Positions 1 through 39,301 of a stretch of 39,301 bases of DNA are shown piece after piece (position 1 is the stretch's first letter; each line of letters starts with the position of its first letter). Source of the DNA: a virus; IMG/VR virus record IMGVR_UViG_3300030106_001791, positions 1 to 39,301 of that record; one strand, written 5' to 3'. Position numbers and translations under genes: made by a program. The notes beneath the pieces are model-generated. The model ran no database searches and was not told the origin of the DNA. It was given only the letters and a program-made list of their open reading frames with translations.

Positions 1-133
1 ATCTAGCTTTGTACCATCAGCAGATACATCCCTTCCATCAACAGTTCCAGATGTAGCAATATTCTGACTGCCAAAATCAGGAGATATTTTAGTTCCAGCT
101 ATAGCTGCACTTGCGTTTACATCAGCATTAACA
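1..133. repeat. Left copy of the 133-bp window-end direct repeat
   Basis: Bases 1-133 match 39169-39301 except for C78 versus T39246. The copies are in the same frame of the same tail-fibre gene, as expected if a circular or concatemeric genome was cut open here. This is an assembly overlap rather than a mapped physical end. Confidence 0.85.
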
Positions 134-639
134 ATAGTTCCATCAGCTAATTGTGTTGATGTAATACTACCGACTCTTTCTAAAAATGCTTTTGTTACTG
201 CATCTTGAGCATTAGTAGGATCTGAAACATTGATTATTGGTTTGTTCTTTGCATCTTGTCCTTGCGGTGTATTTTGAATACCAAGAGCAGCTTCGTCTTT
301 AGCTTCTTGTATTCCATATAATAGCTGTAATACAGCAGTATCCAGGTCGGCAGCAGTTAAAGTCGAGCCATCCACAAAATCAACAAGAGCAGTTGTTAAT
401 GGAGTATCTCTACTGATCTCAATTGCTACTCCAGACTTAGGCGCACCAGTAGCCTCTTGCGTAGATGTAGCTGAACTAAGAGTGCTAAATTCAATAGTCG
501 TATCGTTTACAAAAGTAAAGCCAGTATTGGTTACATTATTAAGTGCGACAACAATATGATCCTTTTTAACGTATGGAAAGGGAATTGAAAATTGTTTTGT
601 ACTTCCGTTGCCAGTACCAGTAAATTGAGCAAAAGGCAT
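1..639 (-). CDS. Tail fibre protein, N-terminal part (gene continues across the window ends)
   Basis: This is the first 213 codons of the tail fibre, which attaches to the tail through its N-terminal domain and binds the host surface through its distal end. The start (MPFAQFTGTGNGSTKQFSIP) opens a T7 gp17-like N-terminal domain, including the typical DGSTLTAADLDTAVLQLL stretch. The ATG at 639-637 overlaps the TAA of the upstream gp16-like gene (TAATG), with an AGGACAGG ribosome site just before it. The frame is open to base 1. Because bases 1-133 recur at 39169-39301 in the same frame, the gene continues at 39168 and ends at 36718, giving an inferred protein of about 1029 residues. The truncation here is an artefact of where the circular map was cut. 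Confidence 0.9.
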   Translation of the reverse strand, partial: MPFAQFTGTGNGSTKQFSIPFPYVKKDHIVVALNNVTNTGFTFVNDTTIEFSTLSSATSTQEATGAPKSGVAIEISRDTPLTTALVDFVDGSTLTAADLDTAVLQLLYGIQEAKDEAALGIQNTPQGQDAKNKPIINVSDPTNAQDAVTKAFLERVGSITSTQLADGTIVNADVNASAAIAGTKISPDFGSQNIATSGTVDGRDVSADGTKLD

Positions 640-3600
640 TAACCTGTCCTAACGTCTGTGTTTACTATAGATCGCCATGCCTCGATCTGATTTGGGAAAT
701 CATTTCTTACTTGGCTTACCTTCTTATTCTTTATAACATTTAAATTTCTTTCATGCTGTAAATGAGGGTATCTATTAATCATTATTTCTCTTGCTCCTGA
801 TCTATACTCATCTATTATAGCTTTTACTGCATTTAGTTTATATAAAGTTTTAGAGTTTAATATTGCGTCACTAGGCACACCATCCTTATTAAAATTCGGG
901 TCATAATCAGGTAAACTTCTATATTCATCTGATCTAAAGTATTGTTCTAATTTTTGAGATAAATTAAGACCTTCTGCATTTGTAACTTCTTTAGCCATTA
1001 TTCGTCTAAATTCATTTAACTCCTGGTTAGACATTACATAACCTGGAATACCTAAACTATTTTTTGTACTAAATCTTGGATATGCTCCTTCTCCATGCAA
1101 CCTTGATAGCTCTTTGTATATAATTCCATTTCTCTCTTTAGTCGGTCTAAACATTGCTAAAGGATGAATGTTCATCACTAAAGCTCTTAATAAAGGATTA
1201 TTTATTCTTTCTGCACCAAAAGCATAATCATATACTTGTGGCTCTCCATAAATAGGATCAAGGTCAACTTGTCCTATACCCTCATTGCTTTGAAATCCTG
1301 GAATACCAGAAAGTATTTCTCTAGCAAGATCTATAGCAAAGCTATATGGCAGCCTTTCTCCTTTTTGGTTGGTATGCTCTCGTATTAAATATCTTTTATT
1401 ATCAAATCCTATTTTGGTTGTTCTTAATTGAGCAAGTGGCATATTTATAAATCTGGCTAATGTCATTTCAAATAAATTTCTTTTTCCTGTTTGTCCATAT
1501 CTAGAATTACCTAGATCATCTTTACTTAATTCTTGGATTAAATCTATAAAATTACCAACATTAGCCATTACGCTTTTTCTAAAGTAACCTACAGTATTTT
1601 CTTTTACAGTTGATAATAAAGCTCTGCTCATAGTAGAAGCAGCATTTTTTGCTTGGTCAAAATTATCAAAAGTATTAAAGGTATGAGCATTAGCCAGGAT
1701 AAAGCCTTCTTGTATTGTGTCGCTGTAGTTTAATTCTTCATCTGAATCAAAAGCATTATCGAAAGCATCATCCTGTGGCATCCTTTTTATAGCATCAACA
1801 TAACCGCCTACAGCACCAAAAATAAAACTAGCTGTATCAAACATATCCAAGCTATACCAATGTGACCATTCATGTGATCCTGGTATCCTAAACCTTACTG
1901 CATTTGGAGGTCTGTGCATATATCTGTTTAGTTCTCTTCTGTTTGGATTGCTAGGATCTGGACCACTAAATTCAACTAATCCTGTAGCTACAGCTCCTAT
2001 GCCTATAGCAAATAATGTTTGTGAAGTAGCTATTTCTCCTAAAGCTCTTTCTCTTTGGAATAGATCCTCAGATGTAATATCTCTCCAATATGAATCAACT
2101 ATTCTATTTGTTGGTAAAGGTAGATGACGTAAAGCTGATTTAACAAGATTAAGAGGTGTTCTGTTTGTAGGAAAAACGACTCCCATAATAGGTGCAGCTC
2201 TAGTTAAATCCTTAACCCCTTTCGAGGGCGCATTTAAAAGATTTTGACCTAACCTGTCTAGTCCGTTTTCTTCTCCGCCAATACCCAAGAAACTAGGCGC
2301 AGTAGGTTGACTAGCATCAGTAAAATAATCTAAGTTATTTTCATCATTGTCCCTTATATAAGTTTCAGCAAATTCTAAAATATCTTCTGGTTCTGTATAT
2401 CCAAGTTCTTGCGCTCTTCTTATTCCATACTCCATTGTCCTTTTATTTCTATCTACCTTAATGTCGTCAGTAAAGTTTACATAATCAATAGCTTGTCTAG
2501 CGTGAATACTATCCATAAATCCGCCTTTTATCATTGAGCCATCTGGCATTTCAACGTCAGCCATTGCCCTAGTTAATGCAGCTTCCGCCTTCTTTTGTGC
2601 TTCTGCAAAAACTCTTGGATCGTTCATGTCAAAACCAGCTTTCATTTTTAAGAAAAGCTCTTGTTCCATAAGCCTGGAATATTCATAAGCTGGTGCAACA
2701 GACATACCAACAAGTGTGTCTAGACCACTCATTATTCTTGAAGCTCCAGAAGTTGCAACCAAGCCAGCTCCCCTACCAGCTCCTTTTATACCTTTAGTTA
2801 CATAGTGAGTCATTAGAACCAAAGGATTTGTTGTTGCAGTTGTATATTTTTTAGGAACTTTTTTATCTTTACCTAACATTCTTTGCGCTTCTCCTTCTAT
2901 ATCTTGCTGGCTATACATATCAAATCTTCTTATTTTTGGCGCTTTGTTTTTACTTAATGCTGAATATGTACTATTTTCCATATAACCTTTATTAATATTT
3001 CCAAAAACTTCATCATGTTTTATAGCTGACAAAGCAAGTCTGAAAGCATTTGACGTTCCAGTAAACATTCTTAAATACATTTGTAAGTTTAATTTCTGTC
3101 TCATTTCCGCCATTTTCGCTCCTTCTATATCTCCAGCTTTTAATGCTTTTCTTTTTGTAGCGCCAGCTCCCATATATTGTGAATAAGGTAAAGTCATTGC
3201 TCTAAATAAACTGCCACCTAAAACTTTTCCTAAAGTAGAGCTGTTTAAGAATATGCCATTTCTTGCAATAGCAGCTATGTTTTCTTGTGTTAATTTTGAA
3301 GGATATACAGTATCTAAGCCTTTAGCAAAATGACTCATAAAATTATCAAATGATGCTGTTCTATCTTTATAGAGATATAAAGATTCTGCGATCATATCTA
3401 AAATAATTTGAGCATTTTGAGTTGGCTTGCCATTCATTATTGAGTTATAGTCTTTTTCATCCATTAATTTTTTAAATATATCTTCTTGTTCTAATACTGC
3501 TTTTTCAAATGTTCCTGGAATAGAAGTTTGATATGGCATATCTTGTCCTTCTATTTCCGCAGCTTTTGAGTTAATTATTATATTTGCCTGGTTTGAGTCT

Positions 3601-6600
3601 GGAACATAAATCATATCTCCTTGTTGTCCAAATTCAAATCCATCAAGTCTTACTCCTTGATATTTTTTCTTAGCTAAATAATCAAATAATACTGATTTTT
3701 GTTTTTCAGTTAATTTATCTCCTGATACAGCTCCGACTCCTTCAACATCCAGTTCTTTAAATAGTTGAGATAGCGATTTATTCTGTGATGTTAGATCTAA
3801 GATAAGCATAGTTGCTGGTACTTGACCTTCGATCACACCTCCTGTAACTCCAGGTTCACGACCTTCACTAACCGACTTGAAGTATGTACCTTTGCCAAGT
3901 CCTTTATCTTCAACCATTCCGCCCTTTTCAACTCCTTCGTTTAAGGCTTTACCTCCAGCTCCTAACCTGGGTTCTTGTATCTCAATTTTTGCGTAAGGCT
4001 CAATAAACATTTCTTGCTTACCAAGAAAGTCCATTTGTTGCATCCTTAAATATTGAGCTGAAGGTCTATTAACTTGTGCTATAGCTGTACTTATTTTCAT
4101 TGCATCTTCCCATAGACTTATTAATAATCTTTTTGAAGTTACATCTGTTGGGTTCATCTTCACATCTAGCGCTACTTGTTGCATTTGCATAACTTGTGCG
4201 TCTCTTTGCAATATGACAGCAGCTTGAGCAACTTGTCGCTGTAGAGCATTTGAATCTCCATTCATAGCTTGTTTATGTAGGTTAAATATTTCTTCTGTTC
4301 TAAAACCATTTTCCGCAACAACCCTGGATGCAAGCCTGGTAATTTCTTCTACGTTAAATGAAGGTACATTTGTAGCATCTTCTCTACTGCCAATTTGTTC
4401 AAACAAAGTATTCTCTATAGCTTTATTGTTTGCAATAAGATCAACTTGATCGGTAGGAATATAAACTTTACCTTCGGGATTTTGCCTTCTATTAATTAAT
4501 CTTCTATATAAGCCTGTCATTGCTTCTTCAATACTCATATCTCCATCACGAATAGCTGTCTTTATAGCTTCTAAATTTTCAACAAAATCATCTGGATCTA
4601 ACTCAAAACTTGCTGGTTCTGGAGCTGTATTGCCTGGCGTATTTTTAGCATAGCGGAAAGGTCTAGGAGTTCTTGTTGCTAATCTTCCTTCCTGTGCGTC
4701 TCTAAAAATATCTTTATATGTTGCAAAGCCAAAACCACTAAGTTTGTTGTTTATCTTTTCCGCTATTTCTTTGATTTTTTGAAATGGTTGAAACCATGTA
4801 GGTTTCTTAGCATAGTCAAGCTGATCGAATACTGAAAAAGCAAATGCCTGGACTTCTCTTTCGCTCAATCTTTTAGATCCAAACAAAACAGATTGAAATT
4901 TAGGATAGAAAGATGCGACTATTTCTCTTAATTGTTTATCAACTGCTGGACTATCTAGTAGTTGCTGTTCCTTAAGAGTAAGGTATCTGTCTTGTATTCT
5001 ATGAAAAGACTCATGCCTTAGTGTTTGCATCATTGATCCAAATTCTTGGAAATGGCCTTTAAAAGTCATTGCAAGAATAATTAAATCTTTTGCAGGGGTT
5101 GATCCAAACTTAAATACACCTTTAGCATTACCAGTTTTACCTATTGCACTAGGAGGCATACCATAAGCTGCTGCTGCCTTTGCACTTATTTTAGGTTTGA
5201 TAGCATCAACAAGACGTAAATTTTGGACATTTGCACCAGCTATTTCTCTAGCTATATCAACTAATTCTTGCGCTTGCTGCTCTGTAAGTAGAGTATCTAC
5301 ATATACATGATCGTTACCCATGTTTGTGTATATTTCATCTTCTAAAGAAAACTCTAATTGCTCATCATTTTTAGGATCTAACGGATCAAAATTCTTAGGA
5401 TTAGTCGAGTCTTTATATTCTTGGTTGTATTTATCCTGGAGTTTTTTATTTGCTTTTCTAATATTTTCTCTTTCTATATCTCGTAAATCTGCATCTAATT
5501 CAAAATCTGGATCATCAACTCTAGGATCTTTTTGTACATACCCACGACCATCTACATAGTTATTTCTTATGTTTACTGAACCATCTGCATTAACGCTACC
5601 TTTTTTGTTTATTGCTTCTATCATCACATCTGCGTAAGCCATTGTATTTTTTACAGAAATAACTCCATCCTTAGCGCTTGCAACTTTTAACTGTTCTTTC
5701 ATCCTCATATATGCCTTATGTCTTGATCCAGAACTAATCCCAAGCTCTTCTAAAAAAGCATTAAATTCAGCATCTTTTTTGGATTTTCCTTTCCATCTAT
5801 TACCTGTAATATAAATAGCCTTATCAATATCGTTAGCAAACTCAAGTGTATATTGACCATATCTAGGCTTTGCTGATCCAGCCCATCTAGTAGAACTAAA
5901 ATCTAAATTAGGATATTTACCTTTTAAGGTTGGAAACATTAAGTCAAAACTTATATCATTTAGTTCCTGAGCAGAATTAAACGTGTAACCTCCATCCGTC
6001 ACATACGGAAAAGTTTTTCTTTTTGTAGATGTTTGACTAGCTTTAAGTACTTCTCCAATTTTTGAATGGTTTTTATTTAAAGATCCATTATTAGCTTTTA
6101 GTTCTTCTTTAATGCTCTTTATAGATTTATCTGAATATGTATCAAGCTCTGTTTGTTCATTAATAACTTTATCTATTTGTTCGTCTGGAATAGGATCAGG
6201 TCTTTCATTATTTAATATATTTTGTGCTTTTGCATTTAACTTAGCGTCAACTTCGCTTTGTACTCTTACTGGCTCAGATGCCACCTTAGTTAAAGGAGCA
6301 TCATCTTGTCTCATAGTTGACATTATGAGATCAAAATTATCCTTTACCAACATAGTTGCTGATATTGGACCAGTTTTCATTTGCGCTGCTAATTCATTTA
6401 TTAAAGCGTTTGTGTCTGAAACTGAATAAGCTAATTCTTCAAATCTTGCAACAGCTTTTTCCGCTTCTAATTTTTTATCTATTGATTCGTCATAAGCTAT
6501 TTTATTACCTTTTATTTGCTCAATAGCAGCCTTTTTATTTTTTTGCGTTACTGCTTTTAATCCGCTTATTTTTATTCTTAGTTCTTTTAAAAATTGTTCA

Positions 6601-9308
6601 CCAATAGCTGTTATTTCTGGCAAGTTATTTTCCATTGACCATTTTTCTAGTCCAGGTAAAGTTCCTTCCGTAACAGTTTCTACTGTCCTAGTAGATGCCA
6701 GCATTATCTGTCTTATTCTGTCTCCACTAAACTTTGGATTCTTAGCGTATTTGTTGTAAACAAAATTGATTGACGTTTCACTAGCTCCTTCTACAGAGCC
6801 TAAAGCTACACCTTTATTAAAAGGCAATTCTCCAGAAGCAACTTTGTCTAATAAATATTTAGGCAATCTTGATAATTGATTACCTTCTATCATTTCCTTA
6901 CTTGTTAAAGTTATTCCTTTTGTTGCTAATTCTTCTAAAGTGTCGCCAGAACTTTGCATATATTTAGCAACGTCTAATGACGTTAACTTTCCGCCTGTTG
7001 TACTTTGAGCAAGGTTTCTTAATACTGCAATTTGTTGTGCTTCTTTTACAGTTCCAGCTTGAATAAATCGAACATCTATTTCTCCTATTCCTGATCTTTG
7101 AGCGAGGTCGAGTCTGTTGTGACCATCAACAACATAAATTTTCCCGACCTCTCCAAGTTCCCCTGTCGTGTCTCTCCAGACTGACAACAAATCTGCCAAA
7201 GTAGGATCAAAAACTTCTACATCTTTTAACGAACCACTAATACCCTTTTTGTTAATTTTGCCAGCTTCTTTTGGTTGAAATACATCTGGTCTAACAATTA
7301 TATCTGAAAGTTTTAATTTAGAAATTTCACTACTTAATGGAGCAGCCAAACCAACGCTTTGTCCTAGCTCGTTACTAAAAGTTCTATCCTCGTCAGGTCT
7401 AATTTGTGCTTGTATGTTGTTTTCTGTTTGCAAATCTTTAGCAGCATTTCCAAGCTCTTCCATCTTTTTCTTAGCTATTTTTTCTGCTTTTATAGCTTCT
7501 TTTTCTAAATCAATTTTTTGCTGCTCTGTATATCCTGTTTCCCATTCTGGTTTTCTTTGGTATTGACCATAATGCTCCTGTATATCTTTCTTAGATTTTC
7601 CATCTGGGTTGTTTATTTTTATTCTATTTGTTGGTGTTTTATCGTCATTAAGTTCTGGTATTTCTGCATCAACTTCTTCCGCTTTTTCTATTTTAGTTTT
7701 TGCGTCTAATTCATCTTGGTCTAATAATTCTTTTTGCGTTTTTTCGTAAAAAGCTCTTGCTTCTAATTCTTTTCTAATGCGATATGCGTTATCTATAGCA
7801 GCATTAGCTAATTTCCATCTTGCTAAATAAGTAACTAATGGCTCTATAACTCTTGCTTGAGTTGTATCTATAAGAGAAGCTAGTGTATTTTTTGCTAAAG
7901 CATATCCGTAATCTTGAGCTGTCTTTGCATTTATACTGTTATCCAGTAAAGACATTTGCGAATATCTGCCTGGATTAAGTCCTGGAAAAGTTCCTTTTGT
8001 AAATCCAATTCCGAATTTTGTTGGTGTAGATATTGCTTTACCTCCAGCTCCAAAAGCAATTCCCATAGGTATTCCGTTAATAATTTCATTAACGAATATA
8101 GATTTTAGTTTTGCTTCAATATAGTTATCTTCTAATCTTCCGTTATTGTTTATAGCGTCTGGCAACAAGTTATCTGCTAAGGAGGGTTGGTATGGATCGC
8201 CTATTAATGTTTCAGCTATAAGAGAGTTTCTTGCTCCTTGTATTCCTTCTTTTATAAGAAATTTTGAAACATTAGTTACTCTTGGCATATTGCCTGTCAT
8301 CCAAGCAACTGCTCTAGCAAATTGTGGAGATCCAGCTTTTGCCTTATTAAATACGTTAGCTGCATATACATATTCGTCTGGAAGTCCAGGAGTTAAAACT
8401 TTAGCAGCAGCAAAAGTTAGAAAGAAAGGAGCTGCTTCTCCAGCAAACGTAACGGAAAAATCTGCTACTGGTCTGCCTGTATCTCTTACTGGAAAACCTC
8501 CAACAACCTCGTCCAAAGACTTACCTTCGCCAAGCAATAATCCCCAATTCTCTCCACTTAATCTATCCGACCCATCCATAGGATCGTATGCTGAAATATC
8601 TTTAACCGCAAAAGGGTCTTCCCCTTCCATTAAATCTTTATATAATGTGCCAGGACTAGATCTCATTGCACCAGTTTCCATAGCTTCTAAAATGCTCATT
8701 CTGGCTTCTTTGCCACCTAATTCTTTAAGAAAAGCCATAAAACTTTTTTGATCTATCCCTGCTTTTAGTGCTTTTATTTGTAAAGCTGTTGCGCCTACTG
8801 GATCTCCTGACAATAATTCAGCCATATAGCCAGGCATATCTTGTCTTAATGCGTCATTAACAGTATTAGTTAAGCCGACAGTACCGCTAATAACACCTCT
8901 ATCTGCTATACGAAAAAGATCACCTAAGCTATTTCTTAATCTATGCTGCCCTCTTAATTCTTCTGGTGCATATTCTCCACCATAATCTTTAGAGAAAATA
9001 TTTAATTTGTCATATAGTCCTAAAAATGGTGTAGATGTTTTTGTGTCTTTTCGCCCTGGTTCTTTATTTATTTTTTCTATGTAATATTGATCTGATTCAA
9101 TTTCATCTTGATTTTTAATCTTTGGATTAAAATTATTTGGCTCTACTTCTAAAGACTCATCAATTAACGTCTTGTCATCTTCACTATAGTTTTCATTACC
9201 AAGCTGATTTCTTTTAAGCTGTTCTAGTTTTTCAATAATTTTAGAACTAGCTAAAAGCGTACCTTCAGTACCTCCTGGGTTAGCTGCATCTAGTAAACTG
9301 TCTGTCAT
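639..9308 (-). CDS. Giant gp16-like internal virion (DNA ejection) protein with embedded enzyme-like domains
   Basis: At 2889 residues this is more than twice the length of T7 gp16 (about 1300). Its place, last of the core genes just before the tail fibre, is that of gp16, which is ejected into the cell and helps DNA cross the envelope. No N-terminal transglycosylase motif is apparent. Roughly residues 663-790 look ParB-like (VVDGHNRLDLAQRSG). Residues 1432-1436 are HESFH, an HExxH zinc-peptidase motif, with a possible third ligand Glu near 1484 in a REVQAFAF stretch. Residues about 1775-1920 (GKGTYF, then YQGVRLDGFEFGQQGDMIYV) resemble ADP-ribosyltransferase-fold domains. The last 900 residues are helix-rich with small hydrophobic patches, as in gp16 C-terminal regions. 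The stop of the gp15-like gene directly abuts this ATG. The virion role is inferred from position and size; enzyme activities are inferred from motifs only. Confidence 0.85.
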   Translation of the reverse strand: MTDSLLDAANPGGTEGTLLASSKIIEKLEQLKRNQLGNENYSEDDKTLIDESLEVEPNNFNPKIKNQDEIESDQYYIEKINKEPGRKDTKTSTPFLGLYDKLNIFSKDYGGEYAPEELRGQHRLRNSLGDLFRIADRGVISGTVGLTNTVNDALRQDMPGYMAELLSGDPVGATALQIKALKAGIDQKSFMAFLKELGGKEARMSILEAMETGAMRSSPGTLYKDLMEGEDPFAVKDISAYDPMDGSDRLSGENWGLLLGEGKSLDEVVGGFPVRDTGRPVADFSVTFAGEAAPFFLTFAAAKVLTPGLPDEYVYAANVFNKAKAGSPQFARAVAWMTGNMPRVTNVSKFLIKEGIQGARNSLIAETLIGDPYQPSLADNLLPDAINNNGRLEDNYIEAKLKSIFVNEIINGIPMGIAFGAGGKAISTPTKFGIGFTKGTFPGLNPGRYSQMSLLDNSINAKTAQDYGYALAKNTLASLIDTTQARVIEPLVTYLARWKLANAAIDNAYRIRKELEARAFYEKTQKELLDQDELDAKTKIEKAEEVDAEIPELNDDKTPTNRIKINNPDGKSKKDIQEHYGQYQRKPEWETGYTEQQKIDLEKEAIKAEKIAKKKMEELGNAAKDLQTENNIQAQIRPDEDRTFSNELGQSVGLAAPLSSEISKLKLSDIIVRPDVFQPKEAGKINKKGISGSLKDVEVFDPTLADLLSVWRDTTGELGEVGKIYVVDGHNRLDLAQRSGIGEIDVRFIQAGTVKEAQQIAVLRNLAQSTTGGKLTSLDVAKYMQSSGDTLEELATKGITLTSKEMIEGNQLSRLPKYLLDKVASGELPFNKGVALGSVEGASETSINFVYNKYAKNPKFSGDRIRQIMLASTRTVETVTEGTLPGLEKWSMENNLPEITAIGEQFLKELRIKISGLKAVTQKNKKAAIEQIKGNKIAYDESIDKKLEAEKAVARFEELAYSVSDTNALINELAAQMKTGPISATMLVKDNFDLIMSTMRQDDAPLTKVASEPVRVQSEVDAKLNAKAQNILNNERPDPIPDEQIDKVINEQTELDTYSDKSIKSIKEELKANNGSLNKNHSKIGEVLKASQTSTKRKTFPYVTDGGYTFNSAQELNDISFDLMFPTLKGKYPNLDFSSTRWAGSAKPRYGQYTLEFANDIDKAIYITGNRWKGKSKKDAEFNAFLEELGISSGSRHKAYMRMKEQLKVASAKDGVISVKNTMAYADVMIEAINKKGSVNADGSVNIRNNYVDGRGYVQKDPRVDDPDFELDADLRDIERENIRKANKKLQDKYNQEYKDSTNPKNFDPLDPKNDEQLEFSLEDEIYTNMGNDHVYVDTLLTEQQAQELVDIAREIAGANVQNLRLVDAIKPKISAKAAAAYGMPPSAIGKTGNAKGVFKFGSTPAKDLIILAMTFKGHFQEFGSMMQTLRHESFHRIQDRYLTLKEQQLLDSPAVDKQLREIVASFYPKFQSVLFGSKRLSEREVQAFAFSVFDQLDYAKKPTWFQPFQKIKEIAEKINNKLSGFGFATYKDIFRDAQEGRLATRTPRPFRYAKNTPGNTAPEPASFELDPDDFVENLEAIKTAIRDGDMSIEEAMTGLYRRLINRRQNPEGKVYIPTDQVDLIANNKAIENTLFEQIGSREDATNVPSFNVEEITRLASRVVAENGFRTEEIFNLHKQAMNGDSNALQRQVAQAAVILQRDAQVMQMQQVALDVKMNPTDVTSKRLLISLWEDAMKISTAIAQVNRPSAQYLRMQQMDFLGKQEMFIEPYAKIEIQEPRLGAGGKALNEGVEKGGMVEDKGLGKGTYFKSVSEGREPGVTGGVIEGQVPATMLILDLTSQNKSLSQLFKELDVEGVGAVSGDKLTEKQKSVLFDYLAKKKYQGVRLDGFEFGQQGDMIYVPDSNQANIIINSKAAEIEGQDMPYQTSIPGTFEKAVLEQEDIFKKLMDEKDYNSIMNGKPTQNAQIILDMIAESLYLYKDRTASFDNFMSHFAKGLDTVYPSKLTQENIAAIARNGIFLNSSTLGKVLGGSLFRAMTLPYSQYMGAGATKRKALKAGDIEGAKMAEMRQKLNLQMYLRMFTGTSNAFRLALSAIKHDEVFGNINKGYMENSTYSALSKNKAPKIRRFDMYSQQDIEGEAQRMLGKDKKVPKKYTTATTNPLVLMTHYVTKGIKGAGRGAGLVATSGASRIMSGLDTLVGMSVAPAYEYSRLMEQELFLKMKAGFDMNDPRVFAEAQKKAEAALTRAMADVEMPDGSMIKGGFMDSIHARQAIDYVNFTDDIKVDRNKRTMEYGIRRAQELGYTEPEDILEFAETYIRDNDENNLDYFTDASQPTAPSFLGIGGEENGLDRLGQNLLNAPSKGVKDLTRAAPIMGVVFPTNRTPLNLVKSALRHLPLPTNRIVDSYWRDITSEDLFQRERALGEIATSQTLFAIGIGAVATGLVEFSGPDPSNPNRRELNRYMHRPPNAVRFRIPGSHEWSHWYSLDMFDTASFIFGAVGGYVDAIKRMPQDDAFDNAFDSDEELNYSDTIQEGFILANAHTFNTFDNFDQAKNAASTMSRALLSTVKENTVGYFRKSVMANVGNFIDLIQELSKDDLGNSRYGQTGKRNLFEMTLARFINMPLAQLRTTKIGFDNKRYLIREHTNQKGERLPYSFAIDLAREILSGIPGFQSNEGIGQVDLDPIYGEPQVYDYAFGAERINNPLLRALVMNIHPLAMFRPTKERNGIIYKELSRLHGEGAYPRFSTKNSLGIPGYVMSNQELNEFRRIMAKEVTNAEGLNLSQKLEQYFRSDEYRSLPDYDPNFNKDGVPSDAILNSKTLYKLNAVKAIIDEYRSGAREIMINRYPHLQHERNLNVIKNKKVSQVRNDFPNQIEAWRSIVNTDVRTG

Positions 9309-12188
9309 CTAATCTCCTAGCACTCCGCTCAGTTGCCATGCCTCTATCTTATCTAATACTTCTGCGTATGTCTCCAATCCATTTAAACTATCTAAAAATG
9401 GTTGTATTTCTCCCCAATTTTGTAGCTCTTTAGGAATAGACGGATGACTCCAGTTAATACTAAAAGTCGGAGGATTTGTGTCATGCCTAGTAACAGCTTC
9501 AGAATATTCCGAGTTTGTAAATATAGAACCTCTAACCTGATCGTTAATTAAATCTCCAAACCTACCATTATATTTATCAGAAAGTTGACCTATTTCAAAT
9601 AAAACTTCTAATCCTTTTTGTGATTTTTTAAAAGAATTATTAAATCTTTTTGTTAAATTTTTAATTTCTTTTTTTGCATTTGCTTCTCCTTTTTCTGCTA
9701 ACAAATCTTTATATGCTTCACTTTCTGTATCAAGCAATTGCCTGTAAAGGCTAATATCGTCATAAGTAGTCTCTCCACTAAATAAAATATTTTTTACAAA
9801 CTGAATACTGCCTTTACTGTTTAAAAAGTATGGGTTAGGAGCATTTAAATGATTTACAAATTCGTAATTGTCCATACCAGGCATTATTTGATTAACATCA
9901 ATTTTATCTAATTTAGCTATAAGGTTTTTATTACTTCCATTTACAGGACCATATTCATTTTCAACAAATCCAAGTTCGTTAGTGTCTGAAGGATAAAAGA
10001 AATTTTTGCCAAGACTCTTATCTACATCTATGTCATAATCTTCTTTCATTATTTCTGCAAACGTGCCATTCTGTATATCTAGTTGTACCTTTTCCATTAA
10101 CTCTTTTCCTGTAACTATTCCGTCTTTAGAAGCGCTTACCATGTCGCTATACGTCTTAGTAAGGTAACTGTTTATTGCGCTTTTGTGCATCCCCCATTCA
10201 GCATATCCGTCTTTTTGTGCAGAAGGGTTTTTATCATATACTGCACCATCAAAGGCAACTTTTAATTTGGCACTAACTTCATCTATTGCATTTTTTGTTT
10301 CTCCTTTTACAATGTCGTTGTATTTAGTAATCATACCTTTCGTTCTTTCGTAGTTGTTAACCAAAGTCTGTCCATAAATTCCATTCATATTGGCATAATT
10401 AGCCATAAAAATTCGACATTGTTTTGAACTTTTAGTACCACTACCAATACAGTCATATAATTCTCCTTCTAATTGTTTAACATCATTAGCAAATTCTGTA
10501 CCAGTTAAACCATAAGCTAAATCTACTAAAGCATTTTTTCTTGCATCGTCTAATAATTTTCTTTGAGCTATTTTATCGCTTGGGCTTAAATTAGCATTAT
10601 TGTTTATTTTTTCTAATTCATTTTTGTAATTAGTTTCGATGAGATCTCTTGCCTTTTTATATGCAAATCTTACATTAGCGTCTGCTTGAACTACTCCTGG
10701 AGTACCTTCGCTATTGTATTCAGTTAAAGCGTCTTTTATATTTACCTCTTTTCCATCTACTTCAATCGTTAAGTCCTCCATTCCTTTCGTTAAGTTTGTA
10801 GAAAATTCAGTTTTTTGTGAAGTTTTATTGGCTCTGTTTAAATTATCTCTATCATTTACAATTTGTTCAACTTGATTTCTTAAGTAAGATGTACCTCCAA
10901 GACTATTAATCCAGGCTTGTTTTGGATTAATTCTTGTTACTCCGTCTATTGTTTCGTATCTACTATTATGTGGACCAATAGCAATACCAGGAAAATCCTC
11001 TGTACCAAGAACTAAATTTGAAAATTCTTCGTAAAGAGAGTCAGCGTCTAAATTGTTATACAAAGGATTACGAGCTAAATTTTCCCAAATCAATGTGTAC
11101 ATTTTTGCTTCTGACTCTTTTGAAAGGTTTAACTTTCTTATATTTGCTATTATTTTTCCAATTGATTCATTTAATTGACTAGCTGTTTGGTTAGGCTTTT
11201 CAAGTAAATTAATATTAGAAACTATTTCTGCCTGTCCTAATTGCGTAGTTTTTTCTAAATAATTTTTTAGTTGGCTCGACCTGTCATTCATTCTGTGTTG
11301 CAAAATTTGCGGTTGCAAATTGTTATGCTCAAAAATTCCTAACTTAGTATTTTTATATATAAATTCGTTATATGCTTTTTTGTACCTTGCGTCACTAGGA
11401 TCTAGTTCAGCTAAAGATACTTGTTCATAAATAGGAGTTACACCATCACTTTCAAATTCTAGTTCTCCTTTTTGGTTGCGAGCCTGTATTGGTTGTCCTG
11501 TATTCTCATCTATTGCGTCAACAGTTTCGTTTAATTTATATGTATCCCATTGAGTTAAATTATCTAAAACTTGTCGCTCATTTGATAAAGAAGTAATTGT
11601 ATTTCTTAATCGTCTATTGCTTTCTATCTCTTGTAAAATCTTTTTTGCATCTTCTATCTCTTGAGTTTTCTCTAAAGTAATTTTTTGCTCACCTTCGGCC
11701 TCAATAGGTTGTTCTACTATTTTTTTTAATTGATTTATAGTTGCTTGTAACTTGTCTGACGGATTAATTTCCTGACCATCATAACCAGTTTGATATGTGT
11801 CAAGAATTTTTGCAGCTTCTAGATTAAGAACACCTTGCTCTTTGATCCTTGCATCTGTATATGCACCAGGTAATTGGTCAAGCTCTCCTTTTACAGTTTT
11901 AAAAGAATCAAGCCAAGCGCCAAACTCATTTGATTTAGCTTTTTTAGTATCATCATAAAAGCCTTCTACACTTGGCAGATCAAGTGTAGGTACTAGCTTT
12001 GGTTCAGTAGGAGTCGAATAAGTTTGTCCATACCATTTAAAATTTTGTATTTGCGGAGTTTTAAATGATAAATCTACCTGGCTAACGTCTCCAGTAGATT
12101 GACCAGTAGCAAGTTGACTTCGCTTTTGGTTTCCTTTTTTCTTGGGTTCTGCATCCCCTTGAGTGTAATTTAGTTTTTGTCTTGCCAT
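9309..12188 (-). CDS. gp15-like internal virion protein
   Basis: This 959-residue, mostly helical, charged protein lies between the gp14-like and gp16-like genes. It is the expected homologue of T7 gp15 (internal virion protein C), a core protein that forms the periplasmic part of the DNA-ejection tube. The N-terminus is hydrophilic (MARQKLNYTQGDAEPKKKGN), with no signal peptide or membrane segment. Long Glu/Lys/Gln-rich helical stretches run through residues 90-350. The start ATG at 12188 overlaps the stop of the preceding gene by one base (TAATG), and its own TAG touches the next ATG, so gp14-, gp15- and gp16-like genes are translationally linked. The size is somewhat above T7 gp15 (about 750). 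The assignment rests mainly on gene order and length. Confidence 0.8.
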   Translation of the reverse strand: MARQKLNYTQGDAEPKKKGNQKRSQLATGQSTGDVSQVDLSFKTPQIQNFKWYGQTYSTPTEPKLVPTLDLPSVEGFYDDTKKAKSNEFGAWLDSFKTVKGELDQLPGAYTDARIKEQGVLNLEAAKILDTYQTGYDGQEINPSDKLQATINQLKKIVEQPIEAEGEQKITLEKTQEIEDAKKILQEIESNRRLRNTITSLSNERQVLDNLTQWDTYKLNETVDAIDENTGQPIQARNQKGELEFESDGVTPIYEQVSLAELDPSDARYKKAYNEFIYKNTKLGIFEHNNLQPQILQHRMNDRSSQLKNYLEKTTQLGQAEIVSNINLLEKPNQTASQLNESIGKIIANIRKLNLSKESEAKMYTLIWENLARNPLYNNLDADSLYEEFSNLVLGTEDFPGIAIGPHNSRYETIDGVTRINPKQAWINSLGGTSYLRNQVEQIVNDRDNLNRANKTSQKTEFSTNLTKGMEDLTIEVDGKEVNIKDALTEYNSEGTPGVVQADANVRFAYKKARDLIETNYKNELEKINNNANLSPSDKIAQRKLLDDARKNALVDLAYGLTGTEFANDVKQLEGELYDCIGSGTKSSKQCRIFMANYANMNGIYGQTLVNNYERTKGMITKYNDIVKGETKNAIDEVSAKLKVAFDGAVYDKNPSAQKDGYAEWGMHKSAINSYLTKTYSDMVSASKDGIVTGKELMEKVQLDIQNGTFAEIMKEDYDIDVDKSLGKNFFYPSDTNELGFVENEYGPVNGSNKNLIAKLDKIDVNQIMPGMDNYEFVNHLNAPNPYFLNSKGSIQFVKNILFSGETTYDDISLYRQLLDTESEAYKDLLAEKGEANAKKEIKNLTKRFNNSFKKSQKGLEVLFEIGQLSDKYNGRFGDLINDQVRGSIFTNSEYSEAVTRHDTNPPTFSINWSHPSIPKELQNWGEIQPFLDSLNGLETYAEVLDKIEAWQLSGVLGD

Positions 12189-13081
12189 TAAATTACCTCA
12201 AAATCTACGTCTAATTTACTGTAATCAACAGCTAAATAGCCATTAATTCTTGAAATAGCATCAGGTCTGCTAGTAACCAGATCATGTGCCATTACCCCTC
12301 GATAACGTGTTCCAGGGTCATTCTTATAATTAAATTCATAAATTGGATAACCTTTCGGAGATTCGCCTGTTCTAACTATATTTTCTTTAAGTCTTATGTC
12401 ACTACCTTGTGGAGTATTAGCTTTAATTACAGCTTGGTTAGCTTTAACACCATAGTAAGTGTTAAATCCGCCAACAACAGCACCAGCCATACCAAGTGCG
12501 TATGGACCAAAACTAGGCTTGGGTATGCGTAGTGGTTTAACAGGATCAAGATAGGTTTTCTTGAGATATGTTCTAGCAGATCCTCTTCGAGCTGCACGAT
12601 CAGATTGTGCATCAAGTCTCTGCGTTTGTGATCCTTTAAGCGCAAATGCAGCATTTCTATTTGTCACAAAATCGGCTGCTGCTCTCGATCTTTCTATCTC
12701 AGCTAAAAGAGTCCAGGCATTTTGTCCAATACGTTGTGATGCTACTTCTCCTTTTTTTTGTAATGCTTGTTTTCCTCTCTCTGTTTGTTCTTGCGCTCTT
12801 TGTTCTTGTATCTGTTGCTGCTCCATAGTAATCCTGGTCGAATCTCTTTCATAAGCCAGGTCAGCCATAAATTCTGTATGTTGTATAAAATCCTCATTCA
12901 TCTGATTCCTAACATCTTCGGTCATTCTGTTTGATTGCGTCTGCAATAATTGACTTTGATAATTAAGATTATTTTGTGCATTTTGAAAAGCAACATTAGA
13001 TTTAGCTTGTTGATAAGCCATAAACTGTTGCCCTACTCCCAGGACTCCAGAAATTACTCCTAACGTAACTGCTTCACACAT
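12188..13081 (-). CDS. gp14-like internal virion protein with C-terminal S74 (endosialidase-chaperone-like) domain
   Basis: The 297-residue product begins MCEAVTLGVISGVLGVGQQF, a short hydrophobic segment followed by a long Gln-rich helical region (residues 25-165). This is the pattern of T7 gp14, the core protein thought to form the outer-membrane part of the ejection channel. A second Gly/Ala-rich hydrophobic stretch lies at about 192-212. Residues 227-297 (SDIRLKENI, IYEFNYK, YRGVMAHDL, GYLAVDYSKLDVDF) match the core of the S74 intramolecular chaperone domain found at the ends of tail spikes. Ser227 and Lys232 sit in the usual SDxRLK motif. The gene lies 3 nt after the gp13-like gene. Self-cleavage of the C-terminal domain is possible but not shown. 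Confidence 0.82.
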   Translation of the reverse strand: MCEAVTLGVISGVLGVGQQFMAYQQAKSNVAFQNAQNNLNYQSQLLQTQSNRMTEDVRNQMNEDFIQHTEFMADLAYERDSTRITMEQQQIQEQRAQEQTERGKQALQKKGEVASQRIGQNAWTLLAEIERSRAAADFVTNRNAAFALKGSQTQRLDAQSDRAARRGSARTYLKKTYLDPVKPLRIPKPSFGPYALGMAGAVVGGFNTYYGVKANQAVIKANTPQGSDIRLKENIVRTGESPKGYPIYEFNYKNDPGTRYRGVMAHDLVTSRPDAISRINGYLAVDYSKLDVDFEVI

Positions 13082-13084
13082 TAG

Positions 13085-13579
13085 TTAAACCTTAGCAAAT
13101 TCATAAAAAGGACGACCCTCATACCCAAATGTAGCGTGTTCTTTGATGATTGAGAAACCCATGTACTTAATCCATTTTACATGAGTTGTATTTCTTGCAT
13201 CTACATAATTAAATAATATCGGAAAATTCATTTTAAATTTATCTAATTCTATTGGAGAATTGCGAAGAAAAGCTCTTACATCTTTATAATCAGTAGTCAT
13301 AGTTCTATGGCCTAGCATCCATATTTTTCCCATATTTTTCCTAATTGGAATTACTCCATACATACCCATAATATTTCCTTTACGACCTACCATAGTCATG
13401 CAAGGTTGACTTCCAAAATAACAATATATAAGACTACTTTTTGGATCTGCTCCAGAATATGCGTATATTTCTTCTATATCTTCTTGTCTCATATTAGAGG
13501 CAACTTCTATTACATCATTGGGAGTTGACTTTCTCCAATGAAATTTACCTATATTCGTCTTGCTCTGCTGTGTAACCAT
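13085..13579 (-). CDS. gp13-like / acetyltransferase-fold virion-associated protein
   Basis: This protein sits exactly where T7 gene 13 lies, between tail tube B and the gp14-like gene. The conserved region begins FHWRKSTPNDVIEVASNMRQ, and the body (CMTMVGRKGNIMGMYGV, WMLGHRTM, NYVDARNTTHVKWIKYMGF) has the pattern of a GNAT-like fold, with a C-terminal NxxHxKWIKxxGF stretch. The likely role is virion morphogenesis rather than catalysis. The start is uncertain: I chose the ATG at 13579 (164 residues), which overlaps tail tube B by 31 nt. An ATG at 13609 would add 10 residues but has no better ribosome site. The only purine-rich sequence, GGGAAGG, lies immediately before 13579 and is too close to be ideal. 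Confidence 0.72.
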   Translation of the reverse strand: MVTQQSKTNIGKFHWRKSTPNDVIEVASNMRQEDIEEIYAYSGADPKSSLIYCYFGSQPCMTMVGRKGNIMGMYGVIPIRKNMGKIWMLGHRTMTTDYKDVRAFLRNSPIELDKFKMNFPILFNYVDARNTTHVKWIKYMGFSIIKEHATFGYEGRPFYEFAKV

Positions 13580-16212
13580 CCTTCCCATTCTGCTGATTGA
13601 ATACGACAAGGTAGTGGGCTATCACTCAAAATCTCAACTTTTGTGTCGTTATTTTGAGCCATAACTGGCACTTTAAATTTACCTGTTAAGAAAGGTGCTT
13701 GACCTAACGCTGGAGGATTTTGACCTATTACAAATCCATTATAAGGGTAAGTGAAAGAAGATCTACCTCTTGGACTAACTTTTACTTTAAATGCACTTGT
13801 ATCGTCAAACACAAACGTCCAGGTTCTAATTTGTAATCGTGGACCAGCTATGACAGCAACACCACCCCCTGCTGGTTGCTCCTTAAGATAAGGAGTACTA
13901 AATTCATACGTCATATCATAAAGCTCTCCTACAAAAAACTTGGCATTACTTAAGTCTCCAAGTACTGTCATAGTTCCATTACCGCTAAATCCAGATTGAG
14001 TTGCGCCAGTTAATGTCTCTGAACTAGCTGTTAAAACTTGACCATGTTGAATTGTATTACCGCTAACGTCTCGACCTACAACAGCTTGTATTCCTGTAGT
14101 AGCTGTTGGATATGGCAAAGAAATTACTGATTGAACACCAGCTCCACCCTGGTTAATGACATTGACATGACATTGAGTTTCATCTACTTTTCTGTCTAAT
14201 TTAATTTCAAGATTACTGTTAGGATCAGTTGCTTCTGGACGTAAAGAACATTTTTCTAGGTAAACTCCATCCGTATATTGTATTACAAAAAATACATCAC
14301 TATCTATAATCGTTGAGCCAAGAACAGTTTTAGCTCCTTTAACTTCCCAAAACGACCAAGAAGACTGAAGTTTTTCATCTTCCTCGTAAAAGAATTTATA
14401 AAAATAAATACGTTTCGGTTCGTCTTTGCTAATAGCTATTATCGTTTCTTCTGAAGCGCTACTTACTAAGCTGACTATATTCTTAGGTAAGTATCTTGGA
14501 ACTGCGGAAGATACTTCTTCTGATATTGGAACTGCACCTGTAACATCTTCCAGGTAAAAGTCACGCAAACCACTAAATTCTCCTTTAGGTATTGAAAAAT
14601 ATACTGTTCGACCAACTGCAATAGGATCAACATTAGGCTCTGTTTCGTATGTCGTTATTGCTGTAATAGTTGCTGTTTGAGGAGTCAATGCACCTCCAAT
14701 GCCAACTGCACCAGCATCTAATCTAAACTGACCATGCCGACTAAACAGTAGCAATGTGTTTGCAAATGCCAAACTAGATGTTAGAAAATGAATTTCCGTA
14801 CCGCCTGTAACTAGATCAATAGGGTCACTATCTACAATTGTTTGTACTGTCTCAGGAAAAAATCTATCATAACTGTCTGACGCACTCATTATTACGTTTT
14901 CATCTGCTAAGAATACAAGCCTATTTCTAAAAGTATTAATGTTATTTAGAACAGTACCTACAAAAGTAGGAGTAGGAGCTGTAACTAAATCGCCAGCTAT
15001 TCGTGGACTGTAATCAAATTCTTTAAATGTAAATGTACCAGTAGCAGCATCACGCACTAAAACGTGTGGCATAGTTGACGTATTAAATTTAAAAGGTTCT
15101 AATGGACCAACTGTTTCTCTCCATATTCCAAAACCAAAATCTGTACCATTTGAAGTTTCAAACTTAACATAATAATCGTCTAGCCTTGTAGTTTTTGTTC
15201 CCTGGACTTTGACAATAAAATTGTTTTCACACAAAGTTGGCAAGTCATTAATCGTATCTATTGCACCCCTAATAGCTTTTGTATAAGTTCCAGCTTTAGT
15301 ATCACTACTTTCTAAAATAAAATCAGTATCGTCATTTCTTTCGATCCTAATAATGTATTGATCTTGAGTAAACGTCCAGCCACTAGATAGCGCAGAAGCT
15401 AAATCATTTCTTAAATCAGACGCAATTGTAGCTGAGTTAGGAACTGCTCCCCCTGCGGATGCTGTTGTAAAACTTGCTGTTGCTAAAGTGCTAGTTCCAG
15501 CAGCGTTTTTTATTTTTATTTCATAAGTAGTTGCATAGTCAGCAGCTTTTATAAATACAATACCTTTGCGTGAAACATCAGGAGATAATTCATTAAATCT
15601 ACAATTTCCGCTAGTAGTTGCAGAAGCACCAACCAATGTAAAACTGTTGGCATTTACAACAGTTGCGGTATAAGTACCATCGACACTATTTCCAGTTTCA
15701 AAATCTATTTGTATTTTTGCTCCATTAGTTAATCCATGATTGTTAGAGGTAACAGTTATTGTTGTCCCTGACTGACTATAAGTACCAGCGTGATCCATAG
15801 TGACCACTTTTTCTCTGTTTAATATAAACGTATAATCTGCAACTGACGCTATTCTAAATTTTTCTGAAGGATCAGCGTTATTTGCAATATCTAAATAATT
15901 TATTCCGTTAGGAGTTGAAACAGTTTGAGAAGTACCATCTAAATTAAATACCTCTATAGCTCCATCCCTAATCATAATTAGATATTGTATAGTTCCGTCT
16001 CTATCAACAGCCTTTATAAATGGTTTACCTGTTCCAGCAGAACCGCTAATTAATTTTTTTATATGCTGAAAAGGTGGGCGCTTAGTTAATCCTTCAACTG
16101 GAGAAGATAAACAATTTATAACTGATTCTGCTTGTGAAGCTAGTCTTAACGCTGAGGGTTGCTGACTAACCCCATTAATCATATTTGGGATAGCGCTAGT
16201 AATTAATGCCAT
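13549..16212 (-). CDS. Tail tube protein B (T7 gp12-like nozzle protein)
   Basis: The 887-residue product starts MALITSAIPNMINGVSQQPS, with LTKRPPF near residue 45, the standard opening of podoviral gp12 proteins that form the hexameric tail nozzle. It is somewhat longer than T7 gp12 (794). Part of the extra length is an insertion at residues about 143-206 (YSQSGTTITVTSNNHGL, ending near NANSFTLVGAS). That insertion resembles a small beta-rich module found in other phage structural proteins. The C-terminus (LPCRIQSAEWEGWLHSRARRI) is also typical. The gene starts 2 nt after the tail tube A stop, and its 3' end overlaps the gp13-like gene. Confidence 0.93.
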   Translation of the reverse strand: MALITSAIPNMINGVSQQPSALRLASQAESVINCLSSPVEGLTKRPPFQHIKKLISGSAGTGKPFIKAVDRDGTIQYLIMIRDGAIEVFNLDGTSQTVSTPNGINYLDIANNADPSEKFRIASVADYTFILNREKVVTMDHAGTYSQSGTTITVTSNNHGLTNGAKIQIDFETGNSVDGTYTATVVNANSFTLVGASATTSGNCRFNELSPDVSRKGIVFIKAADYATTYEIKIKNAAGTSTLATASFTTASAGGAVPNSATIASDLRNDLASALSSGWTFTQDQYIIRIERNDDTDFILESSDTKAGTYTKAIRGAIDTINDLPTLCENNFIVKVQGTKTTRLDDYYVKFETSNGTDFGFGIWRETVGPLEPFKFNTSTMPHVLVRDAATGTFTFKEFDYSPRIAGDLVTAPTPTFVGTVLNNINTFRNRLVFLADENVIMSASDSYDRFFPETVQTIVDSDPIDLVTGGTEIHFLTSSLAFANTLLLFSRHGQFRLDAGAVGIGGALTPQTATITAITTYETEPNVDPIAVGRTVYFSIPKGEFSGLRDFYLEDVTGAVPISEEVSSAVPRYLPKNIVSLVSSASEETIIAISKDEPKRIYFYKFFYEEDEKLQSSWSFWEVKGAKTVLGSTIIDSDVFFVIQYTDGVYLEKCSLRPEATDPNSNLEIKLDRKVDETQCHVNVINQGGAGVQSVISLPYPTATTGIQAVVGRDVSGNTIQHGQVLTASSETLTGATQSGFSGNGTMTVLGDLSNAKFFVGELYDMTYEFSTPYLKEQPAGGGVAVIAGPRLQIRTWTFVFDDTSAFKVKVSPRGRSSFTYPYNGFVIGQNPPALGQAPFLTGKFKVPVMAQNNDTKVEILSDSPLPCRIQSAEWEGWLHSRARRI

Positions 16213-16214
16213 AA

Positions 16215-16823
16215 CTACCTAGATAAAGCGTCAGAGGGTCTATAAGTTCTCATTGGGTTTACTCTTCGGTTATGCCCTCTAAGAATATTGTGATCGCTTA
16301 ATTGTGTTTCTTCTTCTAAAAATTGCGATCTAACTTCTTGCTCAACCAGTAAATTTATTTCGGTCAAATCTTTACTACCAATCATAGACTCCTGGAGTTC
16401 TCTTCCAGTTTTAGTCATTATGTAAACCCTAGCGTGTTCTGGTAGGTCTTCCCAATCTAGGATGACAGTTATATCCGCAGCTAAGTCTTGTTTAAATTCG
16501 TATGTATTACTTTTACGATCATACAGCCTTGATCCTCTTTGAACTACATCTACATCTGGATAGTCATAAGGATCGACATAAACTCTGCTGACGTTAGTAC
16601 CAACTGAAATTTGATTTGTTGTTGAATCTCTTATTAAAGTAACTTCATAGTCAGTATTAAAAGACCAACCTTCAGTTTGCAACTTACGACTAACACTATT
16701 AATTGTAGTTTCTGCTAAGTTACCTAAGCCAAATAAACCCTGCAAAGAGTTAACAGGAGCTTCTCCCATCATTTGCAAGGCTTTATTGACCGCTTCTAAT
16801 TTTGAAGTTCTAGCAAGTGCCAT
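16215..16823 (-). CDS. Tail tube protein A (T7 gp11-like adaptor)
   Basis: The 202-residue size matches T7 gp11 (196). The N-terminus (LEAVNKALQMMGEAPVNSL), then LQTEGWSFNTDYEVTLIRD, and a late SDHNILRGHNRR stretch are hallmarks of the gp11/gp4-like tail adaptor ring that joins portal to nozzle. The ATG directly abuts the stop of a 23-residue basic peptide gene, and the stop is 2 nt from tail tube B, so the three are likely co-translated. It lies downstream of the hairpin that follows the capsid gene, as gene 11 does in T7. Confidence 0.95.
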   Translation of the reverse strand: MALARTSKLEAVNKALQMMGEAPVNSLQGLFGLGNLAETTINSVSRKLQTEGWSFNTDYEVTLIRDSTTNQISVGTNVSRVYVDPYDYPDVDVVQRGSRLYDRKSNTYEFKQDLAADITVILDWEDLPEHARVYIMTKTGRELQESMIGSKDLTEINLLVEQEVRSQFLEEETQLSDHNILRGHNRRVNPMRTYRPSDALSR

Positions 16824-16895
16824 TTACTTTTTCTTAGTACCTTTTTTTGGAGGTCGTCCAACTTTTGTACCATAAGTTCCTTTACCTTTAGGCAT
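16824..16895 (-). CDS. Small basic peptide (23 aa)
   Basis: The complete product is MPKGKGTYGTKVGRPPKK followed by GTKKK, so nearly half its residues are Lys or Arg. Very similar short MPKGKGTYG..VGRPPKK peptides occur, as I recall, near structural genes of marine phages, which supports it as a real gene despite its size. It abuts tail tube A without a gap (TAA then ATG) and lies 8 nt beyond a strong hairpin following the capsid gene. A nucleic-acid-binding or virion role would fit the charge, but no function is known to me. Confidence 0.6.
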   Translation of the reverse strand: MPKGKGTYGTKVGRPPKKGTKKK

Positions 16896-16903
16896 AATAA
16901 TAA

Positions 16904-16921
16904 GGGAGTAAGTTTACTCCC
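16904..16921 (-). terminator. Hairpin after the capsid gene (T-phi-like terminator candidate)
   Basis: A perfect 8-bp stem (GGGAGTAA / TTACTCCC) with a 2-nt loop lies 13 bases past the capsid stop. In the transcribed direction it is followed by TTATTATTATG, a T-rich but interrupted tail. T7 has its class III terminator at this same position between genes 10 and 11, where partial termination keeps capsid mRNA high and tail-tube mRNA lower. That role is inferred here; an RNA-processing or stabilising hairpin is the alternative. Confidence 0.65.
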
Positions 16922-16934
16922 CTATATTAACTAC

Positions 16935-17921
16935 TTATGAGTTAGACGCATATACTTCGATAGCGCAATCTGGGCGCAGTACACCTGTACCATGAGCCAT
17001 AGATCCGACCATAAATACACCCTGGTATAACGCATGAACATCATTACCAGTTTGTTCCATTTTAAGATCCATCAACTTAACTGTACCAACTGCATCTGGT
17101 GTAAATGCAAGGCCGATATTATCGGTGTAGTTAGCATGATAAGTATTGTTCTCTCCAGTAACAGCAGATCTGTTTGTCTTAGGTAGGTTATTGGATTTAA
17201 TGATTGAAATACCAGCAACCTTAAGAACTGTACCTTCTGCGTATGCTCCAGAACCACCCCAATCTCTGTTAAGAACATCTGTAGTTCTTGCAAGTTTGTA
17301 GTAATTTGCTGGATCAAGTGCAAAGTATCTTGCATTTTCTGGGATATTATTCTCATCAAATGTCTGCGCAACTGTCCATAGAGCAGTAACAAGATCAGCA
17401 CCAGTAACGGCAGCAACCGCAGCAGCAGTATTGGCAGTACCAGACTTAAGAATCTTAACTCTTGTACCTCCAGGTAAATCTGTATTAAAGTTTGTACCTG
17501 TTCTAGCAGCTTGAGCTATTGTTGCAGCTACGTTTTCATCAAAACGATAGGCTAGGGCATTACCCATTTCCTCTGTATATTTTGACCTCACATCATAGTG
17601 ATTTTTAGCCTCGTCAATGTCAGCCAAAAATACTTGAGATACAAGTTTGTCATCAATATTTATGGTAGCCTCAGCGTGTTTGATGCTATCCCCTGTCAAT
17701 TGAGTGCCAGGTGTATGATACGAAGTTGAGCTGAGTCCAATAATTGGAAATTGTGCGGATTTTCCTGATTGAATCGTCCGAACTGTATGTAATGACTCGA
17801 ATATTGTAGCTTTACGGAATGCTGATAGCACCTCTCCACTCCACACTTTTAAGAAAAGTGCGTCATAAGACGTACCAGTAGCATTGACCAAGCCGAGTCT
17901 TGAAGGACTAAAATTAGCCAT
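16935..17921 (-). CDS. Major capsid protein (T7 gp10-like)
   Basis: This 328-residue protein forms the icosahedral shell. It opens MANFSPSRLGLVNATGTSYD, then DALFLKVWSGEVLSAFRKAT and SGKSAQFPIIG, which are characteristic of T7-like HK97-fold capsid proteins (T7 gp10A is 345). It lies upstream of the tail tube A gene, but scaffold and portal are not next to it as in T7; they are on the opposite strand at 31520-34124. A hairpin follows the stop, and a divergent intergenic region with a long inverted repeat precedes the start. No Shine-Dalgarno sequence is evident before the ATG at 17921. Confidence 0.96.
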   Translation of the reverse strand: MANFSPSRLGLVNATGTSYDALFLKVWSGEVLSAFRKATIFESLHTVRTIQSGKSAQFPIIGLSSTSYHTPGTQLTGDSIKHAEATINIDDKLVSQVFLADIDEAKNHYDVRSKYTEEMGNALAYRFDENVAATIAQAARTGTNFNTDLPGGTRVKILKSGTANTAAAVAAVTGADLVTALWTVAQTFDENNIPENARYFALDPANYYKLARTTDVLNRDWGGSGAYAEGTVLKVAGISIIKSNNLPKTNRSAVTGENNTYHANYTDNIGLAFTPDAVGTVKLMDLKMEQTGNDVHALYQGVFMVGSMAHGTGVLRPDCAIEVYASNS

Positions 17922-17950
17922 GTCAATTAGAAATAAATTTGGAATTAACC

Positions 17951-18014
17951 AACCTTATTTCACTTAGTCTGATACCCCTCAAGGATGCTATGTGTAATAA
18001 ATAAGTGTAAGGTT
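17951..18014. repeat. Imperfect inverted repeat between divergent capsid and 160-aa genes
   Basis: The arm AACCTTA-TTT-CACTTA at 17951-17966 is mirrored by TAAGTG-TAAGGTT at 18002-18014: 13 paired bases once the TTT insert is skipped, with 35 nt between the arms. Each arm faces one of the two divergent genes, so both genes carry a TAAGTG...AAGGTT element upstream. This could be a paired promoter or operator, or the base of a hairpin. I could not find a clear second copy elsewhere. Confidence 0.45.
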
Positions 18015-18033
18015 ATTACAATACTATCAAAAA

Positions 18034-18516
18034 ATGAACGAAGATCTACCTTATATACCAAATATAGATGTACTTAACCCCCCTCAAACAATTTTTGACT
18101 TGCCTGTGGCAGACGTTCCGTATTTAGATCCTGTACTTCTCCCAAGTCTGGAACAGGTAGAGTCTGGTCTGGGAGCTTCGGAATCTTCTGCTGAAGAAGA
18201 AACATCATCTTCAGAGGAGGAAGCGTTACAACTAACAAAAGAGACAATACCGACAAACCTGCCAAACACCAAAGAAATTTTATCAACTGAAGAACCTGTA
18301 GCTACGTTCAATATACCATTTTTCGGAGAAATGCCTATACCAGCGCCAGAGGTTATCGCCTCAAGTGTAATCGCATCTGGAGTATCGGCTACAGCAGCAG
18401 TAACAGGTTCAATTGTTTTGCAAAGTGTTATTAATCAGTTAAAGAAAACAATGACAAAAATATTTAAAAAAGTACTTAAAAAAGAAGTTACTAATCAGAA
18501 AAAAGATCAGAGTTAG
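18034..18516 (+). CDS. Hypothetical acidic membrane-anchored protein, opposite to the local unit
   Basis: This 160-residue protein resembles small proteins I associate with marine phages (opening MNEDLPYIPNIDVLNPP; later NIPFFGEMPIPAPEV). Residues 44-65 are Ser/Glu-rich. A single hydrophobic segment lies at about 107-131, followed by a strongly basic tail (KKTMTKIFKKVLKKE). This suggests an inner-membrane protein with its basic tail in the cytoplasm. It is divergent from the capsid gene across the inverted repeat at 17951-18014. Its 3' end overlaps the convergent secreted-protein gene by 26 nt. Function unknown; the location next to membrane and secreted proteins makes a part in lysis or envelope interaction conceivable. 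Confidence 0.75.
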   Translation: MNEDLPYIPNIDVLNPPQTIFDLPVADVPYLDPVLLPSLEQVESGLGASESSAEEETSSSEEEALQLTKETIPTNLPNTKEILSTEEPVATFNIPFFGEMPIPAPEVIASSVIASGVSATAAVTGSIVLQSVINQLKKTMTKIFKKVLKKEVTNQKKDQS

Positions 18517-19015
18517 CTTTTACATAACTTCGTATATTAATGACATCACTACAGATGTATGCGTATTTAGAAGCAGGGTTTATCATGTAGCCTGATGCGT
18601 GAAGCTGACTACACTTCAAAATACGAACTAGCTGTTTATCATGCACTTGCTTGTCTAACTCTTCTATGGCTAACTCTAGCTTTACTTTGGCTAACTCGTT
18701 ACAAGTTTTATTATCTCCTAGGGGTATCATAAAGCTCATCTGCACTCCCCAACCTTCGTTAATACTATATGTCTCTTCTCCTTGTGCATCATTTCCTGTA
18801 TAAAAAGGAGTTATTGCCATAGTTGGTTGACTACAAACCAAATTTCCAAACTGCTGTTTACCTGTCATTCCATTATTAATATTCATATTTTGATTGATAA
18901 TACTAGAATTACCAATCGCATTTGGTTGAGCTATAACATCTGTTTCAGCTCTAGCTTTATTACTGACTAAAGACAGACAAAGAAGTGATAACGCTAGTAG
19001 TCGTGATCGTGTCAT
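18491..19015 (-). CDS. Secreted hypothetical protein with signal peptide
   Basis: The 174-residue product has a clear Sec signal peptide (MTRSRLLALSLLCLSL, with an A-x-A site near residue 23, SNKARA before ETD). The mature part carries a CSQPTMAITPFYTGND segment and four well-spaced Cys residues (two near LVCSQ and NKTCNE, two near ILKCSQ and AYICSDV) that could form disulphides in the periplasm. I recall similar proteins in marine cyanophages, without known function. It overlaps the preceding secreted-protein gene by 56 nt, pointing to coordinated expression. It could belong to the lysis system or remain virion-associated; nothing in the sequence decides. Confidence 0.78.
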   Translation of the reverse strand: MTRSRLLALSLLCLSLVSNKARAETDVIAQPNAIGNSSIINQNMNINNGMTGKQQFGNLVCSQPTMAITPFYTGNDAQGEETYSINEGWGVQMSFMIPLGDNKTCNELAKVKLELAIEELDKQVHDKQLVRILKCSQLHASGYMINPASKYAYICSDVINIRSYVKANSDLFSD

Positions 19016-19328
19016 TCTGAGTAATCTGTTCTGTTAACGCACTAGCAGCTCTTGTAGTTGTGCTGAGAGTCCATTCAGCAGTATTGTCCGTTGGAGTGAA
19101 TACTGCATCTGTAGCTGCAATTCCTCCACTTGTGTCTGAAGTTACAGTTATATTTGTAGCTTCCCATGTGTTTAAAGCTGACCCATATTTTTCAGTAACT
19201 ATTGATCTGGTTATAGTTTGAGTAGTATTTTCAGTTCTATTGCTAGAACCAGTTGTCCACGTTGGCACTCCATTAGCAAAAACAGGGCTAGTAAAAGCTA
19301 ATAAACCTAATAAAATTAATTTTTTCAT
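18960..19328 (-). CDS. Secreted hypothetical protein (Thr-rich)
   Basis: This 122-residue protein starts with a signal peptide (MKKLILLGLLAFTSPVFA, cleavage likely before NGVP). The mature chain is unusually rich in Thr and Ser (for example TENTTQTITRSIVTEKYG and ITQNDTITTTSVITS) and has no Cys, suggesting a beta-structured exported protein. Its start overlaps the 90-residue membrane-protein gene by 4 nt (ATGA), and its end overlaps the next secreted gene. The three form a compact cassette of one membrane and two exported proteins between terminase and capsid. Function unknown. Confidence 0.75.
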   Translation of the reverse strand: MKKLILLGLLAFTSPVFANGVPTWTTGSSNRTENTTQTITRSIVTEKYGSALNTWEATNITVTSDTSGGIAATDAVFTPTDNTAEWTLSTTTRAASALTEQITQNDTITTTSVITSLSVFSQ

Positions 19329-19597
19329 TTGATTCCTACATTAGTGTCTTTATTATCCACTATTTTAGGCGCTTTGCCATTGTTGCCATTGTTACTTTTG
19401 CTGCCTTTTTTAATATTTAATCCAAATTGTGCGCTGACCGCACTCAATAATCCAGCCGCAAAAGTCGTATCAATTTGACGAGTAGGGTTGGGATTAAAGT
19501 ACGACCAAGAAATTACCCCTAAACTCCAAAAAAGAATAATAAGCTGCACCACATTGGCAATCAGACCATTACCTTCCTTTTCTTCTTGTTCTTCCAT
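19325..19597 (-). CDS. Small membrane protein, holin candidate
   Basis: The 90-residue product has a charged N-terminus (MEEQEEKEGN), a hydrophobic segment at about 13-33 (VVQLIILFWSLGVISW), a short NPNPTR turn, a second weaker hydrophobic stretch at 45-60 (AAGLLSAVSAQFGLN), and a Lys/Asn/Gly-rich tail. Two segments and a charged tail fit a small holin, and no other holin candidate is obvious, but there is no direct motif support. It is followed by two exported proteins with overlapping reading frames and is divergent from the two small plus-strand genes starting at 19643. Confidence 0.7.
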   Translation of the reverse strand: MEEQEEKEGNGLIANVVQLIILFWSLGVISWSYFNPNPTRQIDTTFAAGLLSAVSAQFGLNIKKGSKSNNGNNGKAPKIVDNKDTNVGIK

Positions 19598-19642
19598 AAA
19601 GATCGAACTATACTACCTATATAATAACCATAGATTCTCAAA

Positions 19643-19804
19643 ATGATTAGTCTAATTCGTCCAATTATCTTTGCTTTCTTAAAAAGTAAAAGCGTATCTA
19701 TTTTGGTCTGCGATATATTAGCAGCATTGGCAAAACTTAGCGAAAATAAACTAGATGATGCTGCGGTTGCTAAGATAAGAGAAATGCTCCTGGAAGAAAA
19801 GTAA
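19643..19804 (+). CDS. Small hypothetical protein (53 aa)
   Basis: The product opens MISLIRPIIFAFLKSKSVSI and ends in an acidic helical region (ENKLDDAAVAKIREMLLEE). It looks like an amphipathic or membrane-touching N-terminal helix with a helical tail. I recall similar short MISLIRP..FAFLKSKSV proteins in marine cyanophages. Its TAA shares a base with the ATG of the next plus-strand gene (TAATG), so the two are probably translated together. It replaces a longer opposite-strand frame across the same bases that I do not accept. Confidence 0.65.
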   Translation: MISLIRPIIFAFLKSKSVSILVCDILAALAKLSENKLDDAAVAKIREMLLEEK

Positions 19805-19998
19805 TGTGTCAAGGTTTTAATGGCAAAAATTCTGGCGATAGCGGTCAAAATGCTTTAAAAAGTTATAAAGATTTTGCTAATCAAGCTGTAAGTTCGCCAT
19901 TAGATCTTGGATTATCTATAAAACGACTAAGACATAGAGAAAATAGACTAGAAACAATTATGAATGGCGGAGACGATCCTGGACCACCAGGGTTTTAA
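19804..19998 (+). CDS. Small hypothetical protein (64 aa)
   Basis: It begins MCQGFNGKNSGDSGQNALKS, contains a basic segment (IKRLRHRENRLETIMN) and ends GGDDPGPPGF. It is coupled to the 53-residue gene upstream by a one-base overlap. Its 3' end overlaps the convergent 76-residue gene by 4 nt. The pair at 19643-19998 runs against the surrounding minus-strand genes. No function is recognisable. The short N-terminal Cys and Gly/Pro-rich end are reminiscent of small virion proteins, but this is only an impression. Confidence 0.6.
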   Translation: MCQGFNGKNSGDSGQNALKSYKDFANQAVSSPLDLGLSIKRLRHRENRLETIMNGGDDPGPPGF

Positions 19999-20225
19999 AT
20001 AGGATTTACAGGAAAAATAGATATTTCTTTAACTCTAAACGTCAATATTTCCCATTCATCTTGCATCATTGCCATACACCAAGCAGTTTGGTAGTCATTT
20101 GCTTGGACTACAGTCTGAAATCCACCAATTCTAGGTTCATCTAGCTTAATTCCAGCAAATGCTGTTGGCAACCTTATACACCAGGCTCTTCTGTGCTTTG
20201 TATTTGTTTGATATGCCTTAAACAT
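19995..20225 (-). CDS. Hypothetical protein downstream of terminase (76 aa)
   Basis: The gene begins at the ATG at 20225, inside the last codons of the large terminase (8-nt overlap, upstream AGAGGT at a reasonable distance), and encodes MFKAYQTNTKHRRAWCIRLP with a compact remainder (EPRIGGFQTVVQANDYQTAW). A longer in-frame extension inside the terminase gene exists, but the coupled ATG is more plausible. The protein is small and globular in composition, with Trp and Cys but no membrane segment. Its tight coupling to terminase suggests a role in packaging or late expression; unproven. Confidence 0.65.
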   Translation of the reverse strand: MFKAYQTNTKHRRAWCIRLPTAFAGIKLDEPRIGGFQTVVQANDYQTAWCMAMMQDEWEILTFRVKEISIFPVNPI

Positions 20226-21939
20226 TGAACCACCGACCTCTGGTATTGGCTTTTCCAAGCCTGTCGAGGGGGATGCCAAGGATTTTTGCGTCCAACGCAC
20301 CTTCCAATTCGCCTTTGTGAGCAGCCAATTCCAAATCCCACAACTCCATTTCCCGATCTTTGATAGCTCTATCTTCATCTATTGCTAATGACTCATTCCA
20401 ATACTCCACCGCACCAGCCAAAGAGTCAAGTCTGTCATCATTTTGTAAACAGTTTCGATCAACAGTTATATGCGTCATTTGATGGAACAATTGATAGCCT
20501 AATGCTTTTTCTACCGAGTCCTCTGTTCGAGGTTTTGTATCATTTTCGATAACTGATCTATTAATTATTAGCCTATGTTGGTTCATTGCAGGCTCTAATG
20601 CGTTTATTATTCTTCTTTCTTTCTGAACATTGCTTCTAGTTCCTTCAATAGTGCAAGGATATATCTTCATAAGGTATGGTTTAAGCAAACTTTCCATCAT
20701 ACCTTGACCAAATTGATCTTCCAGGAGTATTAGTTTTACCTTATTACGCTTTGCAGCTTCAGCTATACCAGTTAAAACTGGTTCTGTATAACCTTCACAA
20801 AACGATCCGACCTCTAAAACGTATAAGTTTCCATTTAGATGCGCAACTATGCTATATGCTGTCTCATCAACACCCTTACCAGAAGGGTCAATCATCATTA
20901 CGCAACCTGTAAATGGCAACCAATCGCCATGTAAGAAAGCTGGCTTGTGATAATAGTCATTACTAAAACCTACTGCTGGCAAATCAGAGATTCTATATTC
21001 TGCACCTGACGACCACACCACTTTTTCGGGTGCATGATCTTTTACTTCCATAACAACTAAGTCCTGGAGTCTTAATGGAAAGCGTTGTAGGTCAGATAAC
21101 GTAGTATCTAATTGAAACTGCAAAGTAAACTGTGACCGACCATAGCTTGCTTCCCTTTCTAACAAGTCCATTTCGCTAAACCTGTCTGGATCTGTAGGTT
21201 GACCAGGTTTTGTTGCAGCCAATCCTTTTATCATTGGAGCTAATGCGTCTCCATATTTCTCAGGTTTCTTTGGATAACGACTTGTCCATATTCTGCAATC
21301 GTATCCTCGTAATCTCAGTTTGTTATATATGCTTTCTTCTGTCTGTGGTGTACCTAAAAACATTATTTCGCCATCAGGCTTAAGAATAGCGTTAAATTCT
21401 CCGCAACATTGCAATAATTTCTCTCTCATGCCTACAGTCCAGGCTGTATTAGGTACTTCGCAGTCATCAGCAAGTATTAAATCAGCACGACTACCAGTTA
21501 ACTGTCCAAATATTCCTACACTCTTAACACTAGCTGATTGATCGGGTATAGCTGGACGCACATCAAATCTATTACTAGCTGATCTTTGCTCGTTTTTATC
21601 TGGTTCAAGGCATTTTAGTATAGGCATTTCCTGGATAATCCTTAAACAGAACTGAGCAAAGTCATCCGCCCTGGTCTTACTAGCTGATACAACCATTATC
21701 TTTTTCTGCGGATCATTCCTTAACAGCCATAACGTATAAGCAGCAGCCATCCACGACTTACCTACACCTCTAAACGCTTCAATAATTCTTCTCTTATTTC
21801 CTTTCTGCATATATTCAGCTATATCAAGCTGAACTGTAGTCGGATCAGGAAGCTGTAAGTGCCTCCATACTAAAACTAAAAAATATCTAAAATCTTTATC
21901 GTAAGGTTTCGGTAACTGCTGCCAATCTTCCTTCTTCAT
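20218..21939 (-). CDS. terL: Terminase large subunit
   Basis: This 573-residue ATPase-nuclease pumps DNA into the prohead and cuts concatemers, like T7 gp19 (586). The ATPase domain has Walker A in the AFRGVGKSW stretch (residues 55-62) and Walker B in ADLILADDCEVP (about 152-159). The nuclease domain shows acidic residues at MIDPSGKG (Asp351), LLEDQFG (Glu408-Asp409) and NDDRLDSLAG (about 501-505). The start overlaps the small subunit stop by one base. Unlike T7, the terminase genes lie at the head of the leftward unit, before capsid, rather than after the tail fibre. Confidence 0.96.
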   Translation of the reverse strand: MKKEDWQQLPKPYDKDFRYFLVLVWRHLQLPDPTTVQLDIAEYMQKGNKRRIIEAFRGVGKSWMAAAYTLWLLRNDPQKKIMVVSASKTRADDFAQFCLRIIQEMPILKCLEPDKNEQRSASNRFDVRPAIPDQSASVKSVGIFGQLTGSRADLILADDCEVPNTAWTVGMREKLLQCCGEFNAILKPDGEIMFLGTPQTEESIYNKLRLRGYDCRIWTSRYPKKPEKYGDALAPMIKGLAATKPGQPTDPDRFSEMDLLEREASYGRSQFTLQFQLDTTLSDLQRFPLRLQDLVVMEVKDHAPEKVVWSSGAEYRISDLPAVGFSNDYYHKPAFLHGDWLPFTGCVMMIDPSGKGVDETAYSIVAHLNGNLYVLEVGSFCEGYTEPVLTGIAEAAKRNKVKLILLEDQFGQGMMESLLKPYLMKIYPCTIEGTRSNVQKERRIINALEPAMNQHRLIINRSVIENDTKPRTEDSVEKALGYQLFHQMTHITVDRNCLQNDDRLDSLAGAVEYWNESLAIDEDRAIKDREMELWDLELAAHKGELEGALDAKILGIPLDRLGKANTRGRWFNV

Positions 21940-22175
21940 TACGCACTACGTTTCTTTAATGCGATAACATTCTCTATATCAGGTAACGACCTAGCCAAAT
22001 CTCCAAAAGGAGTATCTTCTACAGGCTGAGACGTTATCTGATTATCTTTTAAGAACTGTCTAATCACATTTAAATCTGCTGTACTAGCCTCTCCACTATC
22101 CAGTAAATCAGTTAATACACTAGCTAACCTACCATGTAGGCTACTAAGCATTTCAGTAGTGTCTTTTTGTGCCAT
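21939..22175 (-). CDS. terS: Terminase small subunit
   Basis: This 78-residue acidic helical protein immediately precedes the large subunit with a one-base overlap, as T7 gene 18 precedes 19. The opening (MAQKDTTEMLSSLHGRLASVL) followed by ASTADLNVIRQFLKDN and a PFGDLARSLPDIEN segment fits small terminases of T7-like marine phages. These recognise concatemer DNA and load the large subunit. It is the first gene of the leftward unit, so its promoter should lie in the adjacent 545-bp intergenic region. Confidence 0.85.
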   Translation of the reverse strand: MAQKDTTEMLSSLHGRLASVLTDLLDSGEASTADLNVIRQFLKDNQITSQPVEDTPFGDLARSLPDIENVIALKKRSA

Positions 22176-22398
22176 AAGTTCAGTCTAATGCAAGCCATCA
22201 CAATCTGCTTTGCGGTATTACTTGCAATGGCTTACCTTCAATATAACTGCATCTGAAATCCCTGTCCACCACTAGCTCTCCACAATAGAAGAAGTAGGGT
22301 CGTATAGCCCTCTAATAAGATCTAGTAAGATCAGGATAGATATTTAATAGGATTTTGATTTTTGGTAGAAAAATGTGATCGGCTTATCTATACGCTAA

Positions 22399-22415
22399 GG
22401 GGACAGGGTCTCCCC
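22399..22415. repeat. GC-rich hairpin (GGGGA / TCCCC)
   Basis: A 5-bp stem with loop CAGGGTC sits in otherwise AT-rich intergenic DNA. There is no U-run after it in either direction, so a simple intrinsic terminator is unlikely. It could be a protein-binding or processing site. Confidence 0.4.
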
Positions 22416-22512
22416 ATAGGCAAAAATACTTATTTATTATGGCTATTTCCTGGGCTAATTTTTTATATTTTGTCCTGGCTGCGTCCAAATAAAATAATTA
22501 AGGCCTGGACTG

Positions 22513-22560
22513 ACTGCAATAACTAGAATTTTATTAGTTGCAGTACTGTCATATTGACAG
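22513..22560. repeat. Two adjacent inverted repeats in the control region
   Basis: The first pairs ACTGCA-ATA-ACTA (22513-22525) with TAGT-TGCAGT (22535-22544): 10 bp with a 3-nt bulge and a 9-nt loop. The second, directly after it, is a perfect CTGTCA / TGACAG stem (22546-22560) with loop TAT. A third weaker pair, CCTGG / CCAGG, lies at 22576-22595. Clustered palindromes between divergent units suggest operators, a replication start, or packaging or end-processing signals; the sequence does not say which. Confidence 0.5.
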
Positions 22561-22708
22561 CTCTACTAATTTTATCCTGGTCGATTTAGTCCAGGTGCAA
22601 TTTTATTTAATATTTATTTGTGAGAATAGCCGCCTAATAGTTGCAAACTCTTATAATATCGTTTATCATTCTTATTAGATTCTATACGGATCTATCACAC
22701 ACTATCTT

Positions 22709-22723
22709 AAGAGGTTTATTTTG
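22709..22723 (+). promoter_or_regulatory. Ribosome-binding site for a TTG start
   Basis: AAGAGG at 22709-22714 lies 6 nt before the TTG at 22721. No ATG or GTG with comparable support exists nearby in this frame, so this site decides the unusual start of the first early gene. Confidence 0.6.
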
Positions 22724-23086
22724 ACAGTATCAATTTATTCATTAAGCCGTAAAGTTGGCACAATAGACGCAAGTTTTGACGACTTGTCCGCCTTGTTTGG
22801 TCAGCCTTCACTATTACACCAGGACAAAATTAGTTGTCTATTCGAGGCGCAGTTCCTCGATTTAGAATTACATCTAGATTATTTTGTTAACAATCCAACT
22901 AACGACCAGCTACAACAACAGCCCGACCAGGTTTACACCTGGACTATTTCAAGCGCTGACACTTTAGCGCCTGACAGATTACAGAATTTTATTAACTTTG
23001 TAAATAATGCCTGGACTAATACAAATAAATACAGTCCAGCCGCCACGCTCAAAGTAAATATAGGTAAGTATTTAAAAATGGGTTAA
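22721..23086 (+). CDS. First early gene, hypothetical (121 aa)
   Basis: The gene starts at TTG with a good ribosome site (AAGAGG, 6 nt spacing) and encodes MTVSIYSLSRKVGTIDASFD with a mixed alpha/beta composition. There is no membrane segment, no Zn-ligand pattern and only one Cys. As the first gene of the rightward unit, in front of an ArdA-like protein and the RNA polymerase, it is in the place where T7-like phages keep host-takeover proteins. I do not recognise its family. Confidence 0.7.
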   Translation: MTVSIYSLSRKVGTIDASFDDLSALFGQPSLLHQDKISCLFEAQFLDLELHLDYFVNNPTNDQLQQQPDQVYTWTISSADTLAPDRLQNFINFVNNAWTNTNKYSPAATLKVNIGKYLKMG

Positions 23087-23088
23087 TC

Positions 23089-23151
23089 ATGCGCTGGTAT
23101 TTTTTCTATTTACTGGGGACTATTACTTGTTTAATAGTCTTACTTTCCTAA
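23089..23151 (+). CDS. Putative 20-aa membrane peptide
   Basis: MRWYFFYLLGTITCLIVLLS is a single hydrophobic helix after a short basic N-terminus. The ATG lies 2 nt past the preceding stop with no ribosome site of its own, so translation would rely on coupling. It ends just before a structured stretch at 23163-23204. Too short to be sure, but a hydrophobic frame of exactly membrane-spanning length in this position is suggestive. Confidence 0.4.
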   Translation: MRWYFFYLLGTITCLIVLLS

Positions 23152-23162
23152 CTTCCAGGCCT

Positions 23163-23204
23163 CCAGCTTTCGAGCTGGTCGCCTAGATGGTAGGCAAGCC
23201 TACC
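23163..23204 (+). ncRNA. Structured leader with UUCG hairpin and alternative stems
   Basis: Upstream of the ArdA-like gene, CCAGCT-TTCG-AGCTGG (23163-23178) forms a perfect 6-bp hairpin with a UUCG-type loop. Next, GGTAGGC-AA-GCCTACC (23189-23204) forms a 7-bp stem with a tight loop. The segment GCCTA (23181-23185) can instead pair with TAGGC (23191-23195), which is part of that second stem, so two structures exclude each other. This could be an mRNA processing site (as RNase III hairpins are in T7 early mRNA), a stability element, or a regulatory switch. Confidence 0.5.
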
Positions 23205-23232
23205 GATTAAAACAATTTACCAGGACTTTAAA

Positions 23233-23811
23233 ATGTCAACTGCAACACTAACTAAACCTAAAGCATTAGAAAGCAAAGAGGGCAAAATCTCTATTTGTAT
23301 TCAATGCCTGGCAAGTTATAACGAGGGAACGCATCATTTTTATTGGTGCGATCTCGAAGCAATAGACTTGGACAACTTCGAAGAGGAGTTTAGAAAGTGT
23401 ATTGATTATGTTATTAAGACCAGCCCAAGCAATAGCGCCGAGGAATGGTTCTATACTGACCATGAGAACCTTAAGCCAATTTATGACGAGTACCAGGACA
23501 TTAAAACAATTAAGGAATACCTGGAAAAATACCAGGAATTTAAAGAGAATAATATCTCTATTGATTTAATGAATGAGTACCTAGAAAATTATGGAGAGGA
23601 TTTATCTTATTCAGATTTTGAGAGTTCATATCGTGGCGCTTATGATTCTAACGCTGATTATGCCGAAGAATTTTATACAGAGTGCGGAGACTATGACCCA
23701 AACAAGCAAAGCAATCTAGTTATAGATTGGGAAGCTACTTATAACTATTCAATGCGCCATGACATGACAGTACTAGAAGCAGATGGCGAAAGCCATTATT
23801 TCCTAGACTAA
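23233..23811 (+). CDS. ardA: ArdA-like antirestriction protein
   Basis: ArdA proteins mimic bent B-form DNA and block type I restriction-modification enzymes. This 192-residue protein carries the family pattern: CLASYNEGTHHFYW near residues 25-38, SAEEWFYTDHENL at 68-80, and SSYRGAYDSNADYAEEFY at 131-148. It ends in DWEATYNYSMRHDM and ESHYFLD, as ArdA ends do. It has about 43 Asp/Glu against about 15 Lys/Arg, the strong negative charge expected of a DNA mimic. The start has AGGA 7 nt upstream. It sits in the early block, the place where T7 encodes the unrelated DNA mimic Ocr. A 7-bp GC hairpin follows it. Usual ArdA length is about 165, so this one is slightly long. Confidence 0.78.
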   Translation: MSTATLTKPKALESKEGKISICIQCLASYNEGTHHFYWCDLEAIDLDNFEEEFRKCIDYVIKTSPSNSAEEWFYTDHENLKPIYDEYQDIKTIKEYLEKYQEFKENNISIDLMNEYLENYGEDLSYSDFESSYRGAYDSNADYAEEFYTECGDYDPNKQSNLVIDWEATYNYSMRHDMTVLEADGESHYFLD

Positions 23812-23817
23812 CAATTA

Positions 23818-23838
23818 GCCCAGGTGTTAAGCCTGGGC
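23818..23838 (+). terminator. Hairpin after the ArdA-like gene, terminator candidate
   Basis: GCCCAGG / CCTGGGC is a perfect 7-bp GC-rich stem with loop TGTTAAG, starting 6 nt past the stop codon. It is followed by AATTTCTTATTAATTATTTCC, T-rich but without a continuous run. It probably ends or attenuates early transcription, or protects mRNA 3' ends. Its arms contain two CCWGG pentamers. Confidence 0.55.
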
Positions 23839-23860
23839 AATTTCTTATTAATTATTTCCT

Positions 23861-23895
23861 TTAATAATTTTTTTATTGAATGAAGTAATTATTAA
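23861..23895. repeat. AT-only inverted repeat in an AT-rich gap
   Basis: TTAATAATT (23861-23869) and AATTATTAA (23887-23895) form a perfect 9-bp inverted repeat around a 17-nt spacer, inside a very AT-rich stretch of about 90 bases between the ArdA-like gene and the next small gene. In T7 the primary replication origin is an AT-rich region near the early genes. That role here is speculation; a promoter region for the next genes is equally possible. Confidence 0.4.
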
Positions 23896-23930
23896 TTTAA
23901 TTTACTTCTTATTTAAAATCAAAAAAGATC

Positions 23931-24074
23931 ATGCAAGAAATTCAATTTATTTCCTTTGACAAGGAAGGCAAACCAAAGACGAAAGTCTTTAAAGGCAAAA
24001 AGATAGAGGATCTATTAGTAGATCCTTCAAAGCCTGGGAAAATCATGCAAGAATTAAACCAAAAGGAGGATTAA
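23931..24074 (+). CDS. Small hypothetical protein (47 aa)
   Basis: The product starts MQEIQFISFDKEGKPKTKVF, is charged and Lys-rich, and ends KIMQELNQKED. Its TAA shares a base with the next ATG (TAATG), beginning a chain of overlapping small early genes (23931-24375). No Shine-Dalgarno sequence precedes it. No family recognised. Confidence 0.55.
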   Translation: MQEIQFISFDKEGKPKTKVFKGKKIEDLLVDPSKPGKIMQELNQKED

Positions 24075-24205
24075 TGATGATTGAATTTATTATCATAGCT
24101 GGCGGTTTATATGGGTTATACCTGGTCGGTGTAGCTCTATATACCGATATTAAATATCGCAAGTCCAGGACTAAAGCATTTCCTAGAACTAGGAGGCTTA
24201 AGTAA
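24074..24205 (+). CDS. Small membrane protein (43 aa)
   Basis: MMIEFIIIAGGLYGLYLVGV forms one membrane-spanning helix (about residues 3-23), followed by a very basic tail (KYRKSRTKAFPRTRRLK). A strong AGGAGGA ribosome site lies before the overlapping start. Both ends share bases with neighbours (TAATG at each junction). A small N-in membrane protein of an early phage operon could act on the host envelope, for example in superinfection exclusion; no evidence beyond topology. Confidence 0.6.
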   Translation: MMIEFIIIAGGLYGLYLVGVALYTDIKYRKSRTKAFPRTRRLK

Positions 24206-24375
24206 TGTTCGAGGATTTCTTTGAACACCAGGCTTACAGTATCCAAAGGGCATCACTTGATGATGCCTGGATATTTGGAGAGATAACCAAAGAACAGTAT
24301 CAAGAGTATTCAAACAAACTTGATGCTAAATATAAAAAACAATTACGTTTTAGAAACAATGGTAAATCAAATTAA
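24205..24375 (+). CDS. Small hypothetical protein (56 aa)
   Basis: The product (MFEDFFEHQAYSIQRASLDD, then AWIFGEITKEQYQEYSNKLD) is helical, acidic at the front and basic at the end. A strong AGGAGG at 24191-24196 precedes the ATG by 8 nt, and the start overlaps the preceding stop. The pattern DDAWIFGEITKEQYQEY, with a helix-turn-helix-like length, resembles a short SHOCT-type oligomerisation segment, but I do not claim that family. It overlaps the next gene by 17 nt. Confidence 0.55.
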   Translation: MFEDFFEHQAYSIQRASLDDAWIFGEITKEQYQEYSNKLDAKYKKQLRFRNNGKSN

Positions 24376-24568
24376 AACCTACGAGATTGTATTTGATTCT
24401 GAATACCAGGGGAAAATACGAGTAGGTATGCACATCCAATTAGCAGAAACCCTAGAAGATGCCCTTAAAATCTTTACTGAAACAATGCCTTACGAGGAAA
24501 TATTTGAAGTTAAGTATCGAGGGCTAAGGGTGCTAGATGGTAAACCAAAGGAGAAAAATATTGCATAG
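24359..24568 (+). CDS. Small hypothetical protein (69 aa)
   Basis: I chose the ATG at 24359 (MVNQIKTYEIVFDSEYQGKI) rather than an upstream ATG at 24320, since the folded region begins there and overlap with the preceding gene is smaller. The protein has beta-strand-like alternation followed by a helix (AETLEDALKIFTETM). Its last bases contain the AAGGAG ribosome site and TTG start of the following membrane peptide. No function recognised. Confidence 0.6.
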   Translation: MVNQIKTYEIVFDSEYQGKIRVGMHIQLAETLEDALKIFTETMPYEEIFEVKYRGLRVLDGKPKEKNIA

Positions 24569-24620
24569 CATTACTATTCTTCTATTATTTATTTTTTTAT
24601 TTTTAATTATCACACAATGA
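24561..24620 (+). CDS. Putative 19-aa membrane peptide with TTG start
   Basis: AAGGAG at 24548-24553 lies 7 nt before TTG, opening a frame that encodes MHSITILLLFIFLFLIITQ, entirely a membrane helix. Its TGA overlaps the ATG of the next gene (ATGA at 24617-24620). That next gene has no ribosome site of its own, so translation through this peptide would deliver ribosomes to it. It may be a coupling leader as well as, or instead of, a functional peptide. Confidence 0.45.
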   Translation: MHSITILLLFIFLFLIITQ

Positions 24621-24925
24621 GCGAACCAATTTACAAGCTAACTGACAAAAAGCCAGGACAAAAACATGGCAACAATAAAGGACAAGTTCTTTATTACTTA
24701 TCAGGTTCAGAATATTTTATTTCCGCAGCCTGGAATTATCCACCTATCGAGGCAACTCATTGGCAAATGTTAGTAGATGCGCCAGCTCCTACGGAAACAA
24801 CCGAGGAGATTCAAGATAGATTGCTAAATGAATACTTAAAGGATGCTTTTCCAAATGCTGCTGATAGAGTGGCTATGTATCCATTAATTAAACGAGCCTG
24901 GAGGTACGCACAAGATGTTAAATAA
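24617..24925 (+). CDS. Hypothetical protein (102 aa)
   Basis: The product (MSEPIYKLTDKKPGQKHGNN) has a Trp-rich middle (AAWNYPPIEATHWQMLVDAP) and a helical C-terminus (RVAMYPLIKRAWRYAQDVK). It is soluble and has no Cys pair or nucleotide motif. The ATG overlaps the TGA of the TTG-start membrane peptide, and its own end overlaps the RHH gene by 11 nt. It belongs to the early cluster directly before the polymerase. Family unknown to me. Confidence 0.65.
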   Translation: MSEPIYKLTDKKPGQKHGNNKGQVLYYLSGSEYFISAAWNYPPIEATHWQMLVDAPAPTETTEEIQDRLLNEYLKDAFPNAADRVAMYPLIKRAWRYAQDVK

Positions 24926-25097
24926 AGATGACTCAGTTAAACTTCAAGTTATGATTCCTACTCAGTTAGAAAAAAGAATTAATTATCTAGCTGAAGCCCA
25001 GGGAATTAATAAAGCTGACCTAGTTAAACGTGTATTAACTGTATGGTTCGAGCAAAACTACGAAGCTAAGTACGATTTTTGGAGTCAAGTTAATTGA
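24915..25097 (+). CDS. Ribbon-helix-helix (CopG/Arc-type) DNA-binding protein
   Basis: This 60-residue protein has the compact RHH layout: a beta strand (VKLQVMIPTQLEKRI, residues 8-22) and two helices (INYLAEAQGINKADLVKRVL, 22-41, with a turn at QGIN). It would bind an operator as a dimer. GGAGG at 24900-24904 precedes the ATG. Its stop overlaps the TTG start of the RNA polymerase (TTGA), so regulator and polymerase are translated from one message. It may repress early host-type promoters or tune polymerase expression; the target is not visible. Confidence 0.7.
   Translation: MLNKDDSVKLQVMIPTQLEKRINYLAEAQGINKADLVKRVLTVWFEQNYEAKYDFWSQVN
25081..25096 (+). promoter_or_regulatory. Ribosome-binding site for the TTG start of RNA polymerase
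   Basis: GGAG at 25081-25084 lies 9 nt before the TTG at 25094, within the last codons of the RHH gene, favouring this start over internal ATGs. Confidence 0.5.
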
Positions 25098-27475
25098 GTA
25101 CACTTGAAGACCAGTTAGCTAATGAAAAATTAATGCTTAATCTTGGACGAGACAGGGTAAGAGCTGCTTCGTCCAGGAGGAAAGCAAACAACATGGAGTC
25201 TCTTTCAGAATATGGAGAGACTCTTTGTTCTGTTGGTGTACAAAATATTATTTATAACTTGCGAGCAGTAAGAAAGAAGATAGAGAAGGGCAGAGCTGGA
25301 CAAAACTATGCTTTACTTACTCCATTATTAGACCTCGACCCAAGCCAGATAGCAGCAGCTTCGATAAGATCGGTAGTCGATAGCTTAAGCATGACTCCTA
25401 CGCTGCACCAGGTATCTAACAACGTGATAGAAAAGATATGGATTGAGACTATGTTAGATAGGGCAACTGATAATGAACTAAGTAAATATAAACGTGGTCG
25501 GCATAAGAAAAGATACAGAATATTTTTAATAAATAATATGATTAATACAGAGCAATGGAATCCCAGGCAACGAATGGCAAGCGGTTTATTTATGGTCGAA
25601 CTAATACAAAAATATACTGGTTTAATAGAAATAGTTCTGGACAAATCTACAACACCACCTAAAAGGATAGTCAGGGCGACACAAGATTGTATGAATTGGA
25701 TTAAGGATGTTGATGAAAAATTAAAACTTATGAGTCCTAATTTTTTGCCTATGCTGGTAGAACCTAAAGAATTTACAACTCCTTATGATGGCGGATATAT
25801 AACGAAGCCAGCTCGATATAATTTATTTAAAAGTAACAACGAGATACTTGCTAAAAACATTAAAGGCAATGAACCTTATCTTAATGCTGTTAATATCCAG
25901 GGCAAAGTAGCCTGGCAAGTAAACAAATATATATTAGATCAAGCTCTATATGCTTACGATAATAATTTAGAGATCGGATGCTTGCTACCAAGAGACGGAT
26001 ACTCTGTACCTCCATATCCTAAGCATTGCGAAACGGATAGCCAGGAAGTTTTGCAATGGAGAATAAACTGCAAGAATATAATCGACAAGAATAACTACAC
26101 ACAAGGTAGTCGTATTGGTATAGCTAAAACATTTTGGATGGCAAAGAAATTTAAGGATGCCGAGCAATTATATTTTCCAAAGCAGCTAGACTTTCGAGGA
26201 CGTATCTACGATAGAGTTCCATACCTTAACAGCCAGGGCAATGATCTATCGAGGGCGCTATTACAATTTACAAAAGGTAAGCTAATAAAAACTGAAGAGG
26301 ATTTGAATTGGTTAAAGATACATGGTGCAAATATGTATGGAATCAAGTCAGATTTCAAAACAAGAATACAATGGGTTAACGAGAACATTAATTTAATTTA
26401 TGGAGCTGGTAGAGATTGTTGGAGTCAGCCAGAATTTTGGATGCGTGGCAGCAAGGCTTGGAGTTTTCTTAGTTTTTGCAGGGCAATGTATTTATATTCA
26501 CAAGAACCAAGTAGCTATTTATGTCAGCTTCCCTGCCACCTTGATTGTACTTGCAGCTCAATTCAGCATTTCTCTGGCTTGCTTCGCAGCAAAGTGATGG
26601 GAGAAAAAGTTAACCTGGTAAATAGCGAGCAGCCACAAGATATATACAGCGAGGTAGCACAAGCAGTTAACAACGAACTAAGGTCGGACGATCAGGAAGT
26701 AAATAGGAAATGGTTAATGCTTAATCCTGATAGATCACTAGCCAAGCCTTGCGTAATGACAGCTCCTTACGCTGCAACTAACAGCGCCTTCTATCACTTT
26801 GCTTACTCCTGGGCTAATGAAAAAATGATGACGACAATGGGTAAAGGTAAACATAACTGGTTAAGAAAACCATTAGCTAAAAGTACTGTGGGTTACATGG
26901 CTCAGTTACTTTATAAGCATTCATGCCAGGCTATTAAGCCAGCAGTAGGAGCTATGAAATTCTTTAGGCACATAGGTAGAGAGCTAGGTAAGGATAATAA
27001 GGGAGTGCAATGGCATAGTCCTAGTGGATTGTTGGTACATCAAAAGTATTTAGATCAAAAGAAATCAAGAATCCAATTAAAGTATTTATCTGACGTTTAT
27101 CTGGATATAAGAACAAACATAGATACTCAAAAAGTAGATACAAGAAAGATGTCACTAGCTATCTCAGCAAATATATTGCATAGTTTTGATGCAAGTCACA
27201 TGGCATTATCCACAATTCATGCTTCAATAAAAGGAGTCGAAAATATTGCTGGAATCCACGATTGTTTCGTTACTACTCCGTCTGAAATGAGTGAACTGCG
27301 CAACTCAGTTAGACAAACATTCGCTGATATGTATTCAGAGAATTGTTTATCGAAGCTAAAGGCAGAATTAAAAGCACAACTAACAGACAACCAAATAAAA
27401 CATCTACCCTCCGAGCCTACGCTTGGCGAGTTAGATGTTGAACAAACTAGAACATCTACTTATTTTGTCACATGA
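25094..27475 (+). CDS. Single-subunit DNA-directed RNA polymerase (T7 gp1-like)
   Basis: This 793-residue polymerase transcribes the phage middle and late genes from its own promoters. The catalytic motifs are intact: the DFRGR motif (residues 366-370, LDFRGRIYD), motif A HLDCTCSSIQHFSG with metal-binding Asp484, motif B with Lys551 and Tyr559 (AKPCVMTAPYAAT), and motif C GIHDCF with Asp723. The distance from motif C to the end (about 70) matches T7, but the C-terminus is STYFVT rather than the FAFA foot. The N-terminal region is about 90 residues shorter than in T7 (883). It starts at TTG overlapping the RHH gene and overlaps the SSB gene by 4 nt. Confidence 0.96.
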   Translation: MSTLEDQLANEKLMLNLGRDRVRAASSRRKANNMESLSEYGETLCSVGVQNIIYNLRAVRKKIEKGRAGQNYALLTPLLDLDPSQIAAASIRSVVDSLSMTPTLHQVSNNVIEKIWIETMLDRATDNELSKYKRGRHKKRYRIFLINNMINTEQWNPRQRMASGLFMVELIQKYTGLIEIVLDKSTTPPKRIVRATQDCMNWIKDVDEKLKLMSPNFLPMLVEPKEFTTPYDGGYITKPARYNLFKSNNEILAKNIKGNEPYLNAVNIQGKVAWQVNKYILDQALYAYDNNLEIGCLLPRDGYSVPPYPKHCETDSQEVLQWRINCKNIIDKNNYTQGSRIGIAKTFWMAKKFKDAEQLYFPKQLDFRGRIYDRVPYLNSQGNDLSRALLQFTKGKLIKTEEDLNWLKIHGANMYGIKSDFKTRIQWVNENINLIYGAGRDCWSQPEFWMRGSKAWSFLSFCRAMYLYSQEPSSYLCQLPCHLDCTCSSIQHFSGLLRSKVMGEKVNLVNSEQPQDIYSEVAQAVNNELRSDDQEVNRKWLMLNPDRSLAKPCVMTAPYAATNSAFYHFAYSWANEKMMTTMGKGKHNWLRKPLAKSTVGYMAQLLYKHSCQAIKPAVGAMKFFRHIGRELGKDNKGVQWHSPSGLLVHQKYLDQKKSRIQLKYLSDVYLDIRTNIDTQKVDTRKMSLAISANILHSFDASHMALSTIHASIKGVENIAGIHDCFVTTPSEMSELRNSVRQTFADMYSENCLSKLKAELKAQLTDNQIKHLPSEPTLGELDVEQTRTSTYFVT

Positions 27476-28095
27476 CTTTAAAAGCATTTTATGTCGTCAC
27501 TCCCAAGTGCCAACCACAATATGCCTGGTTAGTTGAACCAGACACAGCCTTTAACAAGCGTCCAGAATGGAAGGTTGATTTAATCCTGGACTCTAATGAT
27601 CCTAAAACTGCTAGTGTTGCACAGCAAATAGAGGATGGCTTCGAGGCATACAAGAAGTCACTAAAAGAAATAAATCCAGGTAAAACATTTAAGTTAGCCG
27701 ACAGTACAAGGTTTGAATTTACTACTCACAATGGAGCTAAAGTTTTTAAAGTAAAAACCAGGAGATATGTAACTGGAACAGGCCAGGATGGGAAGCCATA
27801 TCAATTAACACCACCATTGTTAATGGATAAATACAAGACTCCTATTACTGGAGAGGAGAGAGAAAAGTATAAAGGATTAGGAGAAGGAACTGTTGTCCAG
27901 GTACGACTACGTTGCCAGGGATATGACCACCCTGCTCATGGAGTTGGGCTAACAATACAGCCTGACTTAGTAGTGTTCCATAACTTTGTACCTTATGAAA
28001 AAGAAGTCAGCCTTGAAGGGTTCGAGTTCGAGAGTGAAGAGAAGGATCTCGCACCCTCAAACATTGACAACAGCTCAGGGGGAAATACATTTTAG
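27472..28095 (+). CDS. Single-stranded DNA-binding protein (T7 gp2.5-like)
   Basis: The 207-residue product protects ssDNA in replication and recombination. The opening (MTLKAFYVVTPKCQPQYAWL), KRPEWKVDLIL and later GEGTVVQVRLRCQGYDHPAH fit gp2.5-type OB-fold SSBs next to RNA polymerase. In T7 the last 26 residues are very acidic and end in Phe, contacting the DNA polymerase. Here the final Phe is present (GGNTF), but the acidic cluster (EFESEEKD) lies further in and the last 15 residues are nearly neutral. The ATGA overlap with the polymerase gene indicates coupled translation. It overlaps the endonuclease gene. Confidence 0.88.
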   Translation: MTLKAFYVVTPKCQPQYAWLVEPDTAFNKRPEWKVDLILDSNDPKTASVAQQIEDGFEAYKKSLKEINPGKTFKLADSTRFEFTTHNGAKVFKVKTRRYVTGTGQDGKPYQLTPPLLMDKYKTPITGEEREKYKGLGEGTVVQVRLRCQGYDHPAHGVGLTIQPDLVVFHNFVPYEKEVSLEGFEFESEEKDLAPSNIDNSSGGNTF

Positions 28096-28438
28096 ATCAA
28101 AGTTCGAGGCGCAAGTTGCCAAAGAACTAATAAAATCTAAAGCTAAGTTTACCTATGAATCTGTCAGCTATGATTACATCATCAGCAGTAGCTACACTCC
28201 TGACTTCATCCTCCCTAAGTGTGTGGTCGAAGTCAAAGGAGTACTTACTAAAGAGGAAAGAAAAAAATATATTGCAGTTAAGACGCAACATCCCACACTA
28301 AGTATTCGTTTTTGTTTTCAAAACGCAAAGAACAAACTTAGTAAAGCCAAGAGAAGCCTGACGTATTGGCAATGGGCTGAACGTCATGGCTTTCCCTGGT
28401 GCAACAAAACTATCCCTAAAGAATGGTATGAAAATTAA
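28064..28438 (+). CDS. Endonuclease I (T7 gp3-like Holliday-junction resolvase)
   Basis: This enzyme cuts branched DNA and helps degrade host DNA. The catalytic set is visible: Glu in FRSKFEAQVAKEL, Asp in YTPDFILP, and ExK in VVEVKG, as in T7 endonuclease I. The C-terminal part (QHPTLSIRFCFQNAKNKLSK, WAERHGFPW, IPKEW) also matches. The start is uncertain. TTG at 28064 gives 124 residues and puts the catalytic Glu near position 15 (20 in T7), with minimal overlap with SSB; an ATG at 27995 or 27986 would overlap SSB by about 100 nt. No strong ribosome site supports any choice. Confidence 0.88.
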   Translation: MTTAQGEIHFRSKFEAQVAKELIKSKAKFTYESVSYDYIISSSYTPDFILPKCVVEVKGVLTKEERKKYIAVKTQHPTLSIRFCFQNAKNKLSKAKRSLTYWQWAERHGFPWCNKTIPKEWYEN

Positions 28439-28520
28439 AGAAAAAATTTTTCAGGCAAAGAAAAGAATAAAAGAATTAGAAAGACTTATTGCCTATTGGG
28501 AAAATGCCAAGCAAATATAA
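28428..28520 (+). CDS. Putative 30-aa coiled-coil peptide bridging endonuclease and primase genes
   Basis: The frame encodes MKIKEKIFQAKKRIKELERL and ends YWENAKQI, a single charged amphipathic helix. It starts 11 nt before the endonuclease stop and ends 17 nt inside the primase-helicase gene, covering the whole gap. This layout is typical of small coupling genes. It could be real or only a leader frame. Confidence 0.4.
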   Translation: MKIKEKIFQAKKRIKELERLIAYWENAKQI

Positions 28521-30096
28521 AAGCAAAGAGCCTTGTCCAGAGTGCGGAAGTAAAGATAACGTAGCTGTTTATGATGATGGTCATAAGCATTGCTTTGGAT
28601 GTGGCTGGCAATATCAACCAGGTAAAGATAAACCAACAAAAACATTTACACCAATGAAGAAACAATGGAAGCCTTTAGTTCCACTACCCTGCGAACTACC
28701 TAAACGTGGAATCACTAAAGAAACTTGCGAACTATTTGGTTATGGGATTGCAAATTTTAATGGAGCTGATTGCCAAGTAGCTAGTTATAAAAGTCAAAGC
28801 GGAATACTTGCAGCTCAACATATAAGATTTAGAGACAAGAGATTTATATGGCAAGGAGAACTAAAAGATATAAAGCTATGGGGTCAGGATTTATGGAGAC
28901 AACACAATACTGGTCAGACATTTGTTGTCATTACTGAAGGAGAGATAGATGCAATGTCTGTTTCCCAGGTGCAAGGTAACAAGTTTCCTGTAGTTAGTTT
29001 GCCTTCGGGAGCGCAAAGTGCTACGAAGTATGTAGCTGCAAATTTGTCATGGTTATCTCAGTTCGTCCGTATAGTTATTTGTTTTGACTCGGACGCACCT
29101 GGTTTGGATGCTGCCGAAAAGGTTGCAAAAGTCTTACCTACTGGTAAGGCAGCTATCGCAAACCTACCAAGAAAGGATGCTAATGAAATGCTCCTCGCAG
29201 GGGAAGGCGAGTTACTTAAAGACTTACTCTGGAAAGCAAGTCCTGTTAGACCCGACAACATACACTCTGCCTACAGTTTATGGGAAGATTTAATTAAAGA
29301 GGATACCTCAAAGGTATGTAGTTATCCCTTCCCAGAACTAAATAGAATATGTTGCGGTTTTCGTAAGCAAAGTTTGACTACTATCTGCGCTGGTACTGGA
29401 GTTGGAAAGAGTTTACTATGCAGAGAACTAGCTCATCATTTTTTAATTAACGGACTTAAAGTAGGATGGATAGGCTTAGAAGAAAGCAGCAAGAGAAGTT
29501 TACAAGGCATACTATCTATTGCATTAAACAAACCAATACATTTAGACGAGAAAGCAGTAGATCAGGAGGAGCTAAGACAAGCCTTTGATTATTTATTTAG
29601 CGACAATAACTTTATATTGCTGCAACACTTTGGTTCACTAGATCCTGACAGGTTAATAGATCAAATAACATACATGGCAACTGGCGAGGAATGTGACGTT
29701 ATATTCCTGGATCATATTTCCCTGGTAGTAAGTGGACTAAGTGATGGGGATGAAAGAAAACAAATAGATGTATGTTGTACCAAGCTGAGACAAGTGGTAG
29801 AAAAAACAGGAGTAGGTTTAGTTATGGTTAGTCACTTAAGAAGGACGGATGGTAAACCAGCAGAGGAAGGAGGAGACGTTAACTTGCAAAGCCTAAGAGG
29901 GAGTTCAAGCATAGCTCAGTTAAGTGACTTGGTGATTTGTGGTATTAGATCGCAGCAAGACGAGGCAACATCAAACGAACTACAGTTAAAAGTATTAAAG
30001 AATAGACATAGCGGTACATTAGGTCGAGCTGACAAGCTCGAATACAACGAGAAAACTGGCAGACTATCTGCCTCCCTTACTGATTTTTTATTATGA
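28504..30096 (+). CDS. Primase-helicase (T7 gp4-like)
   Basis: The 530-residue protein unwinds DNA and primes lagging-strand synthesis. Zn-binding cysteines are C11, C14, C30 and C33 (CPECG, CFGCGW). The TOPRIM primase core has Glu145 (TEGEIDAMS) and Asp195/Asp197 (CFDSDAPG). The RecA-type helicase has Walker A AGTGVGKS at 296-303 and Walker B DVIFLDH at 398-404, with MVSHLRR after it. I start at ATG 28504 (GGGA 4 nt upstream) rather than an in-frame TTG at 28489. The C-terminus (RLSASLTDFLL) lacks the acidic tail by which T7 gp4 binds DNA polymerase. Its stop overlaps the exonuclease start (ATGA), leaving no room for gene 5. Confidence 0.95.
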   Translation: MPSKYKSKEPCPECGSKDNVAVYDDGHKHCFGCGWQYQPGKDKPTKTFTPMKKQWKPLVPLPCELPKRGITKETCELFGYGIANFNGADCQVASYKSQSGILAAQHIRFRDKRFIWQGELKDIKLWGQDLWRQHNTGQTFVVITEGEIDAMSVSQVQGNKFPVVSLPSGAQSATKYVAANLSWLSQFVRIVICFDSDAPGLDAAEKVAKVLPTGKAAIANLPRKDANEMLLAGEGELLKDLLWKASPVRPDNIHSAYSLWEDLIKEDTSKVCSYPFPELNRICCGFRKQSLTTICAGTGVGKSLLCRELAHHFLINGLKVGWIGLEESSKRSLQGILSIALNKPIHLDEKAVDQEELRQAFDYLFSDNNFILLQHFGSLDPDRLIDQITYMATGEECDVIFLDHISLVVSGLSDGDERKQIDVCCTKLRQVVEKTGVGLVMVSHLRRTDGKPAEEGGDVNLQSLRGSSSIAQLSDLVICGIRSQQDEATSNELQLKVLKNRHSGTLGRADKLEYNEKTGRLSASLTDFLL

Positions 30097-30833
30097 CCTT
30101 ATTAATTGACGGAGATCACTTGGCTTTTACTGCTGCTTGTGCAGTAGAACAAGTAGTTGAATGGGAAACTAATGTATGGACTACTCATTCTTTTTTAAGT
30201 GATGCAACTAAAGTAGTCGAAACAAAACTAAAAGGCTTTATTGATATAGCTGAAGATGAAAAGGTAGTGATGACATTTAGTTCATACCCTACATTTAGAC
30301 ATGAAATATTCCAGGACTACAAAGCAAACAGAATAACAAAGCGCAAGCCTACAGTATTTAAACCATTAATAGAATGGATGGAACAGGAATGGGAGTCAAT
30401 AAGATACGCTAACTGCGAAGGGGATGACGTACTAGGAATTTTAGCTACATCAAAAACTTATGATGATCCAGTAATAGTTAGTGTTGATAAAGATATGAGA
30501 ACTATACCCTGCAAACTATTAGCTGGAGACGATCTCGAACTAATAACTAAAAGGCAAGCCGATAGAAATTGGATGAAGCAAGCGTGTAGCGGAGATCCAA
30601 CTGACAACTATAAAGGTATTCCAGGTGTAGGTTTAGTAGGAGCTGACAAGATACTAGGAGATAGTATTAAGTTAGATGATATGTGGGAGAAGGTAGTCGA
30701 GGCATATAAGAAACAAAAGCTAACTTATGCTGACGCATTATTAAATGCCAGGCTGTCTAGGATACTACGTCAAGAAGATATTAATTTAAATACAGGAAAA
30801 ATTAAATTGTGGTCGCCAAAGAAAAAATTATAG
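30093..30833 (+). CDS. 5'-3' exonuclease (T7 gp6-like, FEN/PIN fold)
   Basis: This 246-residue nuclease removes RNA primers and degrades host DNA to nucleotides. Metal-binding acids are in MTLLIDGDHLAF, the NCEGDDVLG motif and VSVDKDM. The helix-hairpin-helix region ACSGDPTDNYKGIPGVGLVG is standard for the family. It is somewhat shorter than T7 gp6 (300). The start overlaps the helicase stop by 4 nt. Its 3' end overlaps the convergent 48-residue gene by 6 nt. Without a phage polymerase, its primer-removal function must work with a polymerase from another source. Confidence 0.93.
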   Translation: MTLLIDGDHLAFTAACAVEQVVEWETNVWTTHSFLSDATKVVETKLKGFIDIAEDEKVVMTFSSYPTFRHEIFQDYKANRITKRKPTVFKPLIEWMEQEWESIRYANCEGDDVLGILATSKTYDDPVIVSVDKDMRTIPCKLLAGDDLELITKRQADRNWMKQACSGDPTDNYKGIPGVGLVGADKILGDSIKLDDMWEKVVEAYKKQKLTYADALLNARLSRILRQEDINLNTGKIKLWSPKKKL

Positions 30834-30974
30834 ATCAAGAGAATTTTTCTTTTTAGGAAAACCAGCTTGCATATTCTTATATGCTTGAGGAGATATAGTG
30901 CTATCCTTTTTACTTCTACTTGTACCAGCTTTCTTTCTTTTGTTTATGTTGTAATACAAGCCTTTCTTAGCCAT
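30828..30974 (-). CDS. Small basic protein (48 aa) antisense inside the rightward unit
   Basis: The complete product starts MAKKGLYYNINKRKKAGTSR and continues through SKKDSTISPQAYKNMQAGFP with a KKK near the end. Short KGLYYNINKRKKAGTSR proteins are, as I recall, recurrent in marine phages, which makes this frame credible. It is the only gene on the minus strand between the early region and the scaffold. It runs convergent with the exonuclease gene and divergent from the next gene. It is very basic (over 13 Lys/Arg) and probably binds nucleic acid or the virion. Its expression would need a promoter near 30975-30991 or read-through from a leftward transcript. Confidence 0.7.
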   Translation of the reverse strand: MAKKGLYYNINKRKKAGTSRSKKDSTISPQAYKNMQAGFPKKKNSLDL

Positions 30975-30991
30975 AGTAATTAAAGTAATAT

Positions 30992-31201
30992 ATGTATAAC
31001 TTAGCATTGTTTATGGAAGCTGACGACTTGTTCCCACCTATTGATGAGGCATTAATTAAAAAGTTAAATGAAATATATCCAGAGAAATGTCCAGATATTG
31101 ATACTAAAGACAGGCAGATTTGGTATAACGCAGGGCAACGAAGCGTGGTAAAAATGTTAATTTCCGTTTATGATGAGCAAAGTAACACGTTGCGGAGTTA
31201 G
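30992..31201 (+). CDS. Small conserved hypothetical protein before portal cluster (69 aa)
   Basis: The core (DDLFPPIDEALIKKLNEIYP, then CPDIDTKDRQIWYNAGQRSV) matches a family I associate with marine T7-like phages just upstream of the portal gene. The protein is acidic at the front and ends in a helix (VKMLISVYDEQSN). ATG at 30992 is used; ATG at 31013 (MEADDLFPP) is an equally good start, and neither has a ribosome site. Function unknown. Confidence 0.7.
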   Translation: MYNLALFMEADDLFPPIDEALIKKLNEIYPEKCPDIDTKDRQIWYNAGQRSVVKMLISVYDEQSNTLRS

Positions 31202-31203
31202 CT

Positions 31204-31515
31204 ATGTGCGGAGGCGGAGGTCGTCCACCAGATAGAACGGACGAAATGCTTAAGGTACAGCGAGAACAAATTGCTGAACAAAAAAGACAATACGAACAAA
31301 CAAGAGCTGACCAGCAAGCTAGGCAAGCAGAGCAAGAGAAGATAGCTTCTGCTCCTTCAGCTCCACCACCTTCGGCAACAGCTCAACGTCCAGCAGCAGC
31401 GCTTGAATTACCAGGAGGAACTCCAGGAATAGGAGCTGCACAAACACGCAGAGGATATGGTAGAAGAAGATTAAGAACAGATTTAAAGTCTGGCTCAGGC
31501 TTACAAATACCTTAA
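31204..31515 (+). CDS. gp7.3-like small virion protein candidate
   Basis: The 103-residue product begins MCGGGGRPPDRTDEMLKVQ, has a Gln/Glu/Arg-rich helix (residues 17-47), an Ala/Pro-rich linker and a basic C-terminus ending RRRLRTDLKSGSGLQIP. The ending resembles that of T7 gp7.3 (Lys-rich, then a Ser/Gly-Gly-x-Ile end), a tail-tip or core protein encoded just before the portal gene, the same place as here. GGAG lies 7 nt upstream of the ATG. The relationship to gp7.3 is inferred from layout and the C-terminal pattern only. Confidence 0.65.
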   Translation: MCGGGGRPPDRTDEMLKVQREQIAEQKRQYEQTRADQQARQAEQEKIASAPSAPPPSATAQRPAAALELPGGTPGIGAAQTRRGYGRRRLRTDLKSGSGLQIP

Positions 31516-31519
31516 ATAA

Positions 31520-33247
31520 ATGGAAGTCACACTTACAAGTGATTTAGATGCAACAGGAAAATCTTATCTTGAAATGGATAAGAAAGGAATTACTGTAGCG
31601 TCTAAGTACGAACAACAAAAATCTAAACGTAATCCTTATGCGGATATAGCAAGGAAGTGTGCAGAGGTTACTATACCTTTTGAATTTCCAGACACACAAT
31701 ATTCTGGTTCAGCTAGAGGACAGGTAAATACACCTCACCAAAGTGTAGGAGCAAGGGGAGTTTCCAACATTGCTAATAAGCTCGGCCTATCTCTTTTCCC
31801 TCCCAACACAAGTATGTTTAAGTTGGAGATAGACGACTTAGCATTAAGACTCCAGGACGTAGATCCGCAACAAAAGACAGAACTAGATAGCGCTTGCGTA
31901 AAGGTAGAGTTAGCAGTAGGTACTATGCTTGAAACACTATCTGCAAGAGCAGCATTGTATGAAGCATTTAAGCAATTAGTTATTGCAGGGAATGTATTGT
32001 TATATGTAAACCCAACTGGTATTCGAGTATTGCATCTTGAAAGATATACACTTACCAGAGATCCAATGGGTAATGTAGAGGAAATAATAATAGAAGAGGA
32101 AGTAAGTCCTAAGTTACTTCCAAAAGGGTTTCTGTCTCCTTCGGATGCAAAACAACACGATAAGGATTATGGGAAAAAAGATTGTAAAATTTATACTTGC
32201 GTTAAATACAAAGATGATAAGTGTCATTGGTATCAAGAGGTAAAAGGTAAACCAGTTCCAGGAACTACTGGTATGAGTCCGAGGGAATGTAGTCCATTCA
32301 TCCCACTACGTTTTCAATCAATGGACGGAGAAGACTACGGACGTTCATACATAGAGCAATGGTATGGCGACCTTTCTGCTCTTGATAATTTGTATCAGGC
32401 AGTATTGGAGGCTAGTGCAGCCATGAGTAAAATTTTATTTATGGTAAATCCCAATGGCACTACAAGGCCAAGAGCCTTAAGTAATGCAGAGAATGGAGCT
32501 ATTATCCAGGGCAACGCTGCGGACGTTACAGTTCTGCAAAGTCAAGGCAAGTTAAATGATATGAGCCTGGCAAACAATACTATAGATAGAATCGAACAAC
32601 GACTTGAGTTTGCTTTCTTGTTCAATAGCGCAGTACAAAGACAGGCTGAAAGAGTTACAGCCGAAGAGATCCGCTATGTTGCTGAATCATTAGATGAAAG
32701 TTTAGCTGGTTTGTATTCTGTATTGACCCAAGAACTACAACTACCTTTAGTTCGTAGGTTGATTTATATAATGCAAAGAACAAATAAAATTCCTGACTTT
32801 CCTAAAGGTCAAGATGGAAAAGATTTAATAATGCCTAAGCCAGTTACAGGTTTAGAAGCTGTAGGTAGAGGAGACGACAGGAATAAATTAATGGATTTTA
32901 TTGGAGCTGCAACAGATACATTAGGAAAAGAGACAATAGAAAAATATATCAATATGGAAGAGGCATTAAGAAGATTGGCAGCAAGTAGTTCTATTGATGT
33001 AACTAACTTAGTTAAGACACCACAACAGTTACAAGAAGAACAACAAGCAGCAGCCCAAGCACAGAAAGAAATGCAACAACAGGAAATGATGGGTAATATA
33101 ATGACAAGCCCTGCTGCTGGCAAAATAGCAGATAACTTTACACAACCAGGTAGTCCGTATGGCCCTCAAATCCAACAACCAGGAGCAGAAGGAGAGCAAG
33201 GAAATGCAGCCCTCCCCAACCTCAGCAACATCCCAACCGCCACTTAG
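31520..33247 (+). CDS. Portal / head-tail connector protein (T7 gp8-like)
   Basis: The 575-residue protein forms the dodecameric portal at the capsid vertex. Recognisable parts include RNPYADIARKCAEVTIPFEF, ARGVSNIANKLGLSLFPPN, and FIPLRFQSMDGEDYGRSYIE. The helical wing segment follows (RVTAEEIRYVAESLDESLAG). The C-terminal tail is Gln-rich (QLQEEQQAAAQAQKEMQQQE). T7 gp8 is 536. It and the scaffold lie in the rightward unit, away from capsid and tail genes on the opposite strand. The 3' end overlaps a 43-residue frame. Confidence 0.95.
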   Translation: MEVTLTSDLDATGKSYLEMDKKGITVASKYEQQKSKRNPYADIARKCAEVTIPFEFPDTQYSGSARGQVNTPHQSVGARGVSNIANKLGLSLFPPNTSMFKLEIDDLALRLQDVDPQQKTELDSACVKVELAVGTMLETLSARAALYEAFKQLVIAGNVLLYVNPTGIRVLHLERYTLTRDPMGNVEEIIIEEEVSPKLLPKGFLSPSDAKQHDKDYGKKDCKIYTCVKYKDDKCHWYQEVKGKPVPGTTGMSPRECSPFIPLRFQSMDGEDYGRSYIEQWYGDLSALDNLYQAVLEASAAMSKILFMVNPNGTTRPRALSNAENGAIIQGNAADVTVLQSQGKLNDMSLANNTIDRIEQRLEFAFLFNSAVQRQAERVTAEEIRYVAESLDESLAGLYSVLTQELQLPLVRRLIYIMQRTNKIPDFPKGQDGKDLIMPKPVTGLEAVGRGDDRNKLMDFIGAATDTLGKETIEKYINMEEALRRLAASSSIDVTNLVKTPQQLQEEQQAAAQAQKEMQQQEMMGNIMTSPAAGKIADNFTQPGSPYGPQIQQPGAEGEQGNAALPNLSNIPTAT

Positions 33248-33335
33248 TAAAGCGGAAGTCACAACTGACTCTCCCGATCTCCCAAGAGAAATTACTATTA
33301 CACCCGAAATGGTTGAGGAGTTCCAAAACAAATAG
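33204..33335 (+). CDS. Small protein between portal and scaffold (43 aa)
   Basis: The frame (MQPSPTSATSQPPLSKAEVT, then EITITPEMVEEFQNK) starts 44 nt inside the portal gene with GGAGAG/AAGGAA upstream, and ends 6 nt before the scaffold ATG, filling the gap exactly. It is Pro/Ser/Thr-rich at the front with an acidic end. It could be a minor scaffold partner or only a coupling frame. Confidence 0.45.
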   Translation: MQPSPTSATSQPPLSKAEVTTDSPDLPREITITPEMVEEFQNK

Positions 33336-33341
33336 ATTATT

Positions 33342-34124
33342 ATGCCAGAACCAATCACTATTACTGACGAAGGCAAGCCTTCTTTGTCCGAAGATAATCA
33401 AGCTGCATTAGAAGAACTAAAGCAAGCTGAAGCAGATCTTGAAAAAGAAAATGCTATTGCCGAGGAGGATCAATTAATTGGAGGCGAGTTTCAATCTCAA
33501 GAAGATTTGCTTGCTGCTTACCAGGAATTAAAAACAAAACAAGAACAGGTTGACGCTCCAGGGGAACCGCAAACTGCTCAACAAATTTACGGAGAGACAG
33601 TTGGTAATAGGCTTGAAGAAGCTGGAGTTAACTATTCAAAGATAAATGAATATTGGCAACAGAATGGAGAGATTACAGACAAGCATTACAAAGAGCTAGA
33701 GAAAGCTGGCTTTCCTAAAACATTAATAGATACACATTTAAATGGTTTAAGGAACGAAGCTACTGTATTAGAGTCTGACCTTACAGCTATTAAGGATACA
33801 TACGGAGGCGAAGATGCTTTTACTGCTATGCAGTATTGGGCTAGAGATAACCTAACTGATGCAGAAAAGAACGCTTACTCCAATGGTATTAATAGTGGAA
33901 ACTTAGAGACAGTAAAGCTAACTGTTGCTGGACTTCATGCCAGGTACAGTAATGCTGTAGGTAGTGAACCTAATCTTATATCTGGTAAAGCTGCTACTTA
34001 CTCAAGCGATAAGTTCGAGAGTACTGCTCAACTAGAGGAAGCAATGAATGATCCTAAGTACAAAAAAGATCCAGCCTTTAGAGCTAAGGTAGAGGAAAAG
34101 CTAAGCAGAAGTAGTATCTTCTGA
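33342..34124 (+). CDS. Scaffolding (capsid assembly) protein (T7 gp9-like)
   Basis: The 260-residue, acidic, helical protein (MPEPITITDEGKPSLSEDNQ; EELKQAEADLEKENAIAEED) follows the portal gene, as gp9 does in T7 (307). It guides capsid shell assembly and is lost on maturation. The C-terminal part (EEAMNDPKYKKDPAFRAKVE, then EKLSRSSIF) is typical for T7-like scaffolds, where it contacts the shell. It ends the rightward unit and overlaps the last leftward gene by 24 nt tail-to-tail. Its partner, the capsid protein, is encoded in the opposite unit at 16935-17921. Confidence 0.9.
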   Translation: MPEPITITDEGKPSLSEDNQAALEELKQAEADLEKENAIAEEDQLIGGEFQSQEDLLAAYQELKTKQEQVDAPGEPQTAQQIYGETVGNRLEEAGVNYSKINEYWQQNGEITDKHYKELEKAGFPKTLIDTHLNGLRNEATVLESDLTAIKDTYGGEDAFTAMQYWARDNLTDAEKNAYSNGINSGNLETVKLTVAGLHARYSNAVGSEPNLISGKAATYSSDKFESTAQLEEAMNDPKYKKDPAFRAKVEEKLSRSSIF

Positions 34125-34265
34125 TGCTGCTTTCCTGTCTTTAATTATTGCTTGTATTTCAGTAAACCTGGTCTTGCATTGATCTACAACTCTTTGCGCT
34201 TCGTTATGTCTTTCAACTACTTCTTTTAATTCAGTTTGTAGTTCTTCGTCAGTTGGTCTAGGCAT
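34101..34265 (-). CDS. Small coiled-coil protein (54 aa), last gene of the leftward unit
   Basis: The product begins MPRPTDEELQTELKEVVERH, continues NEAQRVVDQCKTRFTEIQAI and ends in a short Ser/Thr stretch after KDRKAASED. It is one long charged helix of heptad character. The frame overlaps the scaffold gene convergently by 24 nt. Similar short helical proteins appear, in my memory, among the late genes of marine podoviruses. No ribosome site is visible. Function unknown. Confidence 0.6.
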   Translation of the reverse strand: MPRPTDEELQTELKEVVERHNEAQRVVDQCKTRFTEIQAIIKDRKAASEDTTSA

Positions 34266-34302
34266 AAATAAAAATAATTACAGTTTCAATGTAGCACTAA
34301 TT

Positions 34303-34554
34303 TTATTTATCAGAAGTTGTACTTCCAAATTTAACAATAACTCCAAGATCGTAGGCTTGAGTTATTTGCGCTGCTTCCCCTACTGCTAACTGAATATCGT
34401 TTGCATTGCAATGTGCTGTGAGCAAGGGCAATATGTCGGCTACTGCTCTTTGCGCTCTAGCTGTTGCTGCATTTTGAATCCACTCTTTAGGATCTTTTGC
34501 AACATACTCTAAAGCTTTAACTTGTGTGTCAGTTAATGTGATTGTGTAATCCAT
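34303..34554 (-). CDS. Hypothetical late protein (83 aa)
   Basis: The protein (MDYTITLTDTQVKALEYVAK, then DPKEWIQNAATARAQRAVAD) is small and soluble. The DPKEWIQNAATARA segment recalls short proteins encoded near tail-fibre genes in marine phages. It starts 6 nt after the stop of the C1q-like fibre protein and is presumably co-transcribed with the fibre cluster. No function known. Confidence 0.7.
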   Translation of the reverse strand: MDYTITLTDTQVKALEYVAKDPKEWIQNAATARAQRAVADILPLLTAHCNANDIQLAVGEAAQITQAYDLGVIVKFGSTTSDK

Positions 34555-34560
34555 GATTTA

Positions 34561-35970
34561 CTAAATAAGGTGTCCTCTTACATAATACTGATTTCCTCTC
34601 CAACGAACTGCTGCTGTTGACTGTTGATATAAAACCGCATAATCATTAGCTGCCATATATATAGTTGTTGAGAAGTGACAACCCATTTCTGTGTCATCAC
34701 CTGCACGTTGATTGACAGCCATAACTCCTCTATTATTATTCATAAAGTTAGTAGAATTATCATTACTTGTTGTATTTATTTCCCAACCTATTTGACACCA
34801 ATCACCACCATGATGTGACTCGACAGAAGCTATCAATTCAAGTTGATATAACCCTGATACTGGTGCAGTAAATTTAACATAATTACCACCAGCATAACTA
34901 GGAAAACTTAAGTAACTGCTACCATGATCTATTGTTTTACTAGAAAACATAGGTATGGGTGAGTAATAAGTAACATCATAAGTTGTAATACCAGAACCAT
35001 GATTAGTACCATAGCCTTCATCACTCCTGGTACCCATTACATGAAAACCTACATAAGTAGATGCTGATTGATAACCTGTTACTTTTGTTCCGTAACTGGT
35101 AGTTTCAAATCGTTTAGTATTATTTCCGTATATTTCTGAATATCCACCATTTATAAATTTAGCGTAATCAATAGAACCAGTAGGATCTCCTAATTGAATA
35201 GTTGCGTTACTTTGAATCCTTAAATTTCCAGTTCCGTTATCTTTAATATAAGAGTGACTACCATCGTGATAAATCTGTAAATCTTCACTATTTCCAGCAG
35301 TAAACTTACAATTATCTTTTGCAACAAAGTTGTTATTATGATTTTCTAAATCACCATAAACCCTTACTCCTCCGCTTTGTGTCAGAAGCTTTTGACTCCC
35401 TGCGTGCCACAAACTCAATGCTCCACCAGCTTGAGCTTGAAGCATATTATCTCCAGTATCATTATTAACTATTTGAAAATATGAGTTAGCTTTTATTTTG
35501 TTCTGTAAACTTCCACTTCCAGTATAAATAAGTTGACCATGACTACCATGATATTTAATCAGCAATTCATTACTATCGCCAAAGTTAACAGCGTGTGATG
35601 TATCTAAACTTATTTCAAAACTGTTTGTATCTAAGTTACCGCCTAGCTGTGGAGTTGTATCTGCAACTAAGTCTGTACTTACAGTTTCAAACGTAGGATC
35701 TGCTCCATTGTTTGCTCGTAAGAATTTACCATTATTATTGCTATCACCATGAGGTAGCTTTGCCAGGGTCACAGCTCCGTCAGCTATTTCATTAACTGTT
35801 ACTGCGTTGTTTACTATTTGTGCAGTATTAACGACAGCACCACTAAATAAATTACTATTATTAATACATCCAGCAGCTAGTTCACTAGATTCTATTTGAT
35901 TGGCTGGTATCTTTGCTTTTGTTATAGCATCATCTTTGACACCATCTGTTGATACTTTTGTTAATCCCAT
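34561..35970 (-). CDS. Fibre-associated protein with C1q/TNF-like C-terminal domain
   Basis: This 469-residue structural protein has repeated short beta motifs (LLIKYHGSHGQLIYTGSG, LQIYHDGSHSYIKDNGTG, NLRIQSNATIQLG), usual in marine phage fibres. Its C-terminal 150 residues (YVKFTAPVSGLYQLELIASV, NNNRGVMAVNQRAGDDTEMG, ending NQYYVRGHLI) fit a trimeric C1q-like receptor-binding head. Residues around KLPHGDSNNNGKFLRANNGA repeat a segment of the main tail fibre almost exactly. Together these point to a second receptor-binding protein or a distal fibre subunit. No ribosome site is evident. Confidence 0.8.
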   Translation of the reverse strand: MGLTKVSTDGVKDDAITKAKIPANQIESSELAAGCINNSNLFSGAVVNTAQIVNNAVTVNEIADGAVTLAKLPHGDSNNNGKFLRANNGADPTFETVSTDLVADTTPQLGGNLDTNSFEISLDTSHAVNFGDSNELLIKYHGSHGQLIYTGSGSLQNKIKANSYFQIVNNDTGDNMLQAQAGGALSLWHAGSQKLLTQSGGVRVYGDLENHNNNFVAKDNCKFTAGNSEDLQIYHDGSHSYIKDNGTGNLRIQSNATIQLGDPTGSIDYAKFINGGYSEIYGNNTKRFETTSYGTKVTGYQSASTYVGFHVMGTRSDEGYGTNHGSGITTYDVTYYSPIPMFSSKTIDHGSSYLSFPSYAGGNYVKFTAPVSGLYQLELIASVESHHGGDWCQIGWEINTTSNDNSTNFMNNNRGVMAVNQRAGDDTEMGCHFSTTIYMAANDYAVLYQQSTAAVRWRGNQYYVRGHLI

Positions 35971-35972
35971 GG

Positions 35973-36257
35973 TTAGCTAGGTTTTGGGTACTTGTTTTTG
36001 ACAGGATCGACTATATCTGTCTTCCATTTGTCTACACCATTATGGTATATGTAATCAAGCTGTGTACCCCAATCTGGATATTCGTCTTTTCTTTTACCTT
36101 TGTATTCTTGTTTAGTAAATTCTGTATCTACTGCACTTAAATCAATAGAAATTTCATTACCGTTTATATCTTTAACAATAAACGATCCATCACTTTTTCC
36201 TTCAACATATGTTGCATTGTTATAAAGTTGATAAATAATATTATATTTAGTAGTCAT
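35973..36257 (-). CDS. Small fibre-cluster protein, assembly-factor candidate (94 aa)
   Basis: The protein (MTTKYNIIYQLYNNATYVEG) ends with a YPDWGTQLDYIYHNGVDKWK stretch and KNKYPKP. A Y-P-x2-x2-QLDxIYHxGxxxWK pattern recurs in small proteins next to phage tail fibres, some acting as assembly chaperones. GGAG precedes the start by 8 nt. It overlaps the preceding fibre-associated gene by 4 nt (ATGA). The chaperone role is inferred from context. Confidence 0.7.
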   Translation of the reverse strand: MTTKYNIIYQLYNNATYVEGKSDGSFIVKDINGNEISIDLSAVDTEFTKQEYKGKRKDEYPDWGTQLDYIYHNGVDKWKTDIVDPVKNKYPKPS

Positions 36258-36718
36258 GCTGCCATCTCCATTAATGTAAGTGAAGACCCACCTATTGACA
36301 TATTTTGAGAATTAGAATGATTAAATATAATATTATAGCTTCCGTTAGTTCTTTGACCAGTAACAGAATACGTTATAGATGAAGTAGAGCCAGCTACGTC
36401 TATGTAGTTAGCATTTGGACTTGATGAGTCACCATTACTTGCATCTTCGATTCCTATATAACTAGCAACTGTATAAAGAGCAGATCCACCTTTTCGTATC
36501 CACATATTCCAATAGGTATCAGAAGATCTAGAGCCACAACCATTACAACTTACTATAATCATAATTCTGCTTGATGTTGCTTTAGGAGTTATAGCTAGTG
36601 TCATTAAATCTCTACTATTATTATCATTCCATTCAATTTGACTGTTATAGTTACTTTGAACTGTTTGAATTATTCTTCCAGAATTGGAGTTAGAACCATC
36701 GCCATAATAAATAGCCAT
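36254..36718 (-). CDS. Fibre-cluster structural protein (154 aa)
   Basis: The product begins MAIYYGDGSNSNSGRIIQTV, a motif seen at the start of distal fibre or receptor-binding proteins in marine phages. It is beta-rich with many Ser/Asn (SDTYWNMWIRKGGSALY, TGQRTNGSYNIIFNHSNSQ) and ends in a hydrophobic stretch. It is probably a small trimeric jelly-roll tip. A strong GGAGG lies 7 nt before the ATG, which overlaps the tail-fibre stop (TAATG). Confidence 0.72.
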   Translation of the reverse strand: MAIYYGDGSNSNSGRIIQTVQSNYNSQIEWNDNNSRDLMTLAITPKATSSRIMIIVSCNGCGSRSSDTYWNMWIRKGGSALYTVASYIGIEDASNGDSSSPNANYIDVAGSTSSITYSVTGQRTNGSYNIIFNHSNSQNMSIGGSSLTLMEMAA

Positions 36719-39301
36719 TATGATACCTCCGTTAAAGCAAACTTATACTTCTTGCCATTGCGTTTGTTCACTAAGAAAAGATCTTCTGCTCCTTCTTGTA
36801 TAGTATAACTTCCCCAAGTTCCGTCAACGTCATTAGCACCACCTTCGTTAGATAAGTTAAGGTCATTGGTGTAGATGTTTCTCCAACGATATGAGTTAGT
36901 ACCTAAATCGTAAGTATTATTAGTTCCGGGTCTAAAGTGTCCATTTGCACCATCAAAAATAGCTTTTATCGAACCATTTGTGCTAAAAGCCATAGAACAG
37001 GTTGAAGCCGGATTATCAGTACGAATGTGTAAGTTACCAGTAGTATCATGCTCGATAGTAGCAAAGTCACCACCAGAACCATCACCATTAGAATCACCGT
37101 CTAAAGTTATTTTTACACCACCACCATTAGTCGAGCCAAGAAGAAGATTAGTAGCTCCTGATTGTTGAATAGCAACATACTTTGCTTCTATATTTCCGTT
37201 TGTATTGAGGTGAATGTTTGTATTACTAGGCCCACCGCCTTGGTTAGAACCAGTTAAACCGTTTCCAAGATATAAACCATCACCACGGAATACATACTTA
37301 ATACCGTTACTATTAGCCATTGAAGCCATATAATTAGTTTCAGTATTGCTTGGATATGTATGGTTTACGTTTGCTGTGTAGTTTAAATATGTACCATCAT
37401 AGGTAAAGTTTGCTTCACCATTTAAAGTTGTGCCACCTTCGCCTGTCATGACTCTGTTGGCTGCGTTGTTGTTTATTGTTGTACTTGTAATTCCAGTAAG
37501 GTTTGATCCATCTATTGCAGGTAATGTTGCAGGGAATCTAGCGTCAGGTATTGTTCCAGATGTTAAATTAGATGCACTTAAATTAGTAAGGTCTATAGTT
37601 TCAAAGCTTGGGTCAGCACCATTATTAGCTCTTAAAAACTTTCCATTACTATTGCTATCGCCATGCAATAACTTATCTAAAGTAACTGCTTGATCTGCCA
37701 ACTTAGCAGTTTGAACTGATCCGTTTTGTAGGATCGCACTTGTTACTGTGTTGTTACTTGGAGTTCCAATATTTACTGTAGAACCCATTACTATTATGAA
37801 TACATCTGATCCACTAGGAGGTGCAGCAGATAGTTTTACAGTACTGCCAGATAAAGCAAAACCCTCTGAAGGTGTAGATGTACCAGCATTAGGTTTTTGT
37901 ACAACACCATTAATACTAAGGATTATCTGCTGAGCATTTGTTGGTGCATTACTTACAGTAAAGTCAGTTCTACTTCCGTCAAACGACTCACTAAATGTAG
38001 AGATAAAGAAGTTACCAATACTTTGTGCTTCTTCAAAAGCACCTGACGTTGCATTATATACTAATAACTTTTGAGTAGATGTATTAAATATTAGATCCCC
38101 TGCATCATTATCACTTGTAGGGTTTGATGATACAACTCTGTATCTATTTCCAAAGTCATTTATATCATTACTAAGTTGCTCTACATCAGCTTCTTTTGCT
38201 AATAGCTTATGGTAAGTATAAGTTTGACTAGAGCCTGTAGAACTGACCATAAGGCCAAGACCAGCAGCCATTGTCTTACTTTGTAAGCTAGAAGGAAAAC
38301 CATTAATAGTTACGTTATCTGATCCATTACCTGTTGTTCTTGCGTTTGTAGCAACACCACTTCCATTGACTACAAGACCCTCTATATCTGAAATACTGAT
38401 AACTACACCAGATGAAGGTTGTGAAGTAGGAAAGCTATCTTCATTAGCTATAACTTCAAGACCACCAATAGGTGCTATTTGCGCAGCTACATAATCTACA
38501 ACTGCGCCAGATGTAGGAAATTTAGTGTCGTCATCAGTTATAGTTGTCTGCTTTGCCATGCCATCTATTTGGTTTAAGTCGGCAATGTCAGAAGTAAGTG
38601 CGGTACTGTCAGCCAACTTAGAAGCTGTGCCTGACTGCATACCAGCAAGAGTTGATAGCTCTGCATCTGCAATTTCAGAAACCCCTACTGAATTTGCTTG
38701 TAGGTGTTCTGATCCGATAGCATTGTCAGCTATTTTTGTAGCATCCACGCAATCAGCAGATAAATGAGAAGTGTCCACACTTCCGTCAACTAGTTCACTA
38801 CTGTCAACTGAGTTTGCTTGTAAATGTTCTGATCCAATAGAGTTGTCGGCTATGTTATCTCCGTCCACACAATCGTTGGATAAGTGTGAATGATCTATAC
38901 TTCCATCAATTAATTCACTACTGTCAACTGAATTTGCTGCAAGCTCAGAACTCGTTACTGAATCCGCTGCAAGATGACTAGCATCTAAAGGACTTCCAGC
39001 TATAAGTGCTTTTATTTCTGATATTGTTTGATCGGTAGTCGCATTTGCTTCAATGGCATTTAGCTTTGCAAGTAAGGCATCAGTAAAAGCATTGGTATTA
39101 TTTTCCGCTTCATATAACGATTTTATTTCTGATCCTGTCTGATCGTCTTTAGCTGACGTTTCAATTGTATCTAGCTTTGTACCATCAGCAGATACATCCC
39201 TTCCATCAACAGTTCCAGATGTAGCAATATTCTGACTGCCAAAATTAGGAGATATTTTAGTTCCAGCTATAGCTGCACTTGCGTTTACATCAGCATTAAC
39301 A
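36718..39301 (-). CDS. Tail fibre protein, C-terminal part (gene enters from the window end)
   Basis: The frame is open from 39301 to the TAA at 36718-36720 and joins in phase with the N-terminal part at 1-639. A GTG at 38868 is not a credible start because the coding sequence continues far upstream. The stalk has helical repeats (DQTGSEIKSLYEAENNTNAF), then two 40-residue SVDSSEL..GSEHLQA repeats, then a segment with DFTVSNAPTNAQQIILSING and a KLLHGDSNSNGKFLRANNGA segment. The end (TYDLGTNSYRWRNIYTNDL, then YTIQEGAEDLFLVNKRNGKK) is a common marine phage fibre ending. The distal part should bind the host receptor. Confidence 0.92.
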   Translation of the reverse strand, partial: VNADVNASAAIAGTKISPNFGSQNIATSGTVDGRDVSADGTKLDTIETSAKDDQTGSEIKSLYEAENNTNAFTDALLAKLNAIEANATTDQTISEIKALIAGSPLDASHLAADSVTSSELAANSVDSSELIDGSIDHSHLSNDCVDGDNIADNSIGSEHLQANSVDSSELVDGSVDTSHLSADCVDATKIADNAIGSEHLQANSVGVSEIADAELSTLAGMQSGTASKLADSTALTSDIADLNQIDGMAKQTTITDDDTKFPTSGAVVDYVAAQIAPIGGLEVIANEDSFPTSQPSSGVVISISDIEGLVVNGSGVATNARTTGNGSDNVTINGFPSSLQSKTMAAGLGLMVSSTGSSQTYTYHKLLAKEADVEQLSNDINDFGNRYRVVSSNPTSDNDAGDLIFNTSTQKLLVYNATSGAFEEAQSIGNFFISTFSESFDGSRTDFTVSNAPTNAQQIILSINGVVQKPNAGTSTPSEGFALSGSTVKLSAAPPSGSDVFIIVMGSTVNIGTPSNNTVTSAILQNGSVQTAKLADQAVTLDKLLHGDSNSNGKFLRANNGADPSFETIDLTNLSASNLTSGTIPDARFPATLPAIDGSNLTGITSTTINNNAANRVMTGEGGTTLNGEANFTYDGTYLNYTANVNHTYPSNTETNYMASMANSNGIKYVFRGDGLYLGNGLTGSNQGGGPSNTNIHLNTNGNIEAKYVAIQQSGATNLLLGSTNGGGVKITLDGDSNGDGSGGDFATIEHDTTGNLHIRTDNPASTCSMAFSTNGSIKAIFDGANGHFRPGTNNTYDLGTNSYRWRNIYTNDLNLSNEGGANDVDGTWGSYTIQEGAEDLFLVNKRNGKKYKFALTEVS
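38695..38934 (-). repeat. Two imperfect 120-bp tandem repeats in the tail-fibre stalk
   Basis: Copy one (38815-38934) encodes NSVDSSELIDGSIDHSHLSN and a half ending GSEHLQA. Copy two (38695-38814) encodes NSVDSSELVDGSVDTSHLSA and the same ending. A partial third copy (NSVGVSEIAD) follows. Such repeats lengthen the coiled stalk and can change copy number by recombination. Confidence 0.75.
39169..39301. repeat. Right copy of the 133-bp window-end direct repeat
   Basis: Same sequence as 1-133 except T39246 for C78, which changes one fibre codon from Asp (left copy) to Asn. The difference may be a population polymorphism or a sequencing error. Confidence 0.85.

Follow-up and report, generated by a model that had tools for sequence, protein, structure and literature searches.

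RESULTS

A giant gene lies at the ejection-protein locus of a marine T7-like phage

Does a giant protein encoded at the gp16 position of a small marine phage work as an ejection protein, and are the ParB-like, zinc peptidase and ADP-ribosyltransferase (ART)-like segments that an initial annotation read in it three enzymes delivered into the host? The gene was found in an IMG/VR virus record of a small marine T7-like phage of ~39 kb, the whole stretch of 39,301 nucleotides being referred to here as the window. The initial annotation had placed the open reading frame exactly (639-9308, 2889 residues) and had left unsaid that it lies on the minus strand. The strings quoted from the protein are all present, namely, DGHNRLDLA starting at D728, HESFH at residues 1432 to 1436, GKGTYF (Y1809, F1810) and DGFEFGQQGDMIYV (D1898). 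The protein is 2.2 times as long as the 1318-residue T7 gp16, in agreement with the stated length of more than twice that protein (PMC8954989).

The genes are ordered as major capsid, gp11, gp12, gp13-like, gp14, gp15, giant gene and fibre, and the genes for TerL, a T7-type RNA polymerase, a primase-helicase, an exonuclease and endonuclease I are also recognisable around the giant gene. As seen in Table 1, a gp14-type gene (T7_gp14, 39.6 bits against a cut-off of 27) and a candidate for gp15 precede the giant gene, and the tail fibre gene, which occupies window positions 1 to 639 and resumes at the right end, adjoins it. With gp14- and gp15-type genes preceding the giant gene and the tail fibre gene following it, the gp16 position is sound. 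A match to Peptidase_S74 (endosialidase chaperone), a domain whose usual place is in tail fibres, was also seen at the C terminus of the gp14-type protein, at 22.1 bits with a cut-off of 22.

Table 1. Features of the giant protein and the neighbouring ejection-protein genes, in window coordinates
Feature	Residues or size	Window	Strand	Basis
Putative giant internal virion (ejection) protein in gp16 position	2889 aa	639..9308	-	Open reading frame, gene order, homologue P-SCSP1g ULF49719.1
gp15-position protein, tunnel-protein candidate	959 aa	9309..12188	-	Position and size only
gp14-type internal virion protein	297 aa	12188..13081	-	Pfam T7_gp14 PF24072
N-terminal region, poorly conserved	1-640	7389..9308	-	No recognised domain
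ParB module: ParB/Srx-type core with DGHNR, then ParB-type HTH	655-1000	6309..7346	-	Profile matches
DGHNR motif	728-732	7113..7127	-	Motif conservation
Variable linker after ParB module	1001-1324	5337..6308	-	Low conservation across relatives
Zincin-type metallopeptidase module	1325-1560	4629..5336	-	Alignments, AlphaFold2, VIA-align, BFVD
HESFH	1432-1436	5001..5015	-	H, E and H shared by 71/71 distinct relatives
E1485, predicted third zinc ligand, second C-terminal helix	1485	4854..4856	-	Conserved in 71/71
Conserved segment, function unassigned	1561-1767	4008..4628	-	Conservation, dN/dS
ART fold, predicted catalytically degenerate	1768-1918	3555..4007	-	AlphaFold2, VIA-align, motif table, PARP Pfam in relatives
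gp16/internal virion protein D-type C-terminal region	1935-2889	642..3506	-	hhalign, tblastn with relative L050

The capsid-to-fibre block is inverted relative to that of the cyanopodovirus P-SCSP1g, with portal and scaffold on the plus strand and capsid to fibre on the minus strand (window 1-17921 and 34303-39301 against 31520-34124). An assembly inversion was ruled out, since the identical order recurs in six other contigs (L003, L007, L008, L011, L015 and L089); the inversion is therefore a feature of the clade and not a misassembly. The two ends of the window, 1-133 and 39169-39301, share 133 overlapping bases that differ at a single position, within the fibre gene, which makes it likely that the record holds a whole genome of about 39.17 kb. 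An ArdA-type antirestriction protein is encoded at 23233-23811 on the plus strand (PF07275, E 5.5e-17, 63 bits against a cut-off of 27). No family A DNA polymerase (PF00476) was found in the whole record; the MPP-C cyanopodoviruses are likewise reported to be without one.

Relatives of the giant protein were collected by two routes. By tblastn of phage records, matches were obtained with 17 Prochlorococcus P-SCSP1 isolates (29% identity, E ~1e-123) and with the fosmid phage MedDCM-OCT-S31-C1. An alignment search of IMG/VR gave 259 relatives, of which 80 were kept (given here as L numbers), and a separate ART search added further loci; motif counts were made on distinct modules (78 for ParB and 71 for the peptidase, the latter spanning the columns in question). 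The window's own protein had no significant match in Pfam or NCBIfam, the whole protein had no useful match in the PDB, and relatives L014 and L083 had none in Pfam. In the 2022 paper on the P-SCSP1 isolates (ISME J.), the large genes were only speculated to encode internal virion proteins and were called unannotatable (PMC9860041), and the cryo-EM paper on P-SCSP1u models the portal, adaptor, nozzle, fibre and capsid and makes no mention of an internal core.

The C-terminal region is related to internal virion protein D

The view of the initial annotation that this is a gp16-type protein is borne out by both the gene order and the C-terminal homology. Residues 1935 to 2889 aligned with internal virion protein D of the Pelagibacter phage HTVC011P over 460 columns (hhalign probability 99.1, E 7.3e-19), and relative L050 matched, by tblastn, the corresponding part of proteins annotated as internal virion proteins in phages of Roseobacter, Pelagibacter, Synechococcus and Desulfovibrio. 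PHROG_6651, named "internal virion protein," was matched by HTVC011P and by 6 of 20 relatives. A search of the PDB with the C-terminal profile gave no direct match to T7 gp16, with no chain at E<=5. On the strength of this homology and of its locus, the giant protein is very probably a gp16-type ejection protein, which would be present in the virion and injected.

T7 gp16 carries an N-terminal lytic transglycosylase (PMC8954989). No lytic transglycosylase (SLT) match was found anywhere in the genome or in 20 relatives, and none of the three genes for ejection proteins (window 639-13081) had a recognisable peptidoglycan hydrolase. Since this enzyme is not universal in gp16-like proteins, the P22-type gp16 being without it (PMC8954989), its absence speaks against a place in the T7-type subset only. 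Between the peptidase and ART modules, residues 1561 to 1767 have the lowest dN/dS of the protein (0.03 to 0.05 in the near clade). A second HExxH string, HEWSH at about residue 2479, was judged to be due to chance, since it is limited to the closest relatives and is absent from L015.

The ParB and peptidase motifs are conserved among relatives

The ParB module is the best-conserved region of the protein family. The motif [D/N]GHN[R/Q] was found in all 78 distinct modules (NGHNR in 61, DGHNR in 16 and NGHNQ in 1), so that [D/N]GHNR, with Asp or Asn at the end of strand 2 and a conserved Arg, holds in 77 of 78. An Asp/Asn and an Arg are also given for DdrB-like ParB proteins by Iyer 2017 (PMC5512222), and they fit [D/N]GHNR. 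The ParB-module profile matched six sequences in the PDB, all of them ParB/Spo0J, with coverage of the core and the HTH (best E 0.0026), while HTH_ParB (PF17762) and the ParB-like PHROG_6218 were each matched in 3 relatives (best 4.7e-4 and 3.4e-5, respectively), which upholds the ParB-like reading of the initial annotation. The window protein also matched PHROG_21, at profile positions 1011 to 1182 (E 1.4e-19), as did every scanned relative at its ParB module. A portal identity, as the name of PHROG_21 would imply, was rejected, since the match is confined to its C-terminal, ParB-containing positions (~1011-1351). As judged from these motifs and profiles, it is reasonably likely that the module binds or nicks DNA.

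The ParB module was also observed in other large proteins. In L082:8630-20539, it is fused to a 3969-residue tape measure protein (TMP_3, E 1.3e-29) that also has an M23 peptidase, and in Ruegeria phage 45A6 (L123), it is part of a protein of ~3900 residues with DNA methyltransferase matches.

The zinc peptidase with a downstream Glu claimed by the initial annotation was likewise recovered. All 71 distinct modules that span the columns of H1432, E1433, H1436 and E1485 have these four residues, and in an alignment of 42 rows, the only invariant columns are those four catalytic residues and one Gly. HESFH as a chance HExxH was accordingly rejected; because their motifs are kept in 71/71 and 78/78 distinct modules, respectively, neither HESFH nor DGHNRLDLA is a chance string. 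The AlphaFold2 model of the module (pLDDT 84, pTM 0.82) has the order of elements of a zincin, an N-terminal helix, three strands and two C-terminal helices, with the HExxH and the downstream Glu in model helices 106-124 and 166-175, the latter holding E1485. Foldseek against the PDB gave weak, nonsignificant E-values. VIA-align lists re-examine the Foldseek candidates, so that families missing from them are uninformative; their top rows for the peptidase model were all zincins, led by lethal-factor/PPEP (M34-type) structures, with a Z of 6.7 and an rmsd of 4.4 over 148 residues, although Z values of 6.5 to 6.7, as obtained for both the peptidase and the ART, are of a size that chance arrangements can also give, and the fold matches are modest. 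The fold assignments therefore draw their weight from the agreement among the rows and from the conserved motifs. Among the viral predicted structures of BFVD, the best match, to a "large polyvalent protein," had an E of 4.4e-6, and several were named "large polyvalent protein associated." Iyer 2017 linked the polyvalent MPTases to the same lethal-factor superfamily (PMC5512222).

Given its invariant active site and the predicted model, the zinc peptidase is likely to be active. As for its target, self-cleavage is preferred, because the catalytic set is fully invariant and because Iyer 2017 argues for self-cleavage in P1 DdrB and gives it as one option for N4 (PMC5512222); that the peptidase acts mainly on its own chain nonetheless falls a little short of an even chance.

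The ART fold is kept but lacks its canonical His in the window clade

The ART-like segment of the initial annotation stood as a fold but not as an active enzyme. The AlphaFold2 model of this module is of moderate confidence (pLDDT 74.6), and its VIA-align rows comprise MbcT, the diphtheria-toxin type, NatT, ParT and PARPs, with a Z of up to 6.5 and an rmsd of 4.4 over 127 residues, again within the chance range. Pfam PARP was matched in relatives, at best at 6.7e-5 among 20 relatives and at 1e-5 in L113. However, no His occurs in window residues 1768 to 1810, and the strand-1 His is absent throughout the window clade. The Glu column of the motif is M1899 in the window and Met or Ile in the clade, with D1898 one residue before. 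The catalytic sets among distinct domains were H-Y-E in 18 (L033 and L113 among them) and K-Y-E in 15 (the P-SCSP1 clade), against E-Y-M or V-Y-I in the window clade, and all 18 relatives with the ART His keep the Glu too. Y1809 is invariant, and D1898, which is kept in the window clade, opens strand 5 of the model. In the tree, the 12 members of the window clade form a single, fully supported group, and a few other full losses occur elsewhere; the long branches make positions in the tree uncertain.

The absence of the His is certain, while the alignment of the acid, with D1898 preceding M1899, is not beyond doubt. The domain nevertheless has a dN/dS of 0.04 to 0.06 in the near clade, as low as that of ParB, indicating strong purifying selection. 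Going by these residues, the ART of the window phage is likely to be a pseudo-ART and not a canonical catalyst, and its fold has most likely been kept for binding or as a structural part rather than as a canonical NAD+-dependent modifying enzyme. Three fully active enzymes were therefore rejected as the default, because the His is missing in the whole clade. The anatomy of three enzyme-like modules holds, but "three enzymes" was an overstatement, since two modules look active and the third is probably a pseudo-ART. That homologues should lose the motif residues had been named in advance as evidence against the annotation, and such loss was seen for the ART and not for the ParB and peptidase motifs.

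Modules are lost, relocated and exchanged among relatives

The peptidase module is entirely missing in some relatives (L059, L065 and L076), and the ART is missing in a large group of them. A module swap was also observed in L059:8900-15127, where an H-Y-E ART directly follows the ParB module, in the usual place of the peptidase. In the window protein, the peptidase segment (residues ~1281-1520, window 4749-5468) is 82 to 85% identical to that of L015 and 76 to 86% identical to those of the near relatives L003 and L006, whereas the rest of the protein is mostly 90% or more identical to L003/L006 and about 65% identical to L015; dN and dS agree with this pattern. The pattern is evidence of recombination, by which the window clade and the lineage of L015 appear to have exchanged the segment.

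DISCUSSION

The gene position, the C-terminal homology, the identities of the three modules, the conservation or loss of their catalytic residues and the purifying selection on them were observed here, and with them we propose that in this T7-like marine phage the giant protein is an ejection protein of the gp16 type that has grown by taking up modules of polyvalent proteins. We infer that it is located in the virion and ejected. By analogy with T7 and N4 (PMC8954989, PMC5512222), it would be part of the core inside the head and would leave together with the DNA or before it, and its C-terminal region would help to build the inner-membrane or cytoplasmic part of the ejectosome. The ParB module may then bind, and possibly nick, DNA, either the incoming phage end or the host chromosome; the zinc peptidase would most likely cut its own polypeptide, or else a virion or host partner, freeing modules once they are delivered; and the pseudo-ART fold may serve binding or structure. 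That the protein acts in this way seems to us quite probable. Weighing against it are the failure to recognise a peptidoglycan hydrolase, the modest fold scores, the lack of a significant Pfam match for the window protein itself, the C-terminal profile search of the PDB that gave no T7 gp16 chain, and the P-SCSP1u cryo-EM paper with its silence on an internal core.

An anti-defence action of the delivered modules, as the initial annotation had suggested, may be put forward as a hypothesis by analogy. A more specific scheme is one of self-processing delivery, in which the zinc protease would cut the ejection protein once it has passed through the conduit and free both a nuclease of the ParB type and a pseudoenzyme derived from an ART, the latter binding NAD+/ADP-ribose or some partner in the host, so blunting defence before phage transcription, and in which the ParB cassette would be a mobile module grafted onto unrelated DNA-path proteins (gp16, tape measure and portal); this scheme is speculative, and in its entirety we consider it unlikely.

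The order gp14-gp15-gp16-fibre, the adjoining T7_gp14 match and the homology of the C terminus to several annotated internal virion proteins make it very unlikely that the protein is not ejected and instead belongs to the head or tail as a large component encoded at the gp16 locus, even though internal virion protein D of HTVC011P is itself annotated by inference. An alternative, in line with the initial annotation, holds that all three modules are active effectors and that the ART uses noncanonical residues, for example, D1898 as in H-Y-D, with some other residue doing the work of the His. The strong purifying selection on the domain, the invariant Y1809, the clade-conserved D1898 at the start of strand 5 and the H-Y-D configuration that Iyer 2017 described for polyvalent ARTs (PMC5512222) are all consistent with such an enzyme, but the clade has no conserved His at the motif, and its Met/Ile stands where the His-bearing relatives keep Glu, so that we regard this alternative as improbable.

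The modules might instead be mainly structural, forming an enlarged core or ejectosome scaffold. ParB would then hold the packaged DNA, the peptidase would act in virion maturation ahead of release, and neither would serve as an effector in the host. The presence of the ParB module in other DNA-path virion proteins (the tape measure protein of L082 and the portal-named PHROG) argues for this, as does the solved pre-ejectosome of cyanophage A4, in which an ART-fold stretch is an ordered part; P1 DdrB, moreover, is cut before packaging (PMC5512222). However, the modules are swapped, relocated and lost among relatives, and the peptidase segment was apparently exchanged by recombination, a behaviour that fits arms-race modules better than scaffold parts. 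A mainly structural role is thus somewhat unlikely.

MPP-C cyanopodoviruses and their kin are reported to be abundant in the ocean. Their large ejection-locus genes, published as unannotated, gain a testable anatomy of what is intact (the peptidase and the ParB motif) and what is not (the ART, in the window clade), and the natural series of H-Y-E, K-Y-E and fully lost sets across relatives makes the question of enzyme or scaffold directly testable. Polyvalent proteins are likewise extended to T7 gp16-type ejection proteins.

Among known systems, T7 gp16 resembles the window protein in gene position, and in a role that is inferred, and differs from it in being shorter and in having none of the ParB, peptidase and ART modules. 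Coliphage N4 virion RNA polymerase, with an MPTase, and the vRNAP of Roseovarius Plymouth podovirus 1 (RPP1), with an ART, are also giant ejected podovirus proteins (PMC5512222); their core is an RNA polymerase, whereas the window protein is without a polymerase part and has a gp16-type C terminus instead. The kinship with polyvalent proteins proposed by the initial annotation is supported, since the phage-type members described in Iyer 2017 (PMC5512222) are likewise large multidomain proteins that combine ParB, MPTase and ART in one polypeptide and are encoded among the late genes of portal-terminase phages. The window protein differs from them in being built into a T7 gp16-type ejection protein, and the text of Iyer 2017 mentions neither gp16 nor internal virion proteins (PMC5512222). 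LPD (large polyvalent protein-associated) Pfam domains, which are not a required feature, were found in neither the window protein nor 20 relatives.

The closest counterparts are in marine phages. P-SCSP1g ULF49719.1 and its sister isolates, which are MPP-C cyanopodoviruses, share the gene position and the order ParB, peptidase, ART and C-terminal region, with all three motif regions recognisable at 29% identity; ULF49719.1, annotated as "hypothetical protein," differs in having 2563 residues and an ART in which Lys replaces the His and the Glu is kept. BAQ94395.1 of MedDCM-OCT-S31-C1 has ParB and HESWH peptidase modules at an ejection-protein locus and differs in its length of 1484 residues, in having no ART and in being followed by a separate large gene; the 1484-residue protein of this phage is BFVD A0A6S4PA15, named in UniProt "Large polyvalent protein associated domain-containing protein." ORF27 of cyanophage A4 (Anabaena phage A-4L), a giant ejection-locus protein of 1717 residues, is not detectably homologous to the window protein in the ParB, peptidase or C-terminal regions, and it carries an ART-fold stretch at residues 1419 to 1599 with the motif HGT..GTYF. 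A chain of the solved A4 pre-ejectosome (PDB 9k3a_B) is identical to ORF27, and this stretch thus offers a structural precedent for ART folds in ejection proteins. Together with the family of the window protein, the A4 structure suggests that ART folds are recurrent in podovirus ejectosomes.

Follow-up and report, generated by a model that had tools for sequence, protein, structure and literature searches.

A cyanopodovirus lineage without a DNA polymerase gene also lacks the acidic primase-helicase tail but keeps an acidic SSB tail

Introduction

Cyanopodoviruses that lack a DNA polymerase gene account for 43.5% of surface-ocean cyanopodovirus reads (Cai et al., PMC9860041). The MPP-C isolates P-SCSP1a-u, which infect Prochlorococcus, are without this gene (Cai et al. 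2022, PMC9860041; OM416763-OM416779). Pol I or Pol III has been proposed as the substitute, with the phage single-stranded DNA-binding protein (SSB) and the primase-helicase as possible points of contact with the host enzyme (Cai et al., PMC9860041). The isolates also have a long latent period (12-15 h vs 6-8 h; Cai et al., PMC9860041), which is compatible with either polymerase.

In T7, the acidic tails of the primase-helicase gp4 bind two basic patches of the polymerase gp5, and removing 17 residues from the gp4 tail leaves a processivity of about 5 kb instead of 17 kb (PMC12593628). The tail of T7-type SSBs has a further role in modulating DNA binding (PMC5686142). A large share of ocean cyanopodoviruses copies its DNA without a recognizable polymerase of its own, and a comparison of these tails narrows the question of how this is done.

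Here, we analyze an entire virus record of 39,301 bases (IMGVR_UViG_3300030106_001791), hereafter the window. It represents an uncultured MPP-C subclade; the polymerase-less group itself has already been published. What is new is that the polymerase-minus lineage is also without the acidic gp4 tail, and that its SSB tail is still acidic.

Results

The window covers essentially the whole genome of an uncultured cyanopodovirus of the MPP-C type. Its two ends match over 133 bp, with 132 of 133 positions identical. Closing the ends fuses two minus-strand frames, the N-terminal (1-639) and C-terminal (36718-39300) parts of the tail fibre, into a single protein of ~1030 amino acids; the homologue at the equivalent place in P-SCSP1a has 1079. 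Given this overlap and the in-frame closure of the fibre, we treat the genome as complete, with a length of ~39.17 kb after closing, slightly above that of the MPP-C isolates (37.3-37.9 kb).

The closest phage relatives of the window are the Prochlorococcus phages P-SCSP1a-u. They provide the best phage matches for its RNA polymerase (52.7% to P-SCSP1a) and primase-helicase (73%), and most of its conserved genes map to P-SCSP1a, although no phage record matches it closely at the DNA level. In a gp4 tree, the window, L001, and L002 (P-SCSP2) fall into one clade (SH-aLRT 100) apart from MPP-A, MPP-B, and P-RSP2. Our test of the lineage thus used gp4, while the published MPP-C grouping is based on a nine-gene tree. 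The earlier note on this DNA had pointed to reports of a polymerase-less marine cyanopodovirus lineage and left membership open; the window belongs to it, as MPP-C. None of the auxiliary metabolic genes psbA, hli, mazG, rnr, talC, or thyX was found among the Pfam and PHROGs matches, a scan that covered all but a few ORFs shorter than 130 amino acids. The window contains no detectable tRNA, and its sequence gave no host link.

The replication module lies on the plus strand. The T7-like RNA polymerase (25094-27475; PF00940, 1.9e-77; phrog_414, 4.7e-176) is listed with a TTG start, and a downstream start is possible. It is followed by a gp2.5-like SSB (27472-28095; phrog_112, 2.5e-14), a gp3-like endonuclease I (27995-28438; PF05367, 2.7e-28), a gp4-like primase-helicase (28489-30096; phrog_239, 1.7e-167) that ends TGRLSASLTDFLL without an acidic tail, and a gp6-like 5'-3' exonuclease (30093-30833; PF02739, 1.6e-14; phrog_107, 4.2e-53). 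Unlike in polymerase-plus pelagiphages and roseophages, no gp3.5-type lysozyme/amidase was found in this module, either between endonuclease I and gp4 (28439-28488) or in the remainder. Directly upstream of the RNA polymerase, a 102-residue protein (24617-24925, plus strand) is conserved in the window's subclade and in the P-SCSP1 subclade. Further upstream lies an ArdA anti-restriction homologue (23233-23811, plus strand; PF07275, 5.5e-17), whose occurrence among the fetched loci is limited to a few members of this subclade (L003, L004, L012, and L029).

The window encodes no recognizable DNA polymerase. Pfam profiles for family A, family B (PF00136), and Pol III alpha, run against all six frames, gave no hit, and no polymerase was found among the window proteins scanned against Pfam and PHROGs. 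As a control, the family A profile was positive in every one of 10 polymerase-plus T7-like records, a set reaching from T7 to P-RSP2, and in 0/3 MPP-C records; it also found nothing in the 24 records related to the window. PF03175, another family B profile, gave nothing either but is uninformative, as its controls yielded no match. At the site that gene 5 occupies in relatives, the gp4 stop (30096) and the exonuclease start (30093) share four nucleotides, ATGA. Both statements in the earlier note, that no gene 5 separates these two genes and that no other large frame shows family A or B polymerase motifs, are thus borne out.

Could the gene be missing only from this assembly? The record is classed as linear by IMG/VR, as might be expected of an incomplete or misassembled contig. 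However, the 133-bp terminal overlap closes one open tail-fibre frame, the adjacency of gp4 and exonuclease is common to 159 loci, and the gene is also missing from the isolates. End overlap and synteny rule out truncation as the cause, and we regard the chance of an assembly artefact as negligible. A very divergent phage-encoded polymerase, missed by all profiles, is listed as a possibility by Cai et al. (PMC9860041). Two proteins of 959 and 2889 residues (639-12188) are nearly without recognized domains and could in principle hide one, but their genes fall where internal virion proteins are encoded, in synteny with P-SCSP1a. Of the replication-module genes from RNA polymerase to portal, only two (69 and 103 amino acids) lack an assignment, while the other small upstream ORFs, at 60-192 amino acids, are too short for any known polymerase. 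We consider such an enzyme very improbable.

The gp4 tree shows a single loss of gene 5, on the stem branch leading to the polymerase-minus clade. A tree of 92 gp4s places all 19 polymerase-minus sequences in a single clade (SH-aLRT 100), with one change of state. Three additional scans yielded no further independent loss. One candidate, L593, was discarded when its polymerase proved to sit beyond the fetched flank; the remaining unclassified loci break off shortly past gp4.

In this clade, the acidic gp4 tail has genuinely been lost, and throughout the lineage. We compared 175 gp4s, drawn from relatives in IMG/VR and a phage collection with one sequence per 90% identity group. Loci with a family A hit were scored as polymerase-plus (n=156), and those with an exonuclease immediately after gp4 and no such hit as polymerase-minus (n=19). 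The RLSASLTDFLL end of the window gp4 has a net charge of 0 across its final 15 residues. Over the same span, the median is -3 in polymerase-plus and 0 in polymerase-minus sequences, and charges of 0 or above occur in 3/156 and 13/19, respectively. A terminal Phe or Tyr is present in 143 of the 156 polymerase-plus gp4s vs none of the 19 others. The ends also differ in length: in the first set of 92 gp4s, the median number of residues past a TGRL anchor is 18 with polymerase and 10 without. The earlier note's claim that the window gp4 has no acidic tail therefore stands, and extends to the whole clade. Polymerase-plus relatives with non-acidic gp4 tails, which that note regarded as telling against its reading, do exist but are rare (the 3/156 above; phages with neutral tails are L131, L347, and L384). 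Votkovvirus-like phages have short gp4 tails that are yet acidic. Every polymerase-minus sequence traces back to a single loss, so the association of polymerase loss with gp4 tail loss counts as one evolutionary event and one data point.

The rest of the window gp4 shows intact zinc-finger cysteines, Walker A, and other invariant residues in alignment, and the protein should thus be an active enzyme. AlphaFold models place 7 residues beyond the last strand in the window gp4 vs 9 in a polymerase-plus relative; both ends are of low confidence, and the models do not discriminate.

The shortened gp4 ends do not look like decaying sequence. Across the final 13 codons, pN/pS is 0.23-0.34 within each of four polymerase-minus subclades, compared to 0.07-0.16 for the gp4 body and 0.30-0.58 for polymerase-plus tails. 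The polymerase-minus ends, with values well below one, are thus under at least as much constraint as functional docking tails. Such purifying selection argues against simple decay, so that of the earlier proposal, polymerase loss followed by relaxation of its contacts, the loss is retained and the relaxation is not. In nearly all polymerase-minus ends, an aromatic residue lies ~7 positions past TGRL (LTDF, SDFFG, ETYFG, and ENTFG).

Trimming of the gp4 end might nevertheless be a mere by-product of the gene 5 deletion, through a junction scar or compaction and with no functional coupling. The 4-nt overlap of gp4 with the exonuclease start would fit this, as would the single loss and the small genomes (39.2 kb here and 37-38 kb in MPP-C isolates vs about 46 kb in MPP-A/B). 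However, the tails differ between subclades and are constrained within them, the nearly universal aromatic makes the ends look maintained, and gp4 and exonuclease do not overlap in P-SCSP2. On balance, we find a by-product rather unlikely.

SSB tail acidity is not a marker of a phage polymerase. The window SSB has a tail ending ...EFESEEKDLAPSNIDNSSGGNTF, with the terminal Phe kept, and a net charge of -1 over its last 15 residues, -5 over the last 25, and -7 over the last 30; polymerase-plus medians are -5 and -6 for the last 25 and 30. How acidic the tail appears varies with the span considered, since its acidic cluster, EFESEEKD, is positioned further upstream. All 16 polymerase-minus SSBs end in Phe, and other MPP-C subclades keep the ends EEEF, ADEF, or AADF without a phage polymerase, which is why we would not read the tail as a polymerase marker. 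The earlier note, which tied its claim to 28504-30833, an interval that leaves out the SSB gene (27472-28095), was correct that the last 15 residues are nearly neutral; its further step, that the tail has eroded, does not hold. Its idea of altered tails is right for gp4 and wrong for the SSB.

Over ~100 nt (27995-28095, plus strand), the SSB tail shares its DNA with a basic extension at the N-terminus of endonuclease I, which is read in the +1 frame. Acidic GAA and GAG codons of the SSB are read there as Lys or Arg; thus, the two tails may be coupled. The neutrality of the last 15 SSB residues might accordingly reflect overprinting by endonuclease I instead of a lost polymerase contact. Besides the position of the tail within the extension, this is favored by reduced synonymous change (pS 0.275 in the tail vs 0.583 in the body, and 0.24 in the endonuclease frame) and by the EEEF, ADEF, and AADF ends kept in polymerase-less subclades. 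Yet those subclades have the overlap too and remain acidic, and pN/pS of 0.87 in the endonuclease frame points to weak selection there. We consider overprinting a plausible account, at somewhat less than even odds.

The capsid-tail module of the window is inverted. It runs on the minus strand from 34303 through the contig ends to the major capsid protein, its first gene (16935-17921; PF21703, 1.8e-61), and extends from the capsid protein to small genes past the fibre. It is opposite to the plus-strand portal/scaffold block (31520-34124), comprising the portal protein gp8 (31520-33247; PF12236, 7.4e-72) and the capsid assembly scaffold gp9 (33342-34124; PF05396, 1.6e-13). Within the window's subclade, the inversion recurs in every related record that yielded both genes (8/8; G003-G010), compared with 0/3 P-SCSP1-like records; other MPP-C records are colinear too. 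Because all eight subclade records share it, the inversion is real and clade-defining, not an assembly error. No convincing inverted repeats join its two borders, and a 12-mer search found no shared promoter-like motif upstream of the module. The terminase large subunit (20218-21939; PF22530, 3.3e-34) is also on the minus strand. A gp14-like internal virion protein (12188-13081, minus strand) has a C-terminal Peptidase_S74 (intramolecular chaperone) match at the cut-off, which is unusual in an internal core protein.

Discussion

We favor a single loss of gene 5 accompanied by trimming of the gp4 contact, with a host polymerase working with the phage proteins, and give this reading a probability of about 0.7. 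Gene 5 was lost once, and the same lineage was left without the acidic, aromatic-ended gp4 tail that docks on gp5 in T7, so that the helicase now probably ends a few residues beyond its last beta strand. The phage's own gp4 would unwind and prime, its own SSB would coat the DNA, and its own exonuclease and endonuclease I would process it. We infer that synthesis is done by a host polymerase, borrowed through a contact that would no longer use an acidic gp4 tail. Pol III is the replicative enzyme, and on these general grounds we lean toward it as the more likely host enzyme than Pol I. A sliding-clamp-binding motif, looked for as a new contact, is not conserved in gp4 or the SSB. The SSB tail would have been retained for other jobs, such as tuning of DNA binding and partner contacts.

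The gp4 end may even have been remodelled to contact a host replication protein, such as Pol III, its clamp loader, or Pol I, through a short element that includes an aromatic residue and is maintained by selection. We regard this as speculative and on the unlikely side. If true, the remodelled end would be a natural experiment in the polymerase swap of a minimal replisome.

As the gp4 tail is gone clade-wide and the SSB tail kept, gp4 and the SSB call for separate tests. The gp4 end also provides a cheap sequence marker for polymerase-less T7-like contigs.

The window shares most with P-SCSP1a-u: the absence of a DNA polymerase, a non-acidic gp4 end, a minus-strand terminase, and a module of RNA polymerase, SSB, endonuclease I, primase-helicase, exonuclease, portal, and scaffold. 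Identities in the better-conserved proteins are only 47-81%: 81% for terminase (to P-SCSP1a), 79% for capsid, 73% for helicase, 53% for RNA polymerase, and 47% for exonuclease. Unlike these isolates, the window has the ArdA homologue and the inverted capsid-tail module.

P-SCSP2 (OM416780) and MedDCM-OCT-S08-C159 (GU943031) are also polymerase-less and have the window's gene order around gp4. They differ in their helicase (53% to that of the window) and in their gp4 ends, YENVFGD and YENDFADL, and the capsid module of P-SCSP2 is not inverted. Cai et al. report no recognizable endonuclease in P-SCSP2 (PMC9860041); we observe an intact, unannotated endonuclease I frame that overlaps the SSB 3' end (L002:5185-5628, OM416780) and is about 55% identical to that of the window.

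MPP-A and MPP-B (Syn5, S-CBP1, and P-SSP7) and P-RSP2 resemble the window in their T7-like modules and in their gp4, SSB, and exonuclease homologues. Unlike the window, they have a family A polymerase and gp4 tails of net charge -3 to -7 that end in DF. T7 itself has homologues of gp4, gp2.5, gp3, and gp6 in the same order as the window, but differs in two features that the window lacks, gp5 and a gp4 tail that is long, acidic, and terminated by DTDF. The T7-type acidic gp2.5 tail with a terminal Phe is present in the window.
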